Part shown: in pieces, positions 1 through 52,340 of the stretch
Numbering within the stretch: the first letter of the stretch is position 1
Layout of the letters: every line of letters begins with the position of its first letter
Assembly: GCA_028714255.1 (NCBI GenBank)
Contig: JAQTMR010000007.1
Span: forward strand, 1-52,340
From: Phycisphaerae bacterium
GTDB taxonomy: Bacteria; Planctomycetota; Phycisphaerae; Sedimentisphaerales; Anaerobacaceae
Length of the DNA stretch: 52,340 nt
Direction of reading: 5' to 3'
Made by a program: the position numbers and the translations under genes
The notes under the pieces: model-generated
What the model was told of the DNA's origin: nothing
Databases searched by the model: none
The model's input: only the letters and a program-made list of their open reading frames with translations

Positions 1-65
1 TGCTAAACTGAAGGGCTGATAAAAAAGGAAAAACAGCGTTCATTAGCTAAAAGGAGAAAATAACT

Positions 66-1967
66 ATGCTGAAATGTATTAGAATGTATGTATGGCTGGC
101 TTTGGTTGTTGTGTCTGTACCCTGTTATGCGGCGGGCAATTATCAGAATTTCAAGGTGTCCGTTTATGCTACTGCGCGCGATGTCAGCCAGATGGCAGAC
201 GTAAACTGGCTCGAAGCCCGCTGGAATGAGATATCGGGGCAGATTAAGATAGATAAAATTTATCTTGAGACCTTCCGTGATGTAACTCTGGTTGATAAGG
301 AAACAATCGCCAAGGCGCGTAAGTTCTTCGAAGACAGAGGCGTCGAAGTGGCCGGCGGCATTACCTATACTATCGCAGAGAGCAACCGTTTCAAGACATT
401 CTGTTACACTAATCCCGAAGAGCGAGCCAAGGCCAGGGAAGTTGCTGAGTACACGGCGAGATTGTTCGATGAAGTAATATTGGACGACTTTTTCTTTACC
501 AACTGCAAATGCGAATCGTGCATAAAGGCCAGGGGCGACAAGAGCTGGTCGCAATTTCGGCTGGGGCTTATGAAAGGCGTGGCGGAAGAACTTGTTGTAG
601 GGCCTGCCAAGAAGGTCAATCCGAAGGTGAAAATGGTAATCAAGTATCCCAACTGGTATGAACATTTCCAGGGCTGCGGCTTTAACCTCGAAGCTGAGCC
701 TAAAATTTTCGACGGCATCTACACCGGCACGGAGACCAGAGACCCCGTTTACACTGACCAGCACCTGCAGCAATATGAGAGCTATTTGATATTTCGATAT
801 TTCGAGAACATCGCACCGGGCCGCAACGGCGGAGGCTGGGTCGATACCGGAGCCATCCAATATATGGACCGATATGCGGAACAGCTCTGGCTAACCCTTT
901 TTTCCAAGGCGCCTGAGCTTACGCTATTTAACTTCAGTCGGCTGTTGAAGCCTATCCCTGCGGAGTATCGCGCCAAATGGCAGGGCCGGAAAACCAGCTT
1001 TGATTTCAGCACGATGATGAAACCGGTCAAACAAGCCGACGGTACATCCGTAAAGCCAACCACGATGGCCCGACCGGCTGGGTATGCTATCGAACAGGTT
1101 GATGTTTTCCTCGGCAAGCTCGGTAAACCAATCGGAATCAAAAGCTACAAACCCTATCATTCCACCGGCGAAGATTTCCTGCACAATTATATCGGTATGT
1201 GCGGTATTCCTATGGACCTTATGCCGGAGTTTCCTTCTGAAGCTAATATGATATTCCTGACGGAATCGGCGAAGTTTGATTCGGCTATCGTTGACAAAAT
1301 CAAGGGACACCTGATGGCGGGCAAACCCGTTATGATTACATCAGGATTACTTAGGGCCCTGCAGGGTAAGGGAATCGAAGATATCGTCGAGCTGCAATGC
1401 ACCGGCGAAAAGGCCGTCACCAAAAAGTTTTGGCGTCGCCGGGATGTCTGGAGCGGCAGCGGCAGCACTTATGAATCCAAGTCCGAAATAGTCATCCCGG
1501 AAATAAAATATCTGACCAACGATTCGTGGGAGGAGATCTCCTGTCTGGCCAGCGGCATCGGTTATCCAATCCTGCACTCTGCCGATTATGCGAAAAGCAG
1601 GCTCTATGTCCTAACTATTCCGGACAACTTCGGGGACTTATACAACCTGCCGGCCGAGGTGCTTACTCAAATCAGAGAAGTGCTGACGCAAGACCTCTAT
1701 GTCCGAGTGGATGGCCCCAGCCAGGTTGCTCTGTTTGTTTACGATAACGATACGTTTATCGTAGAGTCGTTTTTGCCGGAGACTGTTAACGTCAAAATCG
1801 TTACTGACAAGAGAATCAGCAAACTTCGCGACGTTCTTTCCAGCAAGGAGCTTGCAGGTAAAGTTCTTATTGCTCCGCCTGTGCGCGGCCAGACGCCAGG
1901 TTCAGATAAGACGGCTTTTGATGTGAAGATTAAGCCGCATTCTTATCGCGTGTTTCAGTGTGAGTAG
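66..1967 (+). CDS. Secreted glycosidase-like protein of unknown specificity
   Basis: This encodes 633 residues. It begins with a Sec signal peptide (basic start, then a hydrophobic stretch ending near CYA, residues 1-22), so the product is exported. The ATG follows a clear Shine-Dalgarno (AAAGGAGA, about 54-61). Residues about 28-300 read like a TIM-barrel of the hypothetical glycosyl hydrolase type: alternating strands, a DEVILDDFFF strand with adjacent acidic residues near 157, and directly after it a cysteine cluster of the form NCKCESC. The C-terminal part (about 370-630) resembles a glutamine-amidotransferase-like or beta-sandwich accessory region (MIFLTESAKFDSAIVDKIKG), but I cannot name it. 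The gene sits upstream of another exported protein, which suits a role in extracellular polysaccharide use. That role is inferred; no substrate can be read from the sequence. Confidence 0.8.
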   Translation: MLKCIRMYVWLALVVVSVPCYAAGNYQNFKVSVYATARDVSQMADVNWLEARWNEISGQIKIDKIYLETFRDVTLVDKETIAKARKFFEDRGVEVAGGITYTIAESNRFKTFCYTNPEERAKAREVAEYTARLFDEVILDDFFFTNCKCESCIKARGDKSWSQFRLGLMKGVAEELVVGPAKKVNPKVKMVIKYPNWYEHFQGCGFNLEAEPKIFDGIYTGTETRDPVYTDQHLQQYESYLIFRYFENIAPGRNGGGWVDTGAIQYMDRYAEQLWLTLFSKAPELTLFNFSRLLKPIPAEYRAKWQGRKTSFDFSTMMKPVKQADGTSVKPTTMARPAGYAIEQVDVFLGKLGKPIGIKSYKPYHSTGEDFLHNYIGMCGIPMDLMPEFPSEANMIFLTESAKFDSAIVDKIKGHLMAGKPVMITSGLLRALQGKGIEDIVELQCTGEKAVTKKFWRRRDVWSGSGSTYESKSEIVIPEIKYLTNDSWEEISCLASGIGYPILHSADYAKSRLYVLTIPDNFGDLYNLPAEVLTQIREVLTQDLYVRVDGPSQVALFVYDNDTFIVESFLPETVNVKIVTDKRISKLRDVLSSKELAGKVLIAPPVRGQTPGSDKTAFDVKIKPHSYRVFQCE

Positions 1968-2165
1968 GACGGTCGATTAGAGGCAGTATTTTCTGCTCCG
2001 ACAGCTTTAGCTTTTGCGTATTCAGCCGATTCATTTCATTGTATTCGGGTGCGCGAATTTGTAAGCAGCACCTGACCTCAGACACAACAGCCCCAAAACC
2101 CTCGTTTTTAAGCATTGCTTTTACTGTTCAAATGCGTTAAAATGGGTAAGATATAGGAGAAAACC

Positions 2166-5100
2166 ATGAGAATATATCTTTTTTCGTTGGTAATTGTTGC
2201 GTTTTTGGCTGGTTTTGCCGCTGCCGGGCTATGCCCTGAAGGCGACCTTAGCGGCGATTGCAGGGTCGATTGGTGGGATATTAAGGTTTTCGCCGAGCAG
2301 TGGCTGAACCCCGGTGAGTGTGAAGGGGAGTCGGCTTGTGCGAATTTCGACGGCCTAAACGGGGTTGATTTTGCCGATTTTGCGTTTTTGGCTAACTACT
2401 GGTTGCGCTATGGCCCCACGCTTGTTATTAACGAGTTTATGGCCTCCAACAACAGCGATAGCAATATTTCAGACCCCTACGGCGATTATGACGACTGGCT
2501 TGAAATTTACAATTACGGTAATACGCCGATAGACCTTGCTGGGATGTATTTGACCGACGACCTCGGCGACCCAACCAAGTGGCGAATTCCTACCGGCTAT
2601 CCGGCGCAAACGACAGTGCCGGCTAATGGCTTTATAGTATTTTGGGCAGATGGGGAGCCGGCTGAAGGGCCGTTGCACGCCGATTTCAAGCTCTCGGCTG
2701 ATGGCGAGGATATATTGTTGTCCGATGCCAACGAAACGTTAATCGATGCAATATCATTCGGGCTGCAGATTGCTAATATCTCCTACCAGCGATACCCGGA
2801 CGGCGCCGACAACTGGCAATTTTCCTCCGGCCCCACTCCCGGCGCACAGAATAATCCCGCTTATCTCGGCGAGGTCGAGGAAGTCGAATTCAGCCATACA
2901 CGCGGATTTTACGATACGTCATTTAATCTTACTATTGCCTGCGTTACGCCCGGCGCGGATATCTACTACACAACCGACGGCCGTAACCCGATTGTCGGCG
3001 AGGCGCCTTCGCCGACAAGTATCCACTATACCTCACAGATACCGATAGCCAGCACAAAATATATCCGGGCAGCGGCAATGAAGCCCGGCTGGAAGCCTGC
3101 AAAAGTTGAAACGCACACATATATATTCAATGCTCCCGATGACATTAAGGCGATGCCTGTAATAGCAGTTGTGGGTGACCCGACAGAATCGCTTTGGGCG
3201 CCGAACGGCATAATGTGTACATCGCCGATAAATCGGGAACCAGGATACGAGAAACCTGTTTCAGTTGAAATCCTCAACGCTGATACCGGCGATAATTACC
3301 AGATTGACTGCGGTATTCGTATTCACGGCAATGCTCGATATAGTTATACCATCGGCGAGGACTGGCTGACCTGCTGGATTAACTATTGGGACCACCAGAA
3401 TATGAACAAATTCAGTTTCAGGTTTTACTTCCGCAGCACTTACGGCGAAGACCGCTTCGACTATCCGCTGTTTCCATTTGCACCGGAAGGAGAAAAGAAA
3501 CAAGCGATGGTCGTGCGAGGAGGAAAGAACGATTCCTGTACCCCATTTGTCAAAGATGAGTTTTCCAGACGTCTTTTCAGGTTTATGGGCGGCGTCCAGC
3601 TTACAGGAGCTCTTGTCAACCTTTATATCAATGGTGTTTATAAAGCCTATTACAATCCCTGCAATCGCGACAACGAGCAATTCTTTCAGGAATGGTATGG
3701 CTCAGATAATAACTTCGACGTGATTACCCAATCGGGCCTGAGGGATGGTGACACAATCGCATGGGATAACTTCCTTAACTATGTGGATACCCATGACCTT
3801 ACAATCCCGGCCGACTATCAGTATGTTGCCGATAATCTTGATATAGTGCAGTTCATCGACTTTTTGATTGTTGAGATTCACATAGGCAACTTTGACTGGC
3901 CCAATAACAACTGGACAGTCCATCGCGAAAAAACTGATGACGGCATATTCAGGTTCTCAATCTGGGACGCGGAGGGCATAGAACAGTGGTATTTCGGACA
4001 GCACTGCGAAAAATGCGCAGATACGGCATTCGAGGATTTTCCGAGCTACGATACAGGAACACCCAAAGGGCTCAATAACGGCCCTTGGCCTATCTGTCGG
4101 ATTTATCGCAAACTAAAGGAAAATCCTGACTTCAGACAGCTCTTTGCCGACCGCATCCACAAACATTACAAAAACGACGGCATAATGATGACTGATAATC
4201 TCCTGACGGCCTGGATTAGTACCGTCAACGAGGTGAAACCCGTCCTGCCGGTCTATGACGGCGTATTACCTCCGTCTTTTGTGGAAACAGTCTTCCTGCC
4301 GGTTCGCGAACCCTATGTACTGGCTGCGTTCGAAGACAATGACTTATATGACTCTGGCTTCGAGGCACCGACATTCTACGTAAACAGTTCTTATCAGTAC
4401 GGTGGTTATATTTCCGATGCCGATACAATCACTATCACCAAACCCGGCTCAGGAACAATCTATTATACAATTGACGGCAACGACCCGAGGGTTTCCTTTA
4501 CGGGAGCAATCTCGCCGAGCGCAATTCCGTATTCGGGCGGTTTTACTCTCGGTAGAAGCACCAACCTCCGGGCTCGCATTTACAATAGCAGCACCGGGCA
4601 GTGGAGTCCGCTTAATGAGGCGGTCTATGAGGTGGGCGACATCAGAAATTCTTTGCGCATAACTGAGATTATGTATCATCCGCAGGATACAGGCGCCCCG
4701 AACGACCCGGACACAGAATACGTCGAACTGAAGAACATCAGCAGCAGCACCATAAATTTGAATCTTGTTCAGTTCGACAAAGGCATTGATTTTACGTTCG
4801 GTCCCAACTCGCTCACGGCAGGCCAGCACATCCTCGTCGTAAAGGACAAAAACGTTTTCGAGGCCAAATACGGCACAGGAAAACCAGTAGCAGGGCAGTA
4901 CGCCGGCTCATTAGACAACGGTGGTGAGAGAGTTCGCCTGCTTGATGCGACTGGAGTAACTATTCTGGACTTTGACTATAAAGATGATTGGCGTTCTATT
5001 ACCGATGGTGATGGTTACTCGCTTACCATAATAGAGCCGACCAATCCGGATACGGGCAGCTGGGACGAAAAAGATTCCTGGAGGGCCAGTGTTTATGTGG

Positions 5101-6152
5101 ACGGCTCGCCCGGCGCAGACGACAGCGGCATTATCCCCAACCCAGGAGCTATCGTGATTAGTGAAGTAATGTCGCACTCGCATGGTGACGACCCCGACTG
5201 GATTGAATTATACAACAGCACCGCTGGTTCCATTAACATAGGCGGCTGGTATCTCAGCGACAGTGATTCGAATCTGCTTAAATATCGCTTTGCCACGGGG
5301 ACAACTATTCCGGCTCACGACTATATTGTTGTTTACGAGGACGTCAACTTCGGGCAATTGGCTGCTGACCCCGGCCGGCTGATTCCGTTTGCGTTAAGCA
5401 AGACCGGTGATACGGCCTGTCTGGCCTCTGCTCTTGATGTCAACGGGGTACCTACCGGTTATCGAAATAAGGAGGATTTTGGGGCTTCTGAAACAGGCGT
5501 ATCTTTCGGGCGATACTACAAAGCAAGTACGGACAGTTCCGACTTCGTGGCGATGGACTATAATACGCCGGGTTCTGCCAATACATATCCGAAGGTTGGG
5601 TCGATTGTCATAACTGAGATTATGTATCACCCGGATTGGCCCACGAACGGCTCCTATACCAACGACGAATACGAATATATCGAGCTTCGCAACATCTCCG
5701 GCTCAGCCGTTACTTTGTATGACTCCGGCGAAGATGCACCGTGGAAATTCACCGATGGTGTTGACTTTACCTTCCCGGCCTCTCCGAACGAAGTTAGTAT
5801 CCCTGCCGGCGGATATATATTGGTAGTCAAGAATCCTGCCGCGTTTGCCTGGCGATATCCGGGCGTACCTTCAGGTATAGTTTTCGGTCCGTACGATGGC
5901 ACGCTGGACAACGGCGGTGAAAAACTCGAACTTGGCAAACCTGGAAACGTAGATGAGGGCGTGCTGCGATATATTAACGTCGAACGAACAAATTACAGCG
6001 ACGGCTCACATCCGGAGGATTGTCCCGGCGGCGTGGACCTTTGGCCGACACAGGCCGATGGTCAGGGTAAATCGCTTACTCGCACCAGTGCTACGCTCTA
6101 CGGCAATGACCCGAATAACTGGACTGCTGCGACGCCGACCCCAGGCTCGTAA
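2166..6152 (+). CDS. Secreted CotH-kinase-family protein with dockerin-like, chitobiase-C and lamin-tail domains
   Basis: This is a 1328-residue exported protein. Order of parts: signal peptide (1-20); a dockerin-like pair of calcium loops (about 22-80: GDLSGDCRVDWWD ... NGVDFADFAFLANYW); a lamin-tail domain (about 85-200); a chitobiase/Fn3-like domain (about 260-310, YYTTDGRNP); a CotH-like kinase domain (about 330-700, with FSIWDAEG near its end); a second chitobiase-like domain (about 755-815, YYTIDGNDP); and three further lamin-tail domains (about 830-950, 990-1110, 1145-1290). CotH proteins are atypical protein kinases in Bacillus spores; in planctomycetes such giants are surface proteins of unknown role. 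The start is supported by ATAGGAG eight bases upstream. The lamin-tail domains repeat motifs such as ITEIMYHP and LDNGGE, showing internal duplication. Function beyond surface binding is unknown. Confidence 0.88.
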   Translation: MRIYLFSLVIVAFLAGFAAAGLCPEGDLSGDCRVDWWDIKVFAEQWLNPGECEGESACANFDGLNGVDFADFAFLANYWLRYGPTLVINEFMASNNSDSNISDPYGDYDDWLEIYNYGNTPIDLAGMYLTDDLGDPTKWRIPTGYPAQTTVPANGFIVFWADGEPAEGPLHADFKLSADGEDILLSDANETLIDAISFGLQIANISYQRYPDGADNWQFSSGPTPGAQNNPAYLGEVEEVEFSHTRGFYDTSFNLTIACVTPGADIYYTTDGRNPIVGEAPSPTSIHYTSQIPIASTKYIRAAAMKPGWKPAKVETHTYIFNAPDDIKAMPVIAVVGDPTESLWAPNGIMCTSPINREPGYEKPVSVEILNADTGDNYQIDCGIRIHGNARYSYTIGEDWLTCWINYWDHQNMNKFSFRFYFRSTYGEDRFDYPLFPFAPEGEKKQAMVVRGGKNDSCTPFVKDEFSRRLFRFMGGVQLTGALVNLYINGVYKAYYNPCNRDNEQFFQEWYGSDNNFDVITQSGLRDGDTIAWDNFLNYVDTHDLTIPADYQYVADNLDIVQFIDFLIVEIHIGNFDWPNNNWTVHREKTDDGIFRFSIWDAEGIEQWYFGQHCEKCADTAFEDFPSYDTGTPKGLNNGPWPICRIYRKLKENPDFRQLFADRIHKHYKNDGIMMTDNLLTAWISTVNEVKPVLPVYDGVLPPSFVETVFLPVREPYVLAAFEDNDLYDSGFEAPTFYVNSSYQYGGYISDADTITITKPGSGTIYYTIDGNDPRVSFTGAISPSAIPYSGGFTLGRSTNLRARIYNSSTGQWSPLNEAVYEVGDIRNSLRITEIMYHPQDTGAPNDPDTEYVELKNISSSTINLNLVQFDKGIDFTFGPNSLTAGQHILVVKDKNVFEAKYGTGKPVAGQYAGSLDNGGERVRLLDATGVTILDFDYKDDWRSITDGDGYSLTIIEPTNPDTGSWDEKDSWRASVYVDGSPGADDSGIIPNPGAIVISEVMSHSHGDDPDWIELYNSTAGSINIGGWYLSDSDSNLLKYRFATGTTIPAHDYIVVYEDVNFGQLAADPGRLIPFALSKTGDTACLASALDVNGVPTGYRNKEDFGASETGVSFGRYYKASTDSSDFVAMDYNTPGSANTYPKVGSIVITEIMYHPDWPTNGSYTNDEYEYIELRNISGSAVTLYDSGEDAPWKFTDGVDFTFPASPNEVSIPAGGYILVVKNPAAFAWRYPGVPSGIVFGPYDGTLDNGGEKLELGKPGNVDEGVLRYINVERTNYSDGSHPEDCPGGVDLWPTQADGQGKSLTRTSATLYGNDPNNWTAATPTPGS

Positions 6153-6158
6153 AAGTCG

Positions 6159-6608
6159 TTATTGACGATTAGAATCTTCGTCTTTTGCTTGTTCTTTGGT
6201 ATTGGTGAATTGCTTTTCTACATGCGCCAAGCCCAGCAGTACCACAATCGCTATGACAGTTGTAATAATCGCCAGGCTGTACAACTTTGCGCCGCAGGCC
6301 ATTCCTATGCTTGCGACCATCCATATTGTTGCCGCGGTAGTCAGGCCGTGGATGCCGCCTCTGTCCTGAATGACGGCGCCTGCACCGAGAAAGCCTACGC
6401 CTGTTACGATTTGAGCGGCGATTCTTGTGACCGAATCATTATCGCCGGACATTCTTTTTGAGATTATAGTAAAGACCGCTGCACCAAGGCATATCAGGAT
6501 ATTCGTTCGCAGGCCGGCGGGTTTGTGCTTGAGCTGACGTTCAAGGCCAATGACAGCTCCGCAGCCGACCGCCAGCAGTATAGCAGATATGTCGCTTGTC
6601 CAGTGCAT
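6159..6608 (-). CDS. MgtC/SapB family membrane protein
   Basis: This encodes 149 residues with about four hydrophobic segments. Family signatures are visible: GCGAVIGLERQ near residue 16, KPAGLRTNILICLGAA (about 30-45), and GVGFLGAGAVIQD followed by GLTTAATIWMVASIG (about 71-98). MgtC proteins are inner-membrane proteins linked to growth in low magnesium and to control of the F-type ATPase in pathogens; the housekeeping role of the short environmental versions is not settled. Only the N-terminal membrane domain is present, with a short charged tail and no regulatory C-terminal domain. The gene converges on the CotH gene with six bases between the stop codons. Confidence 0.88.
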   Translation of the reverse strand: MHWTSDISAILLAVGCGAVIGLERQLKHKPAGLRTNILICLGAAVFTIISKRMSGDNDSVTRIAAQIVTGVGFLGAGAVIQDRGGIHGLTTAATIWMVASIGMACGAKLYSLAIITTVIAIVVLLGLAHVEKQFTNTKEQAKDEDSNRQ

Positions 6609-6683
6609 AGCGTTACCTTTCTATCAGTGTCTCTAACTAAGAAAATTTTGATTAGAGACTGTGAAAGTATCTTCTTATTACCA

Positions 6684-7211
6684 TTAGAATTCCCTCATCA
6701 GAGCAAGTTTGTTACAGGCAGATTGAATAATCCCTGCACAAATTGGCAACAAAATGAAGCCGCCGATTAAACCCAAGTAGGGTATGAGGGATATTATTAG
6801 TGTAGTAACCACCAAGCCCTTTGGTATTGCGTCGGGCTGATTTCTAAGCTTGTATTGAAAATTTATTCTATCCACCAAACGGATCCAAAACACAAAATAC
6901 CAATAAATATTAAAAAATGGGATAAATAAAAAACCGATTGCTTTGCCAGCGGAAAAATCGTTTGGTTTTATTAAAGGCAGTCTAGAATGTTTCAGCCCCA
7001 TGTAAATAGTTGTGAATATACCAAGCGTTAAAAAGTGAAAAATTACAACTGCCGCAACAGGAAATGTTGAAATAAAGGCATGTCTCTTAAAGTCTTCTTT
7101 TTGGTCTTCTGGAATTTTGGCAATGTTAAAGATGGGACTGTAAGCATTTTGAAGCTGAAAAAGATCAAGATGTTTGGTGGGCATGTCTGTTTTTTCTAAA
7201 TCGTTACTCAT
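6684..7211 (-). CDS. Small multi-pass membrane protein, DUF4234-like
   Basis: This encodes 175 residues with about four hydrophobic segments (near 50-70, 90-110, 130-150 and 150-168). The pattern of a first helix followed by FTTIYMGLKHSRLP and then PFFNIYWYFVFWIRLVD resembles DUF4234-type membrane proteins, which have no known function. The start is supported by AAGGAGAG a few bases upstream of the ATG. The cytosolic N-terminus (1-45) is polar and unrelated to anything I recognise. The gene lies alone, followed by an AT-rich gap before the next minus-strand gene. The family call is tentative. Confidence 0.7.
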   Translation of the reverse strand: MSNDLEKTDMPTKHLDLFQLQNAYSPIFNIAKIPEDQKEDFKRHAFISTFPVAAVVIFHFLTLGIFTTIYMGLKHSRLPLIKPNDFSAGKAIGFLFIPFFNIYWYFVFWIRLVDRINFQYKLRNQPDAIPKGLVVTTLIISLIPYLGLIGGFILLPICAGIIQSACNKLALMREF

Positions 7212-7333
7212 TATTCTCTCCTTATTTTCGTTCTTGCAAAAACGTTTACATTATACAATGTACAATTGGCAAAGAAATCTTAAAGCTTTGATTTTATAAA
7301 AACAGAAAAATAATATTCTGGGACTTGTTAAAA

Positions 7334-8329
7334 CTATCTCTCTATCAGCGTTTCATCGACCTGCATGCCGAAATGCCTGCCGGCCTTTTCGATATGGCCG
7401 AGGACTTTGTCGCCCGGTTTCAGGCTCGTAATCGAAATCGCTTTTCCATCGGGACTAACTAGGCGAATCGTCTCGGCATTTTGCAAAACAAGGCTTATCG
7501 GCATACCTTCGGCTTGGGCTTCGATGAGCATCATAGGTCTTTTTTCTATTTTGTTTCTGCCTAAATAAGCCGTTTGGCTTTTGCCATGAAAATCCACCAG
7601 CATTACCTCGTCGCCGGTTTTCAAATCAGCGAGATATTTGGTTTTGCCAGCCGGTGTTAAAGTATATGCATGTACCGCACCGGCATTGACGCGGAAGGGC
7701 CGAGACGCTACGTATGGATTGTCGATGGATTCGGAATGCACTAAGAAGAAGCCGGAGGCAGTGTTACCGACGAGAATACCTTCGCCCAGTTCCATTTGCG
7801 TGCAGGTATCGAGGCAGGAGCGGTCGCCCATTCCGAGTTGTTTGATATTTATTATCGTTGCTTCAACCAGTGACATTTTCTCGCTGATACCGGTTATAAC
7901 CTCGGCGGTCTTTTTTATTTCATTTACGTCGGTCGTGTTAAGAACAACGCCATCGACGCCTTTTTCGAGAATTTCGACCATAAGTTTGGCCTGCTCGCTA
8001 TTTTGAACCTGTACCATAATATTTTTGCTTCGCTGGGCAAGTAGGTTCTCTATCGGGATAATGGTCCAATCTAACATTCGCAGGACAACGATTTTATTTT
8101 CGGGTACTGCGGCGGCTTTATTTTCATCGGCTTTATCTTTTATGTCTATAAATTCGACGTCGATGCCTGGTTTGATATCGCCGGCGTTCTCGACCGTTTT
8201 GATTTTGCCGAACTGGCGAACGGTATCACTTTTGCCGTCCGGCAGAACCACTGCGTCAGCTCCGCTTTCCAGAGCGGCTATGGCGATTTCTTTTTTATAA
8301 GGAACAATATTTACCCACAGTTTTTTCAT
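7334..8329 (-). CDS. Archaeal-type 3-dehydroquinate synthase II (MJ1249/GriH family)
   Basis: This encodes 331 residues if translation starts at the ATG of MKKLWVN (8329). Upstream in-frame ATGs at 8458 and 8362 would add residues encoded by a heptanucleotide tandem repeat, so I reject them. The family core is strongly conserved: GMGDRSCLDTCTQM, then EGILVGNTASGFFLVHSE, then NPYVASRPFRVNAGAVHAY (about 180-245). In methanogens this enzyme converts 2-amino-3,7-dideoxy-D-threo-hept-6-ulosonate to 3-dehydroquinate with NAD. The Streptomyces homologue GriH instead makes 3-amino-4-hydroxybenzoate with partner GriI. The likely partner aldolase is encoded 2.1 kb upstream on the same strand (10450-11244). 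A classical AroB is also present, so which product this enzyme makes is open. Confidence 0.87.
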   Translation of the reverse strand: MKKLWVNIVPYKKEIAIAALESGADAVVLPDGKSDTVRQFGKIKTVENAGDIKPGIDVEFIDIKDKADENKAAAVPENKIVVLRMLDWTIIPIENLLAQRSKNIMVQVQNSEQAKLMVEILEKGVDGVVLNTTDVNEIKKTAEVITGISEKMSLVEATIINIKQLGMGDRSCLDTCTQMELGEGILVGNTASGFFLVHSESIDNPYVASRPFRVNAGAVHAYTLTPAGKTKYLADLKTGDEVMLVDFHGKSQTAYLGRNKIEKRPMMLIEAQAEGMPISLVLQNAETIRLVSPDGKAISITSLKPGDKVLGHIEKAGRHFGMQVDETLIER

Positions 8330-8380
8330 ATTGAATAGCTTACACTTATTTTCCGGTTTCATCAATAGTTTTAGTTTATT

Positions 8381-8422
8381 GGTAATTGGTAATTGGTAAT
8401 TGGTAACTGGTAACTGGTAAAT
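8381..8422. repeat. Heptanucleotide tandem repeat (GGTAATT-type, six copies)
   Basis: Six contiguous 7-base units are visible: three GGTAATT, two GGTAACT and one GGTAAAT. They lie just upstream of the 3-dehydroquinate synthase II start. In frame on the minus strand they would encode a repeating NYQLPIT pattern, which creates false upstream ORF extensions. Short tandem heptamers of this type are well known in cyanobacterial intergenic DNA. Confidence 0.93.
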
Positions 8423-9069
8423 TGGGTTTGTTTGGGTTCGTTTTAACCAAGTGTCCATTGTGCATTTCTCGCTTTAATTCATTGTTAATGCTAATGTTAC
8501 AGGCATTTGACTTTTTTTGAAATTGGGTTCGTTTTGCATAATTTAGTTGTTTTGATTGACCCGTTTTCGCCAAAGGCTTCGCCGTGGCAAGTTGAATTTT
8601 AGCCACAGAGAACACAGAGGGCACAGAGAATACAAAGTAAAAAAGGTGAAAGTGAAAAGTAAAAGCCGTGTTTTGGTTTTTCATAATGTAATACCTCCCT
8701 CTCATAAATAGGGTGAACATGCGCGTTTGGAGCTAAAATAATGGGTTTTTTAGGGGCTAAAAAGTTGTAAATAGTTATATGGCGAGGGATAAAAAAAATT
8801 AAAATTAGTCGTTTTTGGTGTGCGGGTAGTTACGCATTTGATTGAATCACTGATTACGCTGATTAAAAGGATTTTTAATTGGCCACGAAAAGGCATCCGT
8901 CTTCGCTGCGCTTCGCCGAGACAGGCGAAGAAATTCACCACGTCCTTGGGACTCCTTATGGAGAATGGACACGAATTAACACGAATTTCTTCACCGCAGA
9001 ACACGCGAAGCACGCAGAGGGTTGAAAGTTGCAAAAATAAAATAGGTTTGACAAGCTCACTATAGATAA
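8423..9069. repeat. Gene-free mosaic of dispersed-repeat fragments
   Basis: I see no credible gene between 8330 and 9119. The stretch is assembled from repeat-like pieces. TTGGGTTCGTTTT occurs at 8432-8444 and again at 8523-8535. An imperfect ACACAGAG/GCACAGAG run lies at about 8601-8632. A second run containing ACGCGAAGCACGCAGAG is near 9002-9018. A GGCCACGAA ... ACACGAATTAACACGAAT motif (8881-8889 and 8970-8987) is split by about 80 bases that contain a CTTCGCC/GGCGAAG inverted pair. Open frames here encode low-complexity peptides with patterns such as KTNPNKPN, which I interpret as translated repeats. Parts should recur elsewhere in the genome; I could not test that. Confidence 0.7.
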
Positions 9070-9096
9070 GGGCTGCGAGTGTTATGCTCACAGCCC
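9070..9096. terminator. Hairpin downstream of the SUMF1/PEP-CTERM gene
   Basis: GGGCTG (9070-9075) pairs with CAGCCC (9091-9096), with an inner GAG/CTC pair after one mismatch and a seven-base loop. It lies about 25 bases beyond the minus-strand stop codon at 9120. There is only a weak T-rich tail on the minus strand (CCCTTATCT), so it may be a weak terminator or an mRNA end-stabilising hairpin. Confidence 0.5.
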
Positions 9097-9119
9097 TTTG
9101 ATTTAGCAAATAATAGTTT

Positions 9120-10001
9120 TTACCTTTTGCGTTTTCGCAGCAAAGCCAAACCGCCGAGAGACAGCATAAGAATCGTTGCTGGTTCGGGAACAGAGGCGAC
9201 TCTGAACCCGAGCCTGCCCTCGTCTTCACTATACGGCCAGCCATTACTTCGGAATGACGAGGAGAGGTAAGACTCGTTGAATAAAAAACAGCCACCACGC
9301 AAAACGTAAGATGGTTCATTATTAAACAGAGTCTCATTCCATTCCCAGACATTGCCCATCATATCGAAAGTACCATTCTGCTCCATAGTACCGCTTCTAA
9401 CATTCCAAGGGCTGCCGACAGCGTTGTTATAATTTGTATTAACTCCCGAAACTGGTGGAATATCTGTGCCGTTGGCATAGAGTGAATATCCGCTGCCATC
9501 GGGCTTGTAGTAAGCCGCTTTGTACCATTCATCTTCTGTTGGGATGACATAAACCATACTATAAGTCGATATGGCCGAGGCACGGTCAATTGTAATACTG
9601 CCGTCTGTACCAAGCTGATAAGCCCCAAGACTCTTATCACCACTAGTCAGGTAGTTGCAAAACTGAGCCGCTTCGTACCAGCTTATGTAATTGGCCGGCT
9701 GTTGGACATCCGTGTAAGTGTTGCTTTTGTCATAAGCATAGCTTGGATTGCCAGTAGGAGTACCAGCGATAGTAACAAAAACATTCCATTGGGCATTAGT
9801 AATCTCATCTTCGCCGATACGGTAATTATAACCAACCGCACCACATCTGTAAGGATACGCTTCGGGCCTGGTGTCTCCAAGATTACCCGCATTGCCGATT
9901 GTCACAAAATCAATGTCGATTCCTCGTATGATTTCAGCCGAGGTTAAATTCGCTAAGGTCATCGTACACATAATTATTACCAAACCTATTGTTTTTTTCA
10001 T
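9120..10001 (-). CDS. SUMF1/FGE-fold exported protein with PEP-CTERM sorting tag
   Basis: This encodes 293 residues. There is a signal peptide (1-22) and a SUMF1-type C-type-lectin-like domain (about 30-265) with the usual landmarks: GEDEITNAQWNVF, ISWYEAAQFCNYLT, PTEDEWYKAAYY, FDMMGNVWEWNE, and a final RLGFRVAS. The C-terminus is a PEP-CTERM signal: VPEPAT, a hydrophobic helix, then RKRKR. This targets the protein for exosortase-dependent processing at the cell surface. True formylglycine-generating enzymes use a cysteine pair before the final GFR motif; here that position reads SSSFRSNG without cysteine, so sulfatase activation is unlikely and a binding role is more probable. The start has a strong Shine-Dalgarno (GAAGGAGAAG). 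A structured leader lies upstream. Confidence 0.9.
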   Translation of the reverse strand: MKKTIGLVIIMCTMTLANLTSAEIIRGIDIDFVTIGNAGNLGDTRPEAYPYRCGAVGYNYRIGEDEITNAQWNVFVTIAGTPTGNPSYAYDKSNTYTDVQQPANYISWYEAAQFCNYLTSGDKSLGAYQLGTDGSITIDRASAISTYSMVYVIPTEDEWYKAAYYKPDGSGYSLYANGTDIPPVSGVNTNYNNAVGSPWNVRSGTMEQNGTFDMMGNVWEWNETLFNNEPSYVLRGGCFLFNESYLSSSFRSNGWPYSEDEGRLGFRVASVPEPATILMLSLGGLALLRKRKR

Positions 10002-10034
10002 CTCTCTTCTCCTTCAAAAAAGTTATTAACCCGT

Positions 10035-10125
10035 CCTTCGTCCAACCTATGGTGTCCACAAGGGACTTAAGGGCTGCGGAGGACAAGTGTTTTTCCTCAG
10101 GGCAACAACGCCGAGAGGAATAATA
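10035..10125 (-). promoter_or_regulatory. Possible structured 5' leader of the SUMF1/PEP-CTERM gene
   Basis: Upstream of the start at 10001, read on the minus strand, two hairpins can be drawn. One is CCTC-TC-GGC-GTTGTT-GCC-CT-GAGG (10095-10118). The other is GTCC-CTTGT-GGAC (about 10056-10068). I do not recognise a known riboswitch class. It could be a dispersed repeat or a leader controlling the gene. Confidence 0.3.
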
Positions 10126-10314
10126 AACCAAAAAACAAAGTGGTTAAATTTACGACAAATTAGGGAAATGTTTCATCTTCTTATCCTCCAAACCTCACTA
10201 ACAGGAAATCCTCTGCCAAATTTGGCCTTACTTTACCACTGATACTAAACTTGTGTAAAGAGGTTTTTGCCATAAATTGTAATTATGGCTACCAAATCAC
10301 AACATAGTAAGGTT

Positions 10315-10332
10315 GTCGGGGTAAACCCCGAC
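10315..10332. repeat. REP-like palindrome GTCGGGG-TAAA-CCCCGAC
   Basis: A perfect 7-bp stem with a 4-base loop lies in the 448-bp gene-free interval 10002-10449. A related but imperfect GC palindrome (AGGGCGGGG/CCCCACCCT) occurs at about 11322-11343. I see nothing else coding in this interval; the rest is AT-rich promoter-like DNA. Confidence 0.8.
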
Positions 10333-10344
10333 CTACAGTAAGCT

Positions 10345-10386
10345 GGATTCCCGCTCCCTTGGGGATAAATTTCGCGGGAATGACAG
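10345..10386. repeat. REP-like palindrome, GGATTCCCGC ... GCGGGAATGACA
   Basis: ATTCCCGC (10347-10354) is the exact inverse of GCGGGAAT (10374-10381), with 19 bases between. The same motif with one changed base recurs at 15640-15664. This resembles the very widespread bacterial repeat whose two arms read as GGAATGAC and GGATTCC. Confidence 0.82.
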
Positions 10387-10449
10387 TAAAGAGTATTGGC
10401 CGCGGACTTACGTCCTGCGGCTCTGTAGTGTTGACGGGGCTAAACGGTT

Positions 10450-11244
10450 TTAGCTTTGAAGCATTTTGATTGCTTCTTTTACGCTGATGCCTTTGTGAAC
10501 CATTTTGCAAAGAGTGCCGACTAATTTTTGCGGGTCTTTGTGCTGGAAGGCGTTTCGGCCAATAGACAGGCCCGCGGCGCCTGCCTTCAATGCGTCATCA
10601 ACCATCTCGAAAATGTCTTTGTCGCTTTTCATCTTAGGCCCGCCTGCGATTACTACCGGCACGGGACAACCCTGTACTACCTCGGTGAAACTTTTTATAC
10701 TGCCGGTGTAGGGAACCTTAACGATATCGGCACCGAGTTCGGCTCCGACTCTTGCGGCGTGTTTGACGTTATTGACGTCGAATTCGTTTTTGATTTTCGG
10801 GCCGCGAGTGTACATCATCGCGATAAGCGGCATCTGCCATTGCATACATCGCTCGCTTATAAAACCGAGTTGGCCTAACATTTCTTTGTCTGTTTCGGCA
10901 CCTAAATTTATATGAACCGATACGGCGTCAGCTCCGAGCCTGATTGCTTCTTCGACGGTGCAGACCAGTTCTTTAGCGTTCGGGTCGGGACTCATTGATG
11001 TTCCGCCTGAGAGGTGGATAATCAGGCCGACATCTTTGCCAGCACCCCTGTGGCCGGCGCGGACGATTCCTTTGTGCATCAGAATGGCGTTTGCTCCGCC
11101 TGCCACGATTTTGGAGATGGTGGTTCGCATATCGGCCAGTCCATCAATAGGGCCGACCGTAACGCCATGGTCCATCGGAACGATTACTGTTTTGCCGGAG
11201 TTTCGGTCGATTATCCGCTCCAGCCTTATCTTTTTCCCTATCAT
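10450..11244 (-). CDS. ADH synthase / archaeal-type class I aldolase (AroA'/GriI family)
   Basis: This encodes 264 residues forming a (beta/alpha)8 barrel of the DeoC/FbaB class. Expected catalytic residues are visible: Asp25 in VPMDHG, Tyr145 in MMYTRGP, and the Schiff-base Lys176 in [14 protein letters not shown] (about 200-204) is the phosphate-binding loop. The family makes 2-amino-3,7-dideoxy-D-threo-hept-6-ulosonate from aspartate semialdehyde and a keto-sugar phosphate (archaeal route to 3-dehydroquinate). GriI in Streptomyces instead joins aspartate semialdehyde with dihydroxyacetone phosphate, and other relatives are fructose-bisphosphate aldolases. A 3-dehydroquinate synthase II gene on the same strand favours the first two options over glycolysis. 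It lies 143 bp downstream of the DRE-TIM aldolase gene, with a palindrome in the gap. Confidence 0.87.
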
Positions 11245-11387
11245 TATCGTATCTCCAAATCACGGTTTTAATTGTAAAATCTACCTGAATTTGGCTAAAA
11301 GGCAAGTGAAAAAGTAAATATAGGGCGGGGCGAACCCCACCCTGTGGTTTGTGCGGTAATGAAGCAGTGGCCAAAACTCTTACGGGA

Positions 11388-12332
11388 CTAATCGTGAGCT
11401 GTGCGTATCTTCTCGTAGAATTCTGCGTATTTATCCTTGTCTTCGGTCTGGCGTACTTCTATAGCCAGGCGGGGATGCTCATTCAGTATGCCTGTAACCA
11501 TATACGGCAGGATGTAGCCCCATTCAATCTCGTTACGCATAGGTATCATATAATCCTGTATGACTTTGAGAATAGGGGTGAGGTTGAACTTGGGGTTTTT
11601 CAGGAAACCGACCAACAGTTCAAGACAGCAGTTTCCCGGCCCGCGGCCTATACCGTAAAGCGAGCCGTCCACAAAATTGCAATTGTGGATTATGCCTTCT
11701 ATCGTATTGCTGAAGGCGAGCTGCTGGTTGTTGTGGCAATGGACGCCGAGGGTTTTGCCGGGCAGATGTTTCTGATACAGCTTGACCAGGTACTCAATCT
11801 GCTCGCAATACAGTGCGCCGAAGCTGTCAACAATATAAACCACGTCAACCGGAGTTTTCGCAAGTTGCTCAAGCGCTTCGATAAGGTCCGGCTCGATTTC
11901 TTTCGAGATAGCCATTATGTTGCAGGTGGTTTCATAGCCGAGGTCGTGACACTTATTGATAAGCTCTACTGCGCTATCGATATATTTAACGTAGGTAGCT
12001 GCGCGAATCATATCGATGGGACTTTCGTCAGCGGGAGCGAATACCTGTTCTTTTACCCTGTAAGAGTCAACCATAACGCTGATTTTAACATTGGATTCGA
12101 TGCCGTCTATTATCTGCCTTATTTTGTCGTCGTCGCAATATTTCCAGTCGCCGAAGTCTTTGGGCGGGTATAACTCTCTGCTGCTTCGGTATCCGAACTC
12201 CATATAGTCGATACCGGCTTTTGAAAGGGCCTGGTAAACGGCCCGGACGAATTCGTCCGTGAAGTAATGATTATTAATAAGTCCTCCGTCTCTTATTGTG
12301 CAGTCGAGTACCTTTATTTGTTCTCTGTACAT
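11388..12332 (-). CDS. DRE-TIM metallolyase / 4-hydroxy-2-oxovalerate aldolase-like protein
   Basis: This encodes 314 residues. The N-terminal signature VLDCTIRDGGLINN (about 9-22) supplies the D-R of the DRE-TIM superfamily (HMG-CoA lyase, isopropylmalate synthase, MhpE/BphI). The metal-binding HCHNN motif lies near residue 198. The central VDVVYIVDSFGALY strand is typical of the aldolase branch. The usual C-terminal DmpG/LeuA regulatory domain is absent; the last 60 residues are short helices. Its start lies 13 bases after the aroB stop, so the two are very probably co-transcribed. The substrate cannot be read from the sequence. The position beside aroB and the archaeal-type aldolase hints at a carbon-carbon bond step linked to aromatic precursors, but that is inference. 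Confidence 0.8.
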   Translation of the reverse strand: MYREQIKVLDCTIRDGGLINNHYFTDEFVRAVYQALSKAGIDYMEFGYRSSRELYPPKDFGDWKYCDDDKIRQIIDGIESNVKISVMVDSYRVKEQVFAPADESPIDMIRAATYVKYIDSAVELINKCHDLGYETTCNIMAISKEIEPDLIEALEQLAKTPVDVVYIVDSFGALYCEQIEYLVKLYQKHLPGKTLGVHCHNNQQLAFSNTIEGIIHNCNFVDGSLYGIGRGPGNCCLELLVGFLKNPKFNLTPILKVIQDYMIPMRNEIEWGYILPYMVTGILNEHPRLAIEVRQTEDKDKYAEFYEKIRTAHD

Positions 12333-12345
12333 ATTCTGGCCTTTT

Positions 12346-13440
12346 CTAAAGTTTATGTAATACTTTTTTTACCAAGTCGGGTGCGACTTCGACGGCCCAT
12401 TGGCCATTCTGATGGTGAACCCGACCTATGTCACTGATTAGTACAAACCTTGGCCGTTTGCCAACGGTTTTTTTGTCATGTTTCATCAGGTCGATGAGAG
12501 TATTTTCGGCTAAATTTGAGGGCAATTTCACGGGTACGCCGAGTTTTTTGAAAATTCTTCGGATTTTATCGAGCCTTTCGGGTTTAGAAAGGCCCATTTC
12601 AAGCTCTATTAAGCCTGCGGCTATAATCCCAATGGCAACGGCCTCGCCGTGCAGTAGCTCGAAACCGCTGGCGGCTTCGACGGCATGGCCTATGGTATGG
12701 CCGTAGTTAAGCATTTTCCGCTGGTTTTTCTCTGTGGGGTCGGCCTCTACAACGCCGCCTTTTATTTTGCAATTGTAAAGGGCCATCTTTTCGAGCACGT
12801 CCGGTTTTCGGCTGAGAATAGCATCGAGATTGCTCTCAAGAAAATCAAAGTATTGGCTGTCGGCGATTAGTGCGTGTTTTACGGACTCAACCAGCCCGGC
12901 CCTGAACTGCCTGTCGTCAAGCGTGGTTAAAGTAGTTACGTCGATGTAAATAGCTGATGGATTCCAGAATGTGCCGAAGGCGTTTTTACTTATACTCGAA
13001 TCAACGCCGGTCTTGCCTCCGATTGAGGAGTCCGCCTGTGCGACCGTGGTTGTCGGTATGTGGACGACGGGAACGCCTCTTTTGAAAATCGAGGCGGCAA
13101 ATCCCGCGATGTCGCCGACTGTTCCGCCGCCGAGGGCGACGATGAGGCTGTCTCTGCCGAGGCGGGCCTTTTCCATCGCTTCGACTATCGAGATGACGGT
13201 GTCGAATGTTTTAGAAGTTTCGCCGGCAGGGGCTATTACAAACGAGGGGATGTCTTTTTTGCCGGTTAGTTTTTGCAGGTGTCCCGCGGAGACGAGATTT
13301 TCATCAGTGACAATAAACTTGCCCGGCTGGTTAAAATCGTTTTCGATTTGTGTCCACAGCGAACCCAAAAATTCGGCGCCGATTTTTATCGGGTAACTTC
13401 TTTGTTCTGTTATTGGGATTTTTATTTCAAGCTCGGTCAT
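12346..13440 (-). CDS. aroB: 3-dehydroquinate synthase (classical AroB)
   Basis: This encodes 364 residues, the usual AroB length. It converts DAHP to 3-dehydroquinate, the second step of the shikimate pathway, in the cytosol. Visible motifs are: the NAD-binding ALGGGTVGDIAGFAAS (about 101-116), TTVAQADSSIGGKTGVD (about 130-146), and the metal ligands in RAGLVESVKHAL, LNYGHTIGHAVE and LLHGEAVAIG. These match dehydroquinate synthase rather than the epi-valiolone synthase branch, though sugar-phosphate cyclases are close and I cannot fully exclude a specialised one. It heads a minus-strand operon with the DRE-TIM aldolase and is divergent from the AroD-AroE fusion, sharing a roughly 160-bp promoter region. 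Confidence 0.93.
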   Translation of the reverse strand: MTELEIKIPITEQRSYPIKIGAEFLGSLWTQIENDFNQPGKFIVTDENLVSAGHLQKLTGKKDIPSFVIAPAGETSKTFDTVISIVEAMEKARLGRDSLIVALGGGTVGDIAGFAASIFKRGVPVVHIPTTTVAQADSSIGGKTGVDSSISKNAFGTFWNPSAIYIDVTTLTTLDDRQFRAGLVESVKHALIADSQYFDFLESNLDAILSRKPDVLEKMALYNCKIKGGVVEADPTEKNQRKMLNYGHTIGHAVEAASGFELLHGEAVAIGIIAAGLIELEMGLSKPERLDKIRRIFKKLGVPVKLPSNLAENTLIDLMKHDKKTVGKRPRFVLISDIGRVHHQNGQWAVEVAPDLVKKVLHKL

Positions 13441-13598
13441 TTTACTGATATTTCTTTTTGCTCCTGGAAACCGGATTTAGCTAATTGGCTAAACAACACA
13501 AGATAGCAGATTGCCACCGGAAATGCAACCGGTATAAGCTGTTTGCAGTACGAATTTGCTCTTGATTTTGCGGTAATTGGCTGTTATATGTGCGGGTT

Positions 13599-15143
13599 AT
13601 GGCAACGAAAATAGCGGTTCCTATAGCAGCGGGAAATCTGGACCAGGCGAGGCAGCAAATTAAAACCGCCGAGTCTTCTGGTGCGGAGATGCTTGAATTG
13701 CGAACGGATTACCTCGAAAATCTAAGCGTCGATTTGGTTAAGAGTTTAATTGCCGAAGCCAGGGCCGCGACACTCGCTCCGCTGCCGATAATAGTAACCT
13801 GCCGGGACATTCGGCAGGGGGGTGCGATTGACTATCCGGGCCGATTGCGGATAGAAGTACTCACCGAGGCCTTGAAAGCGGGCGTCGAATTTATCGACCT
13901 CGAATACGAGAATTTTCTCTCCTCGGAAAATCAGGAAAGAATACGCAGGGCGATGTCGCAGGCATCGAAGGGCCGATTGATTTTATCCACCCATAATTTC
14001 GAGACGAAATTTCCTAACATCGTCAAACTCCATCGTCATATCCAGACCTTGTACCCGGCAGCGATTCCAAAATTGGTCTATAAGGCCAATCATATCAACG
14101 ACTGCTTCGAGGCCTTTGATTTGCTGCACAAAACCAGCGGCGAGCGAATCGTCTTTTGTATGGGCCAGGTCGGTGTTATAAGCAGAATCATCGCAAAAAA
14201 GCTTAATTCTTTCGTTACATTCGCAAGTATAGATGACAAAAACGCAACAGCACCGGGGCAGCTAACTATTGAGCAACTCAAAACAATTTACCGCTGGGAT
14301 TCCATAGATGCTGACACTAAACTTTATGGCGTAATAGGCTCTCCGGTCGGCCATTCGATAAGCCCGGTTGTGCATAATGCATGCTTTGCCGAGGCGGGCG
14401 AGAATAAATTGTACCTGCCTTTGCTTGTCGAGGGCGGCAGGGACGAGTTTGATTATTTTCTACGCCAAATTTTCATCAAAAACTGGCTCGGCTTCCGCGG
14501 TCTTAGTGTAACAATTCCGCATAAGGAAAACGCCCTTAATTTCGTCAAAGAAAACCATGGCGTTGTCGAACCTTTGGCCGAGAAAATCGGTGCCGTCAAT
14601 ACCATTATCGTCGGCCCCAACGACATATTATTTGCTTACAACACAGATTACTCAGCGGCGATGGATGCCATTGGCTCCAAAGTCGATTTGAAAAATTTGC
14701 CGGCGGCTGTCATCGGGGCGGGCGGTGTGGCAAAAGCCATAGTGGCAGGTCTAAGCCAGGCGGGCGCGAAAGTCACTATTTACAACCGTACCATCGAAAG
14801 GGGCGAAAAGCTTGCTGCCGAGTTCGGCTGTGAATTTGCGCCTTTGGATAATTTAGCGAATCTCGAAGCGAAATTAGTTATAAACTGCACAAGTATCGGG
14901 ATGTATCCGAACATCGATGAAACGCCTGTGCCGGGGGATTACCTGAAAAAGGATATGGTGGTCTTTGATACTATCTATAATCCTCCGCGGACATTGCTCT
15001 TGAAGCAAGCCGAGGAAAAAGGTGCTCAAACAATTGAGGGTTTGTTAATGTTCATCGGTCAGGCCGCCGCCCAGTTCAAACTCTTCACTGGCAAAGCCCC
15101 TGATACTAAACTTATGCGAAAAACGATACTTAATTACCTTTGA
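13599..15143 (+). CDS. aroDE: Bifunctional 3-dehydroquinate dehydratase (type I) / shikimate dehydrogenase
   Basis: This encodes 514 residues from the ATG at 13599 (a GTG at 13590 is possible; neither has a good Shine-Dalgarno). Residues 1-235 are a type I dehydratase: ELRTDYLE strand, His132 in LSTHNFE, the likely Schiff-base Lys158 in AIPKLVYKA, and TAPGQLTIEQL near the end. Residues about 240-514 are shikimate dehydrogenase: LYGVIGSPVGHSISP, VTIPHKENAL with the catalytic lysine, NTDYSAAM, the NADP loop VIGAGGVAKA and NRTIERGEKLA. The protein therefore carries out steps 3 and 4 of the shikimate pathway and channels the product of AroB. AroD-AroE fusions are typical of plants, chlamydiae and some planctomycetes. 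It is divergent from aroB. Confidence 0.95.
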   Translation: MATKIAVPIAAGNLDQARQQIKTAESSGAEMLELRTDYLENLSVDLVKSLIAEARAATLAPLPIIVTCRDIRQGGAIDYPGRLRIEVLTEALKAGVEFIDLEYENFLSSENQERIRRAMSQASKGRLILSTHNFETKFPNIVKLHRHIQTLYPAAIPKLVYKANHINDCFEAFDLLHKTSGERIVFCMGQVGVISRIIAKKLNSFVTFASIDDKNATAPGQLTIEQLKTIYRWDSIDADTKLYGVIGSPVGHSISPVVHNACFAEAGENKLYLPLLVEGGRDEFDYFLRQIFIKNWLGFRGLSVTIPHKENALNFVKENHGVVEPLAEKIGAVNTIIVGPNDILFAYNTDYSAAMDAIGSKVDLKNLPAAVIGAGGVAKAIVAGLSQAGAKVTIYNRTIERGEKLAAEFGCEFAPLDNLANLEAKLVINCTSIGMYPNIDETPVPGDYLKKDMVVFDTIYNPPRTLLLKQAEEKGAQTIEGLLMFIGQAAAQFKLFTGKAPDTKLMRKTILNYL

Positions 15144-15160
15144 TGAAAGTAGAGGTGAGA

Positions 15161-15592
15161 ATGAGTATGGACACTTCGGTTTTTGTTGCAATCATAACAG
15201 CTTCGGGAACTATTCTTGCAGGCGCTTTAACCTTCTATCTTACCAAAAGACATCAGTGGAAGGTCGAATGGCAGCATCAAAAGCTTAACCATTATAAGGT
15301 GTTGTTGTCCTCTCTCTCTGACTTGGCAGTAGATGGTACTGATAAGGAGGAAGCAAATCGGAGATTTGCATTAGCAGCTAATACGATAGCACTTGTTGCT
15401 CCTCAATATGTTATAGCGGCCCTGATGGATTTTCATGATGAAGTAAAGTACTCAAATCCAAATAAATCGCCGGAACATCATGATGAGCTGTTGAAGAATT
15501 TACTATTGGCTATCAGAAAAGATATTGGCCTTTCAAAAAAGGATGAGAAAGATAAATTTGCTTTTCATTTAATAGGTTCGGCACCTAAATAA
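15161..15592 (+). CDS. Membrane-anchored protein of unknown function
   Basis: This encodes 143 residues from the ATG at 15161, chosen because AGAGGTGAGA stands directly before it; an ATG at 15143 overlaps the aroDE stop and would add six residues. One N-terminal transmembrane helix (about 5-27) is followed by a basic stretch (KRHQWKVEWQHQKLNHYK) and a soluble helical domain facing the cytoplasm. The C-terminus ends with KFAFHLIGSAPK. Similar short anchored proteins are common in bacteria, but no function is known to me. Base composition is more AT-rich than aroDE, which suggests independent arrival. Confidence 0.72.
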   Translation: MSMDTSVFVAIITASGTILAGALTFYLTKRHQWKVEWQHQKLNHYKVLLSSLSDLAVDGTDKEEANRRFALAANTIALVAPQYVIAALMDFHDEVKYSNPNKSPEHHDELLKNLLLAIRKDIGLSKKDEKDKFAFHLIGSAPK

Positions 15593-15639
15593 TTGTTGCT
15601 GTGCGAAGGCGATTATTGGTATATTAATAAATAAGGAAT

Positions 15640-15664
15640 GGATTCCTGCTTTCGCAGGAATGAC
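15640..15664. repeat. REP-like palindrome GGATTCCTGC-TTTC-GCAGGAATGAC
   Basis: A perfect 8-bp stem (15642-15649 with 15654-15661) with a 4-base loop lies in the spacer before the nucleotidyltransferase gene. It is a second copy of the element at 10345-10386, differing by a compensated C-to-T/G-to-A change in the stem. An in-frame ATG inside it (15638) gives a false start for the next gene. Confidence 0.88.
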
Positions 15665-15697
15665 AACAAAAATTATAGCAATGAACGAAATAAATGT

Positions 15698-16111
15698 ATG
15701 AGCAGGCATATAACAATACCGAGTGTTGAGATAGAAGCATTTTGTCGGCGAAACCATATTCGCAGTTTCGGGCTTTTTGGTTCCGCGCTGCGGGATGATT
15801 TCGGCCCTGACAGCGATGTCGATATTCTTGTCGAGTTCGAACAAGGGCAGGAGCCGGATTTGTTCGGATTAGTCGAGCTTCAGGACGAGCTATCGAAAAT
15901 GTTAGGCCACAAGGTTGACCTCGTCGAACGCCGAGCAGTTGAAAGAAGCGAAAACTATATCCGCCGACGTCATATTCTCGAATCCGTGGAGCCGATTTAT
16001 GTGGCGAGCTATATAAATATCTCCAACAACCCTTGTCACAATTGCTTTTCATTGCTTTTACTCTGGTGCATAGCTATAATCCCTCTTTTGATAACAGAAT
16101 CATTAAGGTAG
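15698..16111 (+). CDS. MntA-type nucleotidyltransferase-fold protein, orphan
   Basis: This encodes 137 residues from the ATG at 15698; an upstream ATG lies inside a repeat and is rejected. The minimal nucleotidyltransferase core is intact: [12 protein letters not shown] then [10 protein letters not shown] (about 27-51), giving the GS and DxD residues of the catalytic site. MntA proteins usually pair with a HEPN toxin and neutralise it by AMPylation, but no HEPN gene is adjacent: the next gene is argG, four bases after the stop. The family normally stops near the PIYVA motif. Here about 33 extra hydrophobic residues follow (VASYINI ... LLITESLR), which look like read-through into former spacer. 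It may be a relic of a degraded toxin-antitoxin pair. Confidence 0.82.
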
Positions 16112-16115
16112 AAAA

Positions 16116-17333
16116 ATGGCAAAGAAAGAAAAAGTTGTGTTGGCGTATAGCGGCGGTTTGGATACGAGCGTTATTCTGCCGTGGCTTAAAGAAACATACG
16201 GTTACGATGTAATCGCCTTTGCGGCTGAGCTTGGACAAGGTGATGAACTAACCGATATAAAGAAAAAGGCGATGGCCAGCGGGGCGGTCAAATATATAGT
16301 CAAAGACCTGCGGAAAGAATTTGTCGAAGAATATCTTTGGCCGATGCTGAAGTCCGGCGCGGTATACGAGAATGGGTATCTGTTGGGAACGAGCATCGCC
16401 CGGCCGTTAATCGCGAAACATCAGGTCGAAGTCGCTCACGCTGAAGGCGCTACAGCCGTCGCGCACGGCGCAACCGGCAAAGGCAACGACCAGGTGCGCT
16501 TCGAACTGACATATATGGCTCTCGACCCAACGCTAAAAATTATAGCTCCGTGGAAAGACCCGAACTTTACGCTGACCAGCCGGGAAGCGGCGGTCGATTA
16601 CGCGAAGAAGCATAAGATTCCAATCGACCAGAGCAAAAAGAAAATCTACTCCCGCGACCGCAACCTCTGGCACATCAGTCACGAAGGAGCCGACCTTGAA
16701 GACCCGGCCAATGAGCCGAAAGATGATTTGTTTGTAATATCGCAGCCGGTATCGAAAACGCCGGACAAGGCCGATTACGTGACAATAGGTTTCCACGAAG
16801 GTGTGCCGATAAAACTCGACGGCCAGTTGACAAGTGGTATTAGACTAATCGAGACGTTGAACAGTCTCGGCGGCAAACACGGCGTAGGCCAGATTGATAT
16901 AGTCGAAAATCGCTTAGTCGGTATGAAATCTCGCGGCGTATATGAAACGCCTGGCGGGGCGATTCTCGTCACGGCCCATAAAGCTATCGAGAGCCTTACG
17001 CTTGATAGAGATACTATGCACTACAAACAGCAGATTGCTCTGAAATACGCGGAGCTGGTTTATTACGGCCAGTGGTTTTCGCCGCTGCGGGAAGCGCTCG
17101 ATGCATTTGTCAATGTTACCCAGCAGAATGTTACCGGCGAGGTCAAGGTGAAACTATTCAAGGGACGCTGCACACCAGCCGGGGTAAAAAGCCCGAACAG
17201 TTTGTATCGGGCCGATTTGGCAAGTTTCAAAATGGGCGCGGAATACCAATCGACGGACGCAGCCGGCTTTATTCGTTTGTTCGGCTTGCCTATGAAAGTG
17301 GCAGGAGCAGTTAAAAGAGGCAAGAAGAAATGA
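16116..17333 (+). CDS. argG: Argininosuccinate synthase
   Basis: This encodes 405 residues, the normal length. It joins citrulline and aspartate with ATP to give argininosuccinate, the penultimate step of arginine synthesis, in the cytosol. The N-type PP-loop [12 protein letters not shown] (about 8-19) binds [16 protein letters not shown] (about 118-130) and the [15 protein letters not shown] segment are typical of the enzyme. The start ATG lies just after a short purine-rich stretch (GGTAGAAAA). No other arg gene is adjacent; an N-acetylglutamate synthase-like gene lies 11 kb away at 28321. Confidence 0.97.
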
Positions 17334-17366
17334 TTTAGCTTCTGACTCTAACGCAAAGGAGGCGTC

Positions 17367-18521
17367 GTGGCAGTACCTGATTGGATTTGGTTCGGTTTTA
17401 TTTTCGCTTTTGGCTGTTGCATAGGCAGCTTTCTCAATGTCGTCATTTATCGTCTTCCTCGCGATGAATCCCTGATAAAACCGCCCTCGGCTTGTCCGGC
17501 GTGCGGCAGCGGCATTAGTTTTTATGACAACATACCTTTGGTTTCGTGGCTGATGTTAGGGGCTAAGTGTCGCCATTGCAAAGCCCCAATCTCGCCGCGG
17601 TATTTTATTGTCGAGTTGTTGACCGGACTGATTTTCGTCGGCATGTTTTTTATGTTCTTTAATACCGATTTGCGTGCCGGTGTCGGAACATTTCCACAGG
17701 GCGGCTGGTTCATATATCTTACTTCTATAATTTTGTTGGCGAGTCTGATTGCCGCTTCGGCTATTGACCTGCAGTTGTGTGTCATACCATTGTCAATTTG
17801 CTGGTTTGCCACCGCGGCAGGTTTAATCGGTTCGGGACTCGGCGTTTTCATAATCGACCCTGCTATAATTCGCAGCTATGCCCTGTTGCCCAGTGCCTCG
17901 GCCAAGACCGGCTCTTTGGCCGCGGGAGCTGCGGTAGGGCTTGTAATATCATGGGGATTGTTGATAACCGGCCTGCTTAAAAGAAGTTACGATTCAGAGG
18001 ACCCTCAGGATTTTTCTCAGGGGCAGGAAGAGGCGATAGAACCGACGTTTAACCACCGTCTGGAGATTTGCAGGGAAATAATCTTTTTGTTGCCGATTAT
18101 CATTTGCTCACTAGCTGCCTGCTGGCTCACCCGGGAAAATCCGTTGATACGCGTATGGTGGCTGGATTTCTCACAACAGCCTGTAATTGCAGGACTTCTG
18201 GGCAGTCTGTGGGGCTACTTCGTAGGCTGTGGGCTTATCTGGTTCGCCCGCATTTTGGGCACTTTGGGCTTTGGGAAAGAGGCAATGGGGCTTGGTGATG
18301 TCCATTTAATGGGTGCTGCAGGGACGGTAATAGGCGCAGGTCTAACCGTAGTGGCGTTCTTTATCGCACCGTTCTTCGGTTTGGCCTGGGCGGGGCTGAG
18401 AGCACTTTTTAAGAAAACTCGACAAATTCCTTACGGTCCCTTCTTGTCATTGGGTGTATTAACTGTTATGATTTTACACGATAGAATACTTGATTACTTG
18501 TACGCGATATTCTATTATTAA
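17367..18521 (+). CDS. Prepilin peptidase / N-methyltransferase (A24 family)
   Basis: This encodes 384 residues starting at GTG, with a strong AAAGGAGG four to five bases upstream. It is a polytopic inner-membrane aspartyl protease that cleaves type IV pilin or type II secretion pseudopilin leaders. The N-terminal domain has GSFLNVVIYRLPR and two CxxC pairs (CPACGSG and CRHCKAP, about 35-75). The catalytic GLGDVHLMG, a form of the GxGD motif, is near residue 310; the first aspartate lies in AASAIDLQ near 134. It is longer than the usual 250-290 residues because of an acidic cytosolic insertion (about 205-240). No pilin genes are adjacent, so it probably serves systems elsewhere, perhaps with ComEC downstream. 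Confidence 0.92.
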   Translation: MAVPDWIWFGFIFAFGCCIGSFLNVVIYRLPRDESLIKPPSACPACGSGISFYDNIPLVSWLMLGAKCRHCKAPISPRYFIVELLTGLIFVGMFFMFFNTDLRAGVGTFPQGGWFIYLTSIILLASLIAASAIDLQLCVIPLSICWFATAAGLIGSGLGVFIIDPAIIRSYALLPSASAKTGSLAAGAAVGLVISWGLLITGLLKRSYDSEDPQDFSQGQEEAIEPTFNHRLEICREIIFLLPIIICSLAACWLTRENPLIRVWWLDFSQQPVIAGLLGSLWGYFVGCGLIWFARILGTLGFGKEAMGLGDVHLMGAAGTVIGAGLTVVAFFIAPFFGLAWAGLRALFKKTRQIPYGPFLSLGVLTVMILHDRILDYLYAIFYY

Positions 18522-18571
18522 GTACTGAAACCCACAAAAAATAAATTTTGATGTATAAAGGAGATATCAAA

Positions 18572-19231
18572 ATGCAAACCGTTAACAAAAAAGCAATCAT
18601 TCTGTTACTCTGTGTCGCATCAGCCGCATTTTTATCAGGTTGTACTGATTGGAAGAAGAAATATAAAGCTATGAACGTTGAGCACGAGAATCTAAAAGGT
18701 TTGCTTGAGCGAGAAAGGTCAGAAAAAGGCCAGCTCACTGAGCAGGTTTCACAAAACCAGCAGACAATAGAAGAGCTCCAGAGACAAATTTCCGAACGCA
18801 ACCAAAGCCCTGCTCAGGCCAGTGGTTTCGGAGAAGGCTATGATGTTGCATTTGACGCTCAAGCCGGTACGGTTACGGTAACCCTTCCGAACGCAATACT
18901 GTTCGACCCGGGTAAAGCTAACCTGAAAAAAAGTACCAGCGCCGAGCTCGACCATATCCAGTCGGTGTTGCAGAGTAAATACTCTGGTCGACAGGTAGAT
19001 GTTGTAGGCCATACCGACTCAGACCCTATTAAAAAATCGCAATGGAAGGACAACTGGGAACTTTCAGCCCAGCGTTCCCTCTCTGTAGTTAGATACCTGG
19101 TTGAACGTGGAGTTTCCAAAGATACTATTCGAGCGGTAGGCCGAGGTGAAAGCCAGCCCGTTGCCCCGAATGATTCTGCCAGTGGTAAAGCGAAAAACCG
19201 AAGGGTTGAAATCGTCGTTCATATGAAGTAA
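18572..19231 (+). CDS. OmpA/Pal-like peptidoglycan-binding lipoprotein
   Basis: This encodes 219 residues from the ATG at 18572, preceded by AAAGGAGA. A lipoprotein signal peptide ends in LSGC (lipidated Cys about residue 24). Residues 30-75 form a charged coiled coil. Residues 90-219 are an OmpA C-terminal domain: FDPGKANLKKSTSAELD, VVGHTDSDP, LSAQRSLSVVRYL and the terminal NRRVEIVV, with the Asp and Arg that bind diaminopimelate. The protein is expected to tether the outer membrane to peptidoglycan, which supports a diderm cell wall with peptidoglycan. It ends in a strong terminator. Confidence 0.93.
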   Translation: MQTVNKKAIILLLCVASAAFLSGCTDWKKKYKAMNVEHENLKGLLERERSEKGQLTEQVSQNQQTIEELQRQISERNQSPAQASGFGEGYDVAFDAQAGTVTVTLPNAILFDPGKANLKKSTSAELDHIQSVLQSKYSGRQVDVVGHTDSDPIKKSQWKDNWELSAQRSLSVVRYLVERGVSKDTIRAVGRGESQPVAPNDSASGKAKNRRVEIVVHMK

Positions 19232-19258
19232 CTGCGTTTTTGGGTATATCGAAAAATT

Positions 19259-19290
19259 ATAGCCTTTACTGTGTAAAGGCTATTTTTTTT
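19259..19290. terminator. Bidirectional intrinsic terminator
   Basis: A perfect 11-bp stem, ATAGCCTTTAC (19259-19269) with GTAAAGGCTAT (19273-19283), has a 3-base loop. It is followed on the plus strand by a run of T and on the minus strand by AATTTTTC. It lies between the convergent OmpA lipoprotein and comEC genes and can serve both. Confidence 0.95.
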
Positions 19291-21860
19291 TATTTTTGTT
19301 TTACAAATACGGCAGTTTTTACTGTGCCGTCTTTCCCGGTGTAAATAGTAAGGGCCCCGTCTTTGGCCGTGTAGAACGATTTTGGTTTGTTTCCTGTCGT
19401 TGTTGCCTGTTGCCTCTGGTAGTCCCGCCAGCCGCAACTGCATATCAAAATATCAGCGCCGAGGTTTTCGATAAAATATTGTTCGGTGGTTTTTATTGAG
19501 CCGTGATGCGGAACAACGATAACATCGACTTTTAGATTTGGATTTAACCGAAGTAGTTCTGCCTGCGCAAGTTTTTCAATATCAGAACACAGAAGTATTT
19601 TTTTATCTGCAAATTCAATTAGCGAAACTACTGATTTGTTGTTATCGCTAAATTCGTCAATTACGCTTGTCTGCTCATTGGGCCAGATGATTTTTACCTT
19701 TGCGTTACTGTTCAGGTTCAGTTCTTTGCCCAAACGCTGCACTTCGAGTCCTTTTTTACTTAACGATTCTTTGAGGAATTTTGCCGTTCCCCATTGCTCC
19801 ATCTGACTAAAAAAAGCGTCGTTGGCATACACGCCGCCGACTTCGCAGCACTCGGCAATCTCGGGTATGCCGTTAATGTGGTCCACATCGTTATGGCTTA
19901 TGATAATCGAATCGATTCTGTTTATTCCGCTATATGCCAAAAATGGTGCCACGATTCGTCTGCCGATATCGCTGCCGTACATCGAGCCTGCGTCGAACAA
20001 GATATTCTCACCGCCCGGCATCTGGGCCAATATCGCCTGTCCGTGCCCGACATCCAGACAGGTCATAATCAAGTTGTCACGATGCGTCCTTTGCCATTTA
20101 GTTGCACCTAAGAAGACAATCACGACCAGAATCATTGCGGTACAGATTATTTTTTTAATCATCGGACGGCGTAAATGAACGAAGAATGCGAAAAGTATAA
20201 AGCAATAATACAAAATAATTATTGCAACCGGCACGTGCCCTATAAGTATTTGCGAAAAGTCCGGATGTGCGAGGAGTTTTACGAGCCAAATCAGCAAATC
20301 GGACAGGAAATTCACGATTACGCCCAATACAATCGCTGCGCTCGGCAGTAAAAAAGAGAGAGTTATCTTCAAATATCCAAAAGTCAAAATCCCGGCAACT
20401 ACTGGAAAAACAATCACTGTCCAGAGACTCGCAAGGGGGATAATGGTATAAAAATGATACAGCAGAATCCCGGCACCGCCCAGCCAGGCAGTAAGGCCTG
20501 TAGAAAATAATTGCAACAAATACACTCCGAGTTTTGAGGCTGTTTGAAAAAAGGGTTTGTTTTTTGCGGCTTCGTTGAATGAAAGAATACCTGTGATTTT
20601 TTCATGAAGAAAAAAATAGTTTCGTTTGCAAAAAAGCAAAATTCCAAGCACACATGCGAATGATAACTGCCAGCCGGCCTCGAACAATCCCGTCGGTCTT
20701 ATTAGCAGAAGGATTATCGCTGCTAACGATAACGTGTTAAGAGAATTGGGGCCTCGGCGAAAGAAAAACGATACGCAGAAAACAAAGACTATTATAGCCG
20801 CTCGCAGCGTCGGCGCCCTCGGCGGGACAATCAGCAAAAAAACGCATATCGCGATTGTACAGATAATTGCCCTGCCGCGTTTTAGCAGTTCTGCTGTCTT
20901 GCACAGCCACCATATAACACCAGCTAAAATTCCCAAATGCAGGCCGGAGAGGCTGATGAAATGCAGCAAACCTGTTTTTTGAAATGCCAGGTAAGTACTG
21001 CTGTCGATATTTCCTCTGTAACCCAGCAGCAGCGCTTCGAGCAGACCTCGGTTTCTTTCTTCTATTGACAGGTCGCCTGACAATGCCTGCATAGCAGATT
21101 CTCGCATTTCCCCTTTTATTTTTGTAAAGAGGTTCTTGTCACTATTGCTTCCTAATAATTCAATGCCGTCCCGTGATTTGACCGAGGCCGCGATGAAGAC
21201 ATTTTTACTCGCCAGATACTCGGCGATATCAAACTGGCCCGGGTTAGTTGCCTTTTTGAATCTGTCCAGCCAGCAGTATGCCTGTATATAATTGCCTGCC
21301 TTTAAGTCCAATACCTTCTCATCGACCTGTACCCGCACGGTCCCGCTTGCCTTTGCCCAGCCGGTGACGGTTTCGACTTCACAGAGCTTCAGGTAAAAGC
21401 TGCTGGCCGGGTCGCTATGTGAGAACCTTGCAAACTCCCAGTCTCGGTTTTTTTTAATATACGGTTCAGTAATAATAACCCCGCGAATTGTCGCCAACTT
21501 TCGTTCATCGGCGACAAGATTGCGGATGTCATTAGGTTCGGCTTGATAGCAAGTTGTCAGTCGAATCGCACCGAGACAAACAAAGCCGACCAAAGCCGTA
21601 TAGGCCAATAAGCTCGGCAGTTGTTCTTCTTTATTGCGATATACGACATACAAAATAATCGTTACTGCTGCACAGGCCCCAATGTATGCCAGCCAGAACC
21701 AGACCGCTAAATCAAATTTATTTTGTAATGTAATTCCTGCGATTAACCCAACTGCCGCGAACAGCAGGGGGGCGGTGCTTATGATTTGTTTGTGAGAATC
21801 GGCAAAGCCACCGGTGAGTTGTTTATCAATCAGTTCTAATTTCCGCCGTATATCGTCCAT
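19290..21860 (-). CDS. comEC: ComEC/Rec2 DNA-uptake channel
   Basis: This encodes 856 residues. The protein forms the inner-membrane channel for single-stranded DNA during natural transformation. Layout: an N-terminal membrane and OB-like region (about 20-230); the Competence domain with many helices (about 240-560, including GLLHFISLSGLHLGILAG near 295); and a C-terminal metallo-beta-lactamase-fold domain (about 590-850) with CLDVGHGQAIL, LFDAGS, the HxxxDH-type SHNDVDHING and VPHHGS. This is the full three-part form, so the lactamase-like domain may degrade the non-transported strand. Together with the prepilin peptidase it suggests competence, though no ComEA or pilus genes are in the window. 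Confidence 0.95.
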   Translation of the reverse strand: MDDIRRKLELIDKQLTGGFADSHKQIISTAPLLFAAVGLIAGITLQNKFDLAVWFWLAYIGACAAVTIILYVVYRNKEEQLPSLLAYTALVGFVCLGAIRLTTCYQAEPNDIRNLVADERKLATIRGVIITEPYIKKNRDWEFARFSHSDPASSFYLKLCEVETVTGWAKASGTVRVQVDEKVLDLKAGNYIQAYCWLDRFKKATNPGQFDIAEYLASKNVFIAASVKSRDGIELLGSNSDKNLFTKIKGEMRESAMQALSGDLSIEERNRGLLEALLLGYRGNIDSSTYLAFQKTGLLHFISLSGLHLGILAGVIWWLCKTAELLKRGRAIICTIAICVFLLIVPPRAPTLRAAIIVFVFCVSFFFRRGPNSLNTLSLAAIILLLIRPTGLFEAGWQLSFACVLGILLFCKRNYFFLHEKITGILSFNEAAKNKPFFQTASKLGVYLLQLFSTGLTAWLGGAGILLYHFYTIIPLASLWTVIVFPVVAGILTFGYLKITLSFLLPSAAIVLGVIVNFLSDLLIWLVKLLAHPDFSQILIGHVPVAIIILYYCFILFAFFVHLRRPMIKKIICTAMILVVIVFLGATKWQRTHRDNLIMTCLDVGHGQAILAQMPGGENILFDAGSMYGSDIGRRIVAPFLAYSGINRIDSIIISHNDVDHINGIPEIAECCEVGGVYANDAFFSQMEQWGTAKFLKESLSKKGLEVQRLGKELNLNSNAKVKIIWPNEQTSVIDEFSDNNKSVVSLIEFADKKILLCSDIEKLAQAELLRLNPNLKVDVIVVPHHGSIKTTEQYFIENLGADILICSCGWRDYQRQQATTTGNKPKSFYTAKDGALTIYTGKDGTVKTAVFVKQK

Positions 21861-21952
21861 TATGGAAATAAAGTATAGGGATGGGGTAAAAGAGGCAAGA
21901 GTTATTTAGCGAGGATTTCCGCTCAGGCGGGGCGAAGGCATTTTATAACCAA

Positions 21953-22002
21953 GCGGCAAAAAGGCAGGGCGGCGTAGCCGGCACCCAGAACCTTTTTGCC
22001 GC
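21953..22002. repeat. Inverted repeat GCGGCAAAAAGG ... CCTTTTTGCCGC
   Basis: A perfect 12-bp inverted repeat (21953-21964 and 21991-22002) encloses a 26-base GC-rich spacer. It lies 24 bases beyond the stop of the minus-strand unknown gene. It has no T-run and its interior is GC-rich with further self-complementarity, so it looks more like a repeat element than a plain terminator. Confidence 0.75.
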
Positions 22003-22026
22003 GGTATTTCTTTTGAGCCAACTTGG

Positions 22027-22416
22027 TTATATTGGCTTGCAAACAGCGTCCCAGACCGTCCAATAAGTTGCGTCGCTGCCGTCTTCGTTGGCGACAATTC
22101 CCACCATCCCGGCACAATTCGAATTACAACCGATGTCCGGCTTGCTGTACGGCTCGGGCGAGAGTGTCTTTTCTGCAAACTTGGGGCCTGAAGCGGTAAC
22201 AGTTACCTTGAACACTCCGGACAGCTTGGGGGTTTTCAACTCTTTCTGCGGATTGTCCGAAGTGATGGAGCCTGCCCAGTTGCCGTCGGTCTGTTCGATT
22301 TTTACCGCCCATTTTGTAACATACTTCGATGTTTGGTTCTGCGGCGAGATATACGCCCAGAACTGCGCGCCTTGACCTAATTCCAACGCGTCTTCGACAT
22401 TTGCCATACCAATCAT
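22027..22416 (-). CDS. Small cytosolic protein of unknown function with a conserved-looking Cys motif
   Basis: This encodes 129 residues from the ATG at 22416, which is six bases from AAAGGAG; an ATG at 22422 is too close to that site. There is no signal peptide or membrane segment. The middle is beta-rich (KWAVKIEQTDGNWAGSI, SGVFKVTVTASGP), like a single immunoglobulin-like sandwich. The C-terminus carries PDIGCNSNCAGMVGIVAN and DATYWTVWDAVCK, with three cysteines. I do not recognise the family. A 330-bp gene-free gap upstream (22417-22749) holds a small CCGTA-CTTT-TACGG hairpin (22586-22599) and presumably its promoter; nothing else is evident there. Confidence 0.7.
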   Translation of the reverse strand: MIGMANVEDALELGQGAQFWAYISPQNQTSKYVTKWAVKIEQTDGNWAGSITSDNPQKELKTPKLSGVFKVTVTASGPKFAEKTLSPEPYSKPDIGCNSNCAGMVGIVANEDGSDATYWTVWDAVCKPI

Positions 22417-22749
22417 TTCCATTCTCCTTTCAAATTTAAATGTTACATTCGCGTAATATAAGGGTCGGATTGAAAGATTTGTCTGCGGAAACTGCTTCAA
22501 CCCAAGCCCACTTTCAAACAAATTTAACGGTTATTGTTGTGTGTTATTGCCCGGCTGTCGTTTAACTGGTCGGTGTACAGAAACCCCGTACTTTTACGGA
22601 TTTATTTTCGACGACACACCTGACAAAATGCCCCATCTTTAACCCCCATTACAAACCTGATTATTACGGACTTATAAACCGTATATCGTAGATATAAAGA
22701 CCTGTCTTAATGGCTTTATAGGACTTTTGAGGATTTTTTAATGGCAGGA

Positions 22750-24024
22750 CTACAGGCGGGGGGTGATTTTTTCTTTGCCCATATATGGCTGAAGGACTTT
22801 CGGGATTGTTACCGAGCCGTCGGCGTTCTGATAAAGTTCGAGAAGCGGTATCAAAACCCTTGGGCTTGCGATTACGGTATTATTCAAGGTATGGCAGAAT
22901 AGATTTTTCTTCGCAGCAGGGTCTTTATAGCGAAGGTTCATTCTTCTTGCCTGGAATTCGTAGAATTTGCTTGCACTGTGCGTTTCGCAATAATTTTTGC
23001 GCGACGGCATCCAGGCTTCGATGTCGTATTTTTTTGCCTGGCCTCTGCCTAAGTCGCCGGTGCAGACCATGACGACCCGGTAGGGCAGTCCCAGTGCAGC
23101 CATTACGCCTTCTGAATTGGCCAGAATTTCCTCGTGGAATTTATTGCTCTCTTCTACGCTGTTTTCGCAGATGACCACCTGTTCGACCTTATCGAACTGA
23201 TGGATTCTGTAAAGCCCGTATGTATCTTTGCCCGCCGAGCCTGCTTCGCGCCTGAAACAGCTTGACATCGCAAAGAATTTGAGAGGCAGTTCGTCGGTCT
23301 TTAATATCTCGTCCATTCGGTAAGCCGTCAGCGGCACTTCGGCAGTGCCTGCGAGATTAAGCTGGTCTGCTTCCATCCGATATGTCTGGTCTTCGGAGCC
23401 TGGGAAAAAGCCTGTCCCTGTCATTGTCTCATCTTTCATAAGCAGCGGCACCGACATTGGGACATAGCCACGGCCCACCATAAAATCTACCGCAAACCGA
23501 AGAACCGCCCAGTGCAGCATCGCTCCATCGCCTTTTAAGATGTAATTTCTCGTGCCGGCTAATTTCACGCCCCGCTCGATATCTATGATGTCGAGGCTTG
23601 TTCCCAATTGGACATGGTCTTTCGGCTCGAAATCGAATTGCCTGACTTTTCCCTCTCTTCTTATCTCAACGTTTTCGGTATCATCTTTGCCGACGGGTAC
23701 ATCATCATCCGTCGGCTGCGCAACCTGCAGAATCAACGCGTCAAATTCTGGCTTGAGCTCTTTAATTTGTTGTTGAAGCGTTGTTTCTTCTTTTTTGGTA
23801 AGAGACAATTCCGAAAGCGCAGCTTGCAATTCATTTCCTGATAACGTCGGGATAGACTTGCCCACACGGTTTTTAATGGTGAGTAAATCCTGAAGATGTT
23901 CGTTATTGAACCTGAGTTGCTGATCTAATTCAAGTAATCTATAAATGTCGATGTCGAATTTTTTTGCCTTACAGGCATCCTGATACTTTTGTGGATTTTC
24001 GCGAATTAGCTTTATATCTATCAT
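22750..24024 (-). CDS. serS: Seryl-tRNA synthetase
   Basis: This encodes 424 residues, the normal length. It charges tRNA-Ser (and tRNA-Sec) with serine. Residues 1-110 form the antiparallel coiled-coil arm (IDIKLIRENPQKYQDAC, then a long heptad region). The class II core follows: TAEVPLTAYRMDEIL, motif 2 in FAMSSCFRREAGSAGKDTYG with RIHQFDKVEQ, and motif 3 near IASPRVLIPLLELYQ at about 385. It is the last gene of the minus-strand fatty-acid-like operon, three bases after the upstream ketosynthase stop, so its expression is probably tied to that operon. Confidence 0.97.
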   Translation of the reverse strand: MIDIKLIRENPQKYQDACKAKKFDIDIYRLLELDQQLRFNNEHLQDLLTIKNRVGKSIPTLSGNELQAALSELSLTKKEETTLQQQIKELKPEFDALILQVAQPTDDDVPVGKDDTENVEIRREGKVRQFDFEPKDHVQLGTSLDIIDIERGVKLAGTRNYILKGDGAMLHWAVLRFAVDFMVGRGYVPMSVPLLMKDETMTGTGFFPGSEDQTYRMEADQLNLAGTAEVPLTAYRMDEILKTDELPLKFFAMSSCFRREAGSAGKDTYGLYRIHQFDKVEQVVICENSVEESNKFHEEILANSEGVMAALGLPYRVVMVCTGDLGRGQAKKYDIEAWMPSRKNYCETHSASKFYEFQARRMNLRYKDPAAKKNLFCHTLNNTVIASPRVLIPLLELYQNADGSVTIPKVLQPYMGKEKITPRL

Positions 24025-24027
24025 AGC

Positions 24028-25353
24028 TTAATTTTCTCTGAAACGCTTAATGATAACAACATTATTTTGTCCGCCGAAGCCGAAAGATTCATTCATCGCG
24101 ATATCGACCTGCATTTTTCTGGGCTTATTCGGGACATAATCGAGGTCAAGCTCGGGAGCAGGGTCGTTTAGGTTCATAGTCGGCGGGACTATATTGTCCC
24201 GTATTGCCAGGACACATGTAATTAATTCGGCGGCACCAGCGGCCCCGATTAAGTGCCCGAGGGTGCTTTTGACGCTGCTGGCAGGGGTGTTTTTCGCTTT
24301 TTCCTTAAAGACTGCTTTAATAGCCTTGGTTTCTATCGAATCGTTTTCCGACGTGCTTGTGCCGTGTGTGTTTATGTAATTCACATCGCCGCAGCTAATT
24401 CCTGCATCAGCCAATGCCCGGGTCATCGCTTGTATTGCTCCTCTGCCTTCTTCGTGCATATCCGTGATTCTGAATGCGTCGGAGCTGCTGCCGTAGCCGA
24501 TGACTTCAGCCAAAATTTTTACCCCTCTTTTTTTCGCTGAATCCAGGCTTTCAAGAATAACTATCGCCGCACCTTCACCGATAACAAAACCATCTCTGCT
24601 GGCAGAGAATGGTCTTGAAGCTGTTTCGGGACTGTCGTTTCGCCTCGATAGCGCCGTAAGCCGGCTAAAACCAGTGATACCCAGCGGGTGTATCATCGAG
24701 TGCGCCCCGCCTGCAATCACCACATCCGCACCGCCCCGGCGAATTATCATCGTTGCTTCGCCGACCGATTGGGTGCTCGCTGCACAGGCGGTAAGACAGC
24801 TTCTTACAGGCCCGCGAGCGCCGGTGAGCATCGCAATATGAGCGGCAGGCATATTCGCTTCCTGTTCTAATTCGTGCATTGCTTTCATTTCTACCGCAGC
24901 GGTATGAGCCCATTTTGTCCAGTCCATCTGGTTTGTCTGGTTGTCCCACCCGGCTGCGATTGCGCCGAAAAATGCTTCGTGATTTGCCGCTCCTTCACCT
25001 GCTCCAAGATAAATCCCCATTCGTTTTCGGTCGATGCCGTCTGCGGGGGTGTCGGTTTCGACATCAATACCAGCTTGTTTGCACGCCTGAACCGCCGCTC
25101 CGACGGCAAACTTGCTTCCTCGATTGCCGTCTTTGTGCAGATTGGGGTTCTTCGTGAACTTTGTAAAATCGTAATCTTTTACTTCGGAACTAAATGTTGT
25201 CGGGAACGTCGACGCGTCGAAAATGGTAGTCTTGGCGGCTCCGCTTTTACCGGCCAGCACCGCCTGCCACATTGTTTCAACGTCGTGACCGAGCGGACAA
25301 ATAATCCCCATGCCTGTAATTACAACTCGCTCATTTTTTCCATCATGCGTCAT
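24028..25353 (-). CDS. fabF: Beta-ketoacyl-ACP synthase (KAS II type), catalytic
   Basis: This encodes 441 residues of the thiolase fold. It elongates acyl chains on ACP by decarboxylative condensation with malonyl-ACP. The full Cys-His-His triad is present: Cys190 in LTACAAST, His330 in INTHGTST and His367 in STLGHLIGAAG. The end FGFGGQNNVVIIK is typical. It lies six bases downstream of a second, altered ketosynthase, so the two probably form a heterodimer or act in succession, as in type II polyketide or ladderane-like systems. Slightly longer than E. coli FabF (413) through an insertion at about 135-170. Confidence 0.93.
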   Translation of the reverse strand: MTHDGKNERVVITGMGIICPLGHDVETMWQAVLAGKSGAAKTTIFDASTFPTTFSSEVKDYDFTKFTKNPNLHKDGNRGSKFAVGAAVQACKQAGIDVETDTPADGIDRKRMGIYLGAGEGAANHEAFFGAIAAGWDNQTNQMDWTKWAHTAAVEMKAMHELEQEANMPAAHIAMLTGARGPVRSCLTACAASTQSVGEATMIIRRGGADVVIAGGAHSMIHPLGITGFSRLTALSRRNDSPETASRPFSASRDGFVIGEGAAIVILESLDSAKKRGVKILAEVIGYGSSSDAFRITDMHEEGRGAIQAMTRALADAGISCGDVNYINTHGTSTSENDSIETKAIKAVFKEKAKNTPASSVKSTLGHLIGAAGAAELITCVLAIRDNIVPPTMNLNDPAPELDLDYVPNKPRKMQVDIAMNESFGFGGQNNVVIIKRFREN

Positions 25354-25359
25354 TTTAAT

Positions 25360-26718
25360 CTAATTCTCAAATTTCTTGAGTATAACCGCTGCTGTTTGTC
25401 CGCCATACGTATAGCCGCAACATAGAATGCAGCGGATGTCGGCTTTGACAGCTTCTTTAACGATGTTAAGATTGCATTCTGCTGCTTTTTTCGTGCAGTT
25501 TTTCGCAGCCGGTATAAGACTATCTCTCATTGCGCAAACCGCCGCGATGACATCGAGTCCGCCGCAGGCTGCTCCTGTGTTACTGAGCATACTTTTAGTT
25601 GGCCAGACAGGAATTCGTTTTGTTTCTGTACCCATCGCGGCCTCTATTGCTTTGGCCTCGGCAGCGTCGTCCTGCGGTATGCCAACGCCATGCGGGATTA
25701 TCAAATCTATGTCCTTGGGTGAAATATTGGCCTGTGCAATCGCATTCTCGATGGCGATGGTGAGACCATAGCCATCCGACTCAATATGTTCGTATGCCGG
25801 GTTTATACTGGTGCTTTGGCCGGTGCCGATGATTTCCGCGTAAATTCTTGCGCCGCGTTTGATTGCGTTATCGAGATTCTCCAGGACAACGATTCCGCCT
25901 CCGTCGCCGAATACCGAGCCGCTTGCCTCGGCGTCGAAAGGTCTGCATGCCGCTTCGCTGTCATCGTTATGTTGAGTGGTTGCTCTTTTAATCAGGCACT
26001 GACGCATTATCAATACGGGATTTATCTTCGATTCCGCGCCGCCGGCCAGTGCGATATCGCTGCTGCCGCGTGCAATAATCTCCGCTGCCTCGGCTATCGC
26101 GATATAGCCCGCAACCTCGGCACAGGTTATCGTGTTGCTCGGCCCTTCGATATCGTGAATAATACCTATATGACAGGCCAGCATATTGGGCAGGTATTTC
26201 AGCAGCCATAATGGTGTCACCAGGTCAAGACCATCTTTGCCCCATTTACGCATATCGAACTTGCCGTCTGCAATGCTGGCCGCTACTGCAGGGGCCATCT
26301 CAACCACGTCACAGCTGATAAGCCCCGCCCCCATATTGATTGCCATACGTTCCGGCGTCACGTTGATTTTTTCCGGGTCGATTCCCTTTGTGACAAGTCC
26401 GCTGTCAGTCATCGCCTCTTTTGCTGCTACAACGGCCAGTTCAATGTCTTTGGACATCAGCTTGACGGCCTTGCGATGGCTCTTCGGGACGTATTCCTGT
26501 ATCTTGTAATCAGGGACCTGCCCCGCTAATTGACAGTCGAAACCGGCAGGGTCGAACGCCGTGATTTTTTTTATTCCGCACGCCCCGGCACACAACCCTG
26601 CCCACATATCATTGACAGTTAATCCGAGAGGGCTTATAGCGCCAAGACCGGTTATTACTACGCGGCGATAGTCATCTGCCGTAAGGTATGCTGTGCACTG
26701 TGGACGGGCTGAATTCAT
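25360..26718 (-). CDS. Beta-ketoacyl synthase homologue with Cys-His-Asn active site
   Basis: This encodes 452 residues from the ATG at 26718 (a TTG at 26721 precedes it). The fold is the same as its neighbour (VVITGLGAISPLGL at the start, GYTYGGQTAAVILKKF at the end). The nucleophile Cys199 is kept in NTITCAEVAG and His343 in IIPHGVG, but the second histidine of the usual GHxxGAAG motif is replaced: the segment reads KSMLSNTGAACG with Asn380. A Cys-His-Asn triad is normal for KAS III, not for KAS I/II. The protein could be a condensing enzyme with changed priming chemistry or a chain-length-factor-like partner of the catalytic KS downstream. Confidence 0.88.
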   Translation of the reverse strand: MNSARPQCTAYLTADDYRRVVITGLGAISPLGLTVNDMWAGLCAGACGIKKITAFDPAGFDCQLAGQVPDYKIQEYVPKSHRKAVKLMSKDIELAVVAAKEAMTDSGLVTKGIDPEKINVTPERMAINMGAGLISCDVVEMAPAVAASIADGKFDMRKWGKDGLDLVTPLWLLKYLPNMLACHIGIIHDIEGPSNTITCAEVAGYIAIAEAAEIIARGSSDIALAGGAESKINPVLIMRQCLIKRATTQHNDDSEAACRPFDAEASGSVFGDGGGIVVLENLDNAIKRGARIYAEIIGTGQSTSINPAYEHIESDGYGLTIAIENAIAQANISPKDIDLIIPHGVGIPQDDAAEAKAIEAAMGTETKRIPVWPTKSMLSNTGAACGGLDVIAAVCAMRDSLIPAAKNCTKKAAECNLNIVKEAVKADIRCILCCGYTYGGQTAAVILKKFEN

Positions 26719-26723
26719 CAATC

Positions 26724-27200
26724 TTACTCCGATTCCACAGAAGATATGCCTTGCAGAAGTGATTTGAACGTATCGGTGAACACAAAGTTTTCTTTTGGGA
26801 ACTCTTTACCGGCCAGGTTCTGGTCGATATGGCTGAACATCAAATCTATCTCGGCGATTAATTTCTCCGCGCAGGTAATCCTGCCGCTTATGCTTGCCGC
26901 TTCGGGGGCAAGGCTTTCAATCTTTGCGGATAATTTCAGTGTGTCACCGGGTTTGACGTAATCGAAAAACACACACTTTTTTATTTTTGCAAGAATCACC
27001 TTTTCCTTGAAATCATTTGCTTCACCGACAAGTATTCCTGACGTCTGTGCCATTGCTTCGAGCATCAGGCACTCCGGCATAACAGGAAAGCCGGGGAAAT
27101 GGTCGTGCAAGTGCTCCTCGGCAAGCGTTACATTTTTCACCGCCACGGCACTTTCACCGCTGTGAAACTCAACAAATTTATCAATCCATATCCATCGCAT
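26724..27200 (-). CDS. FabZ/FabA-like 3-hydroxyacyl-ACP dehydratase (hotdog fold)
   Basis: This encodes 158 residues forming a single hotdog domain. The catalytic segment HDHFPGFPVMPECLMLEAMAQ (about 32-52) has His34 and Glu48, as in FabZ. It dehydrates beta-hydroxyacyl-ACP to the trans-2-enoyl form. It starts MRWIWIDKFVEF, like the second dehydratase MRFILIDKVISL at 27721-28185, so the two are probably paralogues. It lies between the ACP and the altered ketosynthase, with a five-base gap to the latter. Confidence 0.88.
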   Translation of the reverse strand: MRWIWIDKFVEFHSGESAVAVKNVTLAEEHLHDHFPGFPVMPECLMLEAMAQTSGILVGEANDFKEKVILAKIKKCVFFDYVKPGDTLKLSAKIESLAPEAASISGRITCAEKLIAEIDLMFSHIDQNLAGKEFPKENFVFTDTFKSLLQGISSVESE

Positions 27201-27275
27201 TTTTGTCTGCTAAAATCATCGGCAGGATTGTCCACTGTCAACCTGCCGATATTTTCTCAAAGGTAATTCGAATTA

Positions 27276-27671
27276 TTATGCAGCGTTCAGTTTGGTATCG
27301 ATGTAATTTACAATCGCACCGACAGTAAACAAATCGCCCAGTTTGTTGATGTCCGGGTTATTCTCGAATGCGGCCAGGTCGGTGTGCGGCATTTTCTCAC
27401 GCAGTTCCGTTAGTCCGGCCTCGGTCAGTTTCCCGTTATTTATGAAGCCGGGATTATTCATCAGGCTCTCGGCAGGAAACAATTCTTCTCGCGGAATCTT
27501 TATACCAAACGCTTTTTCCAATCGGAATACTATGTCCAGAAAATCGATGCTCTCAGCTCCGAGGTCGCCCATCAGGGTCGCTTCCGTCGTAACCTCATCG
27601 TTGTCAACTCCCAGTGCGTCAACCAGGACTTCCTGAACTTCCTGAAAAATCTCATCCCGATTCATTGCCAT
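27276..27671 (-). CDS. Acyl carrier protein with a long insertion before helix IV
   Basis: This encodes 131 residues from the ATG at 27671, preceded by AGGAGG at ideal spacing; an upstream in-frame start at 27713 is not needed. The phosphopantetheine serine is Ser41 in GAESIDFLD. Helices I and II (DEIFQEVQEVLVDAL, FLDIVFRLEKAFG) and the end (FTVGAIVNYIDTKL) match ACP. Between them about 45 residues (roughly 65-112, FPAESLMNNPG ... NNPDINKLG) are inserted, whereas a normal ACP has about 78 residues in total. Similar long ACPs occur in planctomycete gene clusters with paired ketosynthases. It carries the growing chain for the neighbouring enzymes. Confidence 0.9.
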   Translation of the reverse strand: MAMNRDEIFQEVQEVLVDALGVDNDEVTTEATLMGDLGAESIDFLDIVFRLEKAFGIKIPREELFPAESLMNNPGFINNGKLTEAGLTELREKMPHTDLAAFENNPDINKLGDLFTVGAIVNYIDTKLNAA

Positions 27672-27720
27672 AGTTACCTCCTGTATTTTCTTGTTTTGTC
27701 CATGAACTGCCAACTACGAG

Positions 27721-28185
27721 CTATCTTAGCAGTTCCCATCGTTCCTTCATACTTTCGATTATTTTTGCGTCGGTCGCCGCCATTGCAGAATTCTTGTCGG
27801 CAAGATTAAAATGCCTTAATCCGAACTTCGCTTCCAAAATCTGCTCACCGCCTGATTTACCGGCGCCGGTGAAACTACTTATATTTTCTTCTATTGTTCT
27901 TGCTTCAACGGTATATTCTATCTGAGTGCCCGGTGCTGCGAAACTCTTATATTTTACATTTCTTGCCTCTTCAAGCAATATCATGCTATGGGCGAAATTT
28001 TCTGTCTCCCGGACCAGCCACGACGCCGATTCAATCAGTCCTTCGAGCAGCAGCACACCCGGCAGCACCGGAAACGCCGGGAAATGGTCGGCTAAATACT
28101 CCTCAGCCAAAGACACACTCTTGACTGTCTTTATAGCCCTGCCTTTTTCCAGCGAGATAACCTTGTCAATAAGTATAAATCTCAT
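27721..28185 (-). CDS. FabZ-like hotdog dehydratase, second copy
   Basis: This encodes 154 residues from the ATG at 28185 (MRFILIDKV), matching the start of its paralogue; ATGs at 28206 and 28212 are less likely. The hotdog active segment DHFPAFPVLPGVLLLEGL has His34 and Glu48. The residues after the helix (IESASWLVRE) differ from the FabZ consensus AMAQ, suggesting another chain specificity or a partner role in a heterodimer with the 26724-27200 protein. It is the first gene of the operon dehydratase-ACP-dehydratase-KS-KS-serS, and is divergent from the GNAT gene. Confidence 0.83.
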   Translation of the reverse strand: MRFILIDKVISLEKGRAIKTVKSVSLAEEYLADHFPAFPVLPGVLLLEGLIESASWLVRETENFAHSMILLEEARNVKYKSFAAPGTQIEYTVEARTIEENISSFTGAGKSGGEQILEAKFGLRHFNLADKNSAMAATDAKIIESMKERWELLR

Positions 28186-28320
28186 AATCCCGGCTATTGT
28201 AGCCATATGCAATCATTTTTCCAGACTTTTTTTCCTTCCTTTTTTGTGCCTCCCGCAGATGAGCTTATTTCCATCAAAATTAATGTTGGAAAACTTATAC
28301 GATTGGATATACTTTTATCC

Positions 28321-28785
28321 ATGAATGTACGCAGCGCAAAAATTACTGATGTCAAAACCATTCATGCCCTGATTAACTCTTATGCCGAAGAGGATAAGAT
28401 GTTGTTCCGGTCAATGGCTGATATTTATGAAAACCTGCAGTCCTTTGTCGTTGTCGAACTAAATGGCGGGGTAGTGGGCTGCTGCGCTTTGCAGGTTATC
28501 TGGTCGGACCTGGCGGAGGTAAAGTCACTGGCAGTTGACGGAGAAAGCATGAAAAAAGGCGTAGGCACTGCTTTGGTGGCCGCCGCGGTCGAGAAATCCG
28601 CCGAACTGGGCGTGGCAAAAGTTTTTGCACTTACGTTATATCCTGAGTTTTTTAAAAAGCTCGGCTTTGAAACTGTTGAGAGAGACAAGCTGCCGATGAA
28701 GGTTTGGAGTGACTGTGCCAGATGCTCCAAGCAGCGAAAATGCGATGAAACAGCCGTCATAAAGAAGCTAAAAACGGAAAGCTAA
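28321..28785 (+). CDS. GNAT acetyltransferase, N-acetylglutamate synthase-like
   Basis: This encodes 154 residues from the ATG at 28321; upstream in-frame ATGs give an implausible leader. The GNAT fold is clear: VRSAKITDVKTIHALIN at the start, EVKSLAVDGESMKKGVGTALVAAA as the acetyl-CoA-binding motif A (about 76-98), and PEFFKKLGFETVER. The details MLFRSMADIYENLQSF and the cysteine-containing tail WSDCARCSKQRKCDETAV match the short N-acetylglutamate synthase group used for the first step of arginine synthesis. Together with argG in the window this supports an arginine role, but other amino-acid acetyltransferases cannot be excluded. Confidence 0.82.
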   Translation: MNVRSAKITDVKTIHALINSYAEEDKMLFRSMADIYENLQSFVVVELNGGVVGCCALQVIWSDLAEVKSLAVDGESMKKGVGTALVAAAVEKSAELGVAKVFALTLYPEFFKKLGFETVERDKLPMKVWSDCARCSKQRKCDETAVIKKLKTES

Positions 28786-28839
28786 AAAATAAAAACCGCA
28801 GCTTAAAACTCAAAATCTTTAGTTTTGCGTTTTTAGCTT
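28765..28839. terminator. Possible bidirectional terminator or long inverted repeat
   Basis: AAGCTAAAAACG (28765-28776) and CGTTTTTAGCTT (28828-28839) are exact 12-base inverse copies 51 bases apart. They flank the gap between the convergent GNAT and ABC permease genes; the left arm lies in the last codons of the GNAT gene. The AT-rich interior contains smaller A- and T-runs. Confidence 0.45.
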
Positions 28840-28850
28840 TAAGCTTTTCG

Positions 28851-29831
28851 CTATCCGACTTGGCGCTTTTGGAACAGGGCAACAGCCGATGCAAGTATAG
28901 CTGTTGTGTAGCAAACAGCGTATGTGGCGCTTATTGCGATATATTTTAGCGGGACTGTGATTTCACTGTCCTCGCTGCTTTCGTAAATCGCATCACTTAT
29001 CCAGAAAATCTGCAAATTCGGCACCAAAAACCTGCCTATTCTGGCCCACAATTGCGTATCCGCAAATCTGCCGAACGTATAGTCGCTTATAAGGCCCAAC
29101 AAGAAAATCCCAATGCAGACCGACAGCGTTACCACAATATTAAACCTGGCCGAGAACGCCACCGCCAGGGCCACGATTATAATGGCCGCGAACAACAACA
29201 ATACCGCCCCATAGACATCCAGTGCGTTTATGCCGTTATTTCGCGGATTAAACTGCCAGTTTTGGTCTATAAAAAATAGAAATACTATGCCCAAAGTGGC
29301 GAACATGCTGAGCAGCACGATGGCGGTTGACGAAAAATTCCAGTCGTAAACGTAGTTAAAAAAAGCACTTAGCAGAAATGTTGCTGTAACCACGGCCGCG
29401 GCGGTGCTTATAACCGTCCAGTCGGGCTCGTCGTTTGCCGAAAGCTGAACGCCGTGCCTGATTGCCATTAGCAGGGCGATAGTGCAGATATAATGTGCCA
29501 GAACCACTGCAGCGGCTACTCCCAAAAACTTTGCGATAATGAATATCGGACGTTGGACCGGTTTGCTAAGGACGGTAATTATAGTCTTATTTTCAATTTC
29601 CTCGGCTACTGCCCCGGATGCGGAAAATATCGCTATGAACAAGCTGGCCAGAAACAGCGTAGATAGCCCTATCTCTCGTAAAAGTTTGTTGTCTTCGCCC
29701 ATGGTGTACATCGCCAGGGATGGACTTATGAGAAATAGAAACAGAGCCGTAACAATTATCACGGCATAAACGGGCTGTCTCAGTGTCTCCGTAAAAGTAT
29801 TTTTTGCTATCGTAAATATTTTTTTATACAT
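28851..29831 (-). CDS. ABC-2 type transporter permease without adjacent ATPase
   Basis: This encodes 326 residues with about six transmembrane helices, starting with the ABC-2 pattern YKKIFTIAKNTFTETLRQPVY (residues about 2-21). A segment EEIENKTIITVLSKPVQRPIFIIAKFLG (about 77-104) is the cytosolic coupling region shared with the permease at 37448-38827 (KQKQMYTILTKPIRRFQLILGKLLG). No ATPase gene is next to it, so it may share the ATPase encoded at 36223-37455. Substrate unknown. It is divergent from the SPFH block. Confidence 0.87.
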   Translation of the reverse strand: MYKKIFTIAKNTFTETLRQPVYAVIIVTALFLFLISPSLAMYTMGEDNKLLREIGLSTLFLASLFIAIFSASGAVAEEIENKTIITVLSKPVQRPIFIIAKFLGVAAAVVLAHYICTIALLMAIRHGVQLSANDEPDWTVISTAAAVVTATFLLSAFFNYVYDWNFSSTAIVLLSMFATLGIVFLFFIDQNWQFNPRNNGINALDVYGAVLLLFAAIIIVALAVAFSARFNIVVTLSVCIGIFLLGLISDYTFGRFADTQLWARIGRFLVPNLQIFWISDAIYESSEDSEITVPLKYIAISATYAVCYTTAILASAVALFQKRQVG

Positions 29832-29899
29832 TGTGTTTGTTATTTACGGTTGCCTCTATACTAAATTAACAATGTTTATTATATTATGTACTTTCTGAC

Positions 29900-29928
29900 T
29901 TGTAAAGAATTTGCATATATTGCATTAT
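29900..29928 (+). promoter_or_regulatory. Possible promoter of the SPFH operon
   Basis: TTGTAA (29900-29905) and CATTAT (29923-29928) are 17 bases apart in a very AT-rich 143-bp divergent spacer, 46 bases before the first SPFH start. Each box matches the sigma-70 consensus at four of six bases, so this is only a candidate. Confidence 0.3.
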
Positions 29929-29974
29929 ACCATACTTAAGTTTTTTTGTTCGAGGCGAAGAACTGGGATAAATA

Positions 29975-32035
29975 ATGGCAATATCATCCAAACGTGCTGA
30001 ATATGTAGCTCGGGCATCTTTGATTTTGAGCATTGTATTCTTCGGCATCATCTTTTTCGTAGGCCGATGGAGCGGATTATTCGCGCTTTCTGCGATTAGC
30101 TGGCTTATCCTCTCGGCAGCTCTGATTTGGTTCGTTCTCATTGTTCAGTTTCATCAGCGCAGCCTGGCCGAGCAGGAAAAACTCGATATGGGCCAATTGG
30201 CCGAGAGCAAGCAGGACTCCACAATATTCCAGGCAGGGGGGGAACGGGCGGTTATGTTTGCCGTTGCCCAGCGCAGACTCGAGTTGCTCGAAAAATGGTT
30301 CCTTCCTATATTCTCCGCAATTATAGCCGTTTACGAAATAGCCATTGGGCTGTACTTGTTAAGAGCAGTTTCGGCTGCTGCTGACAACGAGGCCGGGCAG
30401 CCTTTGATTTCTGCCGCTTGTATGACGGCCATAGCTTTCGTCAGCTTCATAATCTCCCGCTATGCTACCGGCATGTCGTCTCAGTCGTTGTGGAAACCCT
30501 TAAGGGCCGGCGGCAGCATTTTGCTCGGGATAGCTATTTTGTGTTTTGCAATGGCTATTGGCCTGGCGATGGCACAGTTCAAGATTTTCGTCGTGATAAA
30601 TGTAATCGACTTTATCATCCCGGTCTTACTGCTGCTTCTTGGCGCAGAAACCGCTCTCAATATCGTCCTCGACATCTACCGTCCGAGGCTGAAAGGCCAA
30701 TATGCCAGAAGCGCTTTTGACAGCAGACTGCTTGGGGTTATAAGTGAGCCGGGCGGAATATTCCGAACCGCCGCAAGCACCGTTGATTACCAGTTCGGCT
30801 TTAAAGTTTCTCAAACCTGGTTTTACAAACTCCTCGAAAAAGCAATTGTACCTTTGATTCTTTTTGCAGTAGTTACCCTGTATTTGTTGAGTTGTATTGT
30901 CGTAGTGGATCCGAACGAGGAGGCAATAATAGAGCATCTCGGCAATCCTTTAACCAAGGCCGGTGAGGTCAGGTACGCTGAGCCGGGCTTGACTTTCAAA
31001 TGGCCCTGGCCTGTCGATATCGCCTATAAGCATCCTACGAAAATGATTTCTGAAATCAGCATTGGTTTCGTCCCGAAGTACAAACAGGGAACTAAAGAAC
31101 CGGAGCGCGGGCCGTTGTTATGGGGGAAGACGCACTATGAGCAGGAATACCTTTTGCTTGTCGCCAGTGGGCAGACAGGCGGGATGTCCCCCGGTGCCGT
31201 ACCGGTAAGCCTGATAATCGCTACCGTTCCGGTTCAATACAGAGTTAAGGATTTGTATTCTTTCATTTATAATCATAACGAGCCGGAAAAACTTCTTGAG
31301 ACTATTTGTTATCGTGAGCTTACCAAATTTGCAGCCAGCGCAAAGATAGAAGTGGATGACCAGGCCGATGTGAACCAGAGCCTGTTTGGAGCCGGCCGTT
31401 CCGAAGCCCAGCGTATTTTAACCGGCAGTATTCAGGCCGCCGCTGACGAAGCGGGCCTGGGTGTTGAAATTGTCTTTATGGGCCTTGCCGGTATCCACCC
31501 GCCGCCGGAGGTCGCAGCGAACTATCAAAGGGTTATCGGGGCCGTTCAAATGAAACAGGCAATTATCCTTAGTGCTTATGCAGAGCGCAACAGAAATTTA
31601 AGTGCTCTCGCAGGTTCGGTAGAAGAGGCTGACAAGCTTTACCGTCTTGCTGCTGAATACCAGCAGGCTGAGGGGAAAAGGAAGCCTGAGGAAATCAAGA
31701 AGCTTACCGATGATTTAGATTCGGCCTTCGCGGAAGCAAAGGGCGATATCTTTAGCACGTTGCGGCAGGCGCAAAGCTATGCCTTTGAAAAGGCGACACT
31801 TGCTCAGGCCACGGGACAGCGATTTGACAGCCAGCTTAAAGCATACAGGGCTGCAAAAAAGATTTACAAAGTGGAACAGAGATTGGCGGTTCTTGAAGAG
31901 GCCCTTGAGAACATACGAAAATATGTTGTGGTTGCCGATGTGAATGATACACAGGTCTTTATATTTGATGCACAGGAAAAATTAACGCCGAGTTTATATG
32001 AAATAAGTGGTCTTGAGGAGAGCAGCGGAAAATGA
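29975..32035 (+). CDS. Large SPFH (band 7) protein with N-terminal multi-helix membrane region
   Basis: This encodes 686 residues. Unlike ordinary HflK (about 420), it begins with a roughly 290-residue region containing about six hydrophobic helices (near 15-35, 38-60, 105-125, 140-160, 178-205, 208-228). A further helix at about 290-312 (LFAVVTLYLLSCIVVV) is followed by the SPFH start VVDPNEEAIIEHLGNPL and EPGLTFKWPWPVD. The SPFH domain (about 312-560) is followed by a long charged coiled coil (about 560-660). SPFH proteins oligomerise into membrane cages or microdomains; HflK/HflC enclose FtsH. It overlaps the next SPFH gene by four bases, so they are translationally coupled. No protease gene is adjacent. 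Confidence 0.87.
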   Translation: MAISSKRAEYVARASLILSIVFFGIIFFVGRWSGLFALSAISWLILSAALIWFVLIVQFHQRSLAEQEKLDMGQLAESKQDSTIFQAGGERAVMFAVAQRRLELLEKWFLPIFSAIIAVYEIAIGLYLLRAVSAAADNEAGQPLISAACMTAIAFVSFIISRYATGMSSQSLWKPLRAGGSILLGIAILCFAMAIGLAMAQFKIFVVINVIDFIIPVLLLLLGAETALNIVLDIYRPRLKGQYARSAFDSRLLGVISEPGGIFRTAASTVDYQFGFKVSQTWFYKLLEKAIVPLILFAVVTLYLLSCIVVVDPNEEAIIEHLGNPLTKAGEVRYAEPGLTFKWPWPVDIAYKHPTKMISEISIGFVPKYKQGTKEPERGPLLWGKTHYEQEYLLLVASGQTGGMSPGAVPVSLIIATVPVQYRVKDLYSFIYNHNEPEKLLETICYRELTKFAASAKIEVDDQADVNQSLFGAGRSEAQRILTGSIQAAADEAGLGVEIVFMGLAGIHPPPEVAANYQRVIGAVQMKQAIILSAYAERNRNLSALAGSVEEADKLYRLAAEYQQAEGKRKPEEIKKLTDDLDSAFAEAKGDIFSTLRQAQSYAFEKATLAQATGQRFDSQLKAYRAAKKIYKVEQRLAVLEEALENIRKYVVVADVNDTQVFIFDAQEKLTPSLYEISGLEESSGK

Positions 32036-32925
32036 AAAACATAGCCATTACAATTTTTATCCTGCTTGTAGTCGCCATTATGGTGCTGTATTTTGTTTCG
32101 TTTCAGGTCAGGGAAATAGAATCTGCTCTGGTAACTACCTTTGGCAAGCCTACGCGTCAAATCACCGAGCCGGGCTGGCGTTTCAAATGGCCTGCTCCTA
32201 TCGAGCGGGTTTATAAATTTGATTCGCGGATGAGAGTTTTCGAAGCCGACCTCGGCGAGACAACAACCAGAGGGGCCGTTCCAATCATCGTGAACACCTA
32301 CGTCGTTTGGAAAATCGCCGAGCCGCTTGTATTTTTCAACGCTGTTGGAACTATCAAGGAAGCCGAAAACAAATTGCTCAGCCAGCTTAGTGATACACAG
32401 AATAAGGTAATCGGCATGCATGACTTCGCTGAATTCGTGAACAGCGACCCTGCGAAAATAAAATTCGAAGATATTCAAAACGAGATGCTCGCCGACCTTC
32501 AAAAGTCTGTCAGGGCTGATTACGGCATTGAAATCAAAACTCTCGGGATAAAGCAGCTCAAAATCAGTGAGGACGTCAGCAAAGACGTCTTTGCGCGAAT
32601 GCAGGCTGAGAGAAACCGTAAGACCGAAGCTACTATCGCCGAAGGAAATGCCGAGGCCGTCAGGATAAGAACTGACGCCGATTCGAAAAAGACGGAGTTA
32701 CTCGCCGCCGCAGAGGCAAGAGCAAAGGCAATACGTGCCGAAGGTGACGCCGAAGCCGCGAAATATTATAAGTTACTCGAAGAAGACCCTGAATTCGCAA
32801 TTTTTCTGCGGAACATCGAGGCTCTTAAAAAATACCTGGAGAACAGGTCAACTATCGTCTTCAGCGCTGATACAGAGCCGTTCAAACTGTTAAAGGAAAT
32901 ACCGGATATAACGCCTAAAAAATAA
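32032..32925 (+). CDS. hflC: HflC-like SPFH membrane protein
   Basis: This encodes 297 residues. One N-terminal helix (about 3-24) leads into the SPFH domain (REIESALVTTFGKPTR, EPGWRFKWPAPIERVYKFDSR). The C-terminal coiled coil contains AEARAKAIRAEGDAEAAKYYKLL, and the end resembles HflC closely (EDPEFAIFLRNIEALKKYL, then STIVFSADTEPFKLL). The family partners HflK to form a cage around the FtsH protease in the inner membrane. The start ATG overlaps the stop of the preceding SPFH gene (ATGA). It is the shortest and most canonical of the three SPFH proteins here. Confidence 0.88.
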   Translation: MKNIAITIFILLVVAIMVLYFVSFQVREIESALVTTFGKPTRQITEPGWRFKWPAPIERVYKFDSRMRVFEADLGETTTRGAVPIIVNTYVVWKIAEPLVFFNAVGTIKEAENKLLSQLSDTQNKVIGMHDFAEFVNSDPAKIKFEDIQNEMLADLQKSVRADYGIEIKTLGIKQLKISEDVSKDVFARMQAERNRKTEATIAEGNAEAVRIRTDADSKKTELLAAAEARAKAIRAEGDAEAAKYYKLLEEDPEFAIFLRNIEALKKYLENRSTIVFSADTEPFKLLKEIPDITPKK

Positions 32926-32937
32926 TTTCGATTTTAT

Positions 32938-34218
32938 ATGCACGTACATAATCACCATAATAACGAAGTTATGAAACCACAGTCACCCGGCAGAAATGCC
33001 GGTGATGAGTTTGACGCCGCCGGCAAATCCCTGTCGGAGGCATTACGAATCAGCTTTATTATCCTCAAGGTAATAATGGTTGTGCTCGTTGTTGTTTTTA
33101 TCGCTTCGGGGTTCAGGACTGTTGAGCCTGATGAGCAGGCGCTTGTTTTAAGATTCGGAAAAATTCGCGGCGTGGGAGAAAACAGAATCCTCAATCCGGG
33201 GTTGAAGTGGGTGTTCCCATATCCGATAGACAAAATCATAAAAATACCGGTGGCTAAGAAGCAAAATTTACCGATAAATTCGTTCTGGTATTATCAGCGG
33301 CCGGAGGAATTACTCCCCCAGCCTCCGGGAGCCAGAATTCGGGTGCCGGAGACATTGGACCCTGTAAAAGATGGTTATTGTATTACCCGAAGTGAAGAAC
33401 AAAGCCAAACTGGTTTGGCAGGGAATGATTATCATATTGTTCATTGCAAATGGCAGCTTACCTATAACATCGATGACCCCGAACGTTTCTTTAAGAATAC
33501 TTATACTGATGATACGAAGCCGGGGCAAAGTTACGCTGATGTTATAGCAAAAAGTATAAAGCCGTTACTGGAACGGCTGTTCGAGGATGCGGTTGTTTCT
33601 GCTATGGTTCACTACACTATTGACGAGGCGATTTCGAGTCAGGACAGAATCCCAAAACATGTTAAAAAATTAATGCAGGAAAAATTAGACCAGATAGAAA
33701 GCGGAATAGCAGTTGTATCGGTTCAGCTCACTGATATAACCTGGCCTCGGCAGGTTGATAATGCGTTCCTGGCCTCTATCAAGGCAAGCCAGGCAAGCCA
33801 AAGGACTATTAGTCAGGCTAAGGGTTATGCTGAAAACACTCTCAACGAAGCTGCAGGTCCCGTTGCCGGTCAGCTTTTCGAATCTCTTAAGAAAGAAACT
33901 GCCGGCGAAGAGGACGAATTGCTGTGGTCTGAATTGGCAGGCCAGGCTCAGGAAAAAATCGCAGGTGCCAGGGCATACAGAACGAAAGTGGTGGAAACCG
34001 CTAAAGCAAATGCCGAATACCTCCAGAAATTACTGCCCGAGTATCGCAAACGGCCCGAGCTTGTTGTTCAAAAAATCTATCAGGATGCCATAGAATATAT
34101 CCTTAATAACGTGGATGAGAAAATTATAATTCAGCCCACTGAAGGTGCCAGAGGCAAAGAGATTAGGGTCTTGCTTAACAGAGACCCAAAGATAAAACCG
34201 AAATCCGAGGAAAAGTAA
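32938..34218 (+). CDS. hflK: HflK-like SPFH membrane protein
   Basis: This encodes 426 residues. A cytosolic His/Asn-rich start (HVHNHHNN) and polar region precede one transmembrane helix (about 38-60), then the SPFH domain with VEPDEQALVLRFGKIRG and NPGLKWVFPYPIDKI. An insertion of about 45 residues (about 105-150, WYYQRPEELLPQPPG ... CITRSEEQSQ) sits within the SPFH domain. The C-terminal half is a long coiled coil. Length and topology match HflK. It follows the HflC-like gene by 12 bases, but the usual hflK-hflC order is reversed, and a third SPFH gene stands upstream. Confidence 0.85.
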   Translation: MHVHNHHNNEVMKPQSPGRNAGDEFDAAGKSLSEALRISFIILKVIMVVLVVVFIASGFRTVEPDEQALVLRFGKIRGVGENRILNPGLKWVFPYPIDKIIKIPVAKKQNLPINSFWYYQRPEELLPQPPGARIRVPETLDPVKDGYCITRSEEQSQTGLAGNDYHIVHCKWQLTYNIDDPERFFKNTYTDDTKPGQSYADVIAKSIKPLLERLFEDAVVSAMVHYTIDEAISSQDRIPKHVKKLMQEKLDQIESGIAVVSVQLTDITWPRQVDNAFLASIKASQASQRTISQAKGYAENTLNEAAGPVAGQLFESLKKETAGEEDELLWSELAGQAQEKIAGARAYRTKVVETAKANAEYLQKLLPEYRKRPELVVQKIYQDAIEYILNNVDEKIIIQPTEGARGKEIRVLLNRDPKIKPKSEEK

Positions 34219-34242
34219 AACTTAGGATGCAAAACACAAAAT

Positions 34243-36168
34243 ATGGCTCATGACCACTTACATTTGAAGGACGACATTGCTGCCGAACACACTCGCGGCA
34301 AGCAAATCCGCGTAAGCATTGCGATGCTGGGTACTTTGGCAGGCGGAGTGTTGCTGATAAACAGCCGATTAGCGAGTTTCTTTTACGGCAGCGGCAGTTT
34401 CAATGCCGAATTTCTGGCTATGGTCGGTGCAATACTGCTTGGTACTCCCATTGTTCTGCACGCGGTAAAAACTCTTATAAAAAAAGAGATGCATATGGAT
34501 GAATTAGTGGCATTGGCGATAATTGCCTCTTTTGCCACGCAGAACTATATTACCGCAGGGGTCGTTGCTTTCTTTATGCTTCTAAGCCAGCTCATAGAAA
34601 GCCGGTCTGCTCTCGGCGCCCGTGCTTCCATTGAATCGCTCATTAAACTCACGCCTACCCGGGCAAGTCTGATTGAGAAGGATGGTTCTGAAAGAGAAGT
34701 GAAAGTCAGCGCTCTTCGGGCCGGCGATTGCATCAGGGTTCGCCCAGGCGACAACATATCCGCCGACGGCGAAGTTATAAAGGGTTTCAGTTCCGTTAAT
34801 GAAGCGACAATAACCGGCGAATCGCTCCCTGTCGATAAAGTGCCGGGAATGCAGGTCTTCGCCGGAACAACGAACTTCACCGGTGCACTTGATATCACCG
34901 TAACAAAAGCCGGCAAAGATACAACGCTCGGGAAGGTTCAGTCGTTGATTATGCAGGCCGAGCAGACAAAGATACCGATTATGCGGATAATCGACAGCTA
35001 TGTTAAGTGGTACACGCCGACCGTTCTGATGATTGCAGGTATTGTCTTGTTCTTCACCGGCGATATCAACAGGGCCATTACGATACTTGTTATTTCATGT
35101 CCCTGTGCGTTGATTTTAGCGACCCCGACTGCGATGGTTGCTGCGATTTCCGCTTCAGCCAGACTTGGAATCCTCATAAAAAATGTCGCCGACCTTGAAA
35201 ATGCCGGCAAGATGACTGCTATGGTATTTGATAAAACCGGCACCGTAACGACCGGCCGCTTGTATGTAACAAAATTAACGCCCGCTGAAAACATTGACCC
35301 GGCGGAACTGCTCTCTGTCGCTGCTTCTGCCGAACGGATGAGCAAACACCCGGTAGCAAGGGCTTTGCAGGAAGTGGCAAAAGAGGCCAATCTTACTCTG
35401 TCCACGGCGGACAACTTTAAAGAAACGCCGGGCAAAGGTATAACCGCCGTCATCGATTCAGCTAAAATTATTCTCGGAAGAGACTCGTTCCTTGAAGAAA
35501 ACAACGTGGATGTAACCACTGTTGCCGCTCCGGGCCTTCATGAAAAGCAGGGGTTCAGCACACTCTATGTGGCAAAGGATTCCAGGTGTATCGGCTGGAT
35601 TGGTTTGCAGGACAAAACCAGGCCCGAAGCACACCAGGCTATTGCTGAGCTGCTTGACCTCGGCATAAAAAGGATAACTATGCTTACCGGGGACAGGGAG
35701 GAAGTTGCCAACCGTGTTGCTGCCGAATTGGGCTGTACCGATTTTAAGGCCCAGTGTTTGCCGCAGGACAAACTCTCGATTGTTGAGCAAATTAAGTCCG
35801 ATGGACATACAGTTACCGTTGTTGGCGACGGCATAAACGATGCGCCGGCGCTGACGGCTGGTGATCTTGGTATCGCAATGGGGGCCGCAGGAAGCGATGT
35901 CGCTATAAATTCCGCCTCTATCGCACTTATGAGTAATGATTTGAGGCGGCTGCCTTTCCTCGTTCGCCTTTCACGGAAAACCAGAAACGTTATTAATCAG
36001 AATCTTTGCTTTGGAGTTATGTTTATCGTTCTTGGTATTGCTGCTGCCGCTGCTGCCTGGCTGCCTGCTATTTACGCCGCCTTTCTGCATTTCGTCGGCT
36101 CGTTGCTTGTCGTTTTTAACAGCGCTCGGCTTGTCCGATTCGGCGAAGAGCTTAGCCACGAACCATAA
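34243..36168 (+). CDS. P1B-type heavy-metal-translocating ATPase
   Basis: This encodes 641 residues. It exports or imports a soft metal ion with ATP. Key motifs: TGES (about 185) in the actuator domain; the transmembrane CPC in VISCPCALILATPT (about 287); DKTGTVTTG with the phosphorylated Asp (about 330); HP in SKHPVARAL (about 367); and GDGINDAPALTAGD (about 527). There is no N-terminal HMA metal-binding domain; instead the first residues are His-rich (MAHDHLHL). The last helices read AAFLHFVGSLLVVFNSARL and do not match the clear copper (MxxSS) or zinc (DxG) signatures, so the metal is uncertain. It lies 24 bases after the SPFH genes, implying co-expression. Confidence 0.93.
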   Translation: MAHDHLHLKDDIAAEHTRGKQIRVSIAMLGTLAGGVLLINSRLASFFYGSGSFNAEFLAMVGAILLGTPIVLHAVKTLIKKEMHMDELVALAIIASFATQNYITAGVVAFFMLLSQLIESRSALGARASIESLIKLTPTRASLIEKDGSEREVKVSALRAGDCIRVRPGDNISADGEVIKGFSSVNEATITGESLPVDKVPGMQVFAGTTNFTGALDITVTKAGKDTTLGKVQSLIMQAEQTKIPIMRIIDSYVKWYTPTVLMIAGIVLFFTGDINRAITILVISCPCALILATPTAMVAAISASARLGILIKNVADLENAGKMTAMVFDKTGTVTTGRLYVTKLTPAENIDPAELLSVAASAERMSKHPVARALQEVAKEANLTLSTADNFKETPGKGITAVIDSAKIILGRDSFLEENNVDVTTVAAPGLHEKQGFSTLYVAKDSRCIGWIGLQDKTRPEAHQAIAELLDLGIKRITMLTGDREEVANRVAAELGCTDFKAQCLPQDKLSIVEQIKSDGHTVTVVGDGINDAPALTAGDLGIAMGAAGSDVAINSASIALMSNDLRRLPFLVRLSRKTRNVINQNLCFGVMFIVLGIAAAAAAWLPAIYAAFLHFVGSLLVVFNSARLVRFGEELSHEP

Positions 36169-36222
36169 TAGAGATGCGTCAGTTGCATCGCATTCGGGAT
36201 ATTAAATACGAGATAAGAAAAT

Positions 36223-37455
36223 ATGGAATATGCCGTTGAAATTCTTTCTTTGACCAAAATTTTCTCCGACTGGTGGGGCAGGGACAGGGTTTATGCCGTT
36301 GACGACCTCAATTTACAGATTCACCACAATGAAGTCTTCGGTCTTTTAGGCCCCAACGGCTCAGGCAAATCCACAACACTGAAAATACTGCTCGGCTTGC
36401 TTTATCCGACTAAGGGCAAAGTCCTGTGTCTCGGCGGGGAAGCTGCTAATCCCAAAATTAGTGCTCGTATAGGTTTTATGCCTGAAGAGTCTTATCTTTA
36501 CAAATATTTGAACGCACGTGAAACACTGGACTTTTACGGCAGATTATTCGGCCTGCCCTCTAAAGTGCGGAAAATGCGAATCGAAGCTCTGCTCGATATG
36601 GTCGGCCTAAAGGCCGTCGCAAACAGACCCGTTGGGACTTTTTCAAAAGGTATGGCTCGAAGAATTGCTCTCGCTCAGGCCCTCATAAACGACCCCGACC
36701 TCTTAATGCTCGATGAGCCGACAACGGGACTCGACCCCATCGGAACAAGGCAGATAAAGGATTTAATCATCGAACTTGCCAAGCGAGGCAAAACAATCCT
36801 GCTTTGCAGTCACCTCCTTGCCGATGTCGAAGATGTATGTGACAGGATTGCGATTCTTTACGGCGGCAAAATCCATGCCGAGGGCAAAGTCAAAGAGCTT
36901 TTACAGCAGACAAACAAAAGGCAGATTAATACCGGCTCCATCAGCGATGCCGCTGTCGATAAAATCCGGCAGGTACTCAGGGACGAGCAGGCCGACTGTG
37001 TTGTTACTTCACCAATGGATAAGCTTGAAAGTTTTTTCGTCCGGACCGTTGCCGCGGCCCAGCAGAATTCCTCGTCCACGAGCGGCGCAGTTAGTACCAC
37101 TAAAATCGGTCATTTTCTTGCCCCTGATGCTCATCCAGAGAACATACTCGACAAACTTGTCTCCACGCCGGTATCACGGGAAGTCCCCTCGAAATCCCCG
37201 GCAACCAGGCACGTTGTTCCGCTTGAAACTTCTGAACCTAAAGCCGATGAGCAGCTTCTTGGCAAGCTGACCGAGCAGACCGGTCCTGCTGAATCCAAAC
37301 CCGCCGTCAAAACAAAACCGGTTGAACCGGAAACTCCTCAGAAAGAACAAGTCAAAAAGAACATTTTAGACCAGCTCACAGACCGTTCATCCGGCCAAAG
37401 CGTCAACACAGAGCAGACCGACAAGCCGCCGGCAGGAGACCCCGGCAATGCATAG
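36223..37455 (+). CDS. ABC transporter ATP-binding protein with long disordered C-terminal tail
   Basis: This encodes 410 residues. The ATPase domain (about 1-235) has Walker A GPNGSGKST, a degenerate signature FSKGMARRIALAQ in place of LSGGQ, Walker B LLMLDEP, the D-loop TGLDP and the switch histidine in LLCSHLL. The remaining 175 residues are low-complexity, rich in Pro, Lys, Glu, Ser and Thr (PAESKPAVKTKPVEPETPQK), an unusual tail for this family. It overlaps the permease gene by eight bases and must work with it; it may also serve the lone permease at 28851-29831. The substrate is unknown; GldA/CcmA-like exporters are the nearest type. Confidence 0.92.
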   Translation: MEYAVEILSLTKIFSDWWGRDRVYAVDDLNLQIHHNEVFGLLGPNGSGKSTTLKILLGLLYPTKGKVLCLGGEAANPKISARIGFMPEESYLYKYLNARETLDFYGRLFGLPSKVRKMRIEALLDMVGLKAVANRPVGTFSKGMARRIALAQALINDPDLLMLDEPTTGLDPIGTRQIKDLIIELAKRGKTILLCSHLLADVEDVCDRIAILYGGKIHAEGKVKELLQQTNKRQINTGSISDAAVDKIRQVLRDEQADCVVTSPMDKLESFFVRTVAAAQQNSSSTSGAVSTTKIGHFLAPDAHPENILDKLVSTPVSREVPSKSPATRHVVPLETSEPKADEQLLGKLTEQTGPAESKPAVKTKPVEPETPQKEQVKKNILDQLTDRSSGQSVNTEQTDKPPAGDPGNA

Positions 37456-38827
37456 TATCTGGGCTGTTGCCACAAATACTCTGAAACAGGCCGTCAGGAT
37501 GAAAATTGCCCTTGTCTTTATAATCCTGCTGTTCATCCTGCTGCCGCTTATGGGTGCTTCTATGACAGGTGACGGCACTCTCAAAGGCAGACTCCAGACC
37601 TTTGTAAGTTATGGCTTTTCACTCACCGACCTTTTACTCTCTTTGCTTACCATAGTAGTTTCGGTTTATTCGTTGACCAGTGACATCAAGCAAAAACAAA
37701 TGTACACCATTCTTACCAAGCCTATTCGCCGTTTCCAGCTTATTCTTGGCAAACTTCTCGGCGTAATATTGCTGAATGTGATTTTGCTCGTTCTTTTTTC
37801 TGCTGTAATATACGCCATCGTTATTTATACCCCGAAATTCTACAAAGCCGGCCCGGACGAACTTGCACAGGCCGACAATGAGTTTTTCACCGCAAGGGCC
37901 GGCTTGACCCCTCCGGAAGTCGATGTCAAACAAGAGGTTATGGATACTTATAACAAACTCGAAAAAACCGGACAACTGCCCATCGGCGTCTCTGACAACA
38001 AAATGGCGAGTGAAAGTTATATCGAAGCTCTTACACAGACTATAAAACTTGGCAAACGGGCTGTTGTGGTTGGTCACGATTTGGTATGGGAATTCAATAA
38101 CGTTAAACCTTTCGACCCCAATCAGAACTTGTTTATAAGGTTCAAATATGATGTTTCGGTAAATCCGCCCGACCTGCAGGTGTTTGGCAAATGGTTCGTA
38201 GGTGATGACCGTCAGGTTAAGTATGCCACAGGAATTCAAACTCCAATTTATACTTTTGACCGCAAAGACCTCATTCGCACTTTTCATGAGATAGTAGTTC
38301 CCGCTGATGCCGTGGCCGAAGACGGTTACCTGGCTGTCGGATTCTTCAACGTTCCTCTGAACAATACCGTTATAATCTTTCCGCCTCAGGAAGGTCTGGA
38401 GGTGCTTTATAAAGCGGACACCTTCACCGCTAATTTTCTAAGAGCTGTTTTTTTAATTCTGTTCCGTTTGATTTTCCTTGCTTGTTTGGGAATATTAGCT
38501 TCGACTTTCCTTTCGTTTCCCGTGGCCATACTGTTTTGTCTTGTAATCTTCTTCACCGGAACCGTCAGTGAATTTTGCCTGGAGTCCTTTACTTTTCTAA
38601 GTAGAAACTTGAGCAGTGTATATTCCTATACTATCAGGCCGCTCGTTCTGCTTCTGCCGCAGTTTGATAAATTCAGCCCCGTAAAATTCCTGGTCCCTGC
38701 GAGATTATTAAGCTGGTCTTTTTTGGCCGAAGTTGCCTTTTCCCTGGTTTGCGTTAAGGCGCTTTTACTGTTGCTTGCGGCTTTGCTTATTTTCAGGTAT
38801 AAAGAAATAGCGAAAGTTATAGTCTAA
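37448..38827 (+). CDS. ABC-2 type transporter permease with large extracytoplasmic domain
   Basis: This encodes 459 residues. Helices lie at about 17-38, 50-75, 98-120 and then, after a soluble region of roughly 200 residues (about 125-325), at about 330-355, 360-385 and 430-455. The coupling segment DIKQKQMYTILTKPIRRFQLILGKLLG is typical of ABC-2 permeases. The soluble region (FDPNQNLFIRFKYDVSVNPPDLQVFGKWFVGDD) is beta-rich and probably periplasmic, recalling the Gld-type permeases that carry exported domains. It is translationally coupled to the ATPase gene upstream. Confidence 0.88.
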   Translation: MHSIWAVATNTLKQAVRMKIALVFIILLFILLPLMGASMTGDGTLKGRLQTFVSYGFSLTDLLLSLLTIVVSVYSLTSDIKQKQMYTILTKPIRRFQLILGKLLGVILLNVILLVLFSAVIYAIVIYTPKFYKAGPDELAQADNEFFTARAGLTPPEVDVKQEVMDTYNKLEKTGQLPIGVSDNKMASESYIEALTQTIKLGKRAVVVGHDLVWEFNNVKPFDPNQNLFIRFKYDVSVNPPDLQVFGKWFVGDDRQVKYATGIQTPIYTFDRKDLIRTFHEIVVPADAVAEDGYLAVGFFNVPLNNTVIIFPPQEGLEVLYKADTFTANFLRAVFLILFRLIFLACLGILASTFLSFPVAILFCLVIFFTGTVSEFCLESFTFLSRNLSSVYSYTIRPLVLLLPQFDKFSPVKFLVPARLLSWSFLAEVAFSLVCVKALLLLLAALLIFRYKEIAKVIV

Positions 38828-38883
38828 AAAATAAATAAAAGTATTTCCTGGAGCACTTTGGATTCAGAGTCTTTGCTTTTCTT

Positions 38884-40674
38884 ATGCGTTTACGCGACAC
38901 AATAATCTGGTTTGTCTGCATTGTGCTTGCGGTCTCTTTGTTTGTTGCCGCGGGTATGCAGCTTGACTACATAAATTCCCAGCGCAAGCAGATGAAATTG
39001 ATAACTAACGAGCCTCTTCAAAATGCTCCGCCTTCGCTGGCGTTTGCAACGGTTGCTATGGGTGCTTTCCGGGGCCTGCTTGTGGATATGTTATGGCTTA
39101 GGGCAGACAAACTAAAAGACCAGGGTGAATTCTTCGACGCAAAACAAATTGCCGAGTGGATAACCACCTTACAGCCTCGTTTCGCGACTGTCTGGGAGTT
39201 TCAGGCCTGGAATATGGCCTATAACATCTCCGCTGCGATACCTGCGACACAGCCGGATGAACGTTGGCGATGGGTAAAAAACGGCTATGAACTGCTTCGT
39301 GACCAGGGCATTCCGCTGAACCCAAAAAGCATTCTGCTCTATCACGAGCTTGCCAGAATATTCCAGCACAAAATGGGTTCTGTCTCGGATGATGCGCACA
39401 AATATTACAAGCTCCAGCTCGCAATGGCGATGGAGCCGCTGCTTGGGTCGGCGGATAACCAGTATTTCGAGAACCTTGTTAAGGCTCCATCGGACTGGAA
39501 GCAGATTATAAAAGACCCTAATATTGCTTCCTTGGTTGCCGCCTTGAAATCCGCCGACAAAACGTTCGACGACGAGGGCGACTTCGTAAGTAACTACTTG
39601 TCCTTAAGACAAAATCCTGCCAGATTCAATCCTGACGCCTTTAAGGTGATAGACAATTTCAGGGGCACGGAGACAATCGGAAAATTTGATATTTTCGCCA
39701 GGGCTTATTATTTGCGAAACACATGGAAACTTGACCCTGTCTTAATGCAGCAGTTGAATAAAACTTATGGCCCTGTCGATTGGAACGACCCCAATACACA
39801 TTTACCTTTGGATTGGAGGCACCCGGACACGCACGCAATCTACTGGGCGGTCAAAGGCTTGCAGGTCGCGGGGAAGAAAGAATTTTCCGCAGCTGAAATT
39901 AATACCGACCGTATCGTAGGCCATAGTTTGCAGGACCTCTTTCGCAATGGAAAAATATTTATCTACGATGTGCCGGCTGAAATATCTTCGGACCCTTGCA
40001 CGCAAACACCGCAGGCAGAATTATCGAAGGCAGTGAGAAAAGAAATATTCTTGCGTCCGGATTTGAGGATGTTCGAGTCGTACAACGAGAATGCGTTAGC
40101 GAAAATCGAAAAATATGATTATCTCAAGGATATAAAGACAGGTAGTCTTCAATCCCTTAAAACCGGCCATCGAAATATGCTCAAAAACGCCATCTTTTCC
40201 TTATATCAGGCCGGCCATATTCAGCAGGCCCAAAAAATCTACGACCAGATGAGAGAGCTTTATCCGCAGGATGAATTCAAAGTCCCCCTTGTTGTCTTTG
40301 TCAGAAACCGTCTTCGCGAAGAGCTCCAAAACATTACAATCGATAATGCGAAAGAAATTGTGCAAATGATGTTACGGGAAAGCTATTTCAGATATGCGAT
40401 GCACGATGACGACGAGGCCTTTGGCAGAGAAAAAATGGCAAAAGAAGTTTACGACCATTACCGGTCTGTGTACCCGGATGAAGACAGGATTAACCTGCCC
40501 GATTTAGCCCTCTTAAGGTACCTTGCGCTTATGGATTTCTTGAATGACCAGACGTATCCTCCGAATATGAGACTGGCTCTGTATAACCGCATAAAATTGG
40601 AAAGGCCCGAACTCGCCGAACAGCTTAAAAAGCAGGAGGAGCAGTTTCTTAAACAACTTGAACAGTCAAAATGA
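38884..40674 (+). CDS. Membrane-anchored helical-repeat protein of unknown function
   Basis: This encodes 596 residues with one N-terminal transmembrane helix (about 8-28). The rest is predicted to be outside the cytosol and helical, with TPR-like segments (GLLVDMLWLRADKLKDQGEFFDAKQIAEWITTL, and HNAI-like repeats near 435-470: AIFSLYQAGHIQQAQKIYDQM). The conserved-looking opening ATVAMGAFRGLLVDMLWLRAD is distinctive. I do not know a function. Its place 56 bases after the ABC ATPase-permease pair suggests it is a periplasmic partner of that transporter. Confidence 0.78.
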   Translation: MRLRDTIIWFVCIVLAVSLFVAAGMQLDYINSQRKQMKLITNEPLQNAPPSLAFATVAMGAFRGLLVDMLWLRADKLKDQGEFFDAKQIAEWITTLQPRFATVWEFQAWNMAYNISAAIPATQPDERWRWVKNGYELLRDQGIPLNPKSILLYHELARIFQHKMGSVSDDAHKYYKLQLAMAMEPLLGSADNQYFENLVKAPSDWKQIIKDPNIASLVAALKSADKTFDDEGDFVSNYLSLRQNPARFNPDAFKVIDNFRGTETIGKFDIFARAYYLRNTWKLDPVLMQQLNKTYGPVDWNDPNTHLPLDWRHPDTHAIYWAVKGLQVAGKKEFSAAEINTDRIVGHSLQDLFRNGKIFIYDVPAEISSDPCTQTPQAELSKAVRKEIFLRPDLRMFESYNENALAKIEKYDYLKDIKTGSLQSLKTGHRNMLKNAIFSLYQAGHIQQAQKIYDQMRELYPQDEFKVPLVVFVRNRLREELQNITIDNAKEIVQMMLRESYFRYAMHDDDEAFGREKMAKEVYDHYRSVYPDEDRINLPDLALLRYLALMDFLNDQTYPPNMRLALYNRIKLERPELAEQLKKQEEQFLKQLEQSK

Positions 40675-40702
40675 CCCGTCTCTGAGAGTGCCCTTTCTTC
40701 GT

Positions 40703-42838
40703 ATGTATAATGAACTTTTTAAGCAATTAACGCCTTCACAAAAAAAAGCGGTTTTTCACGTTGAAGGGCCGTTGCTTGTCCTTGCGGGCCCGGGCAGTGG
40801 TAAAACCCGCGTTATCACCTATCGAATTGCCGCCCTTATCGACTCAGGCATAAAACCATATAATATTTGCGCGATAACTTTCACCAACAAGGCCGCCGAT
40901 GAAATGCGCCAACGGGCTGTTGTCCTCGGTGCTTCTGCCGGAGCCCATATCAGCACCTTTCACTCTTTATGTGTGAGAATCCTTCGCAAATATGCCGATA
41001 GGGCGGGTATAAAACCAGCCTTTAGCATCTATGATGACTCCGACCAGTCCAGATGCATTAAGCAGGCGGTTAAAGATTGCCAGCTTGATACCACGAACTT
41101 TTCCCCGGCTCGAATGCTCGACGCTATCTCATCGCGGCTGAAAAATAACCTCATAGACGTCGAGGCCTTTAAGGCAATTGCCGATGATTTCTTTAGCGAA
41201 GCGTTGGCTAAAATATATGCCCGTTATCAGTGCATATTAAGTGAAAATAACGCCCTCGATTTTGACGACTTGTTGATGAAAACAGCTTTTCTGCTCCGCG
41301 ATTGTCCTGATGTCTGTTCCGAGCTTGGGAATCGTTTTAAATTCCTCCTCGTTGACGAATATCAGGATACCAACCGTGCCCAGTACAGTATCGCAAAAGC
41401 CCTTGCTTCGACTCACGATAATATCTGCGTCACCGGCGACCCCGACCAGTCCATCTACCGCTGGCGCGGAGCTGATATCCGCAATATATTGGATTTCGAA
41501 AAGGATTGGCCTAATGCCGTTGTCGTCAAGCTTGAGGAAAACTTCCGCAGCAAACCCGAAATACTCGAAATAGCCGACAGGCTGATTGCCAAAAACCAAA
41601 ACCGAAAGCAAAAAACGCTCATTCCCACAAAGTCGTCGCCTGCCGATGTGGCCGTAAACGCATTTGCCGATGAGATTGATGAAGCTCAAAATGTTGCATG
41701 GAAGATTAAAGAGTTGGTCGAAAGCGGTGCTTCTCTTAAAGATATGGCCGTGTTTTATCGTGTTAACGCCCAGAGTCGTGCCCTCGAAGAAGCGCTCATC
41801 CGAAATAAAATCCCGTACCAGATTGTTCGCGGTGTCGAGTTCTACGGCAGAAAAGAAATCAGGGACGTACTTGCCTATCTGAAAATCCTCGTTAATCCTG
41901 ACGACGAAGTTGCCCTGATGCGCATCATTAATACACCAGCTCGCGGCATAGGAAAAACCACCGTTGACAAAATTAAAGATTATGCCGGCCGGAATAACAT
42001 CTCTCTTTTTGAATCACTTAAAAATACAACGCATATCGATTCCCTCTCCGAAGCGGCGAAAGCTAAAATCTCGGTTTTTGTAAATATGCTCGAGGGTTTC
42101 AAAAAAGATGTTACAGGCAAGGTCGCGCCGCTCATTGGGCGTGTTTCCATTGAATCAGGCCTGGAAAAGTCACTTCACGAAACCGGCCCCGACGGACAAA
42201 ATGCTGTTGATAATATCTACGAGTTGATAAACTCCGCCGCCCAGTATGACCAGCAGGCAGAAGTTCCATCGCTTCTCGATTACCTTCAGCAGATAGCTCT
42301 TTTCAGCGATGCCGATGCCTATGATGCTACGACTGACCGTATCGCTATGATGACCCTGCACGCTGCAAAAGGTCTGGAGTTCGAGAACGTCTTCATCGTT
42401 GGTGTCGAAGAAGGCCTTCTGCCCCACGAAAGAAGCAATGTCGATGAACAGGATGAGTTGGAGGAGGAACGCAGAATCTTTTTCGTTGGCATTACACGCG
42501 CCAAGTCCGGCCTTTATATAAGTTACGCCCAGTATCGTAAAATACGGGGCCAGCAGCTTCGGGCAATACCATCGCAGTTTCTTTTTGAGCTTGGGCTTGA
42601 TTTCGCCGGCCAGCCGCGAGATAGTCAGTATGATTATAATGATGCTGATGACACCGGCAGGGAGGCCCCTGACTTTGCCGCAGGCCAGCTCGTTCGGCAC
42701 AAACTCTTCGGCATCGGCACTGTAAAAGAGTTCATCGATATGGGCGGAGATAGCGTCGTTGTTATAAAATTTAACATAGGACAAACAAAGACACTTATGC
42801 TAAAATACGCCAATCTTGAGAAGATAAATAATATTTAG
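40703..42838 (+). CDS. uvrD: UvrD/PcrA-type DNA helicase
   Basis: This encodes 711 residues from the ATG at 40703 (MYNELFKQLTPSQ); a TTG at 40658 overlapping the upstream gene is possible but unnecessary. Superfamily 1A motifs are all present: Q motif LTPSQKKAV, motif I GPGSGKTR, motif II LLVDEYQDTN, motif III GDPDQSIYRWRGA, motif V MTLHAAKGLEFENVFIVG, and motif VI EEERRIFFVGITRAK. The C-terminal 60 residues (GQLVRHKLFGIGTVKEF) match the PcrA Tudor-like tail. It unwinds DNA 3'-5' in nucleotide excision and mismatch repair and replication restart. Its presence between an envelope gene and pgi looks like simple operon packing. Confidence 0.95.
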   Translation: MYNELFKQLTPSQKKAVFHVEGPLLVLAGPGSGKTRVITYRIAALIDSGIKPYNICAITFTNKAADEMRQRAVVLGASAGAHISTFHSLCVRILRKYADRAGIKPAFSIYDDSDQSRCIKQAVKDCQLDTTNFSPARMLDAISSRLKNNLIDVEAFKAIADDFFSEALAKIYARYQCILSENNALDFDDLLMKTAFLLRDCPDVCSELGNRFKFLLVDEYQDTNRAQYSIAKALASTHDNICVTGDPDQSIYRWRGADIRNILDFEKDWPNAVVVKLEENFRSKPEILEIADRLIAKNQNRKQKTLIPTKSSPADVAVNAFADEIDEAQNVAWKIKELVESGASLKDMAVFYRVNAQSRALEEALIRNKIPYQIVRGVEFYGRKEIRDVLAYLKILVNPDDEVALMRIINTPARGIGKTTVDKIKDYAGRNNISLFESLKNTTHIDSLSEAAKAKISVFVNMLEGFKKDVTGKVAPLIGRVSIESGLEKSLHETGPDGQNAVDNIYELINSAAQYDQQAEVPSLLDYLQQIALFSDADAYDATTDRIAMMTLHAAKGLEFENVFIVGVEEGLLPHERSNVDEQDELEEERRIFFVGITRAKSGLYISYAQYRKIRGQQLRAIPSQFLFELGLDFAGQPRDSQYDYNDADDTGREAPDFAAGQLVRHKLFGIGTVKEFIDMGGDSVVVIKFNIGQTKTLMLKYANLEKINNI

Positions 42839-42873
42839 CCCCCGGGCTTGGATGCAATTTAAGGAGTAAGTTC

Positions 42874-44289
42874 GTGCTGAAATCACAAATTAAACTTTAT
42901 TACAAAAATGTTACCGCCGAGGCGGTCGGTTCTGAACACGGCATCGACAGGCAGCAGTTCGAGTCCATTGCGAAAAAAACTGCAGCTCTTATTCCCGGAA
43001 TTAAAGATGAAATTACAGGCGGCGCAACGCGATATGGCCTGCTTCCTGATAACGCGCAAATGGCGAAAAACGTCAAAAAAATGGTCCGACAGTTCAAGGA
43101 CAAATGCAAAAATCTGGTTGTCCTCGGCATCGGCGGCTCCGCGCTCGGCAACATCGCGCTCCAAACTGCTCTTAACCCCTATACCTACAATCTCGACGAC
43201 AAAAGTCGGAAAGGCCCGCGTCTGTTTGTATTCGACAATGTTGACCCCGCGCAGCTTGGCTCCTTTCTGGACTTCATCAAACCGCAACTAAGCAAAACAA
43301 TTTTTAACGTTATCAGTAAATCAGGTCAGACCGCCGAAACCGCTTCGCAATTTTTAATCATTCGTAAGATTCTCATTGATAAGTTCGGCCCGAAAGGATT
43401 GAAGAATCACGTCATCGCCACCACGGACCTGCAAAAAGGCACACTTCGCAAAATAGCCAATGAGGCCGATTTACCCACGCTCGAAGTCCCTGATGGTGTC
43501 GGCGGCAGATTCAGCGTCTTAAGCGATGTTGGTCTGTTCAGCGCAGCAATGTGCGGTATAAATATTGACCATCTGCTCGCTGGTGCACGCGATATGCATA
43601 CCCGCGTCACAAATCCTGACTTTTTCAAAAACCCGGCTGCCATCTGTGCCGCTATTAATTGGCACTATTACAATCAGGGCAAAAAAATCTCCGTAATGTT
43701 CCCATACAGTTATGCCCTCTATGATTTGGCTGATTGGTACCGCCAGCTCTGGGCTGAAAGTCTCGGAAAAAAATCATCCCTCGCCGGTTCCGAAGTTTAC
43801 ATCGGCCCCACTCCCGTTAAGGCGCTCGGGACAACCGACCAGCACAGCCAGGTACAGCTTTATCGTGAAGGTCCAAATGACAAACTTTTCACCTTCCTCG
43901 AAGTGCAGAATCACGGCAAAAAACTTAGAATACCTTCGCCGCCGGCCTGTGCACGAGAGCTTGGCTACCTCGCCGGAAAAGATATGGGAGAGCTGCTCAA
44001 TGCCGAGAAAAAGGCCACGGAATACGCACTGTTGGCCAGCAATCGTCCCTGTCTTACCGTTCTGTTTCCGCAGGTCAACGCCTACACCGTCGGCCAGTTT
44101 ATTTATCTGTATGAGGTAACGACCTCCATTGCGGGCGCACTATTTGGTATCAACACTTACGACCAGCCCGCAGTCGAACTGGGCAAAGTAGCTACTTTCG
44201 CGCTTATGGGAAAAGCCGGCGACGAATATGAAAAAATGGCACGGCAAATTCAACCTTTAACCAAAGTTGACGGGGAATTTCTGGTCTGA
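42874..44289 (+). CDS. pgi: Glucose-6-phosphate isomerase
   Basis: This encodes 471 residues starting at GTG with AAGGAG seven bases upstream. It interconverts glucose-6-phosphate and fructose-6-phosphate. Visible motifs: the sugar-phosphate SIS loops LGIGGSALGN and NVISKSGQTAET; the PGI signature GVGGRFSVLSDVGLFSA (about 208-224); and TDQHSQVQLYREGP with the catalytic histidine region (about 318-331). The fructose-6-phosphate it makes could feed GDP-mannose through the guanylyltransferase gene two genes downstream. Its stop overlaps the next start by one base (TGATG). Confidence 0.95.
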   Translation: MLKSQIKLYYKNVTAEAVGSEHGIDRQQFESIAKKTAALIPGIKDEITGGATRYGLLPDNAQMAKNVKKMVRQFKDKCKNLVVLGIGGSALGNIALQTALNPYTYNLDDKSRKGPRLFVFDNVDPAQLGSFLDFIKPQLSKTIFNVISKSGQTAETASQFLIIRKILIDKFGPKGLKNHVIATTDLQKGTLRKIANEADLPTLEVPDGVGGRFSVLSDVGLFSAAMCGINIDHLLAGARDMHTRVTNPDFFKNPAAICAAINWHYYNQGKKISVMFPYSYALYDLADWYRQLWAESLGKKSSLAGSEVYIGPTPVKALGTTDQHSQVQLYREGPNDKLFTFLEVQNHGKKLRIPSPPACARELGYLAGKDMGELLNAEKKATEYALLASNRPCLTVLFPQVNAYTVGQFIYLYEVTTSIAGALFGINTYDQPAVELGKVATFALMGKAGDEYEKMARQIQPLTKVDGEFLV

Positions 44290-45293
44290 TGCTCTTATAT
44301 CTGTCCGATTGTTTGGCGGATTTTTCCGCTCCGAACATCGTTCGGTTTCGTCTTGCGATGATGTTGACGGTGTTGGTAGGGGCGGTGGCTTCAGGTTTTT
44401 TGGCAAGCAACCGATTCGGCCTGCCGGAGCATTTCGCAAAAAAAATAATGACCACCGTTCTGGTCTGCTTCAACTGGCTCATTGCACTGTTCGTAATCTG
44501 GCCGATGCATCTCAGCCGTCAGCTTATCTGGCTGCCGATTGTGGGACTCGTTTTAATGCTGACAATCACGGCGCTTTCGGCGGTGATTTTTTATTTCCTT
44601 GAACCCGACCGCAAAAGCCGATTAACTCTCATACTCGCGGGCGGCCTGAGTAATATAGGATACACCGGCGCAGCGTTTGTTTGTTACGTTTTGTTCGGTA
44701 TGACAGGGCTTGCCCTGGCGAACATATACCTTTTGCTTTGCCTGCCTGTCTTCTATATTGTTTTTTTGCCGCTTCTGAAGTTCCAGAATCTCCGCGAAAA
44801 ACAGCACGACTTCAGGCTGAACTTCGATTTTCTTTTGGATTTTCGGATGCTTGTTATCCCCGCTATAATCGCAGCGATAATCCTGAATTTGACAGGCGTA
44901 AAGCCGCCTGCTTTTATAGCCAAATTCTATATTGTTGATATTCTCGTTTACACAGCGTCCAGTATGTCTTTTTTTGCGATCGGCCTGCGGGTAAAATTTT
45001 CCCGTTTCAAAAATTATATAAACTTGTATTTTCCGGTTGCTGCGGTAAAATTCATTTTGACGCCGGCAGTAGCTCTTTTGATAATTGCCTTGCTGACGCT
45101 GGCGGGACAAAATCTGGATAGTTTGTTTAAAAAGGTTATAATAGTTTTATCTACTTCTCCAAGTGCCGTCCTGATGGTAACGATGAGCAATGTTTTTGAT
45201 TTGGACAGCCCGTTGGCCAGTGCTCTTTGGGTGGTAACAATGCTGATTTTTGTTGTGGTTGTTGTTCCTGTATTATTCTTCCTTTTTGCTTGA
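44289..45293 (+). CDS. AEC (auxin efflux carrier)-family membrane transporter
   Basis: This encodes 334 residues with about ten transmembrane helices in two halves. GLSNIGYTGAAFVCYVLFG (about 118-136), with the helix-breaking Asn-Gly and Gly residues of the first crossover, and LSTSPSAVLMVTMSNVFDLD (about 284-303) in the second half fit the family. AEC proteins export auxin in plants and carry malate or other organic acids in bacteria. The substrate is unknown. Translational coupling to pgi (TGATG) suggests co-expression only, not necessarily a shared pathway. Confidence 0.85.
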   Translation: MLLYLSDCLADFSAPNIVRFRLAMMLTVLVGAVASGFLASNRFGLPEHFAKKIMTTVLVCFNWLIALFVIWPMHLSRQLIWLPIVGLVLMLTITALSAVIFYFLEPDRKSRLTLILAGGLSNIGYTGAAFVCYVLFGMTGLALANIYLLLCLPVFYIVFLPLLKFQNLREKQHDFRLNFDFLLDFRMLVIPAIIAAIILNLTGVKPPAFIAKFYIVDILVYTASSMSFFAIGLRVKFSRFKNYINLYFPVAAVKFILTPAVALLIIALLTLAGQNLDSLFKKVIIVLSTSPSAVLMVTMSNVFDLDSPLASALWVVTMLIFVVVVVPVLFFLFA

Positions 45294-45305
45294 AAGGCCC
45301 TTTCG

Positions 45306-46394
45306 ATGGATTATGTAGTGGTAATGGCGGGCGGCACGGGAAAAAGATTATGGCCTCTCAGCCGCGAAAAGCATCCGAAGCAGGTCTTAAAAATCATCGA
45401 TGGCAAAACGCTTCTTCGACATTGTTTCGAGCGTCTCACGCCCTTATTTGACCGGAGAAATATAATCATTTTCACCAACGCAGGGTACGCAGACCTCATC
45501 AGGGAAGACCTTCCCGAACTGCCCTCTAATAACGTCATCGCCGAACCTGTTGTGCGCGACACCGCCGGTGCCATTGGTTTGGCCGCGACCATCCTCACCA
45601 AGTACGACCCAAATGCTACAATGGCTGTTGTTACCGCCGACCAGTTGATAGACCCCCCCGAAGTATTCCACCAGGCGATAAAAGACGCTTTGGCTTTTGT
45701 GAACAAAAATCCGGATGATATGATTACTTTTGGCATTCAGCCGACTTTCGCAAATACCCAGCTTGGTTATATAAAATGTGCCGCTGCCGAAAAACGTCCC
45801 CACTGTAAAAACGCGATATACTCCGTTGAAGCGTTCAAGGAAAAACCGGATGGAAAGACCGCCGTTGAGTACCTTGAAACAGGCTGCTATCTCTGGAATT
45901 CCGGTATGTTCGTCTGGAAAGCCAAAACAATTTTAACCAAGTTGGAAAAATTTCTGCCTGATGCCGCTGAACCTCTCCGTAAAATTAGAGCTAGTTGGGA
46001 CAGCCCCAATCAGCAATTGGCCATCAAGGAATGGTTTCCCAAATTGCCCAAAATCAGCATAGACTACGCCGTTATGGAAAAGACGGAGAGAGTTTACGCA
46101 ATAAAGCTGGATTGCCGCTGGATTGATATGGGTTCTTTCGCCGCTCTTGCGGATATTATTAAGTCTGACGATAATAATAACATCGTCGTAGCGGCACACA
46201 GCGAGCTTCTTGACTGCAAAAACGGTATCGTGGTTACCGAAGACAAGGGACATCTAATTGCTGTTGTCGGCCTCGAAAATGTAGTCGTTGCCCACAGCCC
46301 CGATGCCACGCTCGTATGCCACATCGGCCAGACGCAGAGACTAAAAGAACTGCTCGAATTAATAAAACAGCACGGCGGCGAAGAATTCCTGTAA
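45306..46394 (+). CDS. manC: Mannose-1-phosphate guanylyltransferase
   Basis: This encodes 362 residues. It makes GDP-mannose from mannose-1-phosphate and GTP, for polysaccharide and glycan synthesis. The nucleotidyltransferase signature VVMAGGTGKRLWPLSREKHPKQ (residues about 4-25) is complete. VTADQLIDPPEVF supplies the metal-binding region; FKEKPDGKTAVEYL and WNSGMFVWKA are typical. The C-terminal part is a left-handed beta-helix (about 270-345). The phosphomannose isomerase domain of the bifunctional form is absent. It lies 12 bases after the AEC gene and two genes after pgi. Confidence 0.94.
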   Translation: MDYVVVMAGGTGKRLWPLSREKHPKQVLKIIDGKTLLRHCFERLTPLFDRRNIIIFTNAGYADLIREDLPELPSNNVIAEPVVRDTAGAIGLAATILTKYDPNATMAVVTADQLIDPPEVFHQAIKDALAFVNKNPDDMITFGIQPTFANTQLGYIKCAAAEKRPHCKNAIYSVEAFKEKPDGKTAVEYLETGCYLWNSGMFVWKAKTILTKLEKFLPDAAEPLRKIRASWDSPNQQLAIKEWFPKLPKISIDYAVMEKTERVYAIKLDCRWIDMGSFAALADIIKSDDNNNIVVAAHSELLDCKNGIVVTEDKGHLIAVVGLENVVVAHSPDATLVCHIGQTQRLKELLELIKQHGGEEFL

Positions 46395-46402
46395 TCCTCA
46401 CA

Positions 46403-46831
46403 ATGCGATACTTGGCAATAGATTATGGTGGTAAACGAACGGGTCTGGCAATCTGTGACTCCGCAGAAACAATTGCTTCACCACTTCTCGTGATAGAAGG
46501 CCAAAAAGAACTCGTAAAAAAAATTGTCGATGTTGTCAAAAGTGAAGAAGTCGAAGCTATTGTCCTCGGCCTGCCTTTGAATATGGATGACTCTAAGGGC
46601 CCTCAGGTCGAAAGCGTCAACCGGTTCGCCGAACAGCTAAAAGCCAATCTGGATGTCCCCATACACTTTCAGGATGAAAGATTGACCAGTTTCTCCGCTG
46701 AAGGGAAGTTGGCCCCCGCCGAATTTACGAGAAAGAAAAAGAAAAAACGTCTCGATGCCATAGCCGCCGCCGAAATCCTCGAGGCATTCCTCCAGCAAAA
46801 AAACGACCAGTCATTAGAGAATTGCGAATAA
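46403..46831 (+). CDS. ruvX: RuvX/YqgF-type Holliday-junction resolvase-like protein
   Basis: This encodes 142 residues from the ATG at 46403; the longer frame reaching into manC is rejected. RNase H-like fold: YLAIDYGGKRTGLAICD at the start with the first catalytic Asp, IVLGLPLNMDDSKGPQ, FQDERLTSFSAE with the Glu, and LDAIAAAEILEAFL with the last Asp. YqgF proteins take part in 16S rRNA 5'-end maturation and possibly recombination. It closes the 17-kb plus-strand run. Its stop codon directly abuts the stop codon of the convergent beta-barrel gene. Confidence 0.94.
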   Translation: MRYLAIDYGGKRTGLAICDSAETIASPLLVIEGQKELVKKIVDVVKSEEVEAIVLGLPLNMDDSKGPQVESVNRFAEQLKANLDVPIHFQDERLTSFSAEGKLAPAEFTRKKKKKRLDAIAAAEILEAFLQQKNDQSLENCE

Positions 46832-48199
46832 TCAAAAACTGTAACGCAGAGCGGTATAGATATTTGTATTGTTCTCGAATTCTCCGAAGAAACTACTGCG
46901 GTAACTGCCGAAAAACACATTGGCCCCGGCTTCTATGGCCAGATTGTCGCTGACTTTGTAATTTACGTTCGGCCGCATATATACGTCTTTATCCGACGGC
47001 GAGAAATACGTGAATAATGAGCACCGAAGGTTTTGATTCATCAAAAGCTTTGTCAATCGCAGCGTTACGAGATGCCTGTCCCTGTCACGCGACAGGCCGA
47101 CAGGGGAGCTGTTCTTGTATCTGTTATATTCCAGCATATGCTCGACATAGTATTGAACTGCTGCCGTGAAGTCTTTGCCGATTTCCTGGGTATAACCTGC
47201 CAGAAACCGAAGTTCAGAGTTATTCACAAGTCCGTTTTTGCCGTTTCGGTCGTCGCTCGAATCATAATATCCGAATTCGAGGTTGCCGATTCCTTTGCCG
47301 ACATTGCCGCGAAGGCTCGCCCCATAGACATTCAAATCGGGAAATATCGCCCTGGTGGCAGCGGCATTTTGTCCTCCGGGGCTTTTCCAATAGCCGTGAT
47401 AACCATAGACGGCAAGTTCATAACTATTAATGTTTTTATATAATCGCACAGCAATTTCGTCATCGTGAAACCAGCGGTCAGGCTTTTCGACGCGCTGTAT
47501 CGCGTCCCTACCTGCTAATCTTCCGAGGTTTGAATTCCAGTATGAAATGCGTTTGCCGCTTATAAACCTGTCCGGGTCGAATTGTGGGGTATAGACGATA
47601 TCGAGATTGGCCAAATCGCTGAAAAAGCTGGCTTTAACCGCATCGGACGGGGCCTTTAAATACTCGGTGTCCCTCCCTATAAAGAAAGACTGCCAGTCCT
47701 TTGGAAATAAATCGTTGATAAACACGAGGTCGCCTGTGCCCCACGTAAGGATTTGTCTGCCGACTTTCAAATCCATAAAATCGGCCGGCATCGTGAATAT
47801 ATATGCTTCGCGCGTATCGAAGTCAACTTCTTCCGTTACCAAGTCCCCAAGCACATCGCCTTTGAACTTCAGATCGGCCCATTCGAGGTATGACGATGAC
47901 AAATCAAGCTGCAGCCGGGTCTCCATAATCGACATATCTTTTTCGTATTTGTCGCTGCCCAGTCTGTACCCGGCCCTTAATTCGTAAAAGCCGTGTGTTT
48001 CTATTGGTATATTGGACAAAAACGAATCGTTACTGTCGCTGGTTTCGCCACGGACTATAGCTGGAAAACAAAAAGCCGCGGCAAACACAACCGCCGAGGC
48101 TAATATCCACTTTACCGAATTACCTGATTGCCTCTCGCGGCGGCCTGCGCAGATAACGTTCGGTAAATATGTCCTCAAGATTGATATCATATTTAACAT
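46832..48199 (-). CDS. Outer-membrane beta-barrel protein, DUF1302-like porin
   Basis: This encodes 455 residues from the ATG at 48199, or 452 from 48190. No start codon exists between these and the hydrophobic signal core (WILASAVVFAAAFCFPAIVRGE), so the start must lie inside the 3' end of the upstream gene. This gives an unusually long basic n-region of about 30 residues. The mature part is a chain of alternating strands with aromatic girdles (DLKVGRQILTWGTGDLVFINDLF is a typical DUF1302 segment) and ends in YSF, the usual C-terminal outer-membrane phenylalanine. It is the last gene of the RND operon and is probably its outer-membrane exit or acceptor. Confidence 0.87.
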   Translation of the reverse strand: MLNMISILRTYLPNVICAGRRERQSGNSVKWILASAVVFAAAFCFPAIVRGETSDSNDSFLSNIPIETHGFYELRAGYRLGSDKYEKDMSIMETRLQLDLSSSYLEWADLKFKGDVLGDLVTEEVDFDTREAYIFTMPADFMDLKVGRQILTWGTGDLVFINDLFPKDWQSFFIGRDTEYLKAPSDAVKASFFSDLANLDIVYTPQFDPDRFISGKRISYWNSNLGRLAGRDAIQRVEKPDRWFHDDEIAVRLYKNINSYELAVYGYHGYWKSPGGQNAAATRAIFPDLNVYGASLRGNVGKGIGNLEFGYYDSSDDRNGKNGLVNNSELRFLAGYTQEIGKDFTAAVQYYVEHMLEYNRYKNSSPVGLSRDRDRHLVTLRLTKLLMNQNLRCSLFTYFSPSDKDVYMRPNVNYKVSDNLAIEAGANVFFGSYRSSFFGEFENNTNIYTALRYSF

Positions 48200-48914
48200 C
48201 GCTGAATTCCATTTCAGTTTTACTGCCTGTTTTCAAATCAGAAACAACCGATTTTACAACGGTGGGGTATCCCTGAATATCTTCTATTTTTACAGATTCG
48301 ATAGTTCGGTAGAGTTTATCGCTCTTGTCGTAATACTCCATCTTCATCGGTATAAAATTCTTTCGGCTTATCGAAACATTGTAGTAACTGAACTCCACGG
48401 CATCACTCTGCTTCGGCACGTTTTTAACCACGAACAATTCTTCCGTAGTTTCGATAAGTTCATGAGTATCTTCTTCTAAACTTCTGCCCGAAACGTCCTC
48501 GTACAGAAAATCAGAACCCACAAAACTTGTGCGTTTATCACTGGCGGCGATTCGTTTTACAAGGTCGAGACTGGGCAGATACAGCCATCTGTCGTCGTCT
48601 GTTTTCATCTCGGTGTGCTTATGCACCATAAAAACCATCTTGCGAACGTCGGCAGGCTTGAGAAAGTAAACATAATATTTCTGGTCGCCGCCGTCTTTGA
48701 CATCTTTTCTTAGTATGATAAATTCCCGCTCTCTCGTTTGTCCCTGCTTGTTTGTTATTACCATATTGACCTTTGCCTTACCGTCGTTGCCCTGGTAATA
48801 AGCGGTCACGTTGGCCTTATCAACTATGGTCTGAACATCGGGTATTTCTGACTCAGCAGCAAAAACCTGCAACAAAACAACAAGGATGAACGCTATCCCA
48901 TATATTACTCTCAT
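48120..48914 (-). CDS. LolA-like outer-membrane lipoprotein-sorting protein
   Basis: This encodes 264 residues from the ATG at 48914, preceded by GAGGTG; longer in-frame starts at 48926 and 48950 lack this site. A signal peptide (1-20, ends in FAAES) directs export. The domain (about 35-260) has the pattern of LolA-like proteins found with MMPL transporters: MVITNKQGQTREREF, KYYVYFLKPADVRKMVF, DDRWLYLPSLDLVKRI, SFVGSDFLYEDVSGR and YYDKSDKLYRTIE. They are thought to carry a hydrophobic ligand across the periplasm. It lies between the DUF2892 gene and the barrel gene, overlapping the latter by about 80 bases. Confidence 0.9.
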   Translation of the reverse strand: MRVIYGIAFILVVLLQVFAAESEIPDVQTIVDKANVTAYYQGNDGKAKVNMVITNKQGQTREREFIILRKDVKDGGDQKYYVYFLKPADVRKMVFMVHKHTEMKTDDDRWLYLPSLDLVKRIAASDKRTSFVGSDFLYEDVSGRSLEEDTHELIETTEELFVVKNVPKQSDAVEFSYYNVSISRKNFIPMKMEYYDKSDKLYRTIESVKIEDIQGYPTVVKSVVSDLKTGSKTEMEFSDVKYDINLEDIFTERYLRRPPREAIR

Positions 48915-48936
48915 CTTGCACCTCATTTTTTTGACA

Positions 48937-49125
48937 CTATTTCCCAACACCGAGCTTTTTAAGTATCGACATCATCGGGCACCAGTTGGTAAACGCGGAC
49001 TGCAGTAAATTAAGCCCCACAAAGCCGGTAAAAAACAGCCAGTAGGGACTATGGTAATACGCCAGAAAAACGCTGACAAGTATGAAAAATCCCGCTATTG
49101 CCCGTAAGTATCTTTCAATTGTCAT
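48937..49125 (-). CDS. DUF2892 small inner-membrane protein
   Basis: This encodes 62 residues with two transmembrane helices. The start [16 protein letters not shown] and the [12 protein letters not shown] end (NWCPMM) are the hallmarks of DUF2892 (YgaP C-terminal-like) proteins. The cysteine in NWCPMM is typical. The function is unknown. Its ATG overlaps the stop of the RND gene by one base (TAATG), so it is translationally coupled to the transporter. Confidence 0.9.
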
Positions 49126-51962
49126 TATTGTTTCTCTTTCGAATAATTTTTTGCTATTCTGCACGCTGTTCTTCGCGATATTATCCCGCAGGCTAGCGCC
49201 GTAATTGGTATCGCTATTATACTAATCCATACGAGCGTATTCCACTTAACAATAGCGAACTGGTGCACGTTAACCGCTACTAAAAGCACCGCTGCCGCCG
49301 ATATAATCGCACAAAAAGCACAGTTACAGCTTGGCCTCATCGGTTCAGCCATAGTCTTGAATAGCTTTTTCTCCAATACTCTGATGATAGCCGGCAGTAT
49401 CAGCAGAGTCACCACGCCCGAAGCTGCCATAATCGCGCAAACAAAAATTCCGACCGTTTTATAAGGCATCAGCGGTGCTGCCAATAGCGGCAAAAACCCA
49501 ATAGCGATTACGATTACATTCCTGCTGATGGCCCTTGCCGGCTCGCCGAACATCTCAGCCGACGCCTTCTCCCACGAATTACTTTGGCGGTATTCTTCTC
49601 GTGCGCGTTCGAGAAAATGTATCGCAAAATCAACCGCCATACCGAGCGTAAGTGCGCTCAACACCGCCACCGGCATATCGTAATCCTTGCCCGCCAGCCC
49701 GATGATGCCGTAAATAACTACTATCGTAATAGTCAACGGCAGCATACATATAAGCCCCCAAAGCACCGAGCGGAAAAGAATCGCCATCATAATAAATACG
49801 ACGATGAAACTGCCCAAAAACGATTGCAGCATCCCCCATACCATCTTGTCCTGCCAGACGGTATTTATATACGTAAGCCCCGCCCAGTCGTATTTCATAG
49901 GCACAGGCGGCGGGTTTGCCTTGAAGAATTTATCTACTGCCTCGACGACCTTTTGCATGTCCTTGTTGTCCCCGCTCGTCAATTGAAGCCAGATATTGGC
50001 GTGCATATAATCGTATGTAACCAGGTGCCACAAGTCATCGGGATTATGACTGCTCTGAAATTGCATCAGGCACTGAGCCACAGCCCCCGAACTATCGGGA
50101 ACCACAAAGCTTTCTTTCTTGCCGTCCGTAAGCTCCTGATAAACCTTCTTTACGACATCAGCCACCGAATTGCTTTTGCCCACTACGCCGATACCTGTGA
50201 GGTATTCCTGCAATCGCTCTATATACCGAAGCGTCTCTGGCTGTTTGAATATCTTAAGTCTTTCTTTTTCTAAATCGAAAAAGTCCGCGATTTCATACCA
50301 GACATCAGCATCTTTTTCGTCAGCTGTATTAACTTTGCCCGAAGCAAAACTGCTTAGGTTATCGAGCAGCTCATCTTTGTTTTTCGCCACCGATGCTTGT
50401 TCCGAAACAAGCTTCTCCGTTTCGGAAACGATAGCAGCGGAATCTGGAAGTTCGATTCCTTTTTTCGCCAGACGTTCGCTAAGGCCGGTGACATATTGAT
50501 TCGAAATACCTTGCTCTTCTACTCCGCTTAGCACTAAGTAGGCCATATAAGTGCCGCCAAAATGCTTATTTAGCTCGGTATCAGCTACCCTGATAGGATG
50601 GCTTCTTGAAAACCACTTCACGGGATTATCGTTTATCTGTATCCGCGTAACACCGTAAATCGCTACCCCAGTGATTATGAGCATAATCACAAGTATCGGC
50701 TTGGCAGCTTTGTATGTAAAACGTCCTCCTACGTTAAGTAATCTCGCCAGCCAGCTTTGTTTTTCCGCGTGCATTTGCCCGGTTCCGAAATTCGCCAGCG
50801 AGCTTTCCTTTATCATCATTACATACGCAGGGACAAAAGTCGCCGTAAACACCCACGCAATCATAATCCCAATGGCGACAAATATCCCGAACACCTGCAC
50901 CGGCGGAATCGGCGTAAGCGCCAGCGACGCAAAACCCGCCGCCGATGTTAATGAAGTATATAGCATTGGCGTAAAAAGATTGCCCATGACCTCGACGATA
51001 GTATATCTTCTGCCCCTCTGCGGAGTGTAACGGTCGAAAAATTCCGAAAGAATATGCACCGAATCCACCACCGCTATCGGCATAAGAAAAATCGGTATCA
51101 TCGAGCTCATAATATGCACGGGATAGCCCAGCCCGATTAAAAGCCCCATCGTCGAAATCACCGATACTATCGCTATTATCATCGGCGAAATTACCAACAC
51201 CAGTTTTCGGAAGAATAGCAGCATCAAAATAAAAATCACCACCATCGCCAGCGGCGCCGACACCGCCATCTGTATAAACATCTCGACGCCAAACGTATCT
51301 TCCGCCACCGGCAGACCCGTAATGTGATATTTCTCGTCACCGCTCAGTGTGTCAATCTTTTCCTTGAGTTTGCTGTAAACCTTATAGCTCAAATCCTTGT
51401 TCGTAAGCGGCAAATACAGACATATTGCTCTGCCGTCTTCGGAAACGATTGTTCCATTCAGCAGCGGATTCGACATCGCCTTGTCTCTGATAGCCAGTGC
51501 CTCAGCAGAAGTGGCAGGGGGCTTTTGCATCAGCCATTCGAACTTGACTTCCCCCGGCCCGCCCTGGCCTATATGGTCAACCGTCGATGGGGCCAGAAGG
51601 TCCACTTCTACTACGCCGACTTCCTCATTTGGATTTTTTTCGTCGGGCCAGCGAAGCGTCTTTGAGAATTCTGTCAGCTCATAAATCCTGCTTAATGAGG
51701 CAGGATTAAAAACGCCGTTCGGGTCTTTCTCGTTAACAATTCCAACAACTACAATATCATTTAATGAAAAACGCTTCTTGGTTTCATTATGAAAAATCCT
51801 GACCGCTTCGTCTTTTGAAAGCATGTTCTCCGGGTCGGTGTCAATCTTGATAAGAGGTATTAACGCCCCGAGTACCAGCGTAAAAACGACCATTACGGCT
51901 GTGACTAATCTGTAGTGATTTAGAGAATACTCTGTAATCTTTTGTTTTAAATCCGTTTTCAT
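49125..51962 (-). CDS. RND-superfamily (MMPL-type) transporter
   Basis: This encodes 945 residues in the two-fold repeated RND layout: helix 1 (about 18-38), a periplasmic domain (about 40-225), helices 2-6 (about 230-400, with [18 protein letters not shown]), a second helix and periplasmic domain (about 420-680), and helices 8-12 (about 690-860, with [20 protein letters not shown]). A cysteine-containing tail with two extra helices (CNCAFCAI, about 875-935) is unusual. MMPL relatives move lipids or hopanoids toward the outer membrane. The operon with DUF2892, LolA-like and beta-barrel genes supports export of a hydrophobic compound through the envelope; the substrate is not known. Confidence 0.92.
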
Positions 51963-52127
51963 AAATCGCTAAAACACTCCCTTAAAGTTCAGCTAAATTT
52001 AGTGCCCCTGAATATAAGCGTATAACCTCTATATTGTAACTTAAAGCTTTTCGAGTGCAACCCCCAATTGCTTTTGTAAAGGCAGGCTTAGCGGGACAAT
52101 GGCCTTCGGCCGGCTATCTGATTTCTT

Positions 52128-52340
52128 CTATTTTCGTAACCGAACTGCTGCATCCGATTCCGTATTTGTCGGGTCCTTTTTTGACGAGGAAAAAACCACC
52201 GTATCTTCATCTTCTATATTGCCGATGAATTTTTCTCTCCTCGCATCCTCGAAAAACTCCCTTTCGGTATCCAAATCGAAGCAATATGTTTTATCCAGCA
52301 GCGAAGATGGATATTCTTTTAGGAGTTCGCTGAATCTTTT
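52128..52340 (-). CDS. C-terminal end of a gene cut by the window edge
   Basis: This is 70 residues of open frame on the minus strand running from the right edge to a TAG at 52128-52130. It reads KRFSELLKEYPSSLLDKTY, then an acidic region (EREFFEDARREKF, NIEDEDTVVF) and a polar end. No family is recognisable from this part. Composition is typical of a coding tail, and the frame is closed in the same direction as the RND operon. The 165-bp spacer to 51962 is AT-rich and presumably holds the RND promoter. Confidence 0.5.
   Translation of the reverse strand, partial: KRFSELLKEYPSSLLDKTYCFDLDTEREFFEDARREKFIGNIEDEDTVVFSSSKKDPTNTESDAAVRLRK

Follow-up and report, generated by a model that had tools for sequence, protein, structure and literature searches.

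How does a bacterium come to hold two different enzyme sets for 3-dehydroquinate (DHQ) in one neighbourhood, and which of them feeds its shikimate pathway? The locus lies in a window, by which we mean the whole stretch of DNA analysed, of 52,340 nucleotides from a Phycisphaerae bacterium, probably related to Sedimentisphaerales, whose assembly consists of 39 contigs and is 98.92% complete. Profile scores confirm the positions and identities that the first-pass annotation gave for three genes, a classical AroB, an archaeal-type ADH synthase (ADHS) and a DHQ synthase II (DHQS II), and the genes of both DHQ systems, which pass curated family models, do share one neighbourhood (Table 1). We assign a probability of roughly 0.6 to the reading that this is a two-module locus, in which ADHS and DHQS II are the working entry and AroB and an HMGL-like enzyme form a second module. 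All the reactions assigned below to the two modules we infer; gene identities, the absence of DAHP synthase matches, co-occurrence and purifying selection we observe.

Table 1. Features of the locus, with positions in the window
Feature	Position	Strand	Basis
MgtC-family membrane protein	6159..6608	-	PF02308 138 bits
DHQ synthase II (aroB' type), DHQ-type subfamily	7334..8329	-	PF01959, NF002627, DHQ-type motifs
FGE-sulfatase/SUMF1-like domain protein with PEP-CTERM	9120..10001	-	PF03781 75.5 bits, PF07589
ADH synthase = 2-amino-3,7-dideoxy-D-threo-hept-6-ulosonate synthase (aroA' type)	10450..11244	-	TIGR01949, MJ0400, D25/Y145/K176
HMGL-like DRE-TIM metallolyase, DmpG-like	11388..12332	-	PF00682 82 bits; AF2 model fold
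AroB, classical 3-dehydroquinate synthase	12346..13440	-	TIGR01357; phmmer to 3okf
AroD-AroE fusion (type I dehydroquinase + shikimate dehydrogenase)	13599..15143	+	PF01487 151.5 bits, PF08501, PF18317

The archaeal-type pair

Two genes that bear on the question had been missed: an aroD-aroE fusion, divergent from aroB, and the HMGL-like gene, which follows aroB after 13 bases and separates it from ADHS. The fusion (TIGR00507 231 against a cut-off of 200) occupies a plus-strand frame at 13590-15143 that opens at GTG 13590, and alignment to the congener G158 places its start probably at ATG 13599. An FGE-sulfatase/SUMF1-like gene is placed between ADHS and DHQS II and is probably unrelated to these neighbours, and five family loci, the window locus counted, have a MgtC-family relative close to DHQS II.

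The DHQS II open frame extends to 8458; from the ATG at 8329 it yields a 331-residue protein that spans the entire PF01959 model (418.8 bits), exceeds the NCBIfam NF002627 cut-off (468.7 bits against 392) and keeps the columns invariant among the aligned rows. A sequence search for a solved member of its family returned none, only designed barrels matched in weak repeats, and its predicted model, of moderate confidence (pTM 0.55), has barrel-type structural matches at low TM. ADHS scores 377.3 bits with TIGR01949 (cut-off 299.45) and has MJ0400 as its best solved relative, at 355 bits, the best-scoring fructose-bisphosphate aldolase reaching 141 bits; with the Fbpase1_Arch model it reaches 207.5, below the cut-off of 430. 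Asp25, Tyr145 and Lys176, singled out in the first-pass annotation, are all present and align to the same letters in MJ0400, and we take them to be the catalytic residues. Judged by sequence, the pair is of the DHQ-making kind.

It had also been proposed that the pair acts like GriI/GriH (BagB/BagC) and makes 3-amino-4-hydroxybenzoate. Both proteins do belong to the same two superfamilies, and aspartate semialdehyde and DHAP are the substrates described for the GriI/GriH homologues BagB/BagC (PMC6692506). However, while the window DHQS II is over the NF002627 cut-off (469), it scores 199 with BagC_FevH (cut-off 750) and 251 with NF002625 (cut-off 375). Two Streptomyces plasmid pairs score the opposite way, with 439 and 453 for BagC_FevH and values below cut-off for NF002627 and TIGR01949; their proteins pass NF002625 but fall short of the BagC_FevH cut-off of 750, and Sinorhizobium and Klebsiella plasmid proteins miss every DHQS-II cut-off. 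The conserved motifs differ between the DHQ type and the AHBA type, and the window protein has those of the DHQ type. In addition, the pair adjoins aroDE, a Pfam scan of 37 window proteins revealed neither an adenylating enzyme nor an oxygenase, and where relatives lack AroB but have chorismate synthase the pair is the sole candidate DHQ source found. Given these scores, motifs and context, we discarded a GriI/GriH identity as highly improbable.

We consider it very probable that ADHS and DHQS II form the entry of DHQ into the shikimate pathway, because genomes that have DHQS-II and lack both a DAHP synthase and AroB mostly have chorismate synthase. Among the 20 DAHP-synthase-less family genomes at least 90% complete, nine have DHQS-II and no AroB, and chorismate synthase is present in eight of these nine. 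ADHS, scored near DHQS-II rather than genome-wide and in all of the nine but G192 and G214, stands beside it in six of the nine and is not within 1.5 kb in G209; elsewhere in the family, 20 of another 29 loci (L100-L128) have ADHS at most 1.5 kb from DHQS-II. The congener G158 (98% complete) has the arrangement AroDE-ADHS-DHQSII, with the AroB-HMGL segment missing. By analogy with Methanocaldococcus, ADHS would join L-aspartate semialdehyde and 6-deoxy-5-ketofructose 1-phosphate, DHQS II would deaminate and cyclise the product to 3-dehydroquinate, and the nearby AroDE fusion would convert this to shikimate. In a genome without a recognisable DAHP synthase, the archaeal-type pair would have replaced the classical entry.

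AroB, its HMGL-like neighbour and the lack of a recognisable DAHP synthase

AroB passes TIGR01357 (328.4 bits against 305), matches 3okf with 213.6 bits in phmmer and retains the columns conserved across aligned DHQ synthases; membership of the AroB-related family TIGR04425 was rejected (236.8 against a cut-off of 400). No recognisable DAHP synthase was found in the 98.92% complete genome: PF01474 has no match, and the single PF00793 match, considered as an overlooked DAHP synthase, is KdsA. Since a recognisable first enzyme for the classical route is lacking, we find no support, in that form, for the idea that the cell keeps two routes to shikimate. The suggestion that AroB is left to housekeeping is doubtful, as no known source supplies its substrate. 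With no recognisable DAHP synthase and with the archaeal-type pair as the probable entry, AroB is therefore without a known source of substrate.

AroB is intact and under purifying selection. Four unsaturated pairs of DAHP-synthase-less genomes give it a dN/dS of 0.113-0.123, and HMGL has 0.051-0.075 in unsaturated pairs from such genomes, compared with 0.175 and 0.096, respectively, in one DAHP-synthase-bearing pair; at dS of at least 2, AroB gives 0.056 without and 0.071-0.084 with DAHP synthase. These low values, under those of the DAHP-synthase-bearing pair, and the intact conserved columns make it unlikely that AroB and HMGL are remnants of a former classical pathway in the course of loss, AroB being unimportant, as the repeated joint absence of the two genes in relatives and the retention of chorismate synthase in DHQS-II genomes without AroB might otherwise suggest.

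The HMGL-like protein falls below every NCBIfam cut-off, including that of TIGR03217 for 4-hydroxy-2-oxovalerate aldolase, DmpG (110.6, cut-off 286). Its AF2 model (pLDDT 89) has the DRE-TIM metallolyase fold, with Z 22.0-31.3 over the 50 entries listed, of which the closest are 3dxi (Z 31.3) and DmpG (1nvm, Z 30.1), and the metal-ligand motif D15, H198, H200 is invariant across 17 rows. Of the 38 family genomes with HMGL, 35 have it no more than 200 bases from aroB, the exceptions being G159 (contig end), G181 (split gene) and G203 (other contig). For relatives in other phyla the comparison started from 102 loci, of which 78 were anchored; a KDPG-type aldolase stands alongside in 27 of the 78, and the neighbours are otherwise mixed. 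An AroB match occurs in only one of 80 named HMGL loci, the closest eight set apart, and HMGL is found on two plasmids, one with no notable partner and the other unannotated. On the 5' side of aroB, an apt-like gene is present in 11 of 30 compared loci and some loci also have sigma-factor, rpsA-like and ispH-like genes, names that we gave by eye from the sequences; these neighbours offered no functional hint in the 30 loci, and a shared third partner for AroB and HMGL was set aside.

Co-occurrence of AroB and HMGL across the family

The locus had been described as unusual for this group, which holds for a sample of the class, where DHQS-II occurs in 8 of 150, but not for the organism's own family, where it occurs in 66 of 89 genomes. 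Strong AroB is present in 52 of these 89, HMGL in 38 and, by our reading of the search rows, an AroG-chorismate mutase II fusion as DAHP synthase in 33. The AroB count leaves out two short pieces in G200 and weak AroB-like matches of 33-38% identity, which are all that G227 and G229 have and which in other genomes are second copies. DAHP synthase states were read by hand from score, aligned length and open frame; the PF00793 type of about 140 bits in relatives is the AroG-chorismate mutase fusion and was therefore counted as DAHP synthase. A model check of ten proteins identified two fusions, four Ialpha (three from the family, one from the order), one Ibeta and three KdsA, with the window KdsA checked separately and one fusion additionally by Pfam. 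For G193, G194 and G227 the state rests in part or entirely on fragments or incomplete rows, G161 was scored as lacking DAHP synthase despite an unassigned 93-residue fragment, and the class II (PF01474) search covered the window's own genome.

When the family is restricted to genomes of 90% completeness or more (contamination unfiltered), the 20 without DAHP synthase comprise eight with AroB and HMGL, ten with neither, two with AroB only and none with HMGL only, and the 20 with DAHP synthase comprise twelve with both, seven with AroB only and one with neither. With few exceptions, AroB in DAHP-synthase-less relatives is kept only where HMGL is kept. The exceptions number four: the G168 contig stops 141 bases past AroB; G188, in which AroB is followed directly by ADHS with no HMGL between, is 64% complete and its DAHP synthase state thus unsure; and G152 (94% complete in 660 contigs) and G225 (90% in 1150) both belong to genera with DAHP-synthase-bearing congeners. 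We followed the two genes over 32 DAHP-synthase-less rows on a quick tree built from one gene, in which 24 of the 53 inner branches are open. AroB and HMGL co-vary in all five independent pairs that lie on supported branches (sign test p 0.06), as they do in nine pairs when all branches are used; for this test G159 and G168, with cut contigs, were set aside, G152, G165 and G188 had no DHQS II row, and G225 was outside the rows taken. That supported independent pairs number only five counts against joint action, and a single deletion can take out both genes because they are adjacent.

Whether AroB and HMGL act together as a second module is, in our estimate, evenly balanced. In such a module the HMGL-like enzyme would use pyruvate to build a phosphorylated 2-keto-3-deoxy acid, either DAHP or another sugar acid, for AroB to cyclise, an order of steps that we infer as well; in the exact chemistry we place far less confidence. 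A more specific proposal is that HMGL is a non-orthologous, pyruvate-dependent DAHP synthase that joins pyruvate and erythrose 4-phosphate and feeds AroB, so that the cell would have two complete DHQ routes. Engineered KDPGal aldolase reportedly uses pyruvate. An aldolase capable of such chemistry has a precedent in KDPGal aldolase, which yields DAHP in E. coli, the donor named in the excerpted source being PEP (PMC3018139). The closest HMGL folds are pyruvate aldolases, and both the intact DHQ synthase columns of AroB and its occurrence with HMGL in DAHP-synthase-less genomes agree with the proposal, but we found no genome that depends on AroB and HMGL alone. Eleven of the twelve DAHP-synthase-less genomes with both genes also have DHQS II, and in the twelfth, G165, ADHS is present on a contig that extends less than 2 kb beyond it, with DHQS II lying about 5 kb beyond ADHS in the congener G164. 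HMGL also adjoins AroB in genomes that have DAHP synthase, 25 of which hold both genes; in the same set AroB occurs without HMGL in 11 of 36, and AroB as such therefore does not depend on HMGL. We therefore regard a DAHP synthase role for HMGL as improbable.

Nor do we expect that the source of DAHP was simply overlooked, in an assembly gap, as another synthase or as KdsA acting on erythrose 4-phosphate, with AroB working normally. A genome in 39 contigs and 98.92% complete leaves some room for this, but eleven more family genomes have AroB and HMGL and no DAHP synthase, two of these, G182 and G211, being fragmentary and having congeners with a DAHP synthase. These AroB- and HMGL-bearing genomes span several genera, with three of the eleven in g127. 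Since AroB-less genomes have KdsA too, a moonlighting KdsA fails to explain why AroB tracks HMGL, and this explanation likewise seems to us a poor prospect.

The two-module reading suggests that the first two shikimate steps have been replaced within one planctomycete family, in which apparent stages of the change persist: classical only, both, archaeal-type with a stranded AroB, and archaeal-type only. It also singles out one specific aldolase family, present in several other phyla, whose function is directly testable because its partner AroB has a predictable reaction. Should the aldolase make DAHP, scoring the pathway in such genomes by the known DAHP synthases would give a wrong annotation; HMGL would then be a new DAHP synthase unrelated to both known families, AroB would be a working DHQ synthase, and the cell would have two independent ways into the shikimate pathway.

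Comparison with known systems

Searches of the open-access literature returned nothing on shikimate in Sedimentisphaerales, dehydroquinate in Phycisphaerae, HMGL-like proteins with dehydroquinate synthase, or DmpG/DRE-TIM enzymes with heptulosonate, and the excerpted literature on bacterial amino-acid gaps does not name the archaeal-type pair. Archaeal-type pairs in bacteria are already known, from Desulfovibrio; the association of AroB with HMGL is the new part.

The HMGL-like protein shares with DmpG and with 3dxi, a putative Bacteroides aldolase, the DRE-TIM fold (Z 30-31) and the RD and HxH columns. Unlike DmpG, it misses the TIGR03217 cut-off and has Leu at the aligned position that we take to be His21 of DmpG, and no acetaldehyde dehydrogenase was found among the window neighbours scanned. 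GriI/GriH, BagB/BagC and FevI/FevH, which belong to 3,4-AHBA formation, share superfamilies with the window pair, but by scores and motifs the pair belongs to the other subfamily, and no antibiotic-type partner was found among the proteins scanned. As in the classical entry of DAHP synthase and AroB, the window AroB clears the TIGR01357 cut-off and has the conserved columns; unlike in that entry, a DAHP synthase match is absent from the window genome, as is the AroG-chorismate mutase II fusion seen in family genomes. The closest parallel to the pair is with aroA'/aroB' of Methanocaldococcus, haloarchaea and Desulfovibrio vulgaris, with the same two families and curated cut-offs passed. Excerpts on D. 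vulgaris describe its pair as heading an aromatic supraoperon (PMC1173090), and the window pair likewise stands beside another shikimate gene. In contrast to these systems, the window genome keeps AroB yet lacks a DAHP synthase, the host is a planctomycete, and aroB and an HMGL-like gene are part of the same group.

Genes of the locus

Two enzyme sets for 3-dehydroquinate (DHQ) lie in one neighbourhood of the window, as the first-pass annotation had observed, and that observation is sound. 3-Dehydroquinate synthase II (DHQS II, aroB' type), ADH synthase (ADHS, aroA' type; with DHQS II, the archaeal-type pair) and classical AroB all sit where it had placed them and exceed the cut-offs of curated models. 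ADHS carries the residues listed there (Asp25, Tyr145 and Lys176), and its closest solved relative is MJ0400 (355 bits), against 141 bits for the top fructose-bisphosphate aldolase. AroB retains the columns conserved among 27 aligned DHQ synthases (one row partial), drawn from within and outside the order, and its gene adjoins aroDE and the archaeal-type pair.

Features of the window
Feature	Position	Remarks
DHQ synthase II	7334-8329	PF01959 418.8 bits; NF002627 468.7, cut-off 392
ADH synthase	10450-11244	TIGR01949 377.3, cut-off 299.45
HMGL-like gene (HMGL)	11388-12332	same strand as aroB, 13 bases away; between AroB and ADHS
AroB	12346-13440	TIGR01357 328.4, cut-off 305
aroD-aroE fusion (AroDE)		divergent from aroB
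Large secreted-looking protein	2166-6152	lamin-tail, Fn3-associated and CotH kinase domains
MgtC-family relative	6159-6608	also near DHQS II in four other family loci (L221, L223, L224, L231)
Frames with repeated NYQLPITN-type stretches	8330-9119	between DHQS II and a PEP-CTERM gene; probably non-coding
Gene row: beta-ketoacyl synthases (2), FabA-like proteins (2), acyl carrier protein	24028-28212 (-)	with a GNAT gene opposite and the MMPL transporter below, resembles a small cluster of the type II fatty-acid or aryl-polyene-like kind
MMPL transporter	49125-51962

A DAHP synthase elsewhere in the genome, which the annotation had proposed to look for, was not found: in the 2.41-Mb assembly (39 contigs, 98.92% complete, 1.81% contamination), the single PF00793 match is KdsA by curated model, DAHP synthase models stay below their cut-offs, and PF01474 has no match. 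AroB is therefore left without a known source of DAHP, and the suggestion that the cell keeps two routes into the shikimate pathway is half right, since genes of both DHQ systems are present but the classical route has no recognisable DAHP synthase.

AroB and its neighbouring aldolase-like gene

HMGL, an HMGL-like DRE-TIM metallolyase resembling DmpG, falls below all NCBIfam cut-offs, the nearest models being 4-hydroxy-2-oxovalerate aldolases. Among solved structures it is closest to 3dxi, a Bacteroides 'putative aldolase', and to DmpG; a structure model (17 alignment rows, pLDDT 89) aligns with these at Z 31.3 and 30.1, respectively. The closest named relatives come from assemblies labelled Sedimentisphaerales, Phycisphaerales, Phycisphaerae or simply Planctomycetota, and the window is placed taxonomically by them. 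HMGL adjoins AroB in 5/5 same-order genomes outside the window's own family (f1) that carry it at at least 70% identity; at least four of these (G099 aside) have a PF00793 match of DAHP-synthase strength and length, judged by score and length. Among 36 strong matches in the class sample, all 8 at at least 70% adjoin AroB, and 22 of the other 28 loci, which were fetched, have no AroB match in flanks of up to 1.5 kb. In 80 named loci AroB stands beside HMGL in the closest 8, one more (L256) has an AroB match nearby, and 71 have none within the locus DNA examined. A KDPG/KHG-type aldolase directly adjoins HMGL in 27/78 anchored loci (one example confirmed as PF01081), a recurrent aldolase pair. 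HMGL relatives of 51-62% identity (L241-L312) occur in Omnitrophota, Nitrospina, Elusimicrobia, Fibrobacter and others.

Within the family (89 genomes), strong AroB is present in 52 genomes, with weak matches only in two more, and HMGL in 38, in 35 of them less than 200 bases from AroB. PF00793 rows were sorted into KdsA, Ialpha, Ibeta and AroG-chorismate mutase fusions, the sorting being checked on examples.

AroB and HMGL in family genomes, by DAHP synthase
Genomes	Both	AroB only	HMGL only	Neither
At least 90% complete, DAHP synthase absent (n=20)	8	2	0	10
At least 90% complete, DAHP synthase present (n=20)	12	7		1
All 89, DAHP synthase absent	12	4	1	30
All 89, DAHP synthase present	25	11	0	6

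In the sole HMGL-only genome (G159), the contig ends inside HMGL. Among AroB-only genomes without DAHP synthase, G152 and G225 are in 660 and 1150 contigs and have congeners with DAHP synthase, the contig of G168 ends 141 bases past AroB, and G188 (64% complete) has AroB and ADHS without HMGL between them. A quick tree was built from 56 DHQS-II proteins; on it the two genes are concordant in 5/5 independent supported-branch pairs among 32 rows lacking DAHP synthase (9 pairs on all branches), five pairs allowing a sign test to reach 0.06 at the lowest. Joint loss is easy because the genes are neighbours; the informative part is the contrast with 20 rows bearing DAHP synthase, where AroB is discordant with HMGL in 2 or 3 of 4 supported pairs. 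One congener, G158 (98% complete), has the identical order AroDE-ADHS-DHQSII without the AroB-HMGL segment. By gene names read by eye, an apt-like gene lies upstream of aroB in 11/30 loci compared, itself preceded in some of them by sigma-factor, S1-like and IspH-like genes.

AroG-chorismate mutase II fusions (L213:2406-3494, L214:2325-3413 and about 31 more family genomes) are patchy within the family; Bacteroides thetaiotaomicron is also listed with one (PMC1173090). Two genomes of the same order, G028 and G110 (99% and 95% complete), have three PF00793 matches each and neither an AroB ortholog nor DHQS II.

AroB dN/dS is 0.113-0.123 in unsaturated pairs without DAHP synthase (G172/G173/G175, G164/G165) and 0.175 in the single unsaturated pair with it; at dS of at least 2 the values are 0.056 and 0.071-0.084, respectively. 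HMGL gives 0.051-0.075 without DAHP synthase and 0.096 with it, and DHQS II 0.043-0.084. Judging by these low ratios, AroB in genomes lacking DAHP synthase is read as something other than a relic.

We propose that ADHS and DHQS II, followed by AroDE, would form one working shikimate entry, and that AroB and HMGL may constitute a second, two-enzyme module beside it. AroB requires a 2-keto-3-deoxy sugar acid phosphate, which HMGL, as a DmpG-like metallolyase, could supply starting from pyruvate. In the boldest form of this proposal the product would be DAHP itself; against this, no genome was found to rely solely on AroB and HMGL, and 25 family genomes hold HMGL together with a DAHP synthase. 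In a milder form, AroB would also close the ring of a different compound. The stranded AroB accompanying an uncharacterised aldolase is the part that deserves experiment.

Distribution and likely product of the archaeal-type pair

DHQS II occurs in 8/150 sampled class genomes (5/5 sampled f1 members and three from one genus of another family, f10) and in 66/89 genomes of the whole family. Looked for in the surroundings of DHQS II, ADHS lies within about 1 kb in 7/7 non-window loci of the class search (L003-L009) and within 1.5 kb in 20/29 further family loci (L100-L128).

The first-pass annotation had also considered that the pair might act like GriI/GriH (BagB/BagC), making 3-amino-4-hydroxybenzoate (AHBA) rather than DHQ. 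On NF002627 the window and f10 DHQS II proteins score 469 and 472 bits, as DHQ-type enzymes do, and their ADHS proteins score 377 and 357 on TIGR01949, both exceeding the cut-off. Two Streptomyces plasmid pairs, accompanied by adenylate-forming enzymes and flavoenzymes, show the opposite pattern (BagC_FevH 439 and 453, NF002627 239 and 249; TIGR01949 260 and 251, below cut-off); one plasmid protein each from Sinorhizobium and Klebsiella reaches no DHQS-II cut-off. Conserved stretches also differ between the DHQ and AHBA types (for example LVHSES..NPYV versus LCVSETHPLPYM, and LQNAETIRL versus VQDDWHVRV), and a scan of 37 window proteins showed neither an adenylating enzyme nor an oxygenase. 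DHQS II occurs without AroB and without DAHP synthase in nine of the family genomes of at least 90% completeness; chorismate synthase is present in eight (the exception being G122), and ADHS was observed beside DHQS II in six. Because of these scores, motifs, missing AHBA-type partners and DHQS-II-only genomes with chorismate synthase, the pair very likely forms DHQ, and the AHBA alternative is not supported.

Within the family, chorismate synthase itself is of two kinds (about 439-457 versus about 304-325 bits; for example G230, G201, G198-G200 and G150-G154), some genomes having both. In G178, of the same family (90% complete, one contig), it was found and DHQS II, AroB and DAHP synthase were not.

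Bacterial use of such a pair is not new. In Desulfovibrio vulgaris, aroA' and aroB' are described at the head of an aromatic supraoperon (PMC1173090), a similar cluster headed by an aldolase and 3-dehydroquinate synthase is reported for D. hydrothermalis (PMC4162548), and haloarchaeal homologues have been examined through mutants (PMC4162585). This known kind of archaeal-type entry is here newly recorded in a planctomycete family.

Follow-up and report, generated by a model that had tools for sequence, protein, structure and literature searches.

The purpose of most bacterial SPFH proteins is a long-standing question. In E. coli, the HflK/HflC-FtsH system contains two SPFH subunits, has hfq/hflX as gene neighbours, and includes neither a metal pump nor a CDF-like domain. 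The closest known locus to the one described here is the hmtA locus of P. aeruginosa (PA2439-PA2434), in which HflK-, HflC- and HflC-family genes are followed by the gene of the P1B-type ATPase HmtA. PA2439-PA2435 are induced by zinc starvation and HmtA has been reported to import Zn/Cu (PMC4542158, PMC11761036), while the PA2439 promoter is bound by Zur (PMC8531726). In strain PA14, a three-SPFH operon is thought likely to have been acquired horizontally (PMC13086221). This operon, PaFlo5-7, is probably the hmtA locus, although the study that describes it makes no mention of hmtA (PMC13086221). In the literature we found, papers list the SPFH genes of the hmtA locus but assign them no role in metal transport, and no link between SPFH or HflK proteins and P-type ATPases was found for Planctomycetota. 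A second point of comparison is the PacL1-CtpC operon of Mycobacterium, which pairs a membrane scaffold bearing a cytosolic metal-binding tail with a CPC-containing, P1B6-like ATPase (PMC9374683). However, PacL1 is a small single-TM protein and not an SPFH protein, and flotillin is not needed in that platform.

Gene order of the SPFH-ATPase locus

We analyzed a contig stretch of 52,340 nucleotides (the window) from a Phycisphaerae bacterium. It contains the following features:

29975..32035, + strand: large SPFH gene (686 aa; from N to C terminus a CDF-like six-helix domain, a seventh TM helix, an HflK-like SPFH domain and a coiled coil)
29978..30691, + strand: CDF-like six-helix domain of the large SPFH protein (residues 2-239), structure match to YiiP 8f6k
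30842..31936, + strand: HflK-like SPFH domain and coiled coil of the large SPFH protein (residues 290-654; Band_7 at 310-537)
32032..32925, + strand: HflC gene (297 aa; above the TIGR01932 cut-off)
32938..34218, + strand: HflK-like third SPFH gene (426 aa; His-containing N-terminal tail MHVHNHHNN)
34243..36168, + strand: P1B-type metal ATPase gene (641 aa; TIGR01525; His-containing start MAHDHLHLK)
36223..37455, + strand: ABC exporter ATPase gene, an operon extension kept in most relatives
37448..38827, + strand: ABC-2 type permease gene, conserved in relatives (marginal PF12679 match, 27.6 bits for a cut-off of 27.2)
38884..40674, + strand: conserved membrane-anchored TPR-like helical repeat protein (model pLDDT 90, generic TPR superhelix)
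28851..29831, - strand: second ABC-2 type permease gene, divergent from the cassette in the source genome

The sequence-only reading had announced an extra-large SPFH gene, an HflC gene and an HflK gene followed within 24 bases by a metal ATPase gene, and the open reading frames were found exactly where it had put them, all on the + strand. The first two genes overlap by 4 nt, HflC is separated from the third SPFH gene by 12 nt, and the latter from the ATPase gene by 24 nt. Past the ATPase, the operon runs on through the ABC ATPase, ABC-2 permease and TPR genes to position 40674. Scans of the locus for promoters and terminators gave counts no higher than in shuffled sequence. As at the hmtA locus, HflK/HflC-type SPFH genes lie upstream of a P1B ATPase gene when the source gene order is set against the literature table; this likeness rests on published gene descriptions, and the source operon differs by its added ABC-2 and TPR genes. 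No convincing Zur-like box or conserved palindrome was seen upstream of the cassette, and the Zur boxes of these phyla may differ.

The large SPFH protein and its CDF-like domain

All three SPFH proteins matched Pfam Band_7. HflC cleared the HflC model TIGR01932 (142 bits for a cut-off of 134.4), while the third protein, although HflK-like, stayed under the HflK cut-off (135.5 vs 159.4 bits), as did the large one (68.9 bits). The SPFH tree places the large protein with canonical HflK (97). The gene order had been taken as reversed, which is doubtful, since on this placement large HflK followed by HflC is the usual arrangement and it is the third gene that is additional.

The structure model of the large protein (pLDDT 87) was then compared with known folds. 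Its SPFH part matched HflK and HflC at the top of the list (HflK 7vhq, Z 16.6). The first 240 residues or so matched YiiP 8f6k (Z 20.2, rmsd 2.6 over 201 residues), and the fold matches of the protein included the CDF transporters YiiP, ZnT1/3/7/8 and SLC30A10 (Z up to 20). The six-helix transmembrane fold of the CDF family is thus predicted in the large SPFH protein. At the sequence level the signal was faint: hhalign gave E 3.8e-4 with a probability of only 15%, and Pfam Cation_efflux matched weakly in 5 of 62 sequences (best 0.0011), with no match for the source-genome protein. Moreover, the CDF metal-site residues (HxxxD/DxxxD in TM2 and TM5) are absent from the large protein. The TM5 position aligns with LRAGGS (176-181) and the TM2 position with hydrophobic residues, and the same was seen in most of the 79 sequences aligned, across which Glu225 of the CDF-like domain is invariant. 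Going by the model, the large protein is classed here as CDF-like in fold and not as a CDF transporter, from which it differs by the replaced metal-site positions and by an SPFH domain in place of the CDF C-terminal domain. Rather than being just an oversized SPFH protein, it seems to combine a membrane domain resembling that of zinc transporters with an HflK-like domain behind it. A separate CDF-family efflux protein is encoded elsewhere in the genome.

Conservation of the SPFH-ATPase linkage

To follow the linkage, counts were restricted to loci whose neighbourhood is fully visible. The ATPase gene stands at the SPFH genes in 45/46 loci of the source organism's own taxonomic order, Sedimentisphaerales, and it does so in 36/47 loci of other Planctomycetota and 32/37 of Verrucomicrobiota. 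A lack of this adjacency in related genomes, which had been named as the observation that would overturn the proposal, was therefore not what we saw. After rearrangement, the ATPase is on the opposite flank in 14 of the 113 linked loci. Adjacency is not essential, since 17 loci with a visible neighbourhood have no adjoining ATPase; five of these carry the large SPFH gene alone, and ten belong to one Phycisphaerae type (type D) that keeps SPFH, ABC and TPR genes together with the ATPase gone. Loss of the ATPase from type D genomes was ruled out in the three that were checked (L200, L205, L209), each of which has an orthologue at another site. A Brocadiaceae ATPase (L213) taken at first as unlinked proved to be at a contig break, because the ABC ATPase gene of the cluster comes next after it.

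Transfer of the four genes as a unit

Two independent searches of plasmid proteins, one with the large SPFH protein and one with its ATPase, returned exactly the same 10 of 72,556 records. In the annotated plasmid cassettes, the order is large SPFH-HflC-SPFH-P1B with genes overlapping or nearly so, and one cassette is flanked on both sides by IS elements. No P1B gene adjoins the four canonical hflKC pairs found on plasmids. No E. coli genome was found to contain DNA closely related to the Klebsiella cassette. In the trees of the SPFH genes, the plasmid cassettes have a planctomycete cassette, L145, as their sister (100, 99 and 94), and in the ATPase tree L145 and L146 together hold this position, indicating that the cassette moved as a unit. 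The three SPFH genes and the pump gene thus travel together in Planctomycetota, Verrucomicrobiota and on some proteobacterial plasmids.

These data bear on the alternative that modulating FtsH is the main task of the SPFH proteins, with the ATPase and ABC genes as mere neighbours in a general membrane-quality operon. The three cassette genes are the only Band_7 genes of the 2.41-Mb, 98.9%-complete genome, which encodes elsewhere one normal FtsH with a periplasmic domain (FtsH_ext). As the cassette holds the only HflK/C genes beside a normal FtsH, it may have an FtsH role; HflC clearing its family model is in line with this. SPFH domains and predicted topology are common to the cassette proteins and those of E. 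coli. Yet in cassettes of the minimal four genes and in those carried by plasmids, the partner kept is the ATPase, plasmid hosts such as Klebsiella normally already own chromosomal hflKC, and the CDF-like domain and His tails would be left unexplained, so we regard a chiefly FtsH-directed function as unlikely.

The P1B ATPase and the direction of transport

The pump is a P1B heavy-metal ATPase (TIGR01525, 568 bits for a cut-off of 346) with CPC at 286-288, DKTGT at 330-334 and LHFVGS in the last TM helix, and the genome encodes no further ATPase of this type. All sampled SPFH-linked ATPases form one clade (100), outside which fall 21 other P1B ATPases from the same genomes. A His is present in the last TM helix of 53/63 ATPases of the linked clade, 26 of them having HN, vs 2/21 of the other P1B ATPases. 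His-rich N-terminal tails are often carried by HflK in PVC bacteria and by HflC and the pump in proteobacteria. They were counted at 33/119 linked loci vs 0/12 unlinked ones, one of the 12 being really linked, a borderline difference in a count that ignores phylogeny. By analogy with HflK, the MHVHNHHNN tail of the third SPFH protein would be cytoplasmic.

Co-travel of the cassette and the CDF-like domain of the large SPFH protein indicate that scaffold and pump are probably one metal-handling machine. The tie between SPFH and ATPase genes is genuine, ancient and mobile, which makes a dedicated scaffold with its pump the best reading. We thus propose, with a probability of roughly 0.7, that the P1B ATPase works within a single dedicated metal-transport complex scaffolded by the three SPFH proteins, probably for zinc. 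The earlier suggestion of a membrane-microdomain system that may organise or protect a transporter holds in part, for its conserved and mobile SPFH-ATPase link; it had overlooked the CDF-like domain, the ABC-2/TPR module, the four-gene set on plasmids and the hmtA equivalent. If they assemble as HflK/C do in E. coli, the SPFH subunits would build a ring- or dome-shaped structure on the periplasmic side of the inner membrane, with the ATPase within or next to the SPFH membrane patch. The CDF-like domain, devoid of metal-site residues, would most likely dock the cage to the pump or help ions reach it, and the His-rich cytoplasmic tails of HflK, HflC or the pump may gather or accept the ion at the cytoplasmic mouth. 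Zinc, or an ion resembling it, is the most likely substrate. As to direction, import when metal is scarce, the activity reported for HmtA, is slightly favoured.

The same complex could pump outward, with the SPFH proteins gathering or stabilizing an exporter in the way that PacL1 acts on the zinc exporter CtpC. Export is the activity of nearly all characterised P1B ATPases, the linked clade shares CPC and the His of the last TM helix with the "P1B6-like" CtpC (PMC9374683), cytosolic His tails would fit delivery to an exporter, and the genome has no other P1B ATPase. No cluster protein matched DUF1490/DUF6110, the Pfam families of PacL scaffolds. Induction of the proteobacterial counterpart locus by zinc depletion, the reported import by HmtA and the separate CDF-family efflux protein of the genome speak against export, which we hold to be a possible but tentative reading. 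A bolder version of the proposed complex, which we consider rather improbable, sees the large protein as a CDF-transporter/HflK fusion that builds the pump into the cage. Ions would then follow a path shared by the degenerate CDF domain and the ATPase and be exchanged in the periplasmic dome, which would act as a closed chamber. If true, this would define a new metal-transporter class and make SPFH cages directly active in transport.

With or without such a path, this is a compact mobile cassette of three SPFH proteins, one bearing a transporter-like membrane domain, with a metal pump as one obvious client. It makes the idea that an SPFH cage serves a specific client directly testable and suggests what the unexplained SPFH genes by hmtA may do in P. 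aeruginosa.

The ABC-2/TPR extension

The SPFH cage could mainly serve the ABC-2/TPR exporter, with the ATPase as a passenger. ABC and TPR genes do remain by the SPFH genes where the ATPase moved off, in type D loci. However, the reverse case, ABC and TPR genes missing and the ATPase kept, is met in many large-genome Planctomycetota, several Verrucomicrobiota and the annotated plasmid loci, which makes this explanation very unlikely. The predicted structure of the TPR protein, a generic superhelix, gives no clue to its function. A role in anti-phage defence was also considered and set aside, as PADLOC matched nothing beyond generic matches to the ABC ATPase. The whole block, made of the SPFH/ATPase operon with its ABC-2/TPR extension and the divergent ABC-2 permease, is conserved among relatives. 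In the distant relatives L096, L097, L114 and L125, the second ABC-2 permease gene immediately precedes the large SPFH gene on the same strand.

SPFH-Metal ATPase Operon and Its Genomic Context

Three SPFH genes followed by a P1B-type metal ATPase had been proposed in the sequence-only reading, and all four genes were confirmed as described. The spacing of seven consecutive genes (4-nt overlap, 12, 24 and 54 nt, 8-nt overlap, 56 nt) suggests that they form one operon at 29975-40674, within which the count of terminator-like sites was not above that of shuffled sequences. The features of the region are:

29975-32035 (+), large SPFH protein of 686 aa; HflC, an HflK-like SPFH protein and the P1B ATPase follow
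28851-29831 and 36223-40674, ABC/TPR module: two ABC-2 permeases, one ABC ATPase and a TPR protein, kept across Planctomycetota and Verrucomicrobiota
22750-28785, divergent upstream block: a seryl-tRNA synthetase-like protein, two ketosynthases, two FabZ-like proteins, an acyl carrier protein and an acetyltransferase

Of 19 long related loci, about 8-14 also have this upstream block next to the operon, and through the block a lipid link of the operon is possible. No further Band_7 gene or P1B ATPase was found in this genome, which encodes one FtsH with an extracellular domain, one ZnuA-like protein and one cation efflux family (CDF) protein.

Conservation and Architecture of the Cassette

The SPFH-metal ATPase cassette is conserved and mobile. 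The large SPFH protein was present in 41/41 sampled relatives, and its profile matched 60 of 244 Planctomycetota genomes (E <= 1e-30) and, within the phylum Verrucomicrobiota, 79 of 194 (1e-25). In a set of 57 related loci from named genomes, the block (ABC-2 permease)-large SPFH-HflC-HflK-P1B-ABC ATPase-ABC-2 permease-TPR was kept at those whose contig was long enough, with a single exception, a locus without the ATPase. Neighbourhoods were annotated with profiles built in this analysis, and only loci whose flanking sequence was long enough in both directions entered the linkage count. The SPFH-ATPase adjacency proved to be conserved in related genomes, as the ATPase was linked in 45/46 loci of the same order, 36/47 of other Planctomycetota and 32/37 of Verrucomicrobiota, mostly directly after HflK and on the other flank in 14 loci. 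Since the genomes checked carry one to five P1B ATPases (none in one genome), we estimate the probability of such adjacency by chance at about a percent or less.

Gene arrangements of related loci
Type A: arrangement of the window; first permease divergent or co-directional
Type B: ATPase relocated beyond the divergent permease (L098-L105, L119)
Type C: four genes only, without ABC or TPR (L137-L142, L145, L146, several Verrucomicrobiota)
Type D: SPFH and ABC genes present, ATPase absent (L084, L108, L111, L113, L120-L124, L127)

Comparison of these types indicates that large SPFH, HflC, HflK and P1B are the common core and that the ABC/TPR module, though often present, can be separated from it. 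In the three type D genomes checked, an ATPase orthologue was found elsewhere (L200, L205, L209). At five loci (L171, L193, L194, L197, L131), the large SPFH gene stood alone, with no HflC, HflK or ATPase adjoining. In one genome (G018; L153 and L154) it was split, residues 1-537 being coded at one site and the last ~110 residues, with the remaining operon, 0.9 Mb from it; the gene looks cut by an inversion or an assembly error.

Phylogeny and Plasmid-Borne Cassettes

A tree built from 84 P1B ATPases put all sampled SPFH-linked ones in one clade (100*), together with four that seemed unlinked, of which three were type D orthologues and the fourth lay at a contig break; 21 other P1B ATPases of the same genomes lay outside. 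The SPFH tree, in which many branches were weak, separated the proteins by gene position into three groups, and the large protein was closest to canonical HflK.

When 72,556 plasmids were searched with the Burkholderia large SPFH and, separately, with its ATPase, both queries hit an identical set of 10 records, of which seven were from Rhizobium and one each from Burkholderia ubonensis, Paraburkholderia sprentiae and Klebsiella aerogenes. Annotated plasmid cassettes had the same gene order, with neighbouring genes overlapping or nearly so, and that of B. ubonensis was on a conjugative plasmid, flanked by IS elements. Four plasmid-borne canonical hflK-hflC pairs served as a control, and none had an adjoining P1B ATPase. 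The planctomycete locus L145 was sister to the plasmid cassettes in all three SPFH genes and, together with L146, in the ATPase, a pattern consistent with transfer of the whole cassette. A triple-SPFH set (HflK-HflC-HflK) without metal ATPase, adjoined by a peptidylprolyl isomerase, was observed on an Aquibium oceanicum plasmid (L233, NZ_CP018172.1).

Predicted Fold of the Large SPFH Protein

The largest SPFH subunit bears a predicted CDF-like membrane domain. Its AlphaFold2 model (79 sequences; pLDDT 87, pTM 0.56) comprised seven TM helices, the SPFH domain and a coiled coil. Residues 2-239 matched the membrane-spanning part of CDF zinc transporters (YiiP 8f6k, Z 20.2, rmsd 2.6, 201 residues), the next-ranked matches being mostly YiiP, ZnT or SLC30A structures (Z 15-19), and with Foldseek alone the CDF family ranked right behind SPFH structures. 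By hhalign, the domain aligned weakly to CDF (E 3.8e-4, probability 15%), co-linearly over its whole length and with a better score than other cluster profiles used as controls; Pfam Cation_efflux was joint first among the weak matches (5/62). At the CDF metal-site positions, TM2 has hydrophobic residues and TM5 the sequence LRAGGS; Glu225 does not vary among the 79 sequences. Because sequence support is weak and these metal-site positions are replaced, we call the modelled domain CDF-like and not a CDF transporter. If, as in HflK, the SPFH domain is periplasmic, the seven TM helices would place the N-terminus in the cytoplasm.

Metal Signatures and Related Systems

Linked ATPases had a conserved His-containing start (MAHxHLH...), mostly a CPC motif and, in 53/63, His at a position of the final TM helix that is Met in 13/21 other P1Bs. 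In type B loci, HflK N-tails with HDHGHDH repeats carried up to 23 His; the tail has 27 in L140 and 4 in the window, while in proteobacterial cassettes the His-rich tail was on HflC and the pump, not HflK. At least four His in the HflK or HflC tail were found in 33/119 linked versus 0/12 loci scored as unlinked (Fisher 0.037, kinship ignored), one of these 12 (L112) being in fact linked; the association of His-rich tails with ATPase linkage is suggestive only.

In P. aeruginosa, zinc depletion induces PA2439 (HflK family), PA2438 (HflC), PA2437 (HflC family) and PA2435 (HmtA) (PMC4542158; proteomics PMC11761036), and Zur shifts the PA2439 promoter (PMC8531726). HmtA reportedly imports Zn/Cu (Lewinson 2009, via PMC8456098); one review gives hmtA as not bound by Zur and asks that import be confirmed (PMC10393844). 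PA14 has an operon of three SPFH genes, PaFlo5-7, that is probably this locus; its deletion had only mild effects, in a study that does not mention hmtA (PMC13086221). PacL1-CtpC is a precedent for a scaffold plus a P1B ATPase (PMC9374683). We infer the assembly, the metal and the direction of transport; most likely, a pump set within a dedicated SPFH assembly would transport a zinc-class metal. In Paraburkholderia sprentiae, genes for a copper chaperone PCu(A)C and a DUF2946 protein lie just upstream of the cassette (L221 1505-1954), so the metal there could be copper rather than zinc.
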